NCBI GenBank assembly: GCA_016927115.1 | Contig: JAFGNH010000044.1 | Location: 1-43,678 of the forward strand | Reading direction: 5' to 3' | DNA: 43,678 nt | Source of the DNA: Anaerolineales bacterium | GTDB lineage: Bacteria; Chloroflexota; Anaerolineae; Anaerolineales; E44-bin32 | In this document: positions 1 through 43,678 of the stretch, one piece after another | Numbering within the stretch: position 1 is the first letter of the stretch | How the letters are laid out: each line of letters begins with the position of its first letter | Notes under the pieces: model-generated | What the model was told of the DNA's origin: nothing | Seen by the model: only the letters and a program-made list of their open reading frames with translations | Database searches by the model: none | Translations under genes and position numbers: made by a program

Positions 1-104
1 CCAATGGTTCCATGGTTTGTGGAGCCAATCATAGCATTGGAAGTATAGGATGGTTTGATTTACACCATTGACAAAGACATAACCTAAAAGCAGGCTTCTT
101 CAAC

Positions 105-1910
105 TCAGAAGTATATTGCCTTCATGTAGGCTTCAGTGAAACCGGGATGCATCGACAGTTCAATATAATCTTCCCGGTTTGCAATCGTTTCCGCTTCCCT
201 GCGCCTGCCGGTAGAAAGCAGCATCTGCTTGGCCCCGATGCCGGCTGCGTTGCCGATCTGGAAGAAACGGGCAGCAGGCAGGTCCAGGAACATACCAATA
301 TCGATAGCGCTTTGAATATCCAGATAGGTACCGAAAGCTCCGGCGATGATGACCCGATCGACATCTTCAATTTCCATCCCGGCTGCCTGGAGAAGCAGTA
401 TTGTGCCGGCACGGATCGCTCCTTTTGCCAGTTGGATTTCATTGATATCACTGCGGGTAACCCTGATATCGCGGCCATGGCCGGTATCCTCAGCAGCCAC
501 CAATAAAAAGGCTTTGTCCTTCCCATCGCCTTGTACACGGCTGTGTGTTTTCTCAAAACGCCCTGTACGGCTGATCAGACCGGCTTCCAGCAGCGCAGCT
601 GCGGCATCGAGAATCCCTGAACCACAGATCCCTACCGCCTTTTTTCCCTCGATTGTCTGGTAGCAAAAGTCACCCCCTGTAAACTGGATCTTTTCCACCG
701 CTCCCGGTGCAGCGCGCATTCCGTCACGGATATGTGCGCCCTCAAAAGCCGGACCCGAAGCGGTTGAACAGCAGAAGAGTTTCCCGGCAGAAGCAAGTGT
801 GATCTCTGTATTGGTACCGATATCCAATGCGAGAACCCGATCTTCTGCCTTCCAGATTTCCGAAGCCAGTACCATGGAAACATGGTCCGCGCCCACAAAG
901 CCCGCGATATTGGGTGGAAGATAGACTCGTGCACCGCTGTTCAGATTCAAACCCAGATCGCGCGCCAGCAAATTGACTGCTTCACTGACAGCTGCAATAT
1001 AGGGTGATTCTCCCAGCTGACGTACTGGAAAACCGGCAAAAAGATGGTGCATTGCAGTGTTGCCCACAAAGACTGAATCGACGATCTGATCGCGGCTGAC
1101 ATGCGCCTGCCTGCAAAGATCTGCTGTTTTCGTATTCAACGTTTCGATCAGACGGGTCTGCAGTTCCTCCCGCCCATTAATATTTTCATTACAATAGGAA
1201 ATCCTGCTGACAACATCCTCTCCATACCCTATCTGAGGATTCATGGCACCGGCTTTCGCCAGAGTTTCACCTGTTTCCAGATCCACAAGGTAGGCGGCAA
1301 CCTTTGTTGTGCCTATATCGACCGCCAGACCGAGCAACGCTGTCCCTGGCGGAAATGCAGCGATCACCTGTTCTTCCCACACCGCCAGTCGCACTTTCCA
1401 GTTATTCTGGCGGAGGAGTAAGGATAAAATTTCCAGCACCGGGCTGTCAAAACTGAGGGTTTTGCTTCCTTCCCGTGCCGCAGCCTGCCGGATCCTGCTG
1501 GTATCCGAAACAAGGTCCTGTAAATCAGGTGCTTTCAGTTCAAGATCCAGAATATGCACCGCCGGGTTCAGCGAGATTGCCAGATCCTGCCCTTCCACCT
1601 GCAGCCTCTGGGTAGTAGTTAGCGACTCGGGCGGCAGGATAACCTTGACATCACTCCGGGGTATGGAGCGGCAGCCAAGGCGCCAGCCCTCTGCCAGCTC
1701 TTCAGAAGTCAGAAAGGCTTCCTCATCTTTTGAAGGTGTGTTCATCGTGCCGGACTGAAGTTTTATCTTGCACCGGCCGCAATTGCCTTTTCCTCCGCAA
1801 GGTGCCACTAGGCCCACACCTGCAGACTGCGCTGCCTCCAGCAGTGTTTTTCCCTCTTCAATAGTCGCCCGCCGGCCGACCGGTTCAAAATCCACCTGGA
1901 ATACTGTCAT
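105..1910 (-). CDS. 2Fe-2S / ASKHA-domain protein, RACo-like corrinoid activator family (DUF4445)
   Basis: 601 aa. The N-terminal ~90 residues form a plant-type 2Fe-2S ferredoxin domain with Cys38, Cys44, Cys47 and Cys80 (CGGKGNCGRC, then WRLGC). The rest is an ASKHA-type ATPase fold with AVDIGTTKVAAYLVD and ALDIGTNTEITLA phosphate-loop motifs and a late GAFGTYLD segment. The family includes RACo, which uses ATP and a reduced cluster to re-reduce inactive Co(II) corrinoid methyltransferases. The ATG at 1910 is preceded by GAGGAG. It lies 131 bp downstream of the nucleoside permease on the same strand, so co-transcription is possible but not shown. No corrinoid protein is in the window; its partner may be elsewhere. 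The family call is firm, while the role as corrinoid activator is inferred. Confidence 0.85.
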   Translation of the reverse strand: MTVFQVDFEPVGRRATIEEGKTLLEAAQSAGVGLVAPCGGKGNCGRCKIKLQSGTMNTPSKDEEAFLTSEELAEGWRLGCRSIPRSDVKVILPPESLTTTQRLQVEGQDLAISLNPAVHILDLELKAPDLQDLVSDTSRIRQAAAREGSKTLSFDSPVLEILSLLLRQNNWKVRLAVWEEQVIAAFPPGTALLGLAVDIGTTKVAAYLVDLETGETLAKAGAMNPQIGYGEDVVSRISYCNENINGREELQTRLIETLNTKTADLCRQAHVSRDQIVDSVFVGNTAMHHLFAGFPVRQLGESPYIAAVSEAVNLLARDLGLNLNSGARVYLPPNIAGFVGADHVSMVLASEIWKAEDRVLALDIGTNTEITLASAGKLFCCSTASGPAFEGAHIRDGMRAAPGAVEKIQFTGGDFCYQTIEGKKAVGICGSGILDAAAALLEAGLISRTGRFEKTHSRVQGDGKDKAFLLVAAEDTGHGRDIRVTRSDINEIQLAKGAIRAGTILLLQAAGMEIEDVDRVIIAGAFGTYLDIQSAIDIGMFLDLPAARFFQIGNAAGIGAKQMLLSTGRRREAETIANREDYIELSMHPGFTEAYMKAIYF

Positions 1911-2041
1911 TTACCTGCTCCTCAGAATCCCGGGACTGCTTAATAATCAAACAAGCACATGCGGATGTGCCGACCGCCCAGGCTTGTATTGTTCGTTGAG
2001 TGATTGCCGAAGCTTGCGCAGGCTCGACCGGTTTACCCTTT

Positions 2042-3031
2042 TCAGGTGCCGCGTTCGTACGGCCTTCCCAACGCTTCCGGAGCATCCTGCTGATCTGAGC
2101 GTAAATATAAAGCAATCAGGGTGACAATGTAGGGCAGCATCAGCAGGAACTCATACGGAATACTGCCTGCACCACGCTGGATGGTGCTCAGCGCCTGGAT
2201 GCGGTACTGCAGTGCATCCGCGAGGCCGAAAAGCAGCGTTCCGACAACTGCCAGCCCCGGGCGCCAGCGGGCAAAGATCACCAATGCAACCGCGATCCAT
2301 CCACGCCCGGCTGTAATGCCCTCCCGGAACAGCTTCAACTGCACCACCGTGAGTACCGCGCCGCCTAACCCGACCAGCGCTGTTCCCAGAAGAGTCGCCG
2401 CGTAGCGTGTCCCTTCGACATTGATGCCCGATGTTTCCGCAGCAGCCGGGTTCTCACCCACCGCACGGATGTTGAGGCCCCATGTTGTTTTAAAGAGGAG
2501 GAACCAGACAAGTACAACAATCAGTGCGGTCAGATAGACCGAAGGCTGGTGATTGAACAGAATCTCACCGATAACCGGGATCTTACTCAGCAGTGGGATC
2601 GGTACCAGAGGCATACCTTTCACACTCGCCACCAGTTCACTGAATGCCTGGCGATACAGATAATTGGCCAGCCCAACTCCGAACACAACCAGGGTCACAC
2701 CACTGATCGTCTGGTCGGCGCGCAGGGTGATACTGAGTGCAGACATAATGACACCCATGATCATTCCTGCAAATGCACCAGCAGCGAGTGCTATCCACGA
2801 ACTGAGATAGCTGTCCGAACCGGCAAAGGGGCCGCTTTCGAGATAGAACGCTGTCATGAATCCAGCCACACTGCCAACAATCATGACACCTTCCAACCCC
2901 AGGTTTAAAACACCAGACCGTTCTGTAATCAATTCCCCCAGAACCGCTAGTAAAACCGGCATAGCCAGGCGGATTGCAGAAGTCAGAAGGGCAATCAGAA
3001 AACTCCATTGAAAAATCAGTTCCCAATCCAT
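2042..3031 (-). CDS. ABC transporter permease, nucleoside (BMP-type) importer, second permease
   Basis: 329 aa, highly hydrophobic, with about 8-9 membrane segments. It belongs to the branched-chain/ribose-type permease family (BPD_transp_2) and resembles NupQ/YufQ. Typical segments are ITERSGVLNLGLEGVMIVG near residue 35 and the cytoplasmic coupling stretch IRAVGENPAAAETSGINVEG near residue 195. The ATG follows the stop codon of the upstream permease directly (TGAATG), with GGAGG upstream, so the two are translationally coupled. Together with the paralogous permease it should form the heterodimeric channel for nucleosides delivered by the BMP lipoprotein. The substrate is inferred from the BMP binding protein and the nearby adenosine deaminase. 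Confidence 0.9.
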   Translation of the reverse strand: MDWELIFQWSFLIALLTSAIRLAMPVLLAVLGELITERSGVLNLGLEGVMIVGSVAGFMTAFYLESGPFAGSDSYLSSWIALAAGAFAGMIMGVIMSALSITLRADQTISGVTLVVFGVGLANYLYRQAFSELVASVKGMPLVPIPLLSKIPVIGEILFNHQPSVYLTALIVVLVWFLLFKTTWGLNIRAVGENPAAAETSGINVEGTRYAATLLGTALVGLGGAVLTVVQLKLFREGITAGRGWIAVALVIFARWRPGLAVVGTLLFGLADALQYRIQALSTIQRGAGSIPYEFLLMLPYIVTLIALYLRSDQQDAPEALGRPYERGT

Positions 3032-4093
3032 TCAGTTTTTCCTCCGCCGTGCCAGCGAATCCGCTGCCAGTACCGACAACACAATAATTGCCCGGATAGC
3101 ATCAGCCAGCGTGATAGGCAGTCCATACAACGCATGCATCGACTGCGCCCCCACATCCAGCATGGCAAAAAACACGGCTGCAAACATCACTCCGACAGGG
3201 TGCATTCTACCCAGCAGGGCAACCAGAATTGCTGTAAACCCATATCCTGAGGAAATCGAGCCTTTAAGACGATAGTGATAAGTGCTTACTTCAATCAACC
3301 CGGCCAGGCCACACAAGGCCCCGCTGAAAGTAATGGCAAACAGCACCGTCCGGTTTACATTGATGCCAGCATATTTCGCCACGCTCTGTCTGGAGCCAAC
3401 TGCTCGCAGGCGGAACCCCAACGGTGTGTTCCATAACAGAAACAGAATTACGGGTACAAGCAGCACTCCAATGACCACCCCGATATGAATTCGGGTGTCG
3501 AATAATGTTGGCAGCCGGGCCGCTTTGATCAGTTTGGCACTCTCCGGCAGATAACTATCCGGATCCTGCATGGGGCCGCGCGCAAGATATTCAATGATCA
3601 ACAGTGCAATATAATTCAGCATCAGCGTGGTGATGATTTCACTCATCCCGCGCTTTACTTTCAGCAGGCCTGGAATGAACGCCCACAGCATACCACCCAG
3701 AACCCCTGCCAGAACCATCAGGATCAGCAGTAGTGGTTTCGGGAAATCAGGAAAAGTTAATCCCACAAAGGCACCGAACAGCGCCCCTATCGCAAACTGA
3801 CCTTCGCCACCGATATTCCAGACCCTGGCGCGGAATGCCACCGCCATACCAAGGCCCATGATCAGCAGTGGAGAAGCCCGCAGAATAGTCTCCGTAATCT
3901 GCCGCTTTCCACCCAGCGCACCTCGTAAGAGCTCTGAATAGGCTGACAGTGGGTCCGCTCCCGCAATAACTATCAGAACAGCGCCCAGGGACAGGCCCAC
4001 CACCCCGCCAAACAGCGGGGCCAGGATAGGCATGATCCTGCTCAAGCGGAACTTCTTTTCCGGTTCCTGGATTGATGTTGTTATCTCAGTCAC
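3032..4093 (-). CDS. ABC transporter permease, nucleoside (BMP-type) importer, first permease
   Basis: 353 aa from a GTG start at 4093. The open frame extends to 4132, but the GTG overlaps the stop of the ATPase gene (GTGACTGA) and has AGAGG seven bases upstream, so it is the better start. The protein has a cytoplasmic N-terminus, about 8-9 hydrophobic segments, and family motifs RARVWNIGGEGQFAIGALFG and LRAVGSRQSVAKYAGINVNR (the coupling region to the ATPase). It resembles NupP/YufP/BmpF permeases for purine nucleosides. It is paralogous to the downstream permease, with which it should pair. Confidence 0.9.
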   Translation of the reverse strand: MTEITTSIQEPEKKFRLSRIMPILAPLFGGVVGLSLGAVLIVIAGADPLSAYSELLRGALGGKRQITETILRASPLLIMGLGMAVAFRARVWNIGGEGQFAIGALFGAFVGLTFPDFPKPLLLILMVLAGVLGGMLWAFIPGLLKVKRGMSEIITTLMLNYIALLIIEYLARGPMQDPDSYLPESAKLIKAARLPTLFDTRIHIGVVIGVLLVPVILFLLWNTPLGFRLRAVGSRQSVAKYAGINVNRTVLFAITFSGALCGLAGLIEVSTYHYRLKGSISSGYGFTAILVALLGRMHPVGVMFAAVFFAMLDVGAQSMHALYGLPITLADAIRAIIVLSVLAADSLARRRKN

Positions 4094-5645
4094 ACTGCAA
4101 CCTCTCAGCTTCGTCCTGCCATGAATGGCCACCTGCCATCATCAACCCGACCGTATACAAATCCGCATCGTTACGATCCATGATTCCGATAATCTCTCCC
4201 TCATACATCACTGCAATCCGGTCACTGAGATTGAATATCTCGTCCAGTTCGGTGGAGATCAACAGAATAGCCATGCCGGCATCGCGTTTTTCTACCAGCG
4301 TCTTATGAACATATTCAATCGCGCTGACATCCAACCCGCGTGTGGGCTGTGCGGCTATCAGCACTTTTGGATCCCGTGCCAGCTCGCGTGCCAGCACCAT
4401 TTTCTGCGCATTGCCGCCGGAAAGTTTACCAGCCATTACTTCTGTGGACGGCGTTCGTACATCATAGGTTTTCACAAGCTGCCGTGCTTCACAGCGTATT
4501 TCTTCCCACTGCAGCATCCCCCGCTTTGTAAACGGTGAGTCTCCTATGCGCTGTAATACAAGATTCTCCGCAACGGTGAAATCCTTTAACATGCCCATTC
4601 GGTACCGATCAGAGGGTATGTGGGCCAATCCTTGCCGGCCAATTTCATGGGGAGTGCAATATGTCGTCTCAATAGTATTAATAAAAATCTGCCCACTGCT
4701 AACCTTGCGGAGGCCGGCGATCACTTCTTCGAGCTCAGTCTGGCCGTTTCCAGCAACACCGGCAATCCCAAGAATCTCACCCGCACGCACTTCAAAATTT
4801 ACACCTCGCAGAGCCATAAGCTCGCGGTCATTTTCCGCTCTCAGATCCCGGACTTCCAATACCGCATCTTCAGGATTGGCTGGATTTTTCTGGACTTTTA
4901 ATAATACATCCCGGCCTACCATCATTCTTGCCAAACCTGCTTTGTCTGTATCACAGGTTGCAACGGTGTCCACGTTATGGCCGTCACGCAAAACAGTGAT
5001 CCGGTCACTGACTGTCAGCACTTCATCCAATTTATGAGAAATAAAGACGATGGATTTTCCCTCAGCAGCAAGGCGGCGTAAAATTTCCACCAGTTCCTCA
5101 ACTTCCTGAGGAGTTAGAACAGCTGTTGGTTCATCAAGAATTAGGATTTCAGCGCCTCGATGCAGCGCCTTTAAAATCTCAACCCGCTGCTGTTCACCAA
5201 CGGACAGAGTCCAGACCTGGGCTGTGGGGTCAATAGCCAGGCCATACTGCCTGGACAACTCCACAAGCTGGCTGCAAACATCATCAAGGTCTTCAATCAT
5301 GGGGGAACGCGGCGATGGCTGGCCCAGGATAACATTTTCCGCCACCGAAAAAGGTTTGACCAGCATAAAGTGCTGATGCACCATGCCGAGCCCGTTTGCG
5401 ATAGCATCCCGTGCTGATGAAAAATGGACTTGTTTTCCAAAAACCTCGATGTTACCCTCATCCGATTCATACAGCCCGTAGAGAATATTCATGAGGGTGG
5501 ATTTTCCGGCGCCGTTTTCACCCAGCAGCGCATGGATCTCCCCATGCAGCAGGTCAAAGGAAACCTGATCATTTGCCAGCACCCCGGGGAACTGCTTTTT
5601 GATGCCGCTCATACGCACAACGGGTTCAATATTTTCTGTCGCCAT
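4086..5645 (-). CDS. ABC transporter ATP-binding protein with two nucleotide-binding domains, nucleoside importer
   Basis: 519 aa from the ATG at 5645, preceded by AGGGAG. An in-frame GTG at 5678 lies inside an intercistronic hairpin and is less likely. The protein is a tandem ATPase of the ribose/nucleoside type. Domain 1 has Walker A GENGAGKST, signature LSVGEQQRVEILKAL and Walker B LILDEPTAVL. Domain 2 has a degenerate Walker A (GVAGNGQTELEE), signature LSGGNAQKMVLARE and a Q loop. The degenerate second P-loop is normal for this family (NupO/YufO, RbsA). It energises the two permeases encoded directly downstream. The gene is separated from the upstream binding-protein gene by 81 bp containing a 13-bp stem-loop. 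Confidence 0.92.
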   Translation of the reverse strand: MATENIEPVVRMSGIKKQFPGVLANDQVSFDLLHGEIHALLGENGAGKSTLMNILYGLYESDEGNIEVFGKQVHFSSARDAIANGLGMVHQHFMLVKPFSVAENVILGQPSPRSPMIEDLDDVCSQLVELSRQYGLAIDPTAQVWTLSVGEQQRVEILKALHRGAEILILDEPTAVLTPQEVEELVEILRRLAAEGKSIVFISHKLDEVLTVSDRITVLRDGHNVDTVATCDTDKAGLARMMVGRDVLLKVQKNPANPEDAVLEVRDLRAENDRELMALRGVNFEVRAGEILGIAGVAGNGQTELEEVIAGLRKVSSGQIFINTIETTYCTPHEIGRQGLAHIPSDRYRMGMLKDFTVAENLVLQRIGDSPFTKRGMLQWEEIRCEARQLVKTYDVRTPSTEVMAGKLSGGNAQKMVLARELARDPKVLIAAQPTRGLDVSAIEYVHKTLVEKRDAGMAILLISTELDEIFNLSDRIAVMYEGEIIGIMDRNDADLYTVGLMMAGGHSWQDEAERLQCD

Positions 5646-5666
5646 AATCTCCCTGTGCCATTCATC

Positions 5667-5702
5667 CGGCGGCTTCACGGTGATTCCATCGTGAAGCCGC
5701 CG
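5667..5702 (-). promoter_or_regulatory. Intercistronic stem-loop between BMP lipoprotein and ATPase genes
   Basis: A perfect 13-bp inverted repeat occupies 5667-5679 and 5690-5702 (CGGCGGCTTCACG on the plus strand) with a 10-nt loop. No T-run follows on the minus strand, so it is unlikely to be a simple intrinsic terminator. It lies just after the binding-protein gene and before the ATPase gene. A hairpin here could protect the upstream mRNA from 3' decay and give more binding protein than ATPase and permease. That role is inferred by analogy with other importer operons. Confidence 0.6.
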
Positions 5703-5726
5703 CTGTTTTGTTCAGAACAACAAACT

Positions 5727-6818
5727 TTACTCAGCTATAAATTCAACAACCAGGTCGCCAGACTTGATGTCTGCGATTGCCTGGTCGGCAGCTGTAATCG
5801 CCTCTTCGGGGATCACATCCATCATGCCGTCATTGTACAGAAGCTGGAGGACATCATCCCTCACGCCGAGAGCATACCACGGATCATCGGAGAAGGTGCC
5901 GTTGAGAGTATCATCCATGAACTGTGTGAACAGTGGTTCCAGGTTCCAGAAAATGCTGATCGGAACAACATCAGGGCCGTTCTCACTCATGTCACCAACG
6001 TAGCCGGTTGCATAGCCGTTAACTTCCTTGGCAGCCTCAATAGCGCCAAGAGCCGGGCCTTCACCACACTCAATCCAGAAATCGACACCGGCATCAGCCT
6101 GCGCCAGAGCTGCTTCCTTGGCTTTTGCAACATCGATCCAGTCACCAACTGCAGTGGCGATCAGTGTCGCATCCGGATTCACTGTCTGGGCACCAGCAAT
6201 GAAAGCCTCACCCATCGAATGACAGACCGGGATATCGAACCCGTACAGCGCGCCGAGCTGACCTGTTTCACTCATGTATGCAGCAACAATGCCTGCTGCG
6301 TAAGAGATCTCATAGAACGGCTGATCATAATCAGCAACGTTGTCAGCAGTAGACTGGATACCACCTGCCCAGGCGAAATTTACTTCCGGGTATTCTTCAG
6401 CAACTTCGAAAGCACCGTCGCCATAGCCGAAGGAATGGGCAACAATCATCTGGTAGCCTTCATCAGCATATTCACGCAGGACGCGCTGGATATCTGATTC
6501 AGCAACACTTTCTGAAAAGCCTGTCTCATAACCGGCAGCTTCCATCGCACCAAGAGCGATGTAGGCTGCTTCGTTCCATGAATTGTCATCCCATGGGCCG
6601 GTGAGAATGGCAGCGATCTTGCCTTTGCTCTCTTCCATCGCTGGTTCTTCAGCTGCAGCTTCTTCTGCAACAGCTTCCTCAGCGGGAGCTTCTTCAGCAA
6701 CAGCTTCCTCAGCCACGGCTTCTTCTACGGGGGCTTCTTCAGCAGCGCCACCGCAGGCTGTCAGCAGCATTGCGCTGATAATTACCAGTACAAACAGTAC
6801 ATACTTATAGGATTTCAT
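5727..6818 (-). CDS. BMP-family nucleoside-binding lipoprotein (ABC importer substrate-binding protein)
   Basis: 363 aa. Residues 1-22 are a lipoprotein signal peptide with lipobox LTAC, so Cys22 would be lipidated and the protein anchored outside the membrane. Residues 26-64 are a Glu/Ala-rich linker of repeated EEA units. The mature domain starts near KIAAILTGPWDDNSWNEAAY and carries BMP/PnrA-type segments (DEGYQMIVAHSFGYGDGAFEVA, VNFAWAGG, AAGIVAAYMSETGQLG). BMP proteins bind purine nucleosides, or in some relatives autoinducers and other ligands. AGGAG precedes the ATG. It is the first gene of the importer operon. The adenosine deaminase gene upstream on the same strand supports a nucleoside ligand. 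Confidence 0.92.
   Translation of the reverse strand: MKSYKYVLFVLVIISAMLLTACGGAAEEAPVEEAVAEEAVAEEAPAEEAVAEEAAAEEPAMEESKGKIAAILTGPWDDNSWNEAAYIALGAMEAAGYETGFSESVAESDIQRVLREYADEGYQMIVAHSFGYGDGAFEVAEEYPEVNFAWAGGIQSTADNVADYDQPFYEISYAAGIVAAYMSETGQLGALYGFDIPVCHSMGEAFIAGAQTVNPDATLIATAVGDWIDVAKAKEAALAQADAGVDFWIECGEGPALGAIEAAKEVNGYATGYVGDMSENGPDVVPISIFWNLEPLFTQFMDDTLNGTFSDDPWYALGVRDDVLQLLYNDGMMDVIPEEAITAADQAIADIKSGDLVVEFIAE
6628..6746 (-). repeat. In-gene degenerate repeat coding Glu/Ala linker of the BMP lipoprotein
   Basis: This stretch codes for about twelve consecutive EEA/AEE units (residues 25-64), with near-repeated GCTTCTTCAGCAAC-type blocks on the plus strand. It forms an acidic, flexible tether between the lipidated Cys22 and the binding domain. 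Such linkers are common on extracytoplasmic lipoproteins of this kind of bacterium. Repeat number may vary between strains. Confidence 0.7.
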
Positions 6819-6846
6819 CTTCTTCTCCTGAATCTAGAAATTGGTT

Positions 6847-6897
6847 TCACCATTGGAGGTCATGCAGGGCATGCCCTCCCCTACAGCTTTTTTTCAT
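6847..6897 (-). other. Possible 16-codon leader ORF upstream of the BMP gene
   Basis: On the minus strand an AAAGGAGGTGA sequence (6911-6921), a complete anti-SD match, lies 13-15 nt before an ATG that opens a 16-codon frame (MKKSCRGGHALHDLQW, stop TGA). The frame ends 28 bases before the lipoprotein start codon. Its 3' half overlaps an imperfect hairpin (GGAGGGCATGC/GCATGACCTCC, 3-nt loop). Spacing is longer than optimal. It may be a leader peptide or a chance frame. Confidence 0.25.
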
Positions 6898-7511
6898 CCT
6901 GCTATCTGCCTCACCTCCTTTGTTTTCTGGCTTCTTCCATGCATTCCGTAATCACACATATTCTTTACGGGTGTTTGCAGCTGTGGACTGCCGTGATATC
7001 GACAGCCACCTGCCACTCTTGATAAAGTCGTCTGTTGTTAGTTGTCTGACGTCTGGTGTGTGAAAAAACGTTCAAGTATAGTGGTCCGTTCTGATCCCGA
7101 GCACACTGTCACTCAGAATTTACTTCACGGCCGCTTCCCTGAAACGTGATCCACCTGTCCCTCGCGTTCAGCATTGCTTCCGGCATGGTACGTGTTTGTT
7201 AAAAAAAAGAGACGGGGTTAGGATTATCCCAAATGCTGCTAATCACTGCTCCCGCCTGAATATCCAATCTATTTCACCCGACCACTCTGATGGCAGTTTT
7301 GTAGATCCGGTATATTTCGTACGCTTATCTGTGTTCTTGCCAAGGGCATTCTCTCCACCCATGGTCATGGTGGCAAGCTTGTTCGACCTTTTCTCTCCTG
7401 TTTCCATTTCCCTTTGTGCCCGGTGCAGGTACATCCACAACCCTTTCACACAAACCAGCCCATTCTTCGCAGTACTAGTCTCTATATACTTCCCGAACTC
7501 CTCAGCCCGGA

Positions 7512-7528
7512 AATCTGACAGTCAGATT
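7512..7528. promoter_or_regulatory. 17-bp perfect palindrome (possible operator)
   Basis: AATCTGACAGTCAGATT is a perfect palindrome around a central A. It is flanked by CCCGG at 7506-7510 and CCGGG at 7537-7541. It lies between add and the BMP operon. Length and symmetry suit a dimeric repressor site, but no adjacent promoter was recognised. Confidence 0.35.
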
Positions 7529-7624
7529 ATTTACTGCCGGGAGTTGGAATTATCCAAGAATAATCTATCTCGCCATATTACGCAAGAAGCATTATCCTGA
7601 TGGATTTTTTGCTTACAGGCATCT

Positions 7625-7647
7625 TTCTGATGGTTGAACCATCAGAA
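7625..7647 (+). terminator. Stem-loop, weak intrinsic-terminator candidate
   Basis: TTCTGATGG and CCATCAGAA form a 9-bp stem with a 5-nt loop, followed on the plus strand by TTTTCC. There is no plus-strand gene before it. It may instead be a processing structure in minus-strand RNA downstream of add. Confidence 0.3.
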
Positions 7648-7735
7648 TTTTCCGGAACCTCACCCAATCTTATAGCAAACCCGGAAGTGAAATATCCCGA
7701 TTTCTCAGGAAAAGTGTCACAAGTTCATGGTTCCG

Positions 7736-7766
7736 GCTGCTAACCCGGAAAACGGGTAAAAGCAGC
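7736..7766 (-). terminator. Nested stem-loop after adenosine deaminase gene
   Basis: GCTGCT pairs with AGCAGC and, inside it, ACCCG pairs with CGGGT across a GAAAA loop. It begins 52 bp past the add stop codon on the minus strand. No T-run follows, so it may be a 3'-end stabilising hairpin or a weak terminator. Confidence 0.4.
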
Positions 7767-7817
7767 TGGTATACCACATTGTCTGCCATCGCAGCCCTGG
7801 CAAAATCGATTTGCAGA

Positions 7818-8873
7818 TCAGGAAGCAGCTGTATTCCCTTTCTTCATAAACAACGCCTCTTTCTCCGTTTCAGAGAGAAACGCCACCGCCAGAGCATTCT
7901 GCTGGAGAATCCGGGTTTGCTCGCGCGTGATGCCCGCCTTCGGAGCTGCAACCTCATACTCATAACGCAGGTCGATCCCACTGATACCCGGATCATCTGT
8001 ATTGATCGTTGCCATGAGCCCTTTTTCAAGGAAGATACGCAGAGGATGACTCGCATAATCCGCGACCGAACTGGTCTGTACGTTGCTGGTGAGATTGGTT
8101 TCGATTCCTATCCGCTGCTCCCGCAATACATCCACCAGTGCCGGATCTTCCAGCGCATGGATACCGTGGCCGATCCGGTTTGCCTTGAGATCTCGCAGTG
8201 CCTGCCAGATACTCTCCGGCCCAGCCGATTCGCCGGCATGTACTGTGATGTACCAGCCGGTATCCCTTGCCTTCTTAAAATGCTCCGAAAACATTTCTGC
8301 CGGATACTTAATTTCATCCCCTGCCAGATCAAGTGCAGTAATGGAATCACGATGTGTGAAAAGCGCCTGGAACTCTTTCCAGCCTTCTTCAACCCCATAG
8401 GTTCGGCTGATAATTCCAATGAGATTTACTCCCACGCCAGAATCATGTTGTGCCGCTTTTACCCCTGCAGCCACTGCTTCCACTACATCAGCTGGATTCA
8501 ACCCATGGCCTTTTGACATAAACGCCGGGCTGAAACGCAGTTCCAGATAATCGATTCCTTCCTTCGCCGCATCTTCTACATTTTCATACGCAATCCTGTA
8601 GCAGGCTTCCGTATTTACCATCACCGCTGTCATCCAGCGGAACTTTTCGAGAAAAGCCATCACACCAGGTTGATTTTCTGTGATCTGCACTTCCCTTCGA
8701 ATTCCTTCAGCATCCCACGCAGGCAGCGGGATCCCATGTTGCCTTCCGAGGTCCAGGATGGTCTCTAACCGTACCGAACCATCAAGATGACGGTGCAGAT
8801 CGATCAGCGGCAAATCAGAGTGAATCATACTTTCACTACCCGCCCCTGGCTGCCTGTTTTTTACACTTTCCAT
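7818..8873 (-). CDS. add: Adenosine deaminase
   Basis: 351 aa from the ATG at 8873, which has AAGGAG seven bases upstream; the open frame extends to 8939 without a better start. The enzyme hydrolyses adenosine (and deoxyadenosine) to inosine and ammonia in the cytosol. The zinc-site motif LHRHLDG (His27, His29) follows a ~20-residue N-terminal extension. Other visible active-site motifs are VHAGESAGPESIW (zinc His plus catalytic Glu region) and TINTDDPGISG (zinc Asp). Length matches the ~340-residue family. The BMP nucleoside importer downstream on the same strand suggests uptake followed by deamination for purine salvage or nitrogen supply. Family members with aminodeoxyfutalosine or adenine specificity cannot be fully excluded. 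Confidence 0.9.
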   Translation of the reverse strand: MESVKNRQPGAGSESMIHSDLPLIDLHRHLDGSVRLETILDLGRQHGIPLPAWDAEGIRREVQITENQPGVMAFLEKFRWMTAVMVNTEACYRIAYENVEDAAKEGIDYLELRFSPAFMSKGHGLNPADVVEAVAAGVKAAQHDSGVGVNLIGIISRTYGVEEGWKEFQALFTHRDSITALDLAGDEIKYPAEMFSEHFKKARDTGWYITVHAGESAGPESIWQALRDLKANRIGHGIHALEDPALVDVLREQRIGIETNLTSNVQTSSVADYASHPLRIFLEKGLMATINTDDPGISGIDLRYEYEVAAPKAGITREQTRILQQNALAVAFLSETEKEALFMKKGNTAAS

Positions 8874-8904
8874 CGGTTTTCTCCTTAAAACGCAGTCAAC
8901 CTTT

Positions 8905-8933
8905 TTTATATAATTCCGCTGGTTGCCATACAA
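8905..8933 (-). promoter_or_regulatory. Candidate sigma-70 promoter of add
   Basis: On the minus strand TTGTAT (8928-8933) and TATAAA (8905-8910) are separated by 17 bp. The -10 matches 5 of 6 and the -35 only 3 of 6 consensus bases. The start codon lies about 30 nt beyond the -10. Confidence 0.45.
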
Positions 8934-9041
8934 TACCATGAAACAAGCCCTTTCTGCTGTTTTTTTATACCTCCCGGGTTTCTCCTGCCCTCCAGTTTTT
9001 CCCTCCTAATCGGACGACATAACTTGCATACTTGCCGGCGA

Positions 9042-9050
9042 TGGTATACA
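9042..9050 (+). promoter_or_regulatory. Candidate extended -10 promoter of the GGDEF gene
   Basis: TGGTATACA fits an extended -10 (TGn plus TATACA at 9045-9050). A TTGCAT at 9024-9029 gives only a 15-bp spacer. A transcript from about 9057 would exclude a start at 9024 and supports 9090. Confidence 0.3.
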
Positions 9051-9089
9051 CTTTTTCCGTCAGTGAAAGAATGGAGTTATCGTCGAGTC

Positions 9090-10589
9090 ATGAATGCAAA
9101 CAAGGATACTTTCGACAGCAGCTCTTTTCCGGAACCCGGTCAGAAACAGTCCTTTCCAGGCCCCGAATGGGCACAGCAGGAAGCGCTGGTGCCCGAAGTT
9201 CCGACTGATTCTGATATTCAGTCGAAGCCGGATTCTCCCGTATTACTGGCAGACTCAGCTCTTCAGCGTTTCAGTTCCCTCGATGATCTTATTCTGATCC
9301 TGGACCGTGACGGATTGATCCTCGAAGTTAATAAACCAGCCCTCAAACAACTGGATTACACACTGACCGAGCTTGCGGGAACTTTCATAAGCTGTCTCTA
9401 CCCTGCTGATAAAACAGAGCGAGTTAACTCCCGTCTCAGGGCAATGTCTCTCCAGAACAGTGCATCCTTTATTGAACCTGTCCGGACAAAGGATGGCTTC
9501 CTGGTACCGGTTGAAACCCGTCTTTCCTGGGGCAAATGGCAGGAAGAGGACGTATTGTTCTGGGTATCCCGGGGCATTCACGCGGTGGAAAGCAGCGACC
9601 GTGAAGTCAGAGCCCACGCCACCGAATTCTTCGAGACAGTTTACAGCACCGCTGCGGTACCGATTGTGTTTTTCGATCTTGATGGGAAGATCCTGCAGAT
9701 GAATCAGGCTTTCGAGGAGCTGATCGAGGGTTCCCGTGAAGAGCTTCTCCAGAACCAGTTTCAAAACTTTCTTCCACAGGAAGATATCCTGCTGCACAAA
9801 CAGCGTATTCAACAGATCATTTCCGGAAATACCAGCCACTCACAGCAATATGAAGCGCAAATCTGTTCCAACAGTGCAACAATACATGTTAATTGCCTGC
9901 TGCTGATGATCAGGGGACAGAACGGGAAACCCCTCTACTTCATCAATCATATGCAGAATGTAACCCAACAAAAAAAGTATGAAGAACAGCTTCAATACCT
10001 GGCCACGCATGATCCCCTGACCGATCTGCCTAATCGTACCATGCTCCAGGACCGCTTCCAGCATGCCGTCAGCATCGCCAAACGACACGGAAAACTGATC
10101 GGCCTGGTATGCCTGGACCTTGATGATTTTAAACTGATTAATGACACCTACGGGCATGAAATCGGTGACAGGCTTCTCATTAACATCGCAGGAAAATTGA
10201 GCTCTGCTATCAGGGAAAGTGACACTATTGCCCGCATTGGCGGCGATGAATTTGTAATCCTGCTGGAAGGCATTGTGAATTCAAGAGATGCTTTGAAAGT
10301 CCTTGAAAAAACATTGACTATGGTGTCGGAACCCGTATTAATAGACGATCACCTTCTTGCTGTCTCTGCCAGTGCTGGAATCAGCACCTTTCCCTTCGAT
10401 GGTGATACGCTCGCCCAGCTTCTTCGTGTGGCTGACTTTGCCATGTACCAGGCAAAGGAGATGGGCAGCGGCCGGATTGGTTTACCGGATTTCCTGACAA
10501 CCAGCGAGCAGCTCTCCTTATTTAACCTCAGTGAATTGGAAGAACCGGAGCAGGATCCTGAATCCGGCCTTTCCCTCACTAGCGGCTGA
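9090..10589 (+). CDS. PAS-PAS-GGDEF diguanylate cyclase
   Basis: 499 aa from the ATG at 9090; the frame is open from 9024 but lacks a better ribosome-binding site there (GGAG lies 13 bases before 9090). After a disordered N-terminus come two PAS domains: roughly residues 55-165 (SLDDLILILDRDGLILEVN) and 185-310 (AAVPIVFFDLDGKILQMNQAF). A GGDEF domain fills 320-475. The active site GGDEF at 384-388 is intact, and RESD exactly five residues before it matches the c-di-GMP inhibitory I-site (RxxD). It should make c-di-GMP from two GTP with product inhibition. There is no signal peptide or membrane segment, so it is cytosolic, and PAS ligands are unknown. No EAL domain. Confidence 0.9.
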   Translation: MNANKDTFDSSSFPEPGQKQSFPGPEWAQQEALVPEVPTDSDIQSKPDSPVLLADSALQRFSSLDDLILILDRDGLILEVNKPALKQLDYTLTELAGTFISCLYPADKTERVNSRLRAMSLQNSASFIEPVRTKDGFLVPVETRLSWGKWQEEDVLFWVSRGIHAVESSDREVRAHATEFFETVYSTAAVPIVFFDLDGKILQMNQAFEELIEGSREELLQNQFQNFLPQEDILLHKQRIQQIISGNTSHSQQYEAQICSNSATIHVNCLLLMIRGQNGKPLYFINHMQNVTQQKKYEEQLQYLATHDPLTDLPNRTMLQDRFQHAVSIAKRHGKLIGLVCLDLDDFKLINDTYGHEIGDRLLINIAGKLSSAIRESDTIARIGGDEFVILLEGIVNSRDALKVLEKTLTMVSEPVLIDDHLLAVSASAGISTFPFDGDTLAQLLRVADFAMYQAKEMGSGRIGLPDFLTTSEQLSLFNLSELEEPEQDPESGLSLTSG

Positions 10590-10608
10590 CATCGCATGCC
10601 CACAAGCA

Positions 10609-10640
10609 AAAGAGCGCTGCTTTTTCAGCCAGCGCTCTTT
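10609..10640. terminator. Bidirectional terminator between GGDEF gene and pepF
   Basis: AAAGAGCGCT (10609-10618) and AGCGCTCTTT (10631-10640) form a 10-bp stem with a 12-nt loop containing a T-run. It lies between convergent genes and has A-rich/T-rich ends on both strands, so it can serve both. Confidence 0.6.
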
Positions 10641-10685
10641 GATATTCAGACACATTCAGAATATGACAGGACCCCTGGGCAGGGT

Positions 10686-12482
10686 TCAGGCAAGCGCTTC
10701 AAGCTGGCCGATAATCCCACTGAGGACTTCAAATGCAGCTTCCACTGGAGCCGGCGTAAGCAGATCCACCCCCGCCCTCTGCAGCGCTTCGATCGGATAC
10801 AGCGAACCTCCTGCTTTCAGAAAGCCCATGTAGTCTTCGACCGCATTTTCCTCTCCACTCAGGACTCGGGCAGCCAGAGCATGGGCCCCGGAAATCCCTG
10901 TAGCATACTGATATACATAATAATCCTCGTACAGGTGCCCGAACGATGCCCACATCATACCAAGGAGGTCCGGATCGTAATCCATTTCCCCACCATACCC
11001 TTCCTCAAACAACTCAACCGTACGCTTCATAATACAATCTGCCGTGATTCCCTGACCGCGCTCCACCCGGCGGTGCAGATCCAACTCGAGGCGGGCCAGC
11101 GTGGGCATGAGGAAAAAGTAGCGGTGGAAATTACTCATCGCCTCCTCAAGCACAGCAATCCGCAGCGCAGCATCGTCACGTTTCAGCAAGCTGTCACGGA
11201 CGAGAGCCTGATGGAAGTTTGAGGCTACTTCGGCAGCGAACAGCGAGTACTCCCCATAGAGGACAGGTTGATTCTGCCAGGCAAGATACGAATGCATCGA
11301 GTGCCCCAGTTCGTGAGCCAGCGTACTCAAACTTAGTAATGTATCGTTGTAGCTCATGCAGATGAACGGGTGGGTGCCATGTGTACCATAGGAAAACGCA
11401 CCGGCCTGTTTGCCATCGGTGGGATAGACATCCACCCAGCGCTCTTGCTGAACCCCGCTGCGGAGAGTTTCCACATAGGCTGCACCCATTGGTGCCAGGC
11501 CTGCGGTGATCCATTCCAGGGCCTGATCATACAAAATTACAGGCTTGGAGTCTGAAAGCGGCGCCCAGATATCATACGGATGCAAGTGGTCCACACCCAG
11601 CAATTTACGGCGAATGCGCCAGTACCTGTGCCACAATGGCAGGTTCTTCTGGAACGTGTTGATCAGGTTGTGGAATACTTCAACTGGAATGTTATCGGCG
11701 GAGAGCACACCGGTGAGTGAATCAGGAAAACGACGAACACGGGATTTAAAGACACACTGTTTGATAGAAGCCGCAAGGTTCGCTGCCAGGGTGCTGCTGT
11801 GCGCCCGATACTCACCATGGTAACTTTCCCAGGCAGATTTCCGCAGCGCCCGGTCGGGCTCATTGAGCAACCTCTGAAATGTACCCTGTGAGACTATTTT
11901 CTCCTCGCGATCGGAATCTACCGCAGGCGGGAAAACAAAGTCCGCATCCGTCAGCATACCGTATGTCATTTCCACTGCGCTGAACGGATCCATAACCATT
12001 CCAAGAACCTGTTCTACCTCCTCCGAGCGGACATGATCCCTCTTTCGGAACAGGTTGTTGAAGTAGTGCTCCAGATAAGCAAGGGATTCATTCTCTTTCA
12101 CCCAGGTGTTGAGCATAGCCTCATCCAGAGAAAGCAGCTCAGGCTCAAGGAACGCGAGTACCCCCATACTGCGGGCGCGAAGGCCCTGCGCCCTGCTGAG
12201 CATTTCTGCCGGAGTCTGATCACGCGAATTCACACTGTGAGACATGGCGGCAAAGAAAGTTACCTTACCCAGTCGCTTCATGTAACCTTCAATTAATTCG
12301 AAGGCTTGCTTCAGCGAGTCCGGAGTGTCGCCAAGGGTGCCCTTGAGGGCAGAAATTTCCGGAAGTTCGTTCTCCAGCTGTGTAAACGCCTGTTCCCACG
12401 CTTTCCAATCAGAAAAAACGCTTTCCGCATTCCAGCGATAGGCCTGTGGTATCTTGTCCCTGCTGGTTTTTATTTCAGTCAC
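10686..12482 (-). CDS. pepF: Oligoendopeptidase F (M3 metallopeptidase)
   Basis: 598 aa, the usual family length. The start is a GTG at 12482 with AAGGAG seven bases upstream. The zinc site HELGH is at residues 390-394 (LAHELGHSMHSYLA), with the expected third ligand Glu in SLFAAEVASNFH about 28 residues later. The N-terminal helical half (KVTFFAAMSHSVNSRDQTPAEM) and the PYDIWAPL segment are typical of PepF. The enzyme cleaves short peptides (about 7-17 residues) in the cytosol. It lacks a signal peptide. It is a single-gene unit facing the GGDEF gene. Confidence 0.95.
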   Translation of the reverse strand: MTEIKTSRDKIPQAYRWNAESVFSDWKAWEQAFTQLENELPEISALKGTLGDTPDSLKQAFELIEGYMKRLGKVTFFAAMSHSVNSRDQTPAEMLSRAQGLRARSMGVLAFLEPELLSLDEAMLNTWVKENESLAYLEHYFNNLFRKRDHVRSEEVEQVLGMVMDPFSAVEMTYGMLTDADFVFPPAVDSDREEKIVSQGTFQRLLNEPDRALRKSAWESYHGEYRAHSSTLAANLAASIKQCVFKSRVRRFPDSLTGVLSADNIPVEVFHNLINTFQKNLPLWHRYWRIRRKLLGVDHLHPYDIWAPLSDSKPVILYDQALEWITAGLAPMGAAYVETLRSGVQQERWVDVYPTDGKQAGAFSYGTHGTHPFICMSYNDTLLSLSTLAHELGHSMHSYLAWQNQPVLYGEYSLFAAEVASNFHQALVRDSLLKRDDAALRIAVLEEAMSNFHRYFFLMPTLARLELDLHRRVERGQGITADCIMKRTVELFEEGYGGEMDYDPDLLGMMWASFGHLYEDYYVYQYATGISGAHALAARVLSGEENAVEDYMGFLKAGGSLYPIEALQRAGVDLLTPAPVEAAFEVLSGIIGQLEALA

Positions 12483-12562
12483 AATTCACTCCTTCTGCTC
12501 TGGTCTTGGGTATCATTATAGCCTTTGAGGAACTATCCGGTAATTATTTACGGCATGAAAGT

Positions 12563-12595
12563 AAAAAATGGCTGCCGGAAATGCATGGCAGCCAT
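12563..12595 (-). terminator. Rho-independent terminator of the lipoprotein gene
   Basis: ATGGCTGCC and GGCAGCCAT form a perfect 9-bp stem with a 10-nt loop. On the minus strand it is followed directly by TTTTTT. It begins 24 bp past the stop codon of the lipoprotein gene. Confidence 0.8.
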
Positions 12596-12618
12596 ATTGG
12601 CAAAATTCGGGCAGGATT

Positions 12619-13917
12619 TCAGGGTATGCTCTGATAACTGGAAACAATCTGCAGCAAGATCTCCCTGGTCTTCATCAGGTAATCCTCATAGGTGGCATCA
12701 GTGCGAGGAGCAGCACCGTACTGGATTCTCATACCATTTTCCAACCGCACAGTCATGGTCTCATTATGACTTTCCAGGGTTTCTGCACCTGCATAGAATT
12801 CAAATCCTTCTGCCTGTACCATCCCATCGTCAACAGAGACCCATTCTTCCTTATCTGTGAGCTCACCGACACCCACACCGGTACGGGCACAGGTAGCATA
12901 CCGCCCCCCGTCATCCATAGGCGCTCCAATCAGCACACTCCCCAGGCTGTATTTAATTTCCAGACACAGCCAGGTTCCGTATTGTTCCTCCAGCATGCTG
13001 AAATACTCGTCCAGGCTGACACCCTCGGGTACTTCAGCCGGGTCAAAACCCTGCGGTCCGATCCAGTTCACCTCTGCATCCTGCGGCGCTTTAATTTGAT
13101 ATCCGAATAGTTCATTTGTCAGCACCTGCCAGTCAGCAGTCGGATCAAATGTTTCGTCGGCTGCCGGTGTTGGCACATCCTGTACCGCTGGGCCGAGAAC
13201 TTCCAGCTCTGTCGCCTGAATCCGGGTGGCATTGACATCCGGGATTCCGGTAATCAGCTCACCGGAAACCTCAACAAGGTTCTGTGAACCGGCAAGCTCC
13301 TCCAGCCGCTGCAGGACAGCTTCATCATTGCTGTGGATGCTGTACCACATTGGAAAGTCGCCCTGCAATATAAAAATGAAGCTCTTCCCCATGTTGAAGG
13401 TGGAAGTAGTCAGGAAACCGCGCCAGTTTTCCACAGGTTCCGGGTCAAACATGATCGAGCCATAACGCATACGGTCGACAGTCAGCTGGCATCCACCGTA
13501 ATCGGCACCCTCACAAACCAGAGTGCCCCATACCTGGACAAAATCTTTCGGCGGCTCCGCATCCCGCAGTCCGGCGATTTCGTCCTCGAGTTCAGGAGTT
13601 GCGCCCACCAGGCCGACTGCTCCTACGCCCTCCGGCTGCAGCAGCAGGAAATCATCAAACTCGGCTCCATCCGGTAAGCTGATGATTTTCCCTGCCCACG
13701 CAGTCACAGTTATCGGACCCTGTTGCGGACCAGCCTCCTCAGACAGGCTCTCATCCTTGCTCGACAATTGCATATTATTTTCATCCTCCAAAGCCTGTAC
13801 AACACTTGCATCTGCAGTGGGGGCAGCAGTCGATTCCACCCCGATCTGCAGTATGCCGCAGGCGGATGCCAGCGGCACAGCCAGAACAATCAGTAAAATA
13901 TGAAATTTCTTAGTCAT
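12619..13917 (-). CDS. Lipoprotein of unknown function
   Basis: 432 aa from the ATG at 13917, preceded by GGAGG at good spacing; the frame runs open to 13947. Residues 1-20 form a lipoprotein signal peptide with lipobox LASAC. Low-complexity residues follow. The region about 55-240 looks like two beta-rich modules (ITVTAWAGKIISLPDGAEFDDFLLL; VWGTLVCEGADYGGCQLTVDRM), possibly OB-like. The C-terminal part (about 260-430) begins VLTNELFGYQIKAP, resembling extracytoplasmic PsbP-like or DUF domains. It contains several Cys (GTLVCEGADYGGC, YGTWLCLEIKY, YATCART) that may form disulfides. No enzyme motif recognised. It sits 160 bp downstream of the sensor kinase gene on the same strand. Confidence 0.75.
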   Translation of the reverse strand: MTKKFHILLIVLAVPLASACGILQIGVESTAAPTADASVVQALEDENNMQLSSKDESLSEEAGPQQGPITVTAWAGKIISLPDGAEFDDFLLLQPEGVGAVGLVGATPELEDEIAGLRDAEPPKDFVQVWGTLVCEGADYGGCQLTVDRMRYGSIMFDPEPVENWRGFLTTSTFNMGKSFIFILQGDFPMWYSIHSNDEAVLQRLEELAGSQNLVEVSGELITGIPDVNATRIQATELEVLGPAVQDVPTPAADETFDPTADWQVLTNELFGYQIKAPQDAEVNWIGPQGFDPAEVPEGVSLDEYFSMLEEQYGTWLCLEIKYSLGSVLIGAPMDDGGRYATCARTGVGVGELTDKEEWVSVDDGMVQAEGFEFYAGAETLESHNETMTVRLENGMRIQYGAAPRTDATYEDYLMKTREILLQIVSSYQSIP

Positions 13918-14077
13918 TTCTTCCTCCAGACAGGTAGTGAACACCACTTTAATGCGGTGATGTTCCAGGTTCTATTCTGGAGAATAGCAGCCTGATGTTA
14001 CCAACCTGTTACCAGCATTACACATTGTGGTTACCGATCCGGGGTTTCAAAGCCATCTTTGCAGACATCCAGATGAT

Positions 14078-14971
14078 TCAAACCGGCAGATGAATCACAA
14101 ATACCGTACCGGAACCCTTGCGGCTGCGTACCGAAACCTTGCCATTGTGACGCTGAACGATCGCGCGCACCAGAGCCAGTCCCAATCCACTGCCAGGGAT
14201 ACTCCGGGTTGCGCGGGCGCGGTAGAGTTCATCCCACACATACGGGATTTCATCATCCGCGATACCCGGCCCTGTATCCGCTACCTCAATCGCCACACTA
14301 TTCTGATCCTCAAAAGCCCGCAGCTCAATTGCGTCGCCATCCTCGCAGAATTTTAACGCGTTTTCCAGCAGGTTAAATACCGCCAGTAGAAGCAGGTCCG
14401 AATCACCCTGTACCACCGGCAGCGGCCAGGGTGCACGGGGAACCAGCAGACTGATCCCGATATTCCCGGCTTCCGGCCGGGTACGCACACTTTCATAAGC
14501 ATCTTCAAGCAGCGCCGCTACGTCGATTGTATCCAGTTCAAGCGGCCGGGTTTCAAGATCAGAGAGTTTGCGCAGATCAGCGATCAAACGGCGCATACGC
14601 TGAACCTGATCCTCGACACTTGTCAGTGTTTTTTCAAGAGCCTGTTTTTCAGAAGCAGAGCGCAGATTGGCCAACCCCGCAAGAACAGCAGTGATCGGGT
14701 TTTTCAGCTCATGATCCAGCCTGCTGAGAAAACGCCTGCGATCCTGCGCTGCACCTGAAAGCAGATTCTCCTCACGTTGATCCACCCACAGGAAGAAATA
14801 CTGGCCCGTACCAACCAGAATGCTGAGAAACCCGCCAATCAGCAGTAAAAGGGTGCCGGTATCCACACGTGCATAGAGAATCGGGTTGGAAGGTGAAAAT
14901 AGATTCATCCAGATGCTGATCAGCAGGCCCAGCAGCAGAGGCAGCAAGAAAAGTAAACGCCGCCAGTTCAT
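14078..14971 (-). CDS. Sensor histidine kinase with two membrane segments and minimal external loop
   Basis: 297 aa. Two N-terminal membrane helices (about residues 6-24 and 37-62) flank a loop of only about a dozen residues, so there is no periplasmic sensor domain. The layout suits an intramembrane-sensing kinase. HisKA follows with phospho-acceptor His87 in SRLDHELKNPITAV. HATPase_c follows with N box FNLLENALKF, G1 ADTGPGIADDEIP and G2 GSGLGLALVRAIV. It lacks HAMP and PAS domains. The start overlaps the stop of the response-regulator gene by 4 bp (ATGA), so the pair is coupled. The signal is unknown. Confidence 0.93.
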   Translation of the reverse strand: MNWRRLLFLLPLLLGLLISIWMNLFSPSNPILYARVDTGTLLLLIGGFLSILVGTGQYFFLWVDQREENLLSGAAQDRRRFLSRLDHELKNPITAVLAGLANLRSASEKQALEKTLTSVEDQVQRMRRLIADLRKLSDLETRPLELDTIDVAALLEDAYESVRTRPEAGNIGISLLVPRAPWPLPVVQGDSDLLLLAVFNLLENALKFCEDGDAIELRAFEDQNSVAIEVADTGPGIADDEIPYVWDELYRARATRSIPGSGLGLALVRAIVQRHNGKVSVRSRKGSGTVFVIHLPV

Positions 14972-15684
14972 GCTTTCCCCTCCACAGCGGCAACAAAGCG
15001 ATAGCCCATACCCGGTACGGTTTCAATAAAGCGCGGATTAGCGACATCATCTTTTAGCACACGGCGCAGTTCGGCAATACGGGTATCCACTGCACGGGTA
15101 CCCACCGGGTAATCCCAGCCCCACACCACATCCAACAGCCTGTCGCGGCTGACCAGCTCATCCGGATGTGTCATCAGATACTCCAGCAGGTGCAGCGCTC
15201 GCGGGGTAAGTGTGATTTCATCTCCGGCGGCAGTGACTCTGCGAGCACGCCGGTCCAGGCTGAGCCCCGGACAGGTAAGTATAGATGCGGATGCCAGCGG
15301 CAGCATACCAGGCCGGACACGCCGCAGCACAGCTTTCATCCGTGCGGTCAGCTCCTGTGGATCAAACGGTTTATTAAGGTAGTCATCGGCGCCTTCTTCC
15401 AACGCCATGGCTCTCTCCGTCGACTCACCCACCTGTGTGAGCAGAATGATGGGTATCCAGTCCCCGCTCTGCCTGATCCGGCGGAGGGTTTCCCTGCCAT
15501 CAAGCCTCGGCATCAACACATCCATCACGATCAGGTCAGGCTGGCCGCTGGCGAGAAGGTCCAGCGCCTGCTGACCATCACAAGCAATGCTGACCTTGAA
15601 CCCGGCCCTGGTCAGAAAAGGGGCCAGGTTATCCGTAATTGCCGGCTCATCATCGACCAGCAGCACATGCACCCGTTCTTCCAT
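14968..15684 (-). CDS. OmpR/PhoB-family response regulator
   Basis: 238 aa from the ATG at 15684 with AGGAG five bases upstream; the frame runs open to 15774 but lacks a better start. The receiver domain (residues 5-120) has acidic pocket Asp11/Asp12, phospho-acceptor Asp55 (IVMDVLMPRLDG), Thr in ILLTQVGE and Lys in LNKPFDP. A C-terminal winged helix of the Trans_reg_C type follows (ALHLLEYLMTHPDELVSRDRLLDVVWG; VDTRIAELRRVL; VPGMGYRF). It should be phosphorylated by the kinase encoded downstream. A promoter with a palindrome at its start site precedes it, possibly for autoregulation. Confidence 0.95.
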   Translation of the reverse strand: MEERVHVLLVDDEPAITDNLAPFLTRAGFKVSIACDGQQALDLLASGQPDLIVMDVLMPRLDGRETLRRIRQSGDWIPIILLTQVGESTERAMALEEGADDYLNKPFDPQELTARMKAVLRRVRPGMLPLASASILTCPGLSLDRRARRVTAAGDEITLTPRALHLLEYLMTHPDELVSRDRLLDVVWGWDYPVGTRAVDTRIAELRRVLKDDVANPRFIETVPGMGYRFVAAVEGKA

Positions 15685-15703
15685 GAATGCTCCTGTCAGA
15701 CTC

Positions 15704-15721
15704 TCCGTACTATTGTACGGA
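15704..15721. promoter_or_regulatory. Palindrome at the response-regulator transcription start
   Basis: TCCGTAC and GTACGGA are perfect 7-bp arms with a 4-bp spacer. The site begins three bases after the -10 hexamer of the minus-strand promoter, so it covers +1. It could be an operator or a 5'-UTR hairpin close to the Shine-Dalgarno site. Confidence 0.45.
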
Positions 15722-15724
15722 TTA

Positions 15725-15753
15725 ATCATAGTCCTGTCACAAATTTTCGCCAA
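15725..15753 (-). promoter_or_regulatory. Sigma-70 promoter of the two-component operon
   Basis: On the minus strand TTGGCG (15748-15753) and TATGAT (15725-15730) are spaced by 17 bp. They match 4 of 6 and 5 of 6 consensus bases. The response-regulator start lies about 35 nt past the predicted transcription start. Confidence 0.55.
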
Positions 15754-15949
15754 GAAAGACTGCAGCCGTTGCAAGGGCCCTCATTGCTGAAAATCAGGTA
15801 CCGGGTTCTGTTGCGTTTTCTCTGACGGACACCTTTCTGAGTTTTTCAATACTGGAGTTGGTTGAACCGTCGCGGAGAAGAATAACCATGGGAACACGCG
15901 ATCCATCGTCCACTGAGAGTAGAGGAATCGTCCTTAAGTCCGGGAGCAT

Positions 15950-15981
15950 AGAGAAACAAAATAAGGGTGCAAAACACCTTT
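15950..15981 (-). terminator. Weak intrinsic terminator after sufB-like gene
   Basis: On the minus strand AAAGGTG and CACCCTT pair with one mismatch around a TTTTG loop. ATTTTGTTTC follows. It lies about 40 bp past the sufB-like stop codon. Confidence 0.4.
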
Positions 15982-16018
15982 GCCCTGGAATGGTGTAAAC
16001 AGCAGCGCAGGATACGGC

Positions 16019-17161
16019 TTATTCCCCATGGCCGGCAAGCTCGGCGATTTCCCCAATCCGAGCATCCAGCTCCTGGCCAAGGCCCTCAATATCCGCATCG
16101 AGAAAGCCGCGGATAATCATGGAGATTGCCTCACGTTCTTCAATGCCGCGTGACTGCAGGTACTCCACCTGCTCAGGCGAAATCTTTCCAATACTGGCTT
16201 CATGACTCAGAATCGCGAGGGGATGGAGTGCCCTGATACCCGGTGTGGATTCCACATAGCCCTCGCCGTCGGTATCCAGCAGCATTCCGGCGCAATCCAC
16301 ATGTCCTCGGCAAGGCGCATTTCCCACCAACAATCCCTGCTGCAGAAGCACACCGCCGGTGCTTACACCACGGTGTGCCAGCTCAGCACTGGTACCCTCC
16401 GCATTGAGGTATACATTCCCACCGCTTACAATCTTTGACCGCTCTGAACCCAGAATCACTGTCTGATAACGGGCTGCGGCTCCCTTTCCGTTTAGCCATG
16501 TGTTGGGATTGCTGATGATATCGCCGGCTGGACGCAGTGAGATGTAGTTGTTGACAAAGATTCCATCCTCGTCAACAACGGTCCCCGCATGCGGTCGAAC
16601 TGTTACCTCAGGCCCCCAGCTGTGCACCATGTTGCTGGTAAGCGAGGCGTTTCTGCCAATATACTGCTCAGTGATGGCATGGTGAACGCCTTTCAACACC
16701 TGTTGATGCGACACACAGCCGGTAATTAACTGGAGTTCGGCGTTATCCTCCAGAATAATAACGTTGTGGACCAGCTGCGAAAGGCCCGATTCCTGGATAT
16801 ACAATCCAGCCTGGCAGGGAAGTTCCACCTTTGCTCCCTCCCGTACACGCAGAAAGAAACCCTCCGGTGTCTCCAACGCAGCTGCTTTTCTGGTTATGTC
16901 ATTGGTATTTGCCGGGACAGCAGAGAAGTAGTATTTTTCCAGCAGGGATGGATACTTCTGCAAAGCTTCGGAAATCGACAGGAGTTCCAGTCCTTCCTCT
17001 TCAGATTGCAGGCTCAGCAAATGATTGTTACGCAGCACATAGGTAGCCGAACGTTTCGAGGGATCCAGAAAGACTCCCACTTCAGCCAGTGAGTCCGCAT
17101 CCATGGCCTGGATCCCGTCCAGAGGTATCAATTCTGTGTGTCCTGATTGCTTACCTGTCAT
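16019..17161 (-). CDS. sufB: SufB/SufD-family Fe-S cluster scaffold protein (SmsB-like)
   Basis: 380 aa, shorter than E. coli SufB (about 495), with a GTG-free ATG start and GGGAG six bases upstream. The beta-helix core and C-terminal helices are recognisable (LGSERSKIVSGGNVYLNAEGTSAELAHRG; ILSHEASIGKISPEQVEYLQSRGI; EAISMIIRGFL). It is the only SufB/D homologue next to a single SufC, the arrangement of the SUF-like minimal system (SmsCB) of archaea and some bacteria. The stretch aligned by eye with the SufB catalytic Cys region (GHVDCAGMLLDTDGEGYVEST) has one Cys upstream but none where SufB Cys405 would be expected; this needs an alignment. No cysteine desulfurase is in the window. Confidence 0.85.
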   Translation of the reverse strand: MTGKQSGHTELIPLDGIQAMDADSLAEVGVFLDPSKRSATYVLRNNHLLSLQSEEEGLELLSISEALQKYPSLLEKYYFSAVPANTNDITRKAAALETPEGFFLRVREGAKVELPCQAGLYIQESGLSQLVHNVIILEDNAELQLITGCVSHQQVLKGVHHAITEQYIGRNASLTSNMVHSWGPEVTVRPHAGTVVDEDGIFVNNYISLRPAGDIISNPNTWLNGKGAAARYQTVILGSERSKIVSGGNVYLNAEGTSAELAHRGVSTGGVLLQQGLLVGNAPCRGHVDCAGMLLDTDGEGYVESTPGIRALHPLAILSHEASIGKISPEQVEYLQSRGIEEREAISMIIRGFLDADIEGLGQELDARIGEIAELAGHGE

Positions 17162-17218
17162 CCATCACTCCCATACACTTGGTACTGCTGCAGAAAGTCC
17201 TTCCGTTGGCAGACAATG

Positions 17219-18028
17219 TTACTTGTCGATCTGGATTTGCAGCAGATCTTCATCTGTTTCCACACATCTGCCCAGCTGCATACACTCAAGGCAAGCGGAA
17301 TAGCCGTGCTGGCTGATCGTATCCAGGATCAGGCCAGGGTTTCCACAACTGGCGATACGGTGGTCGATCATGACATGCGCCTTATCAATTTGTACATAAT
17401 CCAGCACCTGGGCTGTATGGGTGATAATCAGGCCTGTCTTTCGCAGGGCAGGACGCTGTGGATCAAGGGAGTAAAGCTGGTTTACCATCCAGCCGACTTT
17501 CTCCAGCGCTTCCAGATCCACACCGGAATCGGGCTCATCCAGCATTGCGAAGCGCGGCCGGGTTGCCAACAGCTGCAGGAGCTCTGAGCGTTTAATCTCG
17601 CCGCCGGACAGGCCGGCATTAATATCGCGGGTGATAAACGCTTCCATATTCAGTGTATCAATCAGCTCATCCACCCTGTGACGATTCTCGACTTCGCTTC
17701 CCACTGCATAATCCAGCACCTGCTGCAATTGCACACCATCTATGGTTGGTGGGCGCTGCTGACTGACAGCGATCCCCAGGCGGGCGCGTTCGGTAAGTCC
17801 AAGGTGAGTGATATCTTTGCCATCAAACAGGATCTTCCCCGATGTGACCGTATAACGTGAGAACCCCATGATCGTCATCATCAGAGAAGTTTTTCCGCTC
17901 CCATTAGGGCCCAGCAGGGCATGCACCTCTCCCTCAGGCACAGCCAGATTGACCCCCTGCAATACCGATTCCCCATCGACTTCCACATGGAGATCCTGAA
18001 TATCCAATAATATACCCACAGGATTCAC
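17219..18028 (-). CDS. sufC: SufC-type ABC ATPase with Cys-rich C-terminus (SmsC-like)
   Basis: 269 aa. Walker A GPNGSGKT, Q loop QQRPP, signature LSGGEIKRSELLQLL and Walker B FAMLDEPDSGVD are those of SufC, the soluble ATPase that drives the SufB/SufD scaffold. The C-terminus after residue about 230 carries CGNPG and CLECMQLGRC. These four cysteines lie outside the conserved ATPase fold and could bind metal or a cluster. The start is uncertain: GTG at 18028, or GTG at 18019, which has GAGGTG six bases upstream. The sufB-like gene follows after 57 bp. Confidence 0.9.
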   Translation of the reverse strand: MNPVGILLDIQDLHVEVDGESVLQGVNLAVPEGEVHALLGPNGSGKTSLMMTIMGFSRYTVTSGKILFDGKDITHLGLTERARLGIAVSQQRPPTIDGVQLQQVLDYAVGSEVENRHRVDELIDTLNMEAFITRDINAGLSGGEIKRSELLQLLATRPRFAMLDEPDSGVDLEALEKVGWMVNQLYSLDPQRPALRKTGLIITHTAQVLDYVQIDKAHVMIDHRIASCGNPGLILDTISQHGYSACLECMQLGRCVETDEDLLQIQIDK

Positions 18029-18222
18029 CTCACTCTTGCTCTACAGCGTTTCATTAAAACGGATGCCTGGCATTTGCTGCTATTGTACAACAGCCTCTTC
18101 CAGATTCTTGCGCAACTCCTCTGGTTTTTGCGTGTAAATCTTCGCCTAAACCAGCACAATTTCCACAAGCCTGATAGGAAGGATCTGACTCACAGGCAGG
18201 AATCAGCTTTTACAGCCGGTTT

Positions 18223-18561
18223 TCAGCCGCACGGAACCACATCGGTACCCTTATCCCGCCAGTGGGTACGGGCAAGGGTCAGAAAATTCTCGCGCTCCTG
18301 TGTTGTCATCTGCACCGTTTGAACTTCCAGAGACACACCAGCGGTATCTGCTGCCTCAGTTAATGATTGGATGAGGATATCCTTTACAACAGCCGGGATT
18401 CCCAGAACAGGCAGTGCAAGGGTCAGCTGCGCTTCCTCCGCGGATGGTGCCAGAGTAACATCATGGATCATCCCCAGCTTTTCCAGTGTGCAGGCGATCT
18501 CCGGATGTTTCACTTCTGCCAGCTTTTCCATCAGATCCAGTTTTACGCTTTCACTCATCAT
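18223..18561 (-). CDS. MIP18/DUF59-family iron-sulfur assembly protein
   Basis: 112 aa from the ATG at 18561, with GGGAG five bases upstream; the frame extends to 18753 without a better start. The family fold is visible: MEKLAEVKHPEIACTLEKLGMIHDVTLAP corresponds to the conserved V-DPEI--L-iv-DV stretch, followed by the beta-alpha segment LTLALPVLGIPAVVKDILIQSL. MIP18 proteins (SufT, Mrp partners) help mature Fe-S proteins. It lies 195 bp upstream of sufC on the same strand, supporting a role in the same process. The lone C-terminal Cys (VVPCG) is notable. Exact biochemical role unknown. Confidence 0.8.
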   Translation of the reverse strand: MMSESVKLDLMEKLAEVKHPEIACTLEKLGMIHDVTLAPSAEEAQLTLALPVLGIPAVVKDILIQSLTEAADTAGVSLEVQTVQMTTQERENFLTLARTHWRDKGTDVVPCG

Positions 18562-18693
18562 TCCTTCTCCCTGATTTGTTCTATGCAGGATCAATGCTGT
18601 ACTGTGCAGCCGATCCGGTTGAAAAATCGCAGCCTGCCTCACTGTCCTGCCGGGACTTGTGGTAAGCTGGAACCAGTATGAGAATAGTTCCGT

Positions 18694-18713
18694 CAGACTG
18701 ATTAATCGGTCTG
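18694..18713. promoter_or_regulatory. 20-bp near-palindrome between divergent MIP18 and aarF genes
   Basis: CAGACTGATTAATCGGTCTG is symmetric except for one base pair. It lies in the 248-bp divergent intergenic region. This is the expected place for a shared operator. The binding regulator is unknown, and flanking promoters could not be assigned. Confidence 0.45.
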
Positions 18714-18809
18714 CTGAACTTCTGTATCGACGTCTCCAATTCGGGGAGATCACTGCTACCGGTAACAGCCTGCGATCAGCCGCATCACAAAACGGAAGAG
18801 TATACTACC

Positions 18810-20462
18810 ATGACCTCTTATTTGCGTCACGTTCGGAATCTGTCCCGCTTTCGGAAAATTGCCACAGTATTCGCCAGACATGGATTCGGATCGATCCTCG
18901 AATATCTGAACCTGGACAAATATCTGGCTCTTCCGAGATCGATCCTCAAGCAGCCTACGCCTGAAACTGTCTCCGTCCCCACCCACCTTCGCCTTGCGCT
19001 TGAAGAATTAGGGCCCACCTTCATCAAGCTCGGGCAGGTTTTCTCTACCAGGCCGGACATTCTTCCCCCTGACATCATCCATGAGCTCAACCAGCTGACC
19101 GATTCGGTTGCTCCTGTTCCATGGGACACAATCCGTACGGTTTTTATTGATGAATTCGGAGAGGAGCCTGAACAGGTTTTCAACTCGCTCGAAAAAACGC
19201 CGATCGGGTCTGCATCACTGGCACAAGTCCACGCCGCTGAGCTTAAATCCGGTGAACAGGTTGTGATAAAAATCCAGCGGCCGGCTATCGAAGATACAAT
19301 CCGGATCGATCTTGAAATTCTGGAGGACATTGCCCGCCTGGCCCAGCACACCCCGATCGGGCAGACCTACCAGCCGCTTGAAATTGTCAATGAATTCTCG
19401 GTCACGATCCGCTCAGAGTTGAATTATCTTCGTGAAGGCCGTAATGCAGATCGATTCCGCGAGAATTTCCGGAATGAAAATTTCCTTGTCATTCCTGAAG
19501 TGTACTGGGAATATACAACCCACCGTGTAGTCGTGCTTGAAAAAATCGATGGGATCCGTATCGACAACCTGGAGCAGTTGGATGCTGCCGGCTGCGATCG
19601 TCACCAGATTGCTATGAATGCCACCCGGCTGATCATGAAGGAAGTATTCGAAGATGGTTTCTTCCACGCAGACCCGCATGCGGGAAACCTGGTCGTGCTG
19701 GATGGAGAACGTCTGGGGGCCATGGATTTCGGTATGGTCGGCCAGCTCTCGCAGGTGGACCGGTTGAACCTGTTCCGCTTATTTGGCAGTGCCATGCAGA
19801 TGGATGCAGATGAAATTGTTGAGCAGCTGATCAGAATGGATGCAGTACGCGGTCGTATCGACCGGAAGGCCCTGTCGCACGATATAGAACGTCTGCTCCA
19901 GACGTACAGCGGCCAGCCTCTTTCGGATATCAAGGCCCGGAATGTATTCAGTGATCTGATGCCGATTTCCTTCCGTTATAACCTATCCCTTCCATCCAAT
20001 TTCTGGCTGCTGGCTAAATCACTCTCCATGCTTGAAGGTCTGGGCAGCCAGCTCGACCCGAATTTCAACCCCTTTGAGGTCGGTGAATCCTATATCCGAC
20101 GCTTATCCAGGCTGCTGTGGGATCCAAGGATATTCAGTCACGCCATTCTCTCCAATGCATCCTCCTGGCAGCACTTTCTCAGCGAGATTCCACGTGTCGG
20201 TTCTGATTTTCTTCGGGACATCCGCCAGTCACGCGCCCCAATAATCCTGGATATCGGTGGCGCTCGCTCCACCCTCGACCGGCTTGATAGAATGATCACC
20301 CGGCTGTCATTGAGCCTGCTCCTCGCCGGCCTGGTTATTGGCCTGGCCATGATCCTGCCCATCGCCCTCGAAAATACGGTATTCCTGATCGTGATCATTG
20401 CAGGGTTTGTAAGTTTGTTCGGTCTGGCGCTGTGGCTGATCATTTCTATCTTCCGCGGATAA
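18810..20462 (+). CDS. AarF/ABC1/UbiB-family atypical kinase
   Basis: 550 aa, typical length. The conserved KxGQ motif is in [16 protein letters not shown]. The Ala-rich loop [17 protein letters not shown], the catalytic [13 protein letters not shown] and the metal-binding DFG (AMDFGMVG) are all present. Two membrane helices occupy the C-terminus (about 495-545). Family members are membrane-associated ATPases needed for isoprenoid quinone synthesis or lipid homeostasis. GGAAGAG lies nine bases before the ATG. The pyrophosphatase gene follows 209 bp downstream on the same strand. The quinone link is inferred from the family. Confidence 0.92.
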
Positions 20463-20671
20463 GGATTAGACGGCGGGGAGCGCAGGCAGGAAATTACAGA
20501 CAGGAAAGCGTGGAAATACCTCAAAACGAAACCGCCTTCTACAGATTCACAACTTTCCTGTATAATCATCGCAGTAAAGATACTGTACAGTCCAGGTCCT
20601 GCACAATACAGGACGAATCATTTTTCTCCTCCGGTCTAATGCAAGATTCAGATTCCCTTAAGGAGAGACCA

Positions 20672-21289
20672 GTGACATTTCCCAAACCTTTTTATCGTTG
20701 GCGTCCTCATCCCTGGCATGGATTGGAAATCGGCCCAAATCCGCCTCATCTCGTTTATGCCTATATCGAGCTCACTCCGAATGATTCCGTTAAATACGAG
20801 ATTGATAAAGTCACAGGGTATCTTCACATTGACCGCCCCCAACACACTTCCTCCCAACCCCCAGCACTGTATGGTTTTATCCCCCGCACTTACTGCGGTA
20901 AACGTGTCGGGGCCTTATCGCCCAATGCTGTGCGCGGTGACGGCGATCCGCTCGATATCTGTGTGGTAACCGAGCGCCCTGTCTTCCGCAGTGAATTTTT
21001 TCTCAATGCACGCGTAGTAGGCGGCCTGCAGGTATTGGACAACGATGAAGCGGATGACAAGATTATTGCAGTGCTGGAAAAGGACAACTACTGGGGTAAT
21101 GTCGAGGATATCAGTGAACTCCCGGTGAAGCTGATTGAGCGGCTGCGCCATTATTTCCTGACCTACAAACTGGTTCCTGGCGAGGAAGCTCAAATGAAAA
21201 TCGAGAAAGATCTCCACGTGGATGAGGCGATCCTGGTTGTTGAAGCCGCGATCGCTGATTATGAGGAAGAGTTCCTTGGTGGAAACTGA
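20672..21289 (+). CDS. ppa: Inorganic pyrophosphatase, family I
   Basis: 205 aa from a GTG at 20672 with AAGGAG six bases upstream; the open frame extends to 20432 but overlaps aarF and shows no homology there. The signature DGDPLD with flanking Asp ([12 protein letters not shown]) and [10 protein letters not shown] are the metal and phosphate ligands of soluble PPase. IPRTYCG replaces the more usual IPqTlc stretch. The enzyme hydrolyses PPi to phosphate in the cytosol and pulls biosynthetic reactions forward. It is about 30 residues longer than the 175-residue bacterial norm, with extra C-terminal helices ([21 protein letters not shown]). Confidence 0.93.
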
Positions 21290-21324
21290 ACCTGGAACCT
21301 GACGGTCCGGCGTTATTCTGTAAA

Positions 21325-21339
21325 CCGGCAAGCTGCCGG
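21325..21339. terminator. Small hairpin after ppa
   Basis: CCGGCA and TGCCGG form a 6-bp stem with an AGC loop. No T-run follows on the plus strand. It is at most a weak terminator or a 3'-end structure. Confidence 0.35.
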
Positions 21340-21358
21340 AATACGTTCGTAAACCTGG

Positions 21359-21448
21359 AGGGTGGGCTCACATACCGCGCCCCGAAGCGCCTTCTATAGT
21401 CCGCGATAGTCGAACCAATAACCACAACAGACTTGTTCAGCCCACCCT
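21359..21448. repeat. 10-bp inverted repeat enclosing 70 bp between convergent genes
   Basis: AGGGTGGGCT (21359-21368) and AGCCCACCCT (21439-21448) are exact inverted copies. With a single bulge the match extends three more bases outward (TGG/CCA). The enclosed 70 bp carry a small GCGC hairpin and two ATAGTC copies. It could be a structured RNA, a long bidirectional terminator or a miniature repeat. No target-site duplication is visible. Confidence 0.4.
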
Positions 21449-21470
21449 TCCACATCGGAAACGGTGACTG

Positions 21471-23147
21471 TTACAACCTTCTGAACCAGAGACTCAAGGC
21501 AGCTGTGCCAACCAGTACAATCAGCCCCAGGGATAGCGGGCACAATGAGCGGGCACCTTCTTCAAGTGCTTCTGCTCTCTGCTCAACCTCAGCGCCGATC
21601 GACTCTTCAGCCTCTTCGAGGGGTGATTCTTCATCAGGTCCGACCGCAGAGTGCGTCAGTTCAGCCGACCCCAGGCTCAATTGGTCAATCCAGAGCTGCC
21701 CCTGGGTACGGTCAGCATCACCGCCTTCAAATCCAAAGGCAATACCGGATATCCGGGCTGGGTCGAAGGGGGTATCGTCTGCTTCCCATTCGACACGTTG
21801 AATCTGGTCCCAGGTTATGCTTGTCACCGCCCAATTTTCAGGCCCGTTGCCAGCGAACGAGAAGCGATAGACATAGGAAGCACGGGCTTCTTCCGGGCCG
21901 GTGTAAATATCCAGATTTACCATTGATTCCGGCTGATCACCGGCAACGGCAAAGCTAACGCCATCCGTACTGCTCCAGTCCTGCTCGGTCGGGAACATGA
22001 GGCTGCAGGTTCCCCAGCTCTGCGGGCCGATATCATAGTTTATCCACAAGCTCTGAAGACCCTCATAAGCCGTACTGGAATCCAGCATACAGTTGAATAT
22101 TGTTTCTGAAGAAGGATCGAAATAAGCTTCCCAGCCATAGGATCCGGCTGGAGCCTCGCCTTCAAAGGACTCAATCAACGAAGCAGGTTGCTGAGCTCCT
22201 GCAGCCGGTTGTGGTTCGGTGCCTTCCTGTGCCACTGGGGCTGGTACCATCTCCACAACCTCTGCCGAACCCTGCCAACGCTGGTAAAAATAGTTCAGCA
22301 TGGGCACGAATTCAGCAGTCGCTTTATGATTACCGGAAGGGGAAGGATGCGTATCTCCGTTATCCGGGTAGTACAGGACATTCCCACCGGCATTGGTTGT
22401 GTATTCAATACCCCCATCGACGTAGCGGTGATGGTTATCCGGATCAGTCAGTACATTGTAGAAATCCCATACAGCCACATTGGAGTACGGATAGTTATTC
22501 TCCTCCAGCCAATCCTGCACTAACCAGGTGTTGAATGCACGTGCATTGGCCGCATACTCATTTTCCTGCAAAGGTGGAGCGGTAATCACTACAAAGAGCT
22601 TGTCCGGCCTTGTGATGAAGTATGTCAGCAAGTCATTGTAAACTCGTTTGGCACTGCCAACGGTGAGCCAATCGTCATCCGATGGGGGGTCATTCGGCGA
22701 GCCATCAATTTCCGAGTTCGGGAAGCAGGATTTGAACATAATGATCTCATTCTCGCCACCCGGGTTTTCCAGTGTACGGGTGTAGGAAGAATTCTGGCCG
22801 CTCTCGTTGTACAGCGAACTTAGAATCTGATCCCGCTGACCGCCAAGGAACCATTCCGGCCAATCGAGGGTATCCGTCCGATCGCCGATGCTGTGCGGCC
22901 CCCAGCCGTAGTTTGTATCACTGACGAAGTAGTTATTCTCACCCAATGTCCGCCCCAGGTCGCCATGGCCGTCTGTCAGCCAGTTCTCACCACAGGAGTG
23001 GTGGATGAATATCAGTTTGACTGTATGGTCCGGAGGAGCCGGAGTATCGCTCTGGGCACTGGCAGTCGACATCGGGAGTAAAAGCGAGACCAGCAGAAAC
23101 AGCACTCCGCAAACGGAAAATACAATACTCCTACGTGATTCTTTCAT
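21471..23147 (-). CDS. Secreted SGNH-like protein with carbohydrate-binding-like domain and C-terminal membrane anchor
   Basis: 558 aa. Residues 1-32 are a signal peptide ending STASAQS. The region 40-295 resembles an SGNH-type hydrolase: KLIFIHHSCGENWL near the start, VVITAPPLQENEYAANARAF in the middle, and DTHPSPSGNHKATAEF at the end, a DxxH-like terminal block. Residues 320-500 form a beta-sandwich similar to CBM11/CIA30-type modules (SFEGEAPAGSYGWEAYFDP; ISGIAFGFEGGDADRTQGQLWIDQLSLG). An acidic stretch and a hydrophobic helix ending WFRRL close the protein, like a membrane anchor or sorting tail. GGGAGG precedes the ATG. A polysaccharide or glycan esterase role is possible, but the catalytic Ser context is atypical. 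Confidence 0.65.
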   Translation of the reverse strand: MKESRRSIVFSVCGVLFLLVSLLLPMSTASAQSDTPAPPDHTVKLIFIHHSCGENWLTDGHGDLGRTLGENNYFVSDTNYGWGPHSIGDRTDTLDWPEWFLGGQRDQILSSLYNESGQNSSYTRTLENPGGENEIIMFKSCFPNSEIDGSPNDPPSDDDWLTVGSAKRVYNDLLTYFITRPDKLFVVITAPPLQENEYAANARAFNTWLVQDWLEENNYPYSNVAVWDFYNVLTDPDNHHRYVDGGIEYTTNAGGNVLYYPDNGDTHPSPSGNHKATAEFVPMLNYFYQRWQGSAEVVEMVPAPVAQEGTEPQPAAGAQQPASLIESFEGEAPAGSYGWEAYFDPSSETIFNCMLDSSTAYEGLQSLWINYDIGPQSWGTCSLMFPTEQDWSSTDGVSFAVAGDQPESMVNLDIYTGPEEARASYVYRFSFAGNGPENWAVTSITWDQIQRVEWEADDTPFDPARISGIAFGFEGGDADRTQGQLWIDQLSLGSAELTHSAVGPDEESPLEEAEESIGAEVEQRAEALEEGARSLCPLSLGLIVLVGTAALSLWFRRL

Positions 23148-23321
23148 GATTAAACCCTCCCTGGAATATATATTGTGACTTTAGGAATCAGGATGCAGGC
23201 ATGCATAATATAGGGAAAGATGATACTTTTACTCTATCACCATAACTGAAACGCAACAATATGGCGTTTTGTGACAGTTTGGGGAGATGAGGTTGCAAAT
23301 AAAACAGGAAAAACGACTACT

Positions 23322-24023
23322 TCAGACGGGGTACTCCTGCGTTCGTTCCACATGAATCAAAGCCGCAATCGGCAAACCCACATGTACATGCTGATCCTTG
23401 CCAGAAATTCGCAGGAGGAAACTCTGATCGAGGGGAATAATCTCTTCAACAAAGATTTCTGCTCCAGGGACCAATCCAGCCCCTTCAAGATAACGCAGCA
23501 CTTCCGCATTCCGATCCTGAACCCGGCAAATCTTCGCAGTTTCTCCGGGAACGAGATCAAGCAAACGCAGTGAAGAGGATGATGGCATTTTCAGATTTTT
23601 GGACGGGATTGGCGCTCCATGAGGATCATACTCCGGATTCCCGAGTTTCTGGGCGATACGTTCCTCCAGTACATCTGAAATGGAATGCTCCAATCTGTCA
23701 GCTTCCTCATGAACCTGATCCCAGCCAAGATCCAAAACATCATGCAGATATGTTTCCAGCAGCCGGTGCTGACGGAGAGTTTTAAGCGCAGTCTTTTCGC
23801 CATCGCCGGTGAGAACAGCGCCACGATATTTCTCATACTGAATCAAGGGAGGATCAGCATCGGCCATCTTCTGGAGCATTAACGTGACAGAGGACGGCTT
23901 TAATCCGAGCCTGGAAGCGATTTCCAGGGTTTCAGCCCGCTTTTTCAGCTGGGTGATTTCATAAATACTTTTCAGATAATCTTCAACTGCAGGTGAAAAG
24001 TTTTCTGTTCTTTTGGCGCACAT
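23322..24023 (-). CDS. DtxR/IdeR-family metal-dependent repressor
   Basis: 233 aa. The N-terminal winged helix (residues 8-75, SPAVEDYLKSIYEITQLKKRAETLEIASRLGLKPSSVTLMLQKM) is followed by the dimerisation and metal-binding domain (LRQHRLLETYLHDVLDLGWDQVHEEADRLEHSISD; NPEYDPHGAPIPS), then a C-terminal FeoA/SH3-like domain (CRVQDRNAEVLRYLEGAGLVPGAEIFVEEI). His and Glu ligands (HRLLETYL, HEEADRLEH) are in place. With Fe(II) or Mn(II) it should bind palindromic operators and repress. GGAGGT lies seven bases before the ATG. It follows feoB-C by 155 bp on the same strand, so it likely controls this iron locus. Confidence 0.92.
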   Translation of the reverse strand: MCAKRTENFSPAVEDYLKSIYEITQLKKRAETLEIASRLGLKPSSVTLMLQKMADADPPLIQYEKYRGAVLTGDGEKTALKTLRQHRLLETYLHDVLDLGWDQVHEEADRLEHSISDVLEERIAQKLGNPEYDPHGAPIPSKNLKMPSSSSLRLLDLVPGETAKICRVQDRNAEVLRYLEGAGLVPGAEIFVEEIIPLDQSFLLRISGKDQHVHVGLPIAALIHVERTQEYPV

Positions 24024-24091
24024 AAACCATACCTCCCCGCTGAAAAGTTCCCGGGTGAATCAACTCGCCACGTTTTTGTTCCTGACCCCTG

Positions 24092-24141
24092 CCGGGAAAA
24101 CGTGTGACCGTACGAAATACTTTTTTATTTAGTTTTCCCGG
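24092..24141. promoter_or_regulatory. Split 10-bp inverted repeat upstream of the DtxR gene
   Basis: CCGGGAAAAC (24092-24101) and GTTTTCCCGG (24132-24141) are perfect inverted copies whose starts are 40 bp apart, about four helical turns. The AT-rich spacer includes a TTTTTTATTTA run. They lie between feoB-C and the DtxR gene. They may be paired operator half-sites or a long attenuator stem. Confidence 0.4.
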
Positions 24142-24178
24142 TCGCCTTTCAGAGGCACACCTACTTGCTCCAGGCAGA

Positions 24179-25621
24179 TCAAAAGAGTCCACTGAGCAGA
24201 CGCCAGCTCTGGGTGACAAAGAAAGTTACCATCAACCCTAACCCTATAGGAAGAAACGTTGCCAGCGCAGTCCACTTGATACTTCGAGTTTCTTTGTAAA
24301 TAGTAAAAATGGCCGTGCTGCACGGATTATGCAGCAAGCTGAACAGCATCAGATTGATGCCGGTGAGAAGTGTCCAGCCGCCTGATTGCAAAATCTCCAT
24401 TGTGCCGGCGCTGGACTGCAGTTCAAACAGGACACCAGCACCCGAACCGACTCCCATTACTCCACTTGTCAGCACTGTCAGCATCAACACCGTTGGAATG
24501 ACAATTTCATTTGCAGGGATGGCGACAAGATACGCGACCAGAATCACTCCATTCATACCAAAAAACAATGCGACCGGATCCAGAAAATGGATCATGTACT
24601 CTGCAATGCTCACGCCAGCAATGTTAATATTGGCAATCAGCCATATCACTGCACCTGCCGGCATGGCAAAAACAATAGCCCGATAAAGTACGATTGCTGT
24701 ACGATCAATCAATGAAGTATAAATCGTCTGCAGCAGCCGGGGCGGGCGATATGGCGGGAGCTCGAGAGCGAATGTTGAGACCTCCCCCCGCAGCACTGTC
24801 CGCGATAATCCCCATGAAACAAGGAAGGTGAAGAATACACCCAGCAGTGCAATGCCGACCACCGCGCCGGCCGAAACGAGGCCGGCAAGGTATGCAGGCA
24901 CAAGCGGGCCGATAAAAATTGTCGCTATCAGGATTTGAGTCGGCCATCGGCCATTGCACAGGGAGAAATTATTGGTGATGATGGCGATTAACCGCTCACG
25001 GGGGCTGTCAATAATCCGGGTAGCGACCACGCCTGCCGCGTTGCAGCCAAAGCCCATCATCATACTCAGGGCTTGTTTTCCGTGTGCTCCAGCCCGATGG
25101 AAAATTCGATCAAGATTGAATGCCATTCGCGGCAGATAACCAAAATCCTCAAGCAAGGTGAATAACGGAAAAAAGATCGCCATGGGAGGCAGCATAACAC
25201 TCACTACCCAGGCTGTGGCCAGATACATACCATCTATAAGGACACCTTTCAACCACCAGGGAAAACCAAGCTGCAATGCGCCTTCCGCGAGCCATGGATA
25301 AACCCGGTCTATCAGAATAGAAGAGAGATAAGCCGAAGGTATATTCGCCCCGCTGATGGTAAGCCAGAAAACCAGTGTAAATAACAGGAACATCAACGGA
25401 AATCCCCACACTTTACTGGTAACAATCCTGTCAAGCGAACGCTCGAAATCAAAATTCGCTTTTTCTCCGGGTTTCTGAACTACACGGCGGGAAATTCGTG
25501 CTGCATCCTGATAAATATCATCCACCAGTGTCTCATGTAAATCCAGATTGATCTCCCATCGCAGATTTCGGGCTTCCTTCAGGATCAATTCCGATTCTTT
25601 CTTTAAAGTTTCTGCGTCCAT
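24179..25621 (-). CDS. feoB: FeoB permease part (split ferrous-iron transporter)
   Basis: 480 aa corresponding to the C-terminal membrane part of FeoB. A short cytosolic helical segment (residues 1-70, [35 protein letters not shown]) precedes about 8 membrane helices. Gate motifs [47 protein letters not shown] and LCNGRWP match the FeoB core, including the conserved membrane Cys. The ATG overlaps the stop of the GTPase gene by one base (TAATG). Both halves are intact at their ends, so the split is a stable architecture rather than a frameshift. It moves Fe(II) inward. Confidence 0.93.
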
Positions 25622-26460
25622 TACTGCTCCTGCTCCTTCAGATTCAACTCCTCATCTGCTCCCTGCCTGACAACATCCTGTTTCAGGTCACCTATTTCAC
25701 CATTCCGCAGCGCGGTCTCAATGCTTTCATCTCCAGCCAGCAGACGCATCGCAACCCAGCGCTGGTTGGGGAGATCCGGATAGAGTTGATCGAGTTCTCG
25801 TGTCAGCTTGGAGACTGCCTTTTCCAAGCCCGGATCACTGATTTTTCTGTGATGCGGCCTTCCAACCAACCGTCCGCTGGAGATATCGGCGATGACTTCC
25901 AGCAGCTGATCGAAACCTCCACGGGTGCGCGCAATTGTGGGAACCACCGGCACCCCGAGTTCCTTTCCCAGCAACCTGTCCTCGATTTTCCACCCATGGC
26001 GTTGAACTTCATCCATCAGATTCAAGCACACTACAACCCGGTCAGTTATTTCCAGCACCTGGAGCACAAGGTTCAGGTTCCGCTCGAGCCGTGTCCCATC
26101 CACAACGATCACGGTTGCATCCGGCCTGCCGAAGAGTATAAAGTCCCTGGCAACTTCCTCATCCGGGCTTGTCGCCAGCAGCGAATAGGTCCCGGGGAGA
26201 TCAACCAGTTTGTAACGTTCCTGGTTATACTCATAACCTCCTTCAGCACGGGTTACGGTTTTTCCTGGCCAGTTCCCGGTGTGCTGGCGTAGTCCGGTGA
26301 GCGCGTTGAACACAGTGCTTTTGCCGGTATTGGGGTTTCCCGCCAGGGCGACAACATAGTCCCAATCGGTCATATCCACCCCCAGCCGGTGGAGGTTTGC
26401 TGCATGATGAGCCGGACATGATTCACACGCAGACGATGCGATTACAGTTTCATGATCCAT
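25621..26460 (-). CDS. feoB: FeoB GTPase part (split ferrous-iron transporter)
   Basis: 279 aa. A short N-terminal extension with CESCPAHH (Cys12, Cys15, His18, His19) could bind metal. The G domain has G1 GNPNTGKST (41-49), switch [16 protein letters not shown]3 DLPGTYSL and G4 NLMD, with a GDI-like helical region following ([27 protein letters not shown]). It ends after an acidic tail where a normal FeoB would continue into the membrane. GTP binding by this part gates Fe(II) uptake in FeoB. AAGAGGCG precedes the ATG, which overlaps the upstream gene by 11 bp. Confidence 0.93.
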
Positions 26461-27493
26461 GACTCGCCTCTTTTCCGATTGGTGAAACTCGAATGTATTT
26501 TGCCTGGCTCTCTCTCAGCGCAAGGAGGCTGCCGCGTATGCGGTATGCGGTTGGATCACCACCGGGGCTCCGGATTTCCATCTGGACTGTTGTGCCCGGA
26601 AGTAAGCCAAAATCCATCAATCTTCTGCGTTCAACACTACGTAGTTGTGGCATAAGCCGGAGGACAATCGCTTCTTCACCCGGCTGCAGCTGACTGAGTG
26701 CTTCCCCCGCTTCTTCCAGAGGCATTCCAGCCTCAACGGCTGGTTCAACAGACAACTGCACTGCAAGCTTAATGTTTAGCCTTTTTCGCGTTCCCGCTGC
26801 TTCCAGCAATAATTGCTTTTCATCCCTGTCCAGAATCTTGAGCAGCATACCAGGATAATAGCCTTCATCTATCAGTGCTTTGTATGCCCCTATGGGCTGA
26901 TCCTCGATATGTTCAACTTTAACCAGGGTTCCCGGTTCAACATCCGGTAGTGCAATCCACGAAGCGCTGGAGATCGTGCCTGCCGGGGTTGGAATCGGAT
27001 CTCCATGGGGATCACGAGATGGAAAATGCAGTTCTGCCGCCAATGAACGGACATCATCCTCTGTCAGATGATGCTCAACCCATTCTGCCCTCTCATGCCA
27101 CTCCTGCTCTTCATAACCAGTTCTCTCAGCGAGGTAACGCTCATACAAGCGGTGGGCTTGAAGTATAAAAGTGGCGTATTCCCTTCCATTTTCTGAAAGA
27201 GAAACGGGCAACCCCTGTCGTATGACAAGATTATTCGCCAGCAGAAAATCCATTACCTCACTGAATTTATTTTCCCTGCAGCCAAGAGCTTCTGTCAGCC
27301 CATCCTGATCCAGGGTTCGCCCTTCCATTTCTGCAGTCAGAATTACTTTCAGAGCATCTTCAACCAGGATCTTCAGACTTCTGCGCCGGCAGCGCCACAA
27401 GCGGATCACCCCCCCGTTCGGCCAGAAGAGAGACAGCAAAGCCAGGGCCGGCAGCAGGCCGAGGAAAATAAATAATAATGGATGATCTATCAT
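26450..27493 (-). CDS. Membrane-anchored DtxR-like / tandem FeoA-domain fusion protein
   Basis: 347 aa from the ATG at 27493, with AGGAGG four bases upstream; the frame runs open to 27562. Residues 5-24 are one membrane helix followed by RLWRCRRR, so the rest should be cytosolic. Residues about 40-105 form a winged-helix-like region (LTEALGCRENKFSEVMDFLLANNLVIRQG) and 105-170 a DtxR-like dimer/metal region (HRLYERYLAERTG, HERAEWVEHHL, RDPHGDPIPT). Two FeoA/SH3-like domains follow: about 185-245 (ALIDEGYYPGMLLKIL) and 268-345 (RRRLMDFGLLPGTTVQMEI). It replaces a separate feoA and is coupled to the split feoB. It could be a membrane-bound iron sensor or an FeoA-like FeoB partner; DNA binding is uncertain. 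Confidence 0.85.
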   Translation of the reverse strand: MIDHPLLFIFLGLLPALALLSLFWPNGGVIRLWRCRRRSLKILVEDALKVILTAEMEGRTLDQDGLTEALGCRENKFSEVMDFLLANNLVIRQGLPVSLSENGREYATFILQAHRLYERYLAERTGYEEQEWHERAEWVEHHLTEDDVRSLAAELHFPSRDPHGDPIPTPAGTISSASWIALPDVEPGTLVKVEHIEDQPIGAYKALIDEGYYPGMLLKILDRDEKQLLLEAAGTRKRLNIKLAVQLSVEPAVEAGMPLEEAGEALSQLQPGEEAIVLRLMPQLRSVERRRLMDFGLLPGTTVQMEIRSPGGDPTAYRIRGSLLALRESQAKYIRVSPIGKEASHGS

Positions 27494-27580
27494 ACTTCCT
27501 CCTTTTACCATGTCGGCAGCTGTTAATGTCGTGTCGCTGCCATTTGAATCCAATCTGTTCAAACTGGTAAAAATTGAATT

Positions 27581-27598
27581 ATTTTAGTATACCAAAAT
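27581..27598 (-). promoter_or_regulatory. Feo operon promoter with overlapping palindromic operator
   Basis: ATTTTAGTATACCAAAAT is an 18-bp palindrome with one mismatched pair. On the minus strand it contains an extended -10 (TGG then TATACT, 27586-27591). No good -35 is present, consistent with an extended -10 promoter. A DtxR-type repressor bound here would block RNA polymerase. The start codon at 27493 lies about 85 nt beyond the likely transcription start. Confidence 0.6.
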
Positions 27599-27726
27599 TT
27601 TTTATTTTGTGGGAAAAGATTAAGGGATGTAGACACAAGGTATCTTTCCTGCCTGTAGCGGGAGAAATGAGAATTTTCCGGGGTTATACAACCCTATAAA
27701 GCGCAGAAAAATATATATGAGGGATT

Positions 27727-28857
27727 TTAACTTTTTCTCTGTAAATTAATCTCTCTGGCGGAATCATACATCGCAAGAATATTCTCCACCGGGATATCAG
27801 GTTCGATTACATGCGCTGGTGCCAGAATATAGCCACCACCGGGTGCCAGAATCTGTACAACCTGACGAACCCTGGTCCGAACTTCTGACGGAGTACCCTG
27901 CGGCAGTAATTTCTGGTTATCGATAGCACCATGAAATACGAGTTTATCGCCATACAGTGCTTTGATAGCTCCTGGATTCATCCCCTGTGCACCCGGTTGC
28001 AGCGGGTTGAGGACATCAACTCCCATCTCCATCAAATCAGGGATGATAGGTATGATTGCGCCATCACAGTGAAAGAATACCTTCGCGTTTGTCCTTCCCC
28101 GGATAAAACGGATGAGTTCCGTATAGCGTGGTTTGAAGAACTCGCGAAACAGCGCTGGTGAAATCAGAAGACTTGTCTGAGTACCAAAATCATCAGCCAG
28201 TTGTACCATCTCCACATAAGGCCCAACTGAGTCCAGGTACACCTGCCACAAACCTGTTTGGATCTGCAAAAGATGATCGAGCAGGAGATGAGCCCATGAC
28301 TTATTCAGAAGTAAATCCATTAGAAAGTTTTGCATCCCCCGTAGATGCTGACCAAACTCAAACAACCCTCCGGAGACTGGTGCAGCTACCAGCGCATAAT
28401 CAGTTTCTTCATATAAAAACCGGGCTCGTTCCCGCAGACCTTCAGTTCGTTCCGGTCGTAAGGGATCAGGCCATGGATAATGATTCAACGCTGCCTTTTC
28501 AACTTCTGCGAGTGGATGGGTCACACGCTGCGAAAAATGCCCAAGCTGCTCTATTCTGATCCCCCACTCATTCTCATAGCTGCCGTCCGAAAACGTCTGA
28601 CGCCGCAAGTACTCCGGCCCGCGCAAATAAAGGTAATAACAATCAATCCCTAGACGTTCCAGAATAGCCGGGGCTATCTCCATGACCGAATAAAAAGGAT
28701 CCAGCTCCTCCATCTGGAGTGAGACCCCAAGACAGGATGCCAGCCTACGATAAGCCTCGATATGAATGTTGGAAACCCGCCCGCCCAGATCCAGGGGGAC
28801 CCGGTCCGGCTGCTGAAAATCCAGCGCACAACGAACACGTTCTCTATGAGTCTGCAA
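27727..28857 (-). CDS. Uroporphyrinogen decarboxylase-family protein (MtaA/UroD-like, non-heme role likely)
   Basis: 376 aa, TIM-barrel UroD superfamily. Visible segments are RVRCALDFQQPDRVPLDLGG at the start, KVFFHCDGAIIPIIPDLMEMGVDVLNPLQPGA (zinc-site HCDG region of cobamide methyltransferases), LVFHGAIDNQKLLPQG and a C-terminal PAHVIEPDIPVENILAMYD. The N-terminal Arg/Asp signature of true HemE is not evident. Relatives transfer methyl groups to or from corrinoids. The start is a TTG at 28857 with GGGGAG upstream. It is the last gene of the sugar operon, 47 bp after the isomerase gene. The substrate is unknown; demethylation of a methylated sugar is one speculation. Confidence 0.8.
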   Translation of the reverse strand: MQTHRERVRCALDFQQPDRVPLDLGGRVSNIHIEAYRRLASCLGVSLQMEELDPFYSVMEIAPAILERLGIDCYYLYLRGPEYLRRQTFSDGSYENEWGIRIEQLGHFSQRVTHPLAEVEKAALNHYPWPDPLRPERTEGLRERARFLYEETDYALVAAPVSGGLFEFGQHLRGMQNFLMDLLLNKSWAHLLLDHLLQIQTGLWQVYLDSVGPYVEMVQLADDFGTQTSLLISPALFREFFKPRYTELIRFIRGRTNAKVFFHCDGAIIPIIPDLMEMGVDVLNPLQPGAQGMNPGAIKALYGDKLVFHGAIDNQKLLPQGTPSEVRTRVRQVVQILAPGGGYILAPAHVIEPDIPVENILAMYDSAREINLQRKS

Positions 28858-28904
28858 TTGTTCTCCCCTCCATCTTCACTCGTGATAATAAGACCTGGAA
28901 AACT

Positions 28905-29708
28905 TTAAAACTGGAGATACTGTCGCAGATACGCCATACTGGCAGACAAAGTTGATTCATCTGCAATCTCATCACACTCAATTGTCATCGGCCCCATGTA
29001 CCCGACCTTCCTCAGTTGCTTAAAGAAGGTGCTAAAAACAAATGACCCGCGTCCCGGGATTTTCCGGTTATTATCCGCCAGATGTATATGAAAAATTCGC
29101 TCCCCAGCTTGCTGAATTGCCATGGATATATCCGCTTCCTCAATATTCATATGAAAGGTATCCAATAACATCCCTACGGATGGATCTTCCAGATCGGTTA
29201 CAAGTTGGAGCATGTCCTTTACAGTACGGTTATAGCCCAGCTCATAGCGGTTGATCGGTTCCAGGGCAAGTTTGACTCCGGCATCTTCGGCCGTTTTCAG
29301 ACAATCTGCCAGACCATCGCGCACCCACGCCAGGCCCTGTTCCAGCGAGGTTGTTTCGTCAAGCTTGCCCTGCAGGAGGCCAATTAATATGGTTGGCTCT
29401 CCCACTTCCGCACTGGCCCGGATTACTTCCTGCAGTGCAGATGCTGCCTTTCTCCGAATCAGAGAATCAGGATGACTCAAACTGTATCCATAAACCGAAT
29501 GGATCGCACCTGTCCGTATTCCAGAAAGTGTCAATCCACGATCCTGCAGTATCTGACGTATCCTTCCGGGCCCGAGTTGAAAGGGGTTCGCCATAAGCGG
29601 TTCAACACTGCAAAACCCTGCCCTCGCGACTCTATCTAGATAATCCAGCAGATCTGCAGTCCTGAATGAGTCAAAGGATGGACATGCCCACCCCAGGCAG
29701 GTTTTCAT
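28905..29708 (-). CDS. TIM-barrel sugar (phosphate) isomerase/epimerase
   Basis: 267 aa of the AP-endonuclease-2/xylose-isomerase-like family. Expected metal and catalytic acids are in VKLALEPINR (Glu), GMLLDTFHMNIEE (Asp/His), IFHIHLADNNRKIPGRG (His/Asp) and MTIECDE (Glu). These sugar epimerases and isomerases (tagatose/psicose 3-epimerase or hydroxypyruvate isomerase relatives) use Mn2+ or Co2+ to interconvert ketoses or aldoses. ATGA overlaps the end of the upstream cupin gene. Within this operon it probably prepares a ketose for one of the transketolases. The precise substrate is not predictable. Confidence 0.88.
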   Translation of the reverse strand: MKTCLGWACPSFDSFRTADLLDYLDRVARAGFCSVEPLMANPFQLGPGRIRQILQDRGLTLSGIRTGAIHSVYGYSLSHPDSLIRRKAASALQEVIRASAEVGEPTILIGLLQGKLDETTSLEQGLAWVRDGLADCLKTAEDAGVKLALEPINRYELGYNRTVKDMLQLVTDLEDPSVGMLLDTFHMNIEEADISMAIQQAGERIFHIHLADNNRKIPGRGSFVFSTFFKQLRKVGYMGPMTIECDEIADESTLSASMAYLRQYLQF

Positions 29709-30079
29709 GATTGGCCCCGATCATAGGAACCTTGTTTGACTGCCGGCGAAAATACATATACCACCTTGAGAACCGAGTCTCCAACATTTTCTATGCTGTG
29801 TTCAATTCCTGGTGGTACATAGATACAGGTTCCCGGTTCAATCTCCTCCGGTTCACCATTAAAGTAAATCGCCCCATGCCCGGAAAGTACATAAAGAATT
29901 TCTTCCTCCTGCAAATGTACATGCCCGGGAGCATGTTTTCGAGCAGGGAAATCCGCCACACCGAAGGCCATATACCTCGAAGGTCCAAAATGATCCGGGC
30001 TGATAATCATCTTGTGCGCCCGACCGGGTAGCTGAACTGCTTCCTGCTCCCGTTCATGAATTGTATGTTTTCCAGCCAT
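29705..30079 (-). CDS. Small single-domain cupin
   Basis: 124 aa single cupin barrel. Motif 1 is HAPGHVHLQEEEILYVLSGHG (two His plus Glu metal ligands), motif 2 is PGTCIYVPPGIEHSIEN (His). Such proteins bind a metal and may act as sugar isomerase, epimerase or mutarotase-like enzymes or ligand sensors. It starts 3 bp after the transketolase stop and overlaps the isomerase by 4 bp, so it is firmly in the operon. No specific reaction is evident. Confidence 0.85.
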   Translation of the reverse strand: MAGKHTIHEREQEAVQLPGRAHKMIISPDHFGPSRYMAFGVADFPARKHAPGHVHLQEEEILYVLSGHGAIYFNGEPEEIEPGTCIYVPPGIEHSIENVGDSVLKVVYVFSPAVKQGSYDRGQS

Positions 30080-30082
30080 GAT

Positions 30083-31033
30083 CTATCCCTTTCTCTGCAG
30101 CACCCGATAGACAGCTGCAGCAATATGTGCAGCAGTTAACCCGAATTTCTCTGCCAGATACTGCACACTACCTACCTCGCCAAAACAATCTTCAACTCCT
30201 ATCCTCTCAACCGGAACCAACCGGGACTGACAGACCACCTCAGACACTGCGCCAAACAGTCCACCGTAGATGGAATGATTCTCTGCAACCACGATCGCGC
30301 CGGTCTGATTTGCTGCAGCCTGTATCGCCTCGACATCCAACGGCTTCAATGTCGATAGATTCAAGACCCGGGCTGATATCCCCTCCGCAGCCAACAGCTC
30401 TGCTGCCTTCAGCGACCGTGCCACCATCACACCAGCAGTAATGATCGTCAGATCCGACCCTTCCCTTACAGTCATTGCCCGTCCAAACTGGAAATGATAG
30501 TTGTCAGGATCCAGTACCACCGGAACCTTTCCCCGCTCTACTCGCAGGTATGCAGGCCCCTTATGTTCTTTCGCCAGATAGTGCAGGATCTGACGGGTTT
30601 CAACAGCATCTGCCGCCACCAGAACACTCATCTGCGGCAAAGCACGGAAAATCGCCAGATCGAGCATGGCTTGATGAGAGGCACCGTTGCGCCCTGAGAC
30701 CAGGCCAGCCTCCACACCCACCAGCTTCACATTACTCTGGCAGTAGGCTAATGATATTGCGGCCTGATCCAGCGCTCTCTGACTGATAAAGCAGGCAAAA
30801 GTACCGCAAAATACCGTTTTCCCGGCAAGAGCCAAGCCGGCTGCCACTCCAATCATATTCGCTTCCTGGATACCCAGGTCGAAGTAGCGCTCAGGAAATC
30901 GACTGCGGAAAAACTCTGTCTCAGTAGCCCGCTGCAGATCACTATCCAACACTACCAGTTCAGGAACCTCAGCTCCCAAATCAGCCAGAGTATGACCGTA
31001 CACATTTTCAATATAGGATCCTGGCTCACTCAT
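30083..31033 (-). CDS. Transketolase C-terminal subunit, pair 1
   Basis: 316 aa from the ATG at 31033, which overlaps the N-subunit gene by 8 bp (ATGAGTGA); the frame continues to 31126. It contains the pyrimidine-binding domain of a thiamine-diphosphate enzyme (LGIQEANMIGVAAGLALAGKTVFCGTFACFI, with the activating Glu in GIQEANM) and the C-terminal domain (LTIITAGVMVARSLKAAELLAAEGISARVLNLSTLKPLD). It needs the N subunit for a complete active site. The pair should move two-carbon ketol units between sugars. It is diverged from the other C subunit in this operon. Confidence 0.9.
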   Translation of the reverse strand: MSEPGSYIENVYGHTLADLGAEVPELVVLDSDLQRATETEFFRSRFPERYFDLGIQEANMIGVAAGLALAGKTVFCGTFACFISQRALDQAAISLAYCQSNVKLVGVEAGLVSGRNGASHQAMLDLAIFRALPQMSVLVAADAVETRQILHYLAKEHKGPAYLRVERGKVPVVLDPDNYHFQFGRAMTVREGSDLTIITAGVMVARSLKAAELLAAEGISARVLNLSTLKPLDVEAIQAAANQTGAIVVAENHSIYGGLFGAVSEVVCQSRLVPVERIGVEDCFGEVGSVQYLAEKFGLTAAHIAAAVYRVLQRKG

Positions 31034-31898
31034 CCATCTGCCCTCCACTGCCGGCTTTCTCCGCACCCAGTTCTGCCATCGCCTGTTGATATTGCCCCTC
31101 ATTGAGTGCCTTGGAATGCCACTCAAATTGGTCCTCCATGAATGAAACCCCTTTCCCCTTTACAGTGTGTGCAACGATCATATGGGGCGCGCCAGACGTA
31201 ACGAGGGCGCGGTCAATTGCCTTATGGATCTCCACAAAATCATGTCCATTAATTTCCTGTACATCCCAGCGGAAGGAACGCCACTTCTCCACAACGGGCT
31301 CAAGACTGTTAATCTCATCCACCCTTCCATCCACCTGAAGTTTGTTCAGATCCAGGAAGACAATAAGATTATCCAGCTGCAGCTGTGCTGCGGACAGGGC
31401 CGTTTCCCAGATCTGCCCTTCCTGACATTCACCATCACCTATCAGGACATATACGCGCCCCGGTTTCTGGTCGATACGGAATGCCAGCGCCATACCTGAA
31501 GCGACTGATAGCCCCTGCCCGAGCGAACCAGTCGACACTTCAGCGCCGGGGACCAGATGCATATCCAGATGTTTCTGAAGCCGGGTTCCGTCCTGTTGAA
31601 AAGTCTTCAACCAGCTGCGGGGATAAAATCCACGCTCTGCCAGGACGGCATACACCAGTGGTGCAGCATGACCCTTGGAGAGCACAAATCTGTCCCGGTC
31701 CGACCAATGCGGGTTTTCCGGGTGGATACGCATATACTTGAAATAGAGGCTGGTCAGGATTTCAACCGCAGAAAGACATCCTCCTGGATGCCCGGAGCCA
31801 CCAAGGTAGATCATCTCAATTACATCGCGGCGGATTGTGGCAGCCACATTCTGCAGCCTCTCCAGATTCAGCGTTCCTTCAATTATTCCGTTACTCAT
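31026..31898 (-). CDS. Transketolase N-terminal subunit, pair 1
   Basis: 290 aa thiamine-diphosphate-binding domain. It has SGHPGGCLSAVEILTSLYF, RFVLSKGHAAPLVYAVLAERG, VSTGSLGQGLSVASGMALA and the ThDP/Mg motif GDGECQEGQIWETALSAAQLQLDNLIVFLDLNKLQ (GDG-to-NN-type span). A late HTVKGKGVSFMED completes the family. AGGAG lies five bases before the ATG. The segment KHLDMHLVPGAEVSTG keeps His but lacks the HP seen in pair 2 and in standard transketolases. It ends overlapping its C subunit. Unlike E. coli Tkt (about 660 aa in one chain) the enzyme is split. Confidence 0.92.
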   Translation of the reverse strand: MSNGIIEGTLNLERLQNVAATIRRDVIEMIYLGGSGHPGGCLSAVEILTSLYFKYMRIHPENPHWSDRDRFVLSKGHAAPLVYAVLAERGFYPRSWLKTFQQDGTRLQKHLDMHLVPGAEVSTGSLGQGLSVASGMALAFRIDQKPGRVYVLIGDGECQEGQIWETALSAAQLQLDNLIVFLDLNKLQVDGRVDEINSLEPVVEKWRSFRWDVQEINGHDFVEIHKAIDRALVTSGAPHMIVAHTVKGKGVSFMEDQFEWHSKALNEGQYQQAMAELGAEKAGSGGQMDE

Positions 31899-31901
31899 AA
31901 A

Positions 31902-32843
31902 TCACTCCTGAACCATCAGCATATGCCTTGCCGTTTGAACAATGCTGTCTGTATCCATTCCAAATTTTTTCAGCAGCAAGTCATATTCCCCTGATTCCGC
32001 AAATGTGTTCTGAAGGCCAATTCGCCGCACAGGAGTTGGCAGGTGTTCGCCAAGGACTTCCGCCACCGCGCTGCCTAATCCATTTGTTATCTGATGATCC
32101 TCAATAACTACTACCCTGCCGGTATTTACAGCCCGGTCCAGCAGCAGTTCCTCATCAAGCGGTTTTACTGTATGCATATCTATTACATCTGCCTCAATCC
32201 CATCTGCGGACAGGTGATCTGCCGCCGCCAGGGCAAACTGGACCATATCCCCGATAGCTATCAATGTAACCTCTGAACCTTCCCGCAGCAGCTTTCCTTT
32301 TCCGATCTGGAATATTTCGTCCGCCGGATAGAGTACGGGCACAGGATCCCGTGTGAATCGTAGATATACCGGGCCTGGCCAGCTTACAGCAGCTCGCACA
32401 AGACTGCGGGTAGATATTGAATCCGCAGGCATAATGATGGTCATATGGGGGATCGTACGCAGTATGCCAATATCTTCGGTAGCCTGATGCGTTACTCCAT
32501 CATTTGATGCTGTTAAACCGCCGTGCGAAACAGCTATCTTCACATTCAAGTTGGGATAGGCGATAAAAGTGCGGATCTGTTCGCAGGCCCTCATCGAGGC
32601 GAAAACCGCATACGTACTCACAAATGGTATGTATCCGGTAGTAGCCATGCCGGCTGCTGCGGCCATCATATTGGCTTCAGCCACCCCCATCTGGAAAAAG
32701 CGCTCCGGAAAAGCTCTGGCAAAATGACATGTACGGGTGGATTTTGATATGTCCGCTTCAAAGACCACCACATGGTCATTTTCCTGGCCCAGATTTTTAA
32801 GGACTTCCCCATAGGCGTCTCGCGTTGGTACTGCTTCAGTCAT
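31902..32843 (-). CDS. Transketolase C-terminal subunit, pair 2
   Basis: 313 aa from the ATG at 32843, which overlaps the upstream N-subunit gene by 8 bp (ATGACTGA). Pyrimidine-binding motif FQMGVAEANMMAAAAGMATTGYIPFVSTYAVF includes the catalytic Glu. HGGLTASNDGVTHQATEDIGILRTIPHMTIIMPADS and the C-terminal domain (VTLIAIGDMVQFALAAADHLSADGIEADVIDMHTVKPLD) follow. It retains the GVTHQATEDI region typical of DXS/transketolase C-subunits, where pair 1 reads GASHQAMLDLAIFRALP. That difference lies near the substrate entrance and suggests a different acceptor or donor. Confidence 0.92.
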   Translation of the reverse strand: MTEAVPTRDAYGEVLKNLGQENDHVVVFEADISKSTRTCHFARAFPERFFQMGVAEANMMAAAAGMATTGYIPFVSTYAVFASMRACEQIRTFIAYPNLNVKIAVSHGGLTASNDGVTHQATEDIGILRTIPHMTIIMPADSISTRSLVRAAVSWPGPVYLRFTRDPVPVLYPADEIFQIGKGKLLREGSEVTLIAIGDMVQFALAAADHLSADGIEADVIDMHTVKPLDEELLLDRAVNTGRVVVIEDHQITNGLGSAVAEVLGEHLPTPVRRIGLQNTFAESGEYDLLLKKFGMDTDSIVQTARHMLMVQE

Positions 32844-33714
32844 AGGTTTGCTCCTCAAGCTCGCGCAGGGCTTCTGCCAGCTGGTTATCATTTGGTGCCC
32901 TGCCATGCCAATCACATTCATTCTCCATAAAGGAGACACCTTTGCCTTTCACGGTGTGGGCAAGAATAACCTGCGGCCTGGCGCTCAAAATACGGGCTTT
33001 CTCAACCGCCGGGAGAATCTCACGAAAATCATGGCCGTTTATACACTGCGTATCCCACCCGAATGCCTGCCATTTGCCTTCCAGCGGCTCAAGCGGCATT
33101 ATTTCTTCACAGGTACCATCCAGTTGAAGGTTGTTGTAGTCAACAATTACCAGCAGGTTTCCCAACTGGAATTTTGCTGCAGCCATCGCTGCTTCCCAGA
33201 TCAAACCTTCATTCAATTCACCATCACCCAACAGCACCGTGACTTTTGCCTGGCTCTCTGCAAGGCGCAGCCCCAGTGCCATCCCTATTCCAAGGGAAAC
33301 CCCATGTCCGAGTGATCCGGTTGTCATATCCACCCCGGGCGGTTTTCCCATGATGGGATGCCCCTGCAGCCGCCCATTTATCTGGCGTAAAGTTTTCAGT
33401 TCTTCACGAGGAAAATACCCTCGCTCGGCCAACGCCGCGTACAACACGGGGCAGGCATGGCCCTTCGAGAGTAAAAAGCGATCCCGGTCTGGCCATCCCG
33501 GGCGCTCTGGATCAATGTTTAGGATATGGAAATACAGGGCAGTGACAAGGTCTGCAGCAGAGAGAGACCCTCCCGGATGTCCGGATTGAGCAGCATGGAT
33601 CATGGTCAGGATGTCCTGACGCACAACAACTGCAGTCTGCTGCAGGTTCATGATTATCTGATCATCAGCTTTCGACTGATTTTTTTGATCTGCTCTTGTA
33701 CGTTTCCCTTGCAT
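32836..33714 (-). CDS. Transketolase N-terminal subunit, pair 2
   Basis: 292 aa. SGHPGGSLSAADLVTALYF, RFLLSKGHACPVLYAALAERG, GHPIMGKPPGVDMTTGSLG (standard GHP His) and GDGELNEGLIWEAAMAAAKFQLGNLLVIVDYNNLQLDG show a complete ThDP-binding half. HTVKGKGVSFMENE completes it. The start is taken at the ATG at 33714, with a weak AGAGAG upstream; a later ATG (MNLQQ) is an alternative. A 117-bp gap separates it from the preceding cupin, the largest gap within the catabolic part, where a secondary promoter is possible. By eye it is a clearly diverged paralogue of pair 1, not a recent duplicate. Confidence 0.92.
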   Translation of the reverse strand: MQGKRTRADQKNQSKADDQIIMNLQQTAVVVRQDILTMIHAAQSGHPGGSLSAADLVTALYFHILNIDPERPGWPDRDRFLLSKGHACPVLYAALAERGYFPREELKTLRQINGRLQGHPIMGKPPGVDMTTGSLGHGVSLGIGMALGLRLAESQAKVTVLLGDGELNEGLIWEAAMAAAKFQLGNLLVIVDYNNLQLDGTCEEIMPLEPLEGKWQAFGWDTQCINGHDFREILPAVEKARILSARPQVILAHTVKGKGVSFMENECDWHGRAPNDNQLAEALRELEEQTYD

Positions 33715-33831
33715 AGGTTTTATTTCTCTCTATTAACCCGCGGCCCGTTTTATCCAACCGCGCAAACATATAAGGTGTTCTGACACACATTTTTCAACAC
33801 TATGTTGTCGATAGTTCCAAGTACAGAACGT

Positions 33832-34239
33832 TCAGGCTTCGCCGCGGGCAGCCTTCTCTTTCAGATCTGGATGTTTATCAAAAACCCACCCGGCGGGCGA
33901 TTGGATCCACAGCACCTCCAGTGGGGTGGCGTGCGGGTTTTCCAGATTGTGATAGGTGCCAGGAGGAATAAAGATTGCATCCTTGGGCGCAATTTCCCAT
34001 GGTTCGCGCTTCTCTCCTATATACACAATTCCACGGCCATTCAGGCAGAAGAAGATTTCTTCCTGTTCATCATGAGCGTGGCCGGGTTCACAAATACCAC
34101 CAGGATCCACTGAAACCATCCCAAAAGTCAGATGCTGCGATTCGACTGTTGTCGGATCTATCAGCTTGAAATTAGTGCGTTCATTCAATCGGATTGGCTC
34201 TACATCGTACGGACTGACTTTCACCGGTTTTCTCGCCAT
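33832..34239 (-). CDS. Cupin-domain protein of the sugar operon
   Basis: 135 aa single cupin barrel. Motif 1 is EPGHAHDEQEEIFFCLNGRGIV with two His and Glu, motif 2 is PKDAIFIPPGTYHNLEN with His. The N-terminal ~35 residues and the C-terminal helix (DKHPDLKEKAARGEA) are extra. It sits between the MBL hydrolase and the first transketolase genes. A metal-dependent isomerase, mutarotase or lactone-handling role is possible but not shown. It is distinct in sequence from the other small cupin in the operon. Confidence 0.85.
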   Translation of the reverse strand: MARKPVKVSPYDVEPIRLNERTNFKLIDPTTVESQHLTFGMVSVDPGGICEPGHAHDEQEEIFFCLNGRGIVYIGEKREPWEIAPKDAIFIPPGTYHNLENPHATPLEVLWIQSPAGWVFDKHPDLKEKAARGEA

Positions 34240-34292
34240 TTACAGCTCCTTGGTTTTTCTTTTTCTGCAGGAAACTTCGTCCCTTCACAATC

Positions 34293-35045
34293 TCACCTGA
34301 TCACACCATCCGGATAGCGCGTATACATCTCCGGGTCATGGCCAGGCAGCAGGATATCTCCCATTGTGGGCAGCCGCTTGATGAATGCCATCACCTCGTA
34401 CAGATCCACATAAAGACCAATCGGGAGCTGTTCTTCGATATTCTTATAAATGAAACAGTTATCACCACACAGGCAAACGGTTCCAGTATTCGTTTCTACC
34501 TGAACAACCATACATCCCGGCGCATGACCACCGACATAATGCACCATAATACCCGGCAGCACTTCATAAAAATCCGTATCAATTACCCGCAACTGATCGT
34601 ACACTCGATTCAGTTTGCGGGAAGAAAATTCTCCATATCCGATAGCCCAGGACGGCAAGTCCATCACCCATTCCAGTTCCTTACGGTGAATGTAGATCAC
34701 AGCCCTCGGAAAGGCATCCACAAAACCGACGTGATCGAAATGTGCATGGGTAAGGATAAGATGAGAAACATCTGATGGCTGAATACCCACCTGCGATAGG
34801 GCACCGATAGGATCCTCAGCTTCCTCCCGCATGACCTCACCGGCAATCCCCAATACTTCTGCATCCTTGAGATCGAAGCTGCTGTCAATCAGCACCACAC
34901 CATCATCAGTACGCATGTAAAAGAGAGGTACTACGCCCTGATGGACGACCGATGGATCGCCTCCCATGTAGAGGTAATCTTCACGGGATGGGACACTCCC
35001 GGTTTTCACAAAGCGCAGTTCCGTTTTTTTATTAATAGCCATCAT
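34293..35045 (-). CDS. MBL-fold hydrolase, lactonase-like
   Basis: 250 aa from the ATG at 35045 with GGAGG five bases upstream; the frame opens at 35060. The metallo-beta-lactamase zinc motif is THAHFDHVG, followed by HRKELEW, the GGHAPGCMVVQVE His and CLCGDNCFIYKN (Asp). The final His is in LLPGHDPEMYTRYPDGVIR. Architecture is closest to the N-acyl-homoserine-lactonase-like group, which opens lactone rings. In this operon a sugar lactone or an ester of the imported sugar is a likely substrate; quorum quenching is the main alternative. Cytosolic, no signal peptide. Confidence 0.88.
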   Translation of the reverse strand: MMAINKKTELRFVKTGSVPSREDYLYMGGDPSVVHQGVVPLFYMRTDDGVVLIDSSFDLKDAEVLGIAGEVMREEAEDPIGALSQVGIQPSDVSHLILTHAHFDHVGFVDAFPRAVIYIHRKELEWVMDLPSWAIGYGEFSSRKLNRVYDQLRVIDTDFYEVLPGIMVHYVGGHAPGCMVVQVETNTGTVCLCGDNCFIYKNIEEQLPIGLYVDLYEVMAFIKRLPTMGDILLPGHDPEMYTRYPDGVIR

Positions 35046-35061
35046 GCCTTCCTCCAGCATC

Positions 35062-36036
35062 TCAGGTACTCTTTCCGAAGCGATCTATACTCACTGCCAG
35101 CAGTAACGTCATCCCCTTGATCACCATCTGATAGTAATCATGTACATTCAACAGAATTAAACCATTGCTTATTATTCCGATAATAAGGACACCCAGAAAC
35201 ACATTCTGGATCTTGCCCTCACCACCAGCGATACTCACGCCCCCCAGAACCACTGCCGTGATCACGTCCATCTCAAATCCATTTCCTGCAGTAGGTTGAG
35301 CGCTGTTAATTCGACCCATCAGGATCATAGCCGCCAGGCCAACAGTCAAACCACTCAGGGCATATGCGATCAACCGGGTTCGGTTGATATCTACACCGCT
35401 TAATCGTGTTGCCTCTTCATTTCCACCGGTTGCATAGAAATAGCGCCCCAACGGAGTATAGTTCAACACAACATAACCGATCAGGAAAAGTGCCAGCATT
35501 ATGATCACAGGCACCGGGATTGGACCTACATACCCTGCTCCCAGGAACTTGAAGGAAGGCGGGAAACTATAGATCGGAATCCCCCCGGTGATCACATAAC
35601 CAATACCCCGGAGTGCTGTCATCATCGCCAGGGTGACAATAAGCGGTGGCACCCTGACATGAATCACCAGCAGAGCATTTATTAATCCAACCATCAGCGC
35701 AACAAGCAGTCCAGCTGTAATAGCTATTGGCACCGGCAGGTCAAACTGATTCATGAACAACGCCGTTACAATACCTGAAAGAGCGAGATTGGAACCAACC
35801 GACAGGTCAATCCCTCCCGCAACCATCAGGAAAGTAGTCCCGACTGCTGCTGTCCCCAGAATCGAAACCTGTCGTGCGACATTGATTAAATTGGATGGTC
35901 GCAGGAAAATCGGTGTCGTAAGAGCGAAAATCAAACTTATACACAGCAATGCAAGCAAAAGACCCCAACCCTGCATCACTGAACGAAGCTTTAAACGAAA
36001 TCTTCTCTGCTTTTTATACTGGTCCATATCACGCAC
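35062..36036 (-). CDS. Ribose-type ABC transporter permease
   Basis: 324 aa from a GTG at 36036 (AGGAG five bases upstream); alternatives are ATG at 36027 and TTG at 36051. About 9-10 membrane helices of the RbsC family. LMVAGGIDLSVGSNLALSGI and the coupling segment YATGGNEEATRLSGVDINRTRL are diagnostic; ITAVVLGGVSIAGGEGKIQNVFLGVL is also typical. As a homodimer it forms the channel for the sugar delivered by the binding protein. It starts 26 bp after the ATPase gene and ends 16 bp before the lactonase gene, all one operon. Confidence 0.93.
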   Translation of the reverse strand: MRDMDQYKKQRRFRLKLRSVMQGWGLLLALLCISLIFALTTPIFLRPSNLINVARQVSILGTAAVGTTFLMVAGGIDLSVGSNLALSGIVTALFMNQFDLPVPIAITAGLLVALMVGLINALLVIHVRVPPLIVTLAMMTALRGIGYVITGGIPIYSFPPSFKFLGAGYVGPIPVPVIIMLALFLIGYVVLNYTPLGRYFYATGGNEEATRLSGVDINRTRLIAYALSGLTVGLAAMILMGRINSAQPTAGNGFEMDVITAVVLGGVSIAGGEGKIQNVFLGVLIIGIISNGLILLNVHDYYQMVIKGMTLLLAVSIDRFGKST

Positions 36037-36062
36037 CTTATCTCCTGACAAATCCTGCCTCC

Positions 36063-37556
36063 TTATTCACCACCACAGGCAAGCTGCAAAAGAGTTTCTT
36101 GGGTTGCCTTTTCCTTCTCCAGTACTGCCATTAACCTGCCCTCAAACATGACCCCGATACGGTCCGACATACCGATAACCTCAGGAAGCTCATCAGAAAT
36201 GATCAGCAGTGCATGCCCTGCAGCTGCCAGTCTTTGCATCAACTGGTAAATTTCTGTCTTGGCCCGGACATCAATTCCTCGTGTAGGTTGGTCAAGAATC
36301 AACAGGGATGATTGTGTTGCCAGCCATTTGGCCAGAACTACCTTCTGCTGGTTGCCGCCACTCAGATAGCGCACCTCCTGAGACGGTCCAGCTGTTACAA
36401 TGCGCAAATCTTCAATTTGACGTTGTGATTCGGCAATTTCAGAACGCTGGTTCAGTAATCCGGATTTTGTGAACGATCGGATGGAAGGCAGGGTAATATT
36501 TTTCTGCAGAGACATACCCAGTAGCAGCCCCTGCTTCTTTCGGTCTTCTGGTATCAAACCAATACCCTGTGCGACTGCATCAGCCGGTCGATGAAGATGG
36601 AGACGAGAACCACGTAACCAAATCTCTCCTTCGGGATAGGTATCCGCACCAAAAATAGCCCTTGCAATCTCTGTTCTCCCCGAGCCCACAAGCCCGAAGA
36701 GGCCAAAGATTTCTCCTTCCCGTATTGAGAAGCTTATCGGATCACCCTCATTCTTGAGTTTCAACCCCTGCACTTGCAGCAGTTCCTTGCCCGACGTATT
36801 GACCGCCTTCGGGTACTGTTCTTCGAATTTATCTCCAACCATCCTTTCAATCAGGTTGTTTCGCTCCGTTTCCGAGCAGGTTAATGTTCCGTTATAGATA
36901 CCATCGCGTAGAATGGACACACAATCACAGATCTCAAATATTTCCTCCAGGCGATGAGAGACATACACTATCGACAGACCGCGATCACGCAGCATGCGAA
37001 TCCTGTCGAAAAGGTGATCGATTTCCTCCACAGTAAGCGCTGCTGTAGCTTCATCCACAATCAGGATGCGGGCCTCTTGGAGCAGTGCAGCAGCCACTGC
37101 AACCATTTGCTGATAAGAAACAGACAGATCCGCAACTTTATCCTCAGGCGAAATTGGCATCCCCAGTTCATCAAGAATCTGCTGAGTGCGATTCCTCATT
37201 GCTTGCTCGGACAACAAACCACACCGCATCCGGATCTCGTGTCCTAAGAAAACATTCTGCGCTACGTTAAGCTGCGGAACCAGGTTCAGGTCCTGATGAA
37301 TTACCTGAATCCCCTCTTGCTTTGCTTTAGCAGGTGTAAGCGGAAGAATCGAACGGCCATCCAGGAAAACTGAACCGTTATCAGGTTGAATTGCCCCGGC
37401 CAGAATTTTAATCAGAGTTGATTTTCCTGCTCCATTTGCACCAATCAAACCGTGCACCTCGCCACTGTTGAACGAGATGCTGACCTGATCCAACGCGCGG
37501 ACCCCGGGGTATTCTTTAAGCAGATTCTCTGTTGATAACGCCCATGATTCCGTCAC
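36063..37556 (-). CDS. Ribose-type ABC transporter ATP-binding protein (two nucleotide-binding domains)
   Basis: 497 aa, RbsA family. Domain 1 has GANGAGKST, LSVSYQQMVAVAAAL and ILIVDEATAALT. Domain 2 has the degenerate Walker A GLVGSGRTEIARA, LSGGNQQKVVLAKWL and LILDQPTRGIDV. Length and motif decay in domain 2 are normal for monosaccharide ATPases. It powers the adjacent permease. It is separated from the binding-protein gene by 123 bp with a strong hairpin, the same layout as in the nucleoside importer of this window. It is a paralogue of that ATPase, with a different operon and transporter class. Confidence 0.94.
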   Translation of the reverse strand: MTESWALSTENLLKEYPGVRALDQVSISFNSGEVHGLIGANGAGKSTLIKILAGAIQPDNGSVFLDGRSILPLTPAKAKQEGIQVIHQDLNLVPQLNVAQNVFLGHEIRMRCGLLSEQAMRNRTQQILDELGMPISPEDKVADLSVSYQQMVAVAAALLQEARILIVDEATAALTVEEIDHLFDRIRMLRDRGLSIVYVSHRLEEIFEICDCVSILRDGIYNGTLTCSETERNNLIERMVGDKFEEQYPKAVNTSGKELLQVQGLKLKNEGDPISFSIREGEIFGLFGLVGSGRTEIARAIFGADTYPEGEIWLRGSRLHLHRPADAVAQGIGLIPEDRKKQGLLLGMSLQKNITLPSIRSFTKSGLLNQRSEIAESQRQIEDLRIVTAGPSQEVRYLSGGNQQKVVLAKWLATQSSLLILDQPTRGIDVRAKTEIYQLMQRLAAAGHALLIISDELPEVIGMSDRIGVMFEGRLMAVLEKEKATQETLLQLACGGE

Positions 37557-37632
37557 CAGTCAATCATCCTCCACATTTCCCTTGATCCGATCCTGGTGTC
37601 AAAAAAGCTGATCGAATATTCTTGAATATCTG

Positions 37633-37661
37633 GTGGAGAGGAAATACTATTCCCTCTCCAC
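37633..37661 (-). promoter_or_regulatory. Intercistronic stem-loop after the sugar-binding protein gene
   Basis: GTGGAGAGG (37633-37641) and CCTCTCCAC (37653-37661) form a 9-bp stem, extendable by GAA/TTC with a one-base bulge. No T-run follows on the minus strand. A second small inverted repeat (ATATTC-GAATAT) follows. Position matches the hairpin in the BMP operon, suggesting differential expression of binding protein over ATPase. Confidence 0.55.
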
Positions 37662-37679
37662 GTTTCATGCATAAGTAGA

Positions 37680-38675
37680 TTATTCTTCTGTGTAGAACTG
37701 GTCGAGATTCATCTCTGTGACTGCTACCGGGACGATTTCCATGCTGGAGGGTACGAACTCATTCATCACCATGCGAATGGCCATTTCCATCTCCAGGCGT
37801 CCGTGATTGTAAGGATCAATCGATGCCGTGCCGCGATATACGGTACCCTCAGCGATTTTGCTCAGTGCTTCCTGCGATGCGTTGACCCCGAAAATTCCGA
37901 AATCATCGCTTGCAAGCCCGGCCGATTCCACAGCAGCCAGTGCTCCAAGACAACCTTCATCGTTGTAGCATACAAAGACTTTTACATCCGGGTTGGCTTG
38001 CAGAATCGTCTCAGCAGCGTTCAGACCAAGTTCTGCTGTATCCGCAGCCGCCTCTGCCACAATCTCAGCACCAGGTGAGAATGTAGACAGTGCATCCCGC
38101 ATCCCTTCAGTCCGATCAATATCGAATTCGGTCTTATCCCAGATCAACAGGGCTACATCCGCACTACCACCAAGTTCATTATTGATCCACTCCGCTGCCA
38201 TTTCTCCTGCTGTGAACCCCATGCCATATGTACTTATCCCCGAATGCAAATCCTGTGAATTCAATAGGTTGTAATGGGCGATTACCTTTATCCCTTCGCG
38301 CCGAGCAGCCAGAATTACTTCATCTAACGTTGGAGGATCAATCGCAGTAATAATGAAAGCATCAATACCCATTTGTGTCCAATTTTCAATTGCAGCGACC
38401 TGTGCCGTCACATCCTCTTTGGGATCAACCTCCAACACTTGAACATTGACTCCCGGATATTCAGCGGCCATATCCTTGTATCCTCGACTGAGTTCAACAA
38501 AATACGGTTGTACCAGCCCCATGGTCATAATGCCTATCTGCATTTCCTGCTGCTCAGCAGATTCCCCAACCTCTGCCGGCACCTCTGCATCCGCCGGAGC
38601 AGCTGTTGAACAGGATGTCAGCAGCAGTAGAACCGACAGCAAGATCAGCGTAAATCTCTTCCAATGAGTATACAT
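37680..38675 (-). CDS. Periplasmic-type sugar-binding lipoprotein (Peripla_BP_4)
   Basis: 331 aa from the ATG at 38675 with GGAGG six bases upstream; the frame remains open to 38807 but the extra residues would bury the signal peptide. The signal peptide (KRFTLILLSVLLLLTSC) ends in lipobox LTSC, so it is a membrane-anchored lipoprotein. The mature domain IGIMTMGLVQPYFVELSRGYKDMA, FIITAIDPPTLDEVILAARREGIKVIAH and VFVCYNDEGCLGALAAVESAG are those of ribose/xylose-type binding proteins. It is the first gene of a 12-gene operon and defines its substrate as a sugar, identity unknown. Confidence 0.92.
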   Translation of the reverse strand: MYTHWKRFTLILLSVLLLLTSCSTAAPADAEVPAEVGESAEQQEMQIGIMTMGLVQPYFVELSRGYKDMAAEYPGVNVQVLEVDPKEDVTAQVAAIENWTQMGIDAFIITAIDPPTLDEVILAARREGIKVIAHYNLLNSQDLHSGISTYGMGFTAGEMAAEWINNELGGSADVALLIWDKTEFDIDRTEGMRDALSTFSPGAEIVAEAAADTAELGLNAAETILQANPDVKVFVCYNDEGCLGALAAVESAGLASDDFGIFGVNASQEALSKIAEGTVYRGTASIDPYNHGRLEMEMAIRMVMNEFVPSSMEIVPVAVTEMNLDQFYTEE

Positions 38676-39025
38676 TTGTTTCCTCCAGTTGATTTTTCTT
38701 TGAATATGAATGGACTGCCCATTCGTATTTTCTGAAAACGAAGAACAGCCAATTACTGCAGATCCTGTATATTCGATTCCATTAATTTTACTTTGTGCCA
38801 TAGACATCCCTTCACTTGATAGTTATGCATTCCGCTAAGATTGTGAACAACCCCGATCTAAACTGTTTTCTACTAATCAATGGGAAACTGCCGTGAATCA
38901 TCCAGCTACAGCAACACTGCCGTAACACTTATGTTTATTTATCAACAATCTTCTCTTTGCTGCATGGATAAGGAGTAACCTTTTAAACTCCATTTAATTT
39001 ATTCCTCAATGCCCCCTCTTCTACT
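38676..39025 (-). other. Long (~350-nt) 5' leader of the sugar operon
   Basis: From the predicted transcription start near 39025 to the ATG at 38675 is about 350 nt. It holds a 31-codon frame (ATG at 38995, MEFKRLLLIHAAK..., stop near 38900) with GAGG about ten bases upstream, and an in-frame extension of the binding protein from 38807. No known riboswitch was recognised. The length hints at post-transcriptional control or an additional internal promoter. Confidence 0.4.
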
Positions 39026-39031
39026 CTCCAG

Positions 39032-39060
39032 ATTATATAGCAGGTTCACTTGAATGTCAA
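39032..39060 (-). promoter_or_regulatory. Consensus sigma-70 promoter of the sugar operon
   Basis: On the minus strand TTGACA (39055-39060) and TATAAT (39032-39037) are exact consensus hexamers with the optimal 17-bp spacer. A perfect promoter in front of a catabolic operon implies repressor control, probably by the divergent XRE-cupin protein. Confidence 0.85.
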
Positions 39061-39091
39061 CATGGTTTAATTCATTTCAATCATGTTTAAT
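39061..39091. promoter_or_regulatory. Direct repeats next to the sugar-operon -35
   Basis: CATGGTTTAAT (39061) and CATGTTTAAT (39082) begin 21 bp apart, two helical turns, directly upstream of the -35 of the sugar promoter. A related GGTTGAATT lies at 39190-39198 near the start of the regulator transcript. Candidate operator sites. Confidence 0.4.
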
Positions 39092-39136
39092 AATACGTCC
39101 GTGATAATGCCTAATTTTACCCATTCACTCACTAAA

Positions 39137-39152
39137 ACTGATAGAAATCAGT
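39137..39152. promoter_or_regulatory. Inverted repeat abutting the regulator promoter
   Basis: ACTGAT and ATCAGT are perfect 6-bp arms separated by AGAA. The site ends one base before the -35 of the regulator gene. It suits an XRE-type dimer and may mediate autoregulation. Confidence 0.45.
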
Positions 39153-39153
39153 C

Positions 39154-39182
39154 TTGACCGATCGGAAAAGGTTTGTCATAAT
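39154..39182 (+). promoter_or_regulatory. Sigma-70 promoter of the XRE-cupin regulator
   Basis: TTGACC (39154-39159) and CATAAT (39177-39182) are spaced by 17 bp, each matching 5 of 6 consensus bases. The start codon is about 45 nt past the expected transcription start. Confidence 0.75.
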
Positions 39183-39233
39183 TAAATCAGGTTGAATTAG
39201 TTTGAGAGTACAGCCCAAGGAAGGAGTCGCACA

Positions 39234-39782
39234 ATGGCAAACCCGGGGTACAAAATGCGCAAAGCCCGAAAAGCAAAAGATATGACTCTATCTGATCTCG
39301 CAAATAAAACTGACCTGACCAGTAGCCTACTGAGTCAGGTCGAACGAGGCCTGGCAGATCCTTCACTCAGTTCCTTGCGCAAAATCGCCACAGCTCTGGA
39401 TGTACCGCTGGCGTACTTTTTTATCGAAGGAAAAGATACTGAAGAGATAATGCATGAAGCGGATCGGAGCACTCTGGTTTCCAAGCAGCGAAGTGTATCC
39501 TATGAATTTCTGTCCAATAATAAAAGCAGCCAGCTGGAATTCCTGCACCTTCGCATCCAGCCCGGCGGATATTCTGCTTCGGAGTTTGACACCCATACCG
39601 GCGAAGAATGCATTTATGTCCAGAAGGGAACGCTGACATTATCCATCAATGATCTGGAATACCAGCTTAAACCCGGTGATAGTATTCATTTTAAAAGCGA
39701 AACCCCCCATCGATGGGTCAATACCGGACAGGATGATGCGGTTGTGTTCAGCGTGGTAACACCAGCTAAATCATGGTCTTAG
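39234..39782 (+). CDS. XRE-family transcriptional regulator with C-terminal cupin sensor domain
   Basis: 182 aa. Residues 8-62 form a lambda-repressor-like helix-turn-helix (MRKARKAKDMTLSDLANKTDLTSSLLSQVERGLADPSLSSLRKIATALDV). Residues about 105-175 form a cupin domain (FDTHTGEECIYVQKGTLTLSINDLEYQLKPGDSIHFKSETPHRW) with metal-binding His and Glu. The family includes PuuR- and SinR-like regulators that sense small ligands through the cupin. AGGAAGGAG precedes the ATG. It is divergent from the sugar operon and most likely represses it until the sugar or a derivative binds. Operator candidates lie in the 170-bp region between the promoters. Confidence 0.92.
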   Translation: MANPGYKMRKARKAKDMTLSDLANKTDLTSSLLSQVERGLADPSLSSLRKIATALDVPLAYFFIEGKDTEEIMHEADRSTLVSKQRSVSYEFLSNNKSSQLEFLHLRIQPGGYSASEFDTHTGEECIYVQKGTLTLSINDLEYQLKPGDSIHFKSETPHRWVNTGQDDAVVFSVVTPAKSWS

Positions 39783-39982
39783 ACCCCGGACCACTTTGTT
39801 TTCTGCCTGAAACCGGTTCGCCAGCCTTTTCAACTTCAATTTCTTTTATTATTTTTTATTTTGCTGAACACCAGGCTTTTGCTTCTAAAGAACATTTCCC
39901 TGCCTGAAACGGGGGATGTTGAAACCTTACCGAAAAGTACACGCAGCCTGTTTTACCATGCAATGCATCAGCAATCCTTGTA

Positions 39983-40036
39983 GAAAAAAATAATAAATAA
40001 ACCAGCCGGAGCCGTGTCTAAAAACACAGCCCCGGC
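39983..40036 (-). terminator. Strong rho-independent terminator of the chemoreceptor gene
   Basis: On the minus strand a 13-bp stem (40005-40017 with 40024-40036, two G-U pairs) closes a 6-nt TTTTAG loop. A T-rich tract with seven consecutive T follows. It lies 36 bp past the mcp stop codon and also separates it from the convergent regulator gene. Confidence 0.88.
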
Positions 40037-40071
40037 ATTGGATAACAACCGCTTCTGAAAAGCAGTATCAG

Positions 40072-42519
40072 TTACTGCTGAGGAAGACCTTCTGAATAAT
40101 GATCATCCAGAGAGTCATCGTTCTCGGTGTCAACAGCACTTGTAATAACAAACCGGTCTATCTGCTGCTGGAGCGATTTCGCCATATCCGCCAGGCTGGC
40201 CGCTGCTGCGGTAACCTCCTCTACCTGAGCGCTCATCTCTTCAGTTGAAGCACTCACTTCTTCAGTTGCAGCAGAATTCTCTTCACTAACACCCGCTATC
40301 GATTCCATCGCTATCCCTACCTCACTGGAGACAGCGGTCATTTGATCCGATGCGATTGTATTATCTTCCACAACTTCCGAGACTTCTCTCATAGAATGCG
40401 TAAGTTGATCTGCGTCTGCGGAGATTAGCTGAGCGGACTCAGCAATCTCTCCCACCTGTTTGTTCACCTTATCAACAACTTCCTGAATCTTCCGCAGCGC
40501 TTCACCGGCATCAGTAGCTGTTTGGACACCACGAGATACTTCCTCCGTGCTTTCATCTGCAGCCCTGACAACATCACTCACTACCTCCTGAATGCCCTGA
40601 ATAAGCAGAGCGATCTCCTGAGTAGCCTGTGCGGATTTTTCTGCCAGCTGCCTCACCTGATCAGCCACGACGGTAAACCCCTTGCCGTGTTCCCCCGCAC
40701 GTGCTGCTTCAATAGCAGCATTTAATGCCAGGAGGTTAGTTTGAGAGGCAATATCATCGATGGTCTTAACTATGGCTCCGATCTCGTCCGATCGCGCTCC
40801 CACCACCTCTACTCTGCTGACAAGCTCTTCCATTCGTCTCTGAATGGATTGAACAACTTCCAGGTTCTGCCCGACAGTATCAGCCCCTTCCTTTGCAGAC
40901 GTTGAAGCTTCTTCCGATCCCTCTACACCAGAACGGGCATTCTCAGCAACCCTATAGATGCTTTCTGTAATGCTGGAGGCATATTCAACTGCGGTGGTGA
41001 CAGCATTGGATTGTCGTTCCGTACCTTCAGTAACCTTACTGACAAACTTCGCGAGCTCAGCCATTGAAATCCCGGTCTGGTTTACGCTTGAAGTTTGTTC
41101 TCCTATCCCGACTGCCACCTGCTGAATAGTCTGTGTAATCTGATCCGTAGCATGTTGTGCCTGCTCTGCAGTCAAAGAGAGCTGTGCTGCTGCACCACCC
41201 ACCTGCCTGGTTGAAAGAGAGACCTGGCTGATGAGATTCCGCAGATTGTCCGACATCCGGCGGTAAGATACACCAAGCGCGTCTGCCTCTGAGAAGGGAT
41301 TAATCTTGCGGCTGAAGTCGCCTTCCGCAAGTTGGTTCGTCACTTCTGCCATCTCCTTGAAGTATCCAATCATGTTCTGGAAGGCCTTTGCAAGAGCTCC
41401 AACCTCATCGTCTCTTTCCATTTCAAGGTCCTGGTTTATCTCACCAACAGCGATTCTATCTGCCACATCCACCAGGATGTCGAGAGGATGTACAAGAATA
41501 CGGTTAATAATGAGATACACCAGTCCGATCATGATCACAAACAGGAATACCATCATAATCCCCATTGCTGCGAGTAAATCTTTTGAGCCCTGTTTCACTT
41601 CGCCGGCCGATACCGAAAAAACCATGTACCAGTTATTTTCGATATTCTCTGTTGGCAAGGTGATCTTCTTTCCTACAAAAAATCGTTCTTCACCATCTGC
41701 ATTCTCTGCGAAGAATGTTTCTTCTCCTGCAATGATCCTTGAGGTGATCGGACTGAAAAGCGAAACACTCTCTTCATTCAGAATATTATCCGTGTTCGGA
41801 TGAGCAATCAGCATTCCCCGATCATCAAAAAATAGCAGGTATCCGGTTTCACCAACCACCTGGTTTTGTACAAAAATTTCAGTAAAATAATCCATCTGCG
41901 GAGCAACGATAGCAGCACCAACTACCTCCTCACCAGAACGAACCGGTTCGGCAATCACAAAAATCGGATTTCCCCGCAGGATGCTGGGGTACACAACACT
42001 GATAAAATCTTCGATTCCGGCAAAAGAGGCTGCGATATAAGTCTTATCACTACCCTTTCCCAACGTTTTCCCATCAACCGTGTCCACAAAAAATGACCCG
42101 CTGGTAATATCAACTACTTCGCCGTTTATCTGTATCTGAAACGCTTCATTCTCCTTGAACTTTGCTGCCAGAGGAAAATTCTCATGATAGCCATAGGCAC
42201 TGTAGAAGCTTTCCACAAACTCAGATGCTTTTGTCCGCTTCTCTTCATCCTGAGGATCCATACATGCTTCAACAACATCCTTATTTCCGGCAATCATGCG
42301 TGTTAAACTGAATTGATCGGATATCCAAGTTTCAAGAGCATTATCGACTTCATCAAGAATGGACATTCCGAGGTTTGTAGCATTTTCAATCTCCTGCTGA
42401 CGCATTTCACGGAAAACGACGTATACCGCAGCACCGGCAACAACCGATATGATTAACAGAATATTCAGAATAATTCGTAACGCTATCTTCTTTCCAAAAA
42501 CGGTAAATAATCTTTTCAT
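40072..42519 (-). CDS. Methyl-accepting chemotaxis protein with dCache-type sensor
   Basis: 815 aa. A cytosolic start and first membrane helix (about 12-35) precede an extracellular double-Cache-like sensor (about 45-310; [33 protein letters not shown]). The second helix is about 318-342, then HAMP ([45 protein letters not shown]) and a long signalling domain. The hairpin tip [43 protein letters not shown] is intact and contacts CheA/CheW. No CheR-binding pentapeptide at the C-terminus. Ligand unknown; the adjacent sugar operon makes a sugar plausible. Chemotaxis implies the cell has flagella or pili, but no motility genes are here. Confidence 0.95.
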
Positions 42520-42676
42520 ATTTAAGTTTTAATTCCCTTCTATTCTCTGACAGAGCACCTGTCATGTCCTGGCAGGAGATACTGAACCCTCCCTTACTCC
42601 AGGTTAATCTTCGGATCTCTCGTTTATGCCTGAGCTTCCTCTACGCCACATAAAAAGTGCGGATGCGTCATAATTA

Positions 42677-42827
42677 TTGACAATCCAGAGACCTACATAG
42701 TGTAAGGTGACCCTTCGTGAATATATATAAAAGGAAAATTAAATCAGGATAAAAACAGAAGAAAACGGTTTACACACTTCCTTAATACAATTCTTCACCT
42801 GCATGGGTTACTTTCCCCCATGTTTTT
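42677..42827 (+). ncRNA. Candidate small RNA (promoter plus intrinsic terminator, no ORF)
   Basis: TTGACA (42677-42682) and TGTAAG (42701-42706) have an 18-bp spacer. About 100 nt downstream CATGGG (42802-42807) and CCCATG (42817-42822) form a stem followed by TTTTT. A transcript of about 110 nt would start near 42713. No covariance or expression evidence is available. Confidence 0.25.
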
Positions 42828-43130
42828 CTTGTTTGAACAGAGATCTTGAGGTGTGTCTGTCTGCAATCCAGATGTGTATCAAATCCTGAATCAGAATCAG
42901 CCATTGGATAGAATTTTGGATGTTTTTTTACCTTCAGCCAGCCTGTTAGTTCTCTGTACAGGAAACAACTATTTATGAACGATTAGACATGTCCTTCCAC
43001 TATATGGCAATTATCCTATAATCCCGCTATCTACTTTGCTTGTTTACTTATGCATGCGGCATATCCGACTATAAGAGTATTTCGAAGTATTCTGCCTGCC
43101 TCTTTCCTTAATTATTCTGATTGTTTATTC

Positions 43131-43159
43131 TTGTATATTATCATTTGTTATCGTATTAT
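43131..43159 (+). promoter_or_regulatory. Weak promoter candidate of the MDR dehydrogenase gene
   Basis: TTGTAT (43131-43136) and TATTAT (43154-43159) are 17 bp apart. The -10 matches 5 of 6 and the -35 only 3 of 6. The region is generally AT-rich, so chance matches are likely. Confidence 0.3.
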
Positions 43160-43221
43160 TTCATTAATCAGGCTTTTTCTATAGCATTTATGAACCAAGG
43201 AACGGAAAGGATCAGTCAGAA

Positions 43222-43678
43222 ATGACCAGAATAGAAGATTATGAGCGGGGAAACCGCGCCCTCCCACAGACACATCTCACCTGGCCGCTCTACGGCGCAG
43301 GGCTGGATAAACTCGGACAGAACGGCAAACCTGTCGAACGCCCACTCCCCGCTATCACAGACGATGAAATGTTAATGCGTATTGACGCCTGCAGCCTGTG
43401 TTATACAGACCTCAAACAGATCCGGCTCGGCAGCAGCCACCCCCGTCTTCTCGGTCGCGATCTGGCAGCCGATCCGGTTGTTCCCGGACATGAAGTAAGC
43501 CTGACGGTAGTCACCGTTGGGAAAAATCTGACAGGTGAATATCATGTCGGGGACCGATTTACCCTCCAGCCGGATCTCTGGCTGAACGGGAAAAGTATCC
43601 CTTTCTGTTTTAGTCTGGATGGAGGCTACCGGCAGTACACCAGGGTCGGACATGAGATTCTAAATGCTGATGCCGGCA
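43222..43678 (+). CDS. Zinc-dependent MDR dehydrogenase, N-terminal part (truncated by window end)
   Basis: 152 complete codons, open to the end of the window with no stop. The GroES-like catalytic domain of medium-chain dehydrogenases is visible: MRIDACSLCYTDLKQIRLG (catalytic zinc Cys in the CxxCYTD stretch), VVPGHEVSLTVVTVGKNL (GHE motif) and YHVGDRFTLQPD. The segment resembles L-sorbose-1-phosphate reductase-type family members, annotated for sugar-phosphate oxidation/reduction. AAAGGA lies ten bases before the ATG. A Rossmann NAD(P) domain should follow. Substrate is not certain. Confidence 0.85.
   Translation, partial: MTRIEDYERGNRALPQTHLTWPLYGAGLDKLGQNGKPVERPLPAITDDEMLMRIDACSLCYTDLKQIRLGSSHPRLLGRDLAADPVVPGHEVSLTVVTVGKNLTGEYHVGDRFTLQPDLWLNGKSIPFCFSLDGGYRQYTRVGHEILNADAG

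What the first reader, a model, noticed from the sequence alone, without database searches (positions are those of the whole stretch)
27727..38675. Kinase-free sugar operon with two split transketolases
One minus-strand operon combines a ribose-type ABC importer, an MBL-fold lactonase-like hydrolase, two cupins, two complete N+C split transketolases, a TIM-barrel isomerase/epimerase and a UroD-family protein. No sugar kinase, aldolase or dehydrogenase is present. Known routes with split transketolases (apulose-4-phosphate AptAB; sulfofructose SqwGH) either carry a kinase or act on an already anionic sugar, and use a single transketolase. Two paralogous ones suggest sequential two-carbon removals (for example C6 to C4 to C2) from a sugar that needs no phosphorylation, or one that is already charged. 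This could be an undescribed pathway.
Basis: partly seen in the sequence, partly recalled or inferred. Interest (0 to 1): 0.8.

Follow-up and report, generated by a model that had tools for sequence, protein, structure and literature searches.

The report
Kinase-free sugar-acid transketolase operon
A run of twelve same-strand bacterial genes holds an importer, a predicted lactone-opening enzyme and two different two-part transketolases but no sugar kinase, and it likely breaks down a sugar acid by clipping off two-carbon pieces without first adding phosphate, a route we found no description of.

Summary
In detail: twelve minus-strand genes (27727-38807) encode a ribose-type ABC importer, an MBL lactonase-like protein, two cupins, two N+C transketolases (TK1, TK2), an IolO-like epimerase and a UroD-family protein, with no sugar kinase, aldolase or dehydrogenase. 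TK1 keeps the phosphate clamp. TK2 has lost most of it (E. coli numbering R358E, S385A, H461E, D469N; R520 kept), at positions engineers change to move TktA toward unphosphorylated substrates. R358 is lost in 4 of 106 rows, two of them the TK2s of the two adjacent N-C-N-C clusters found. In the window's TK1 subclade 6 of 6 other loci carry a lactonase, LarA or carboxylate importer, against 5 of 79 other TK loci; in the wider clade only 13 of 26 carry a marker. A near relative has LarA-TK1-cupin2-epimerase in one row. I read this as a kinase-free sugar-acid transketolase route. Substrate, acceptor and order of steps are not shown. TK2 is not seen beside TK1 in the nearest relatives. Two TK pairs in one locus recur in three other places (L098, L259, L051).

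The parts
37680..38675 (-). Substrate-binding lipoprotein of a CUT2 (ribose-type) ABC importer; ORF open to 38807
   Evidence: Peripla_BP_4 142 bits; best NCBIfam RbsB 73 bits against cut-off 337, RhaS 47 against 342; nearest solved chains 2ioy, 4irx
36063..37556 (-). ABC importer ATPase (sugar type, two ABC domains)
35062..36051 (-). ABC importer permease, ribose/arabinose type
34293..35060 (-). MBL-fold hydrolase, lactonase-like; HxHxDH motif intact (motif recalled)
   Evidence: Lactamase_B; AiiA, AttM and 4-pyridoxolactonase best but far below cut-offs; AiiA-type lactonases best in PDB; relatives lie in clusters with SDRs, one of them Lra1-like
33832..34239 (-). Cupin1, small metal cupin
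   Evidence: Cupin_2
32836..33714 (-). TK1 N subunit (thiamine-binding half)
   Evidence: Transketolase_N 190 bits; catalytic residues kept
31902..32843 (-). TK1 C subunit; phosphate clamp R358 S385 H461 R520 and D469 kept, F434 is Y; ORF open to 32939
31026..31898 (-). TK2 N subunit
30083..31033 (-). TK2 C subunit; clamp altered: E358 A385 E461 N469, R520 kept; ORF open to 31126
29705..30079 (-). Cupin2, small metal cupin; 70% identical to the cupin beside TK1 in L238
28905..29708 (-). Xylose-isomerase-like TIM barrel, IolO / ketose-3-epimerase type; E150 D183 H186 H209 R215 E244 invariant in a 5-row alignment
27727..28857 (-). UroD-family (MtaA/CmuA-like) protein with HCDG where the solved methyltransferase has HICG
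   Evidence: same HCDG in L040, the L210 place
39234..39782 (+). Divergent HTH + cupin regulator, likely controls the run
   Evidence: position only

Best explanation
This run of twelve genes is likely an operon for using a sugar acid or its lactone without any sugar kinase: the substrate would enter by the ABC importer, the MBL protein would open a lactone, the IolO-like enzyme would invert the carbon next to the ketone, and the two transketolases would move two-carbon units from the unphosphorylated keto-acid onto acceptors that join the pentose phosphate pool. Shown by sequence: the genes, intact catalytic residues in both transketolases, TK1's complete phosphate clamp, TK2's altered clamp, and the genes that keep company with TK1 in its nearest relatives. 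Inferred: that the substrate is a 5-keto-hexonate-like acid; that TK2, with E358/A385/E461/N469, takes the unphosphorylated donor; that TK1 either does so too or hands the two-carbon unit to glyceraldehyde-3-phosphate; that the cupins open rings or isomerise the four-carbon product so that a second cut can give glyoxylate. The UroD-family protein's role is unknown; a methyl transfer is one guess.
For: (1) The window's TK1 subclade (7 rows, 100/96) has a lactonase, LarA or carboxylate importer in 6 of 6 other loci (L098, L167, L168, L238, L239, L240), and its sister branch L211/L212/L243 has MBL in 3 of 3, against 5 of 79 other genome contigs TK loci and 2 of 13 other TK loci of the window's genome, family and class. 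The three relatives found by TK sequence in the other order have a TRAP/TTT permease in 3 of 3 against 2 of 79 (Fisher 1e-4). (2) L238 has LarA - TK1 (C 71%, N 65%, one frame) - cupin2 (70%) - TIM (43%) in one row. LarA homologues include D-gluconate 2-epimerases (PMC7583248, passages). (3) TK2 is changed at R358, S385, H461 and D469; TktA R358I/H461S/R520Q has raised activity on 5-keto-D-gluconate (PMC12016104, passages), and S385/D469/R520 were changed to leave phosphorylated acceptors (PMC5073344, passages). R358 is lost in 4 of 106 TK-C rows: window TK2, its two relatives L194 and L043, and TK2 of L098, which lies on a separate branch. (4) L098, the other adjacent N-C-N-C cluster, has a TRAP importer, SDR, IolO-like epimerase (197 bits), two D-2-hydroxyacid dehydrogenases and glycerate 2-kinase. 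(5) Clusters found through MBL in 7 other genomes all have cupin2 and an SDR; UroD is in L207, L210, L211; L248 has UroD beside TK1.
Against: No ligand, product or expression evidence. In the wider TK1 clade (27 rows, 99/89) only 13 of 26 other loci carry a marker, and in its third subclade only 4 of 17; L249-L252 look like housekeeping surroundings, so TK1's clade is not a sugar-acid clade as a whole. The markers were chosen from TK1-clade loci after seeing them; L211 and L212 came in through MBL. LarA also turns up beside TKs of the other clade (L071, L086, L095, L195, L196). TK2 keeps R520, the third residue of the engineered TktA; that variant's reported gain was 55.3%, so wild-type TktA also acts on 5-keto-gluconate. 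In L259 two TK pairs share a locus and both keep R358. The importer is of a type that usually carries neutral sugars (recalled). No dehydrogenase is in the run, so the substrate must arrive already oxidised or be oxidised by an unlinked enzyme (four SDRs of 157-225 bits elsewhere in the genome, none over the rhamnose-dehydrogenase cut-off of 400). Only 2 of the 7 MBL clusters carry a TK in the stretch held. L194, the closest TK2 relative, has no sugar genes nearby (by eye). TK2's acidic residues would not obviously favour a carboxylate.
Confidence: 0.45

Rival explanations
1. Neutral-ketose route: the epimerase would make a TK-ready neutral ketose (for example from allulose or tagatose), TK2 would cut the unphosphorylated ketose, TK1 would be an ordinary pentose phosphate helper, and the MBL protein would deal with a side product.
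For: CUT2 importer; the TIM barrel also matches D-psicose 3-epimerase (109 bits); TK2's clamp loss suits a neutral donor; a TK2 relative, L043, sits with two Rpe-like 3-epimerases, a HAD-type phosphatase and a sugar importer permease (named by eye); half of the wider TK1 clade shows no acid marker.
Against: The nearest TK1 relatives keep company with acid genes (6 of 6); best family of the TIM barrel is IolO (181 bits).
Confidence: 0.22
2. Oxidative 6-deoxyhexose (rhamnose/fucose-like) or O-methyl-sugar route that has lost or unlinked its dehydrogenases: the lactonase, cupin2, UroD and TK1 would do the same jobs as in the L206-L212 and L243 clusters.
For: Shared MBL, cupin2, UroD and TK1 families; L210 has a RhaS-like binding protein (339 bits vs 342); L212 has a RhaS-like one (272), an Lra1-like SDR (315 vs 400), a corrinoid protein and part of L-rhamnose isomerase.
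Against: The window's binding protein is not RhaS-like (47 bits); no Lra1-like SDR over cut-off in the genome; identities of MBL (30-38%) and UroD (31-32%) are low.
Confidence: 0.15
3. Sulfosugar route like sulfo-TK.
For: Split TK, isomerase-like TIM barrel, no kinase; sulfo-TK does C6-C4-C2.
Against: Neither TK has the RAFDR motif (TK1 RSYHR, TK2 EAFER); no sulfoacetaldehyde reductase or dehydrogenase or exporter in the run; a lactonase has no place there.
Confidence: 0.05
4. Ordinary pentose-phosphate enzymes next to a sugar importer: two spare transketolases with standard substrates.
For: TK1 keeps every canonical residue tested except F434Y; several TK1-clade relatives (L249-L252) sit among housekeeping genes (by eye).
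Against: A full-length TK exists in the genome; TK2 lacks most of the phosphate clamp; conserved core with LarA/cupin/epimerase.
Confidence: 0.13

Closest known systems
Sulfo-TK pathway (SqwGH, SqwI; Clostridium sp. MSTE9)
   Same: Split TK acting on an unphosphorylated, charged ketose; isomerase; no sugar kinase; two successive two-carbon removals (PMC11659671 and PMC12890257, passages)
   Different: One TK used twice, RAFDR clamp, sulfonate handling and export genes; here two TKs, RSYHR and EAFER, lactonase, cupins, IolO-like epimerase
Apulose-4-phosphate transketolase AptAB (recalled, no text seen)
   Same: Split TK in a sugar operon with an ABC importer
   Different: Needs a kinase; none here
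TktA R358I/H461S/R520Q on 5-keto-D-gluconate; proposed plant tartrate route (PMC12016104, PMC11066805, passages)
   Same: TK cutting an unphosphorylated 5-keto-hexonate; R358 and H461 are altered in TK2 too
   Different: Engineered, or proposed in plants; R520 is kept in TK2; not a bacterial operon
IolO 5-keto-L-gluconate epimerase (TM0416)
   Same: Closest family and solved relative of the TIM barrel
   Different: 181 of 300 bits; no inositol dehydrogenase in the run
Oxidative clusters L206-L212 and L243, rhamnose-type where annotated (L210, L212; L243 by 84% identity to L212)
   Same: MBL, cupin2, UroD and TK1-clade TK in various subsets
   Different: They carry SDRs, RhaS-like binding proteins or E1-type enzymes; the window does not

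Membership tests
Transketolase (TK1, TK2) | Thiamine-binding and catalytic residues H26 H66 H100 D155 E160 N185 H261 E411 H473 (roles recalled) | tested here: met
   alignment to E. coli tktA from NZ_CP019944.1
Canonical phosphosugar transketolase (TK1) | Phosphate clamp R358 S385 H461 R520, plus D469 | tested here: met
   all kept; F434 is Y
Canonical phosphosugar transketolase (TK2) | Phosphate clamp R358 S385 H461 R520, plus D469 | tested here: not met
   E, A, E, R, N
Sulfo-TK pathway | RAFDR clamp of SqwGH | tested here: not met
   TK1 RSYHR, TK2 EAFER
Sulfo-TK pathway | Sulfoacetaldehyde reductase or dehydrogenase in the cluster | tested here: not met
Apulose-4-phosphate route (AptAB) | Sugar kinase in the cluster | tested here: not met
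   definition recalled
IolO 5-keto-L-gluconate epimerase | NCBIfam NF041099 cut-off 300 bits | tested here: not met
   180.6 bits
Ketose 3-epimerase superfamily | Metal ligands E, D, H, E and the catalytic pair | tested here: met
   E150 D183 H209 E244, H186, R215 invariant in 5 rows; residue roles recalled
AHL/pyridoxo-lactonase MBL | NCBIfam cut-offs (AiiA 375, AttM 390, pyridoxolactonase 325) | tested here: not met
   69.9, 68.5, 66.3 bits
Aldonolactonase function | Hydrolysis of a sugar lactone | not testable with these tools
   needs an assay
Sugar-acid transketolase (proposed) | Activity on an unphosphorylated keto-aldonate | not testable with these tools
   needs an assay; company of genes only
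UroD / MtaA methyltransferase | NCBIfam cut-offs (MtaA 400, hemE 303) | tested here: not met
   45.7 and 23.7 bits

The most novel reading that the evidence does not exclude
A two-transketolase relay: TK2 is a natural transketolase that has given up its phosphate clamp to take two-carbon units from an unphosphorylated sugar acid, and its canonical partner TK1 passes them into the phosphorylated pentose pool, so that the pair replaces a sugar kinase. The window and L098, apparently from different phyla, reached the same pairing with TK2s from separate branches.
Probability: 0.15. Interest if true: 0.8.

Novelty: new variant of a known kind. Interest (0 to 1): 0.6.

Why it matters
It would add a kinase-free, aldolase-free way to use sugar acids, give a natural example of what enzyme engineers have tried to build (a transketolase for 5-keto-gluconate and tartaric semialdehyde), and name a TK1 subclade and a residue signature (loss of R358) by which such routes can be looked for. 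It also places uncharacterised cupin, MBL and UroD-family proteins in a testable pathway.

Tried and rejected
Sulfoquinovose route: rejected on clamp motif and missing genes. Ascorbate-like route (lactonase plus 3-epimerase as in ula): considered because the S. pneumoniae ula2 operon holds a split TK (PMC4324149, passages); no PTS and no UlaD-like decarboxylase among the Pfam matches here, so kept only as a thought. Thermotoga inositol route (IolN/IolO): the one paper looked at for it (PMC3750489) has no mention of IolN or IolO; no dehydrogenase in the run. Corrinoid hits near Geobacteraceae split TKs turned out to lie in methionine-synthase-like ORFs (by eye). Own-genome pairs C137 (L194) and C197 (L202): no sugar context for the first, another TK operon for the second. 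A TIM-barrel scan of 400 phylum genomes gave six relatives of 35-38% with no TK beside them in the short stretches held.

First claim corrected on re-check: I had counted acid markers in 11 of 15 TK1-clade loci, but only 12 of the 23 other genomes had been looked at. Fetching the remaining 11 gave 2 more with a marker and 9 without, so the clade figure is 13 of 26 and the claim is narrowed to the window's own subclade (6 of 6). A further two-pair locus (L259) was fetched because one search listed two hits on one contig; I had earlier missed it. Confidence was lowered from 0.5 to 0.45 for this, and the neutral-ketose and housekeeping rivals raised a little.

Papers: passages only from PMC11659671, PMC12890257, PMC12016104, PMC11066805, PMC4324149, PMC3750489, PMC8317047, PMC7583248, PMC11770544, PMC5073344; abstract and outline of PMC12632266; other papers seen as search listings only. 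'No description found' rests on the eight paper searches in an open-licence library, whose lists were cut to 8-20 titles in six of them (one search listed all 5, one search found none); subscription papers are missing. No structure was predicted.

Rows dropped: of 81 loci (L043-L123) 68 gave a TK-C row (70 rows, plus 2 from the window), because the ORF picker preferred long antisense frames in the others. L203 was translated in a wrong frame (12 stops) and dropped; the long-branch row L051_16810 was dropped from the trees. One search missed the TKs for the same ORF-picker reason and was redone. Only the two best of the 157 other genomes were fetched with flanks (503 and 489 bits; the next has 377).


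Full report
Observation. Searches confirm a tight minus-strand run of twelve genes between 27727 and 38807: CUT2-type binding protein, ATPase, permease, MBL hydrolase, cupin1, TK1-N, TK1-C, TK2-N, TK2-C, cupin2, IolO-like TIM barrel and UroD-family protein, with a divergent HTH-cupin regulator at 39234 (+). Their Pfam matches include no kinase, aldolase or dehydrogenase. The window is a whole contig (C60) of a 4.8-Mb draft genome of 92% completeness. Names of protein hits such as 'Anaerolineae bacterium' suggest Chloroflexota; the organism is not told, so this is inference.

Two transketolases of different kinds. TK1-C, TK2-C and TK2-N match the split transketolase of Carboxydothermus hydrogenoformans best among solved structures (6yaj/6yak; TK1-N was not searched). 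Aligned to E. coli TktA, both pairs keep H26, H66, H100, D155, E160, N185, H261, E411 and H473. TK1 keeps R358, S385, H461, D469 and R520 and has Y for F434. TK2 reads E358, A385, E461, N469, R520. In trees of TK-C halves TK1 and TK2 fall in different clades, so they are not a recent duplication. TK2 groups with an orphan pair of the same genome (L194, 67% identity) and with L043 of the same family (100/99).

How unusual TK2 is. R358 is lost in 4 of 106 TK-C rows (4 of 93, none of 13 more) and R520 in 1 of 106 (L256, K). The four are TK2 (E), L194 (D), L043 (E) and the second TK of L098 (K). L098 is the only one of the 80 genome-contig loci with two adjacent N-C pairs (44 of the 80 are longer than 15 kb). 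L051 has two pairs about 6 kb apart. L259, from the window's class, has two pairs with a cyclase-like gene and an SDR between them, plus a cupin and a binding protein; both its TKs keep R358, and one has T at 469. The L098 TK2 branches apart from the window's (100/96 and 100/94 forks), so loss of R358 beside a canonical TK1 seems to have arisen twice. The 80 loci came from a scan seeded with TK2, and 13 of 81 loci gave no row.

Why the altered clamp matters. E. coli TktA with R358I/H461S/R520Q turns 5-keto-D-gluconate into tartaric semialdehyde, with 55.3% more activity than wild type (PMC12016104, passages). A review of plant tartrate formation proposes the same cut and notes that a non-phosphorylated substrate must be recognised (PMC11066805, passages). 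Directed evolution away from phosphorylated acceptors changed S385, D469 and R520 (PMC5073344, passages). TK2 naturally departs at R358, S385, H461 and D469 but keeps R520. A Thermotoga maritima TK accepts uronic acids as acceptors (PMC8317047, passages). That TK2 works on unphosphorylated keto-acids is inference from these positions.

What keeps company with TK1. The full TK1 clade has 27 rows (99/89), with tyrosine at 434 in 27 of 27 (16, 11; also in three outside rows, L087-L089). It has three parts. The window's part (7 rows, 100/96) holds L238, L239, L240, L098, L167 and L168. L238 is a 4053-base contig with a LarA-family racemase, TK1 in one frame (C 71%, N 65%), cupin2 (70%) and TIM barrel (43%); the window has the same TK1-cupin2-TIM order with TK2 between TK1 and cupin2. 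L239 and L240 (65-69%) have an SDR and a gluconolactonase-type SMP-30 protein, L239 also an HpcH/HpaI aldolase; L098 and L168 a TRAP importer; L167 a tricarboxylate-type importer. So 6 of 6 carry a marker. The second part (L211, L212, L243) has MBL in 3 of 3. The third part has 17 rows, of which 4 (L241, L242, L248, L258) carry a beta-keto-acid cleavage enzyme and 13 carry no marker; L249-L252 look like housekeeping surroundings. Over the clade that is 13 of 26 other loci, against 5 of 79 other genome contigs TK loci and 2 of 13 other TK loci of the window's genome, family and class. The markers were picked after seeing loci of this clade, and L211 and L212 came in through MBL. The fairer test is the three relatives found by TK sequence in the other order: 3 of 3 with a TRAP/TTT permease against 2 of 79 (Fisher 1e-4), though the permease queries came from those three.

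The MBL cousins. Searching 298 class genomes with the MBL protein gave 7 other genomes at E 1e-30. All 7 clusters have cupin2 and at least one SDR; UroD is in L207, L210 and L211; a TK1-clade transketolase in L211 (one frame) and L212; E1-type thiamine enzymes in L206, L208, L211 and L212 (by eye except L212). L212 has a RhaS-like binding protein (272 bits of 342), an Lra1-like dehydrogenase (315 of 400), a corrinoid protein and part of L-rhamnose isomerase; L210's binding protein scores 339 of 342 for RhaS. So MBL most likely opens the lactone made by a dehydrogenase there. The window lacks such dehydrogenases, and its binding protein scores only 47 bits for RhaS, so its sugar is likely a different one. 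UroD also lies beside TK1 in L248.

The second adjacent N-C-N-C cluster. L098 has a TRAP importer, two D-2-hydroxyacid dehydrogenases, an SDR (252 bits against 215 for a broad glucose-1-dehydrogenase model; 214 against 279 for gluconate 5-dehydrogenase), an IolO-like epimerase (197 bits), TK1, TK2 and glycerate 2-kinase (247 of 550). These would fit oxidation of an aldonate, adjustment of its stereochemistry, two-carbon removal and salvage of a short acid. This too is inference.

Model. Importer, then lactone opening by MBL, then ring opening or isomerisation by the cupins, then inversion next to the ketone by the TIM barrel (established for IolO and ketose 3-epimerases; recalled), then two-carbon transfer by TK2 and TK1. 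A C6 acid would give a C4 semialdehyde and, after isomerisation and a second transfer, glyoxylate, as sulfo-TK gives sulfoacetaldehyde. Which TK does which cut, and what accepts the two-carbon unit, is open; TK2's altered clamp makes a phosphorylated acceptor less likely for it.

Novelty. Split TKs in kinase-free routes are known (sulfo-TK), and TK chemistry on 5-keto-gluconate is known from engineering and a plant proposal. None of the titles listed by the eight paper searches describes a bacterial sugar-acid TK operon or such a two-TK pairing; most lists were cut. I file it as a new variant of a known kind.

Noticed in passing
L195, L196, L197, L199 (same class as the window): A different recurrent TK cluster: split TK (Y461/N469 in the two rows read, L195 and L197), TIM barrel, a GAPDH-like dehydrogenase and phosphoglycerate kinase, with a ribose-type ABC importer in L195, L197 and L199 and a binding protein at the contig end of L196; no sugar kinase recognised (named by eye). 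LarA hits in L195 and L196.
   Followed up: partly
L259 (G222:C7): Two TK pairs of different clades in one locus with a cyclase-like gene and an SDR between them, a cupin and a binding protein nearby; one TK has T at 469, a position used in directed evolution.
   Followed up: partly
L071, L086, L095: Split TKs of the D461/N469 type with a ribose-type ABC importer and a LarA hit, including the named Carboxydocella thermautotrophica.
   Followed up: no
L212:499-1131 and L206-L212: Oxidative, partly rhamnose-type clusters with lactonase, SDRs, E1/E2 thiamine-lipoyl enzymes and, in L212, a corrinoid protein, possibly for a methylated deoxysugar.
   Followed up: partly
L194 (G000:C137): Orphan TK2-like pair in the window's own genome, clamp D/A/E/N, no sugar genes recognised nearby.
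   Followed up: yes
window 27727-28857, L210 and L248: UroD-family proteins recur in these sugar clusters, with HCDG at the usual zinc motif in the window and L210; function unknown.
   Followed up: partly
window 105-1910: AcsV-like corrinoid activation protein (476 bits of 800) at the contig end, beside a B6-type ABC importer at 2042-6818 and adenosine deaminase at 7818-8939.
   Followed up: no
window 23322-27562: Feo iron uptake with two proteins holding iron-dependent-repressor domains directly downstream of the run; FeoB is in two ORFs.
   Followed up: no
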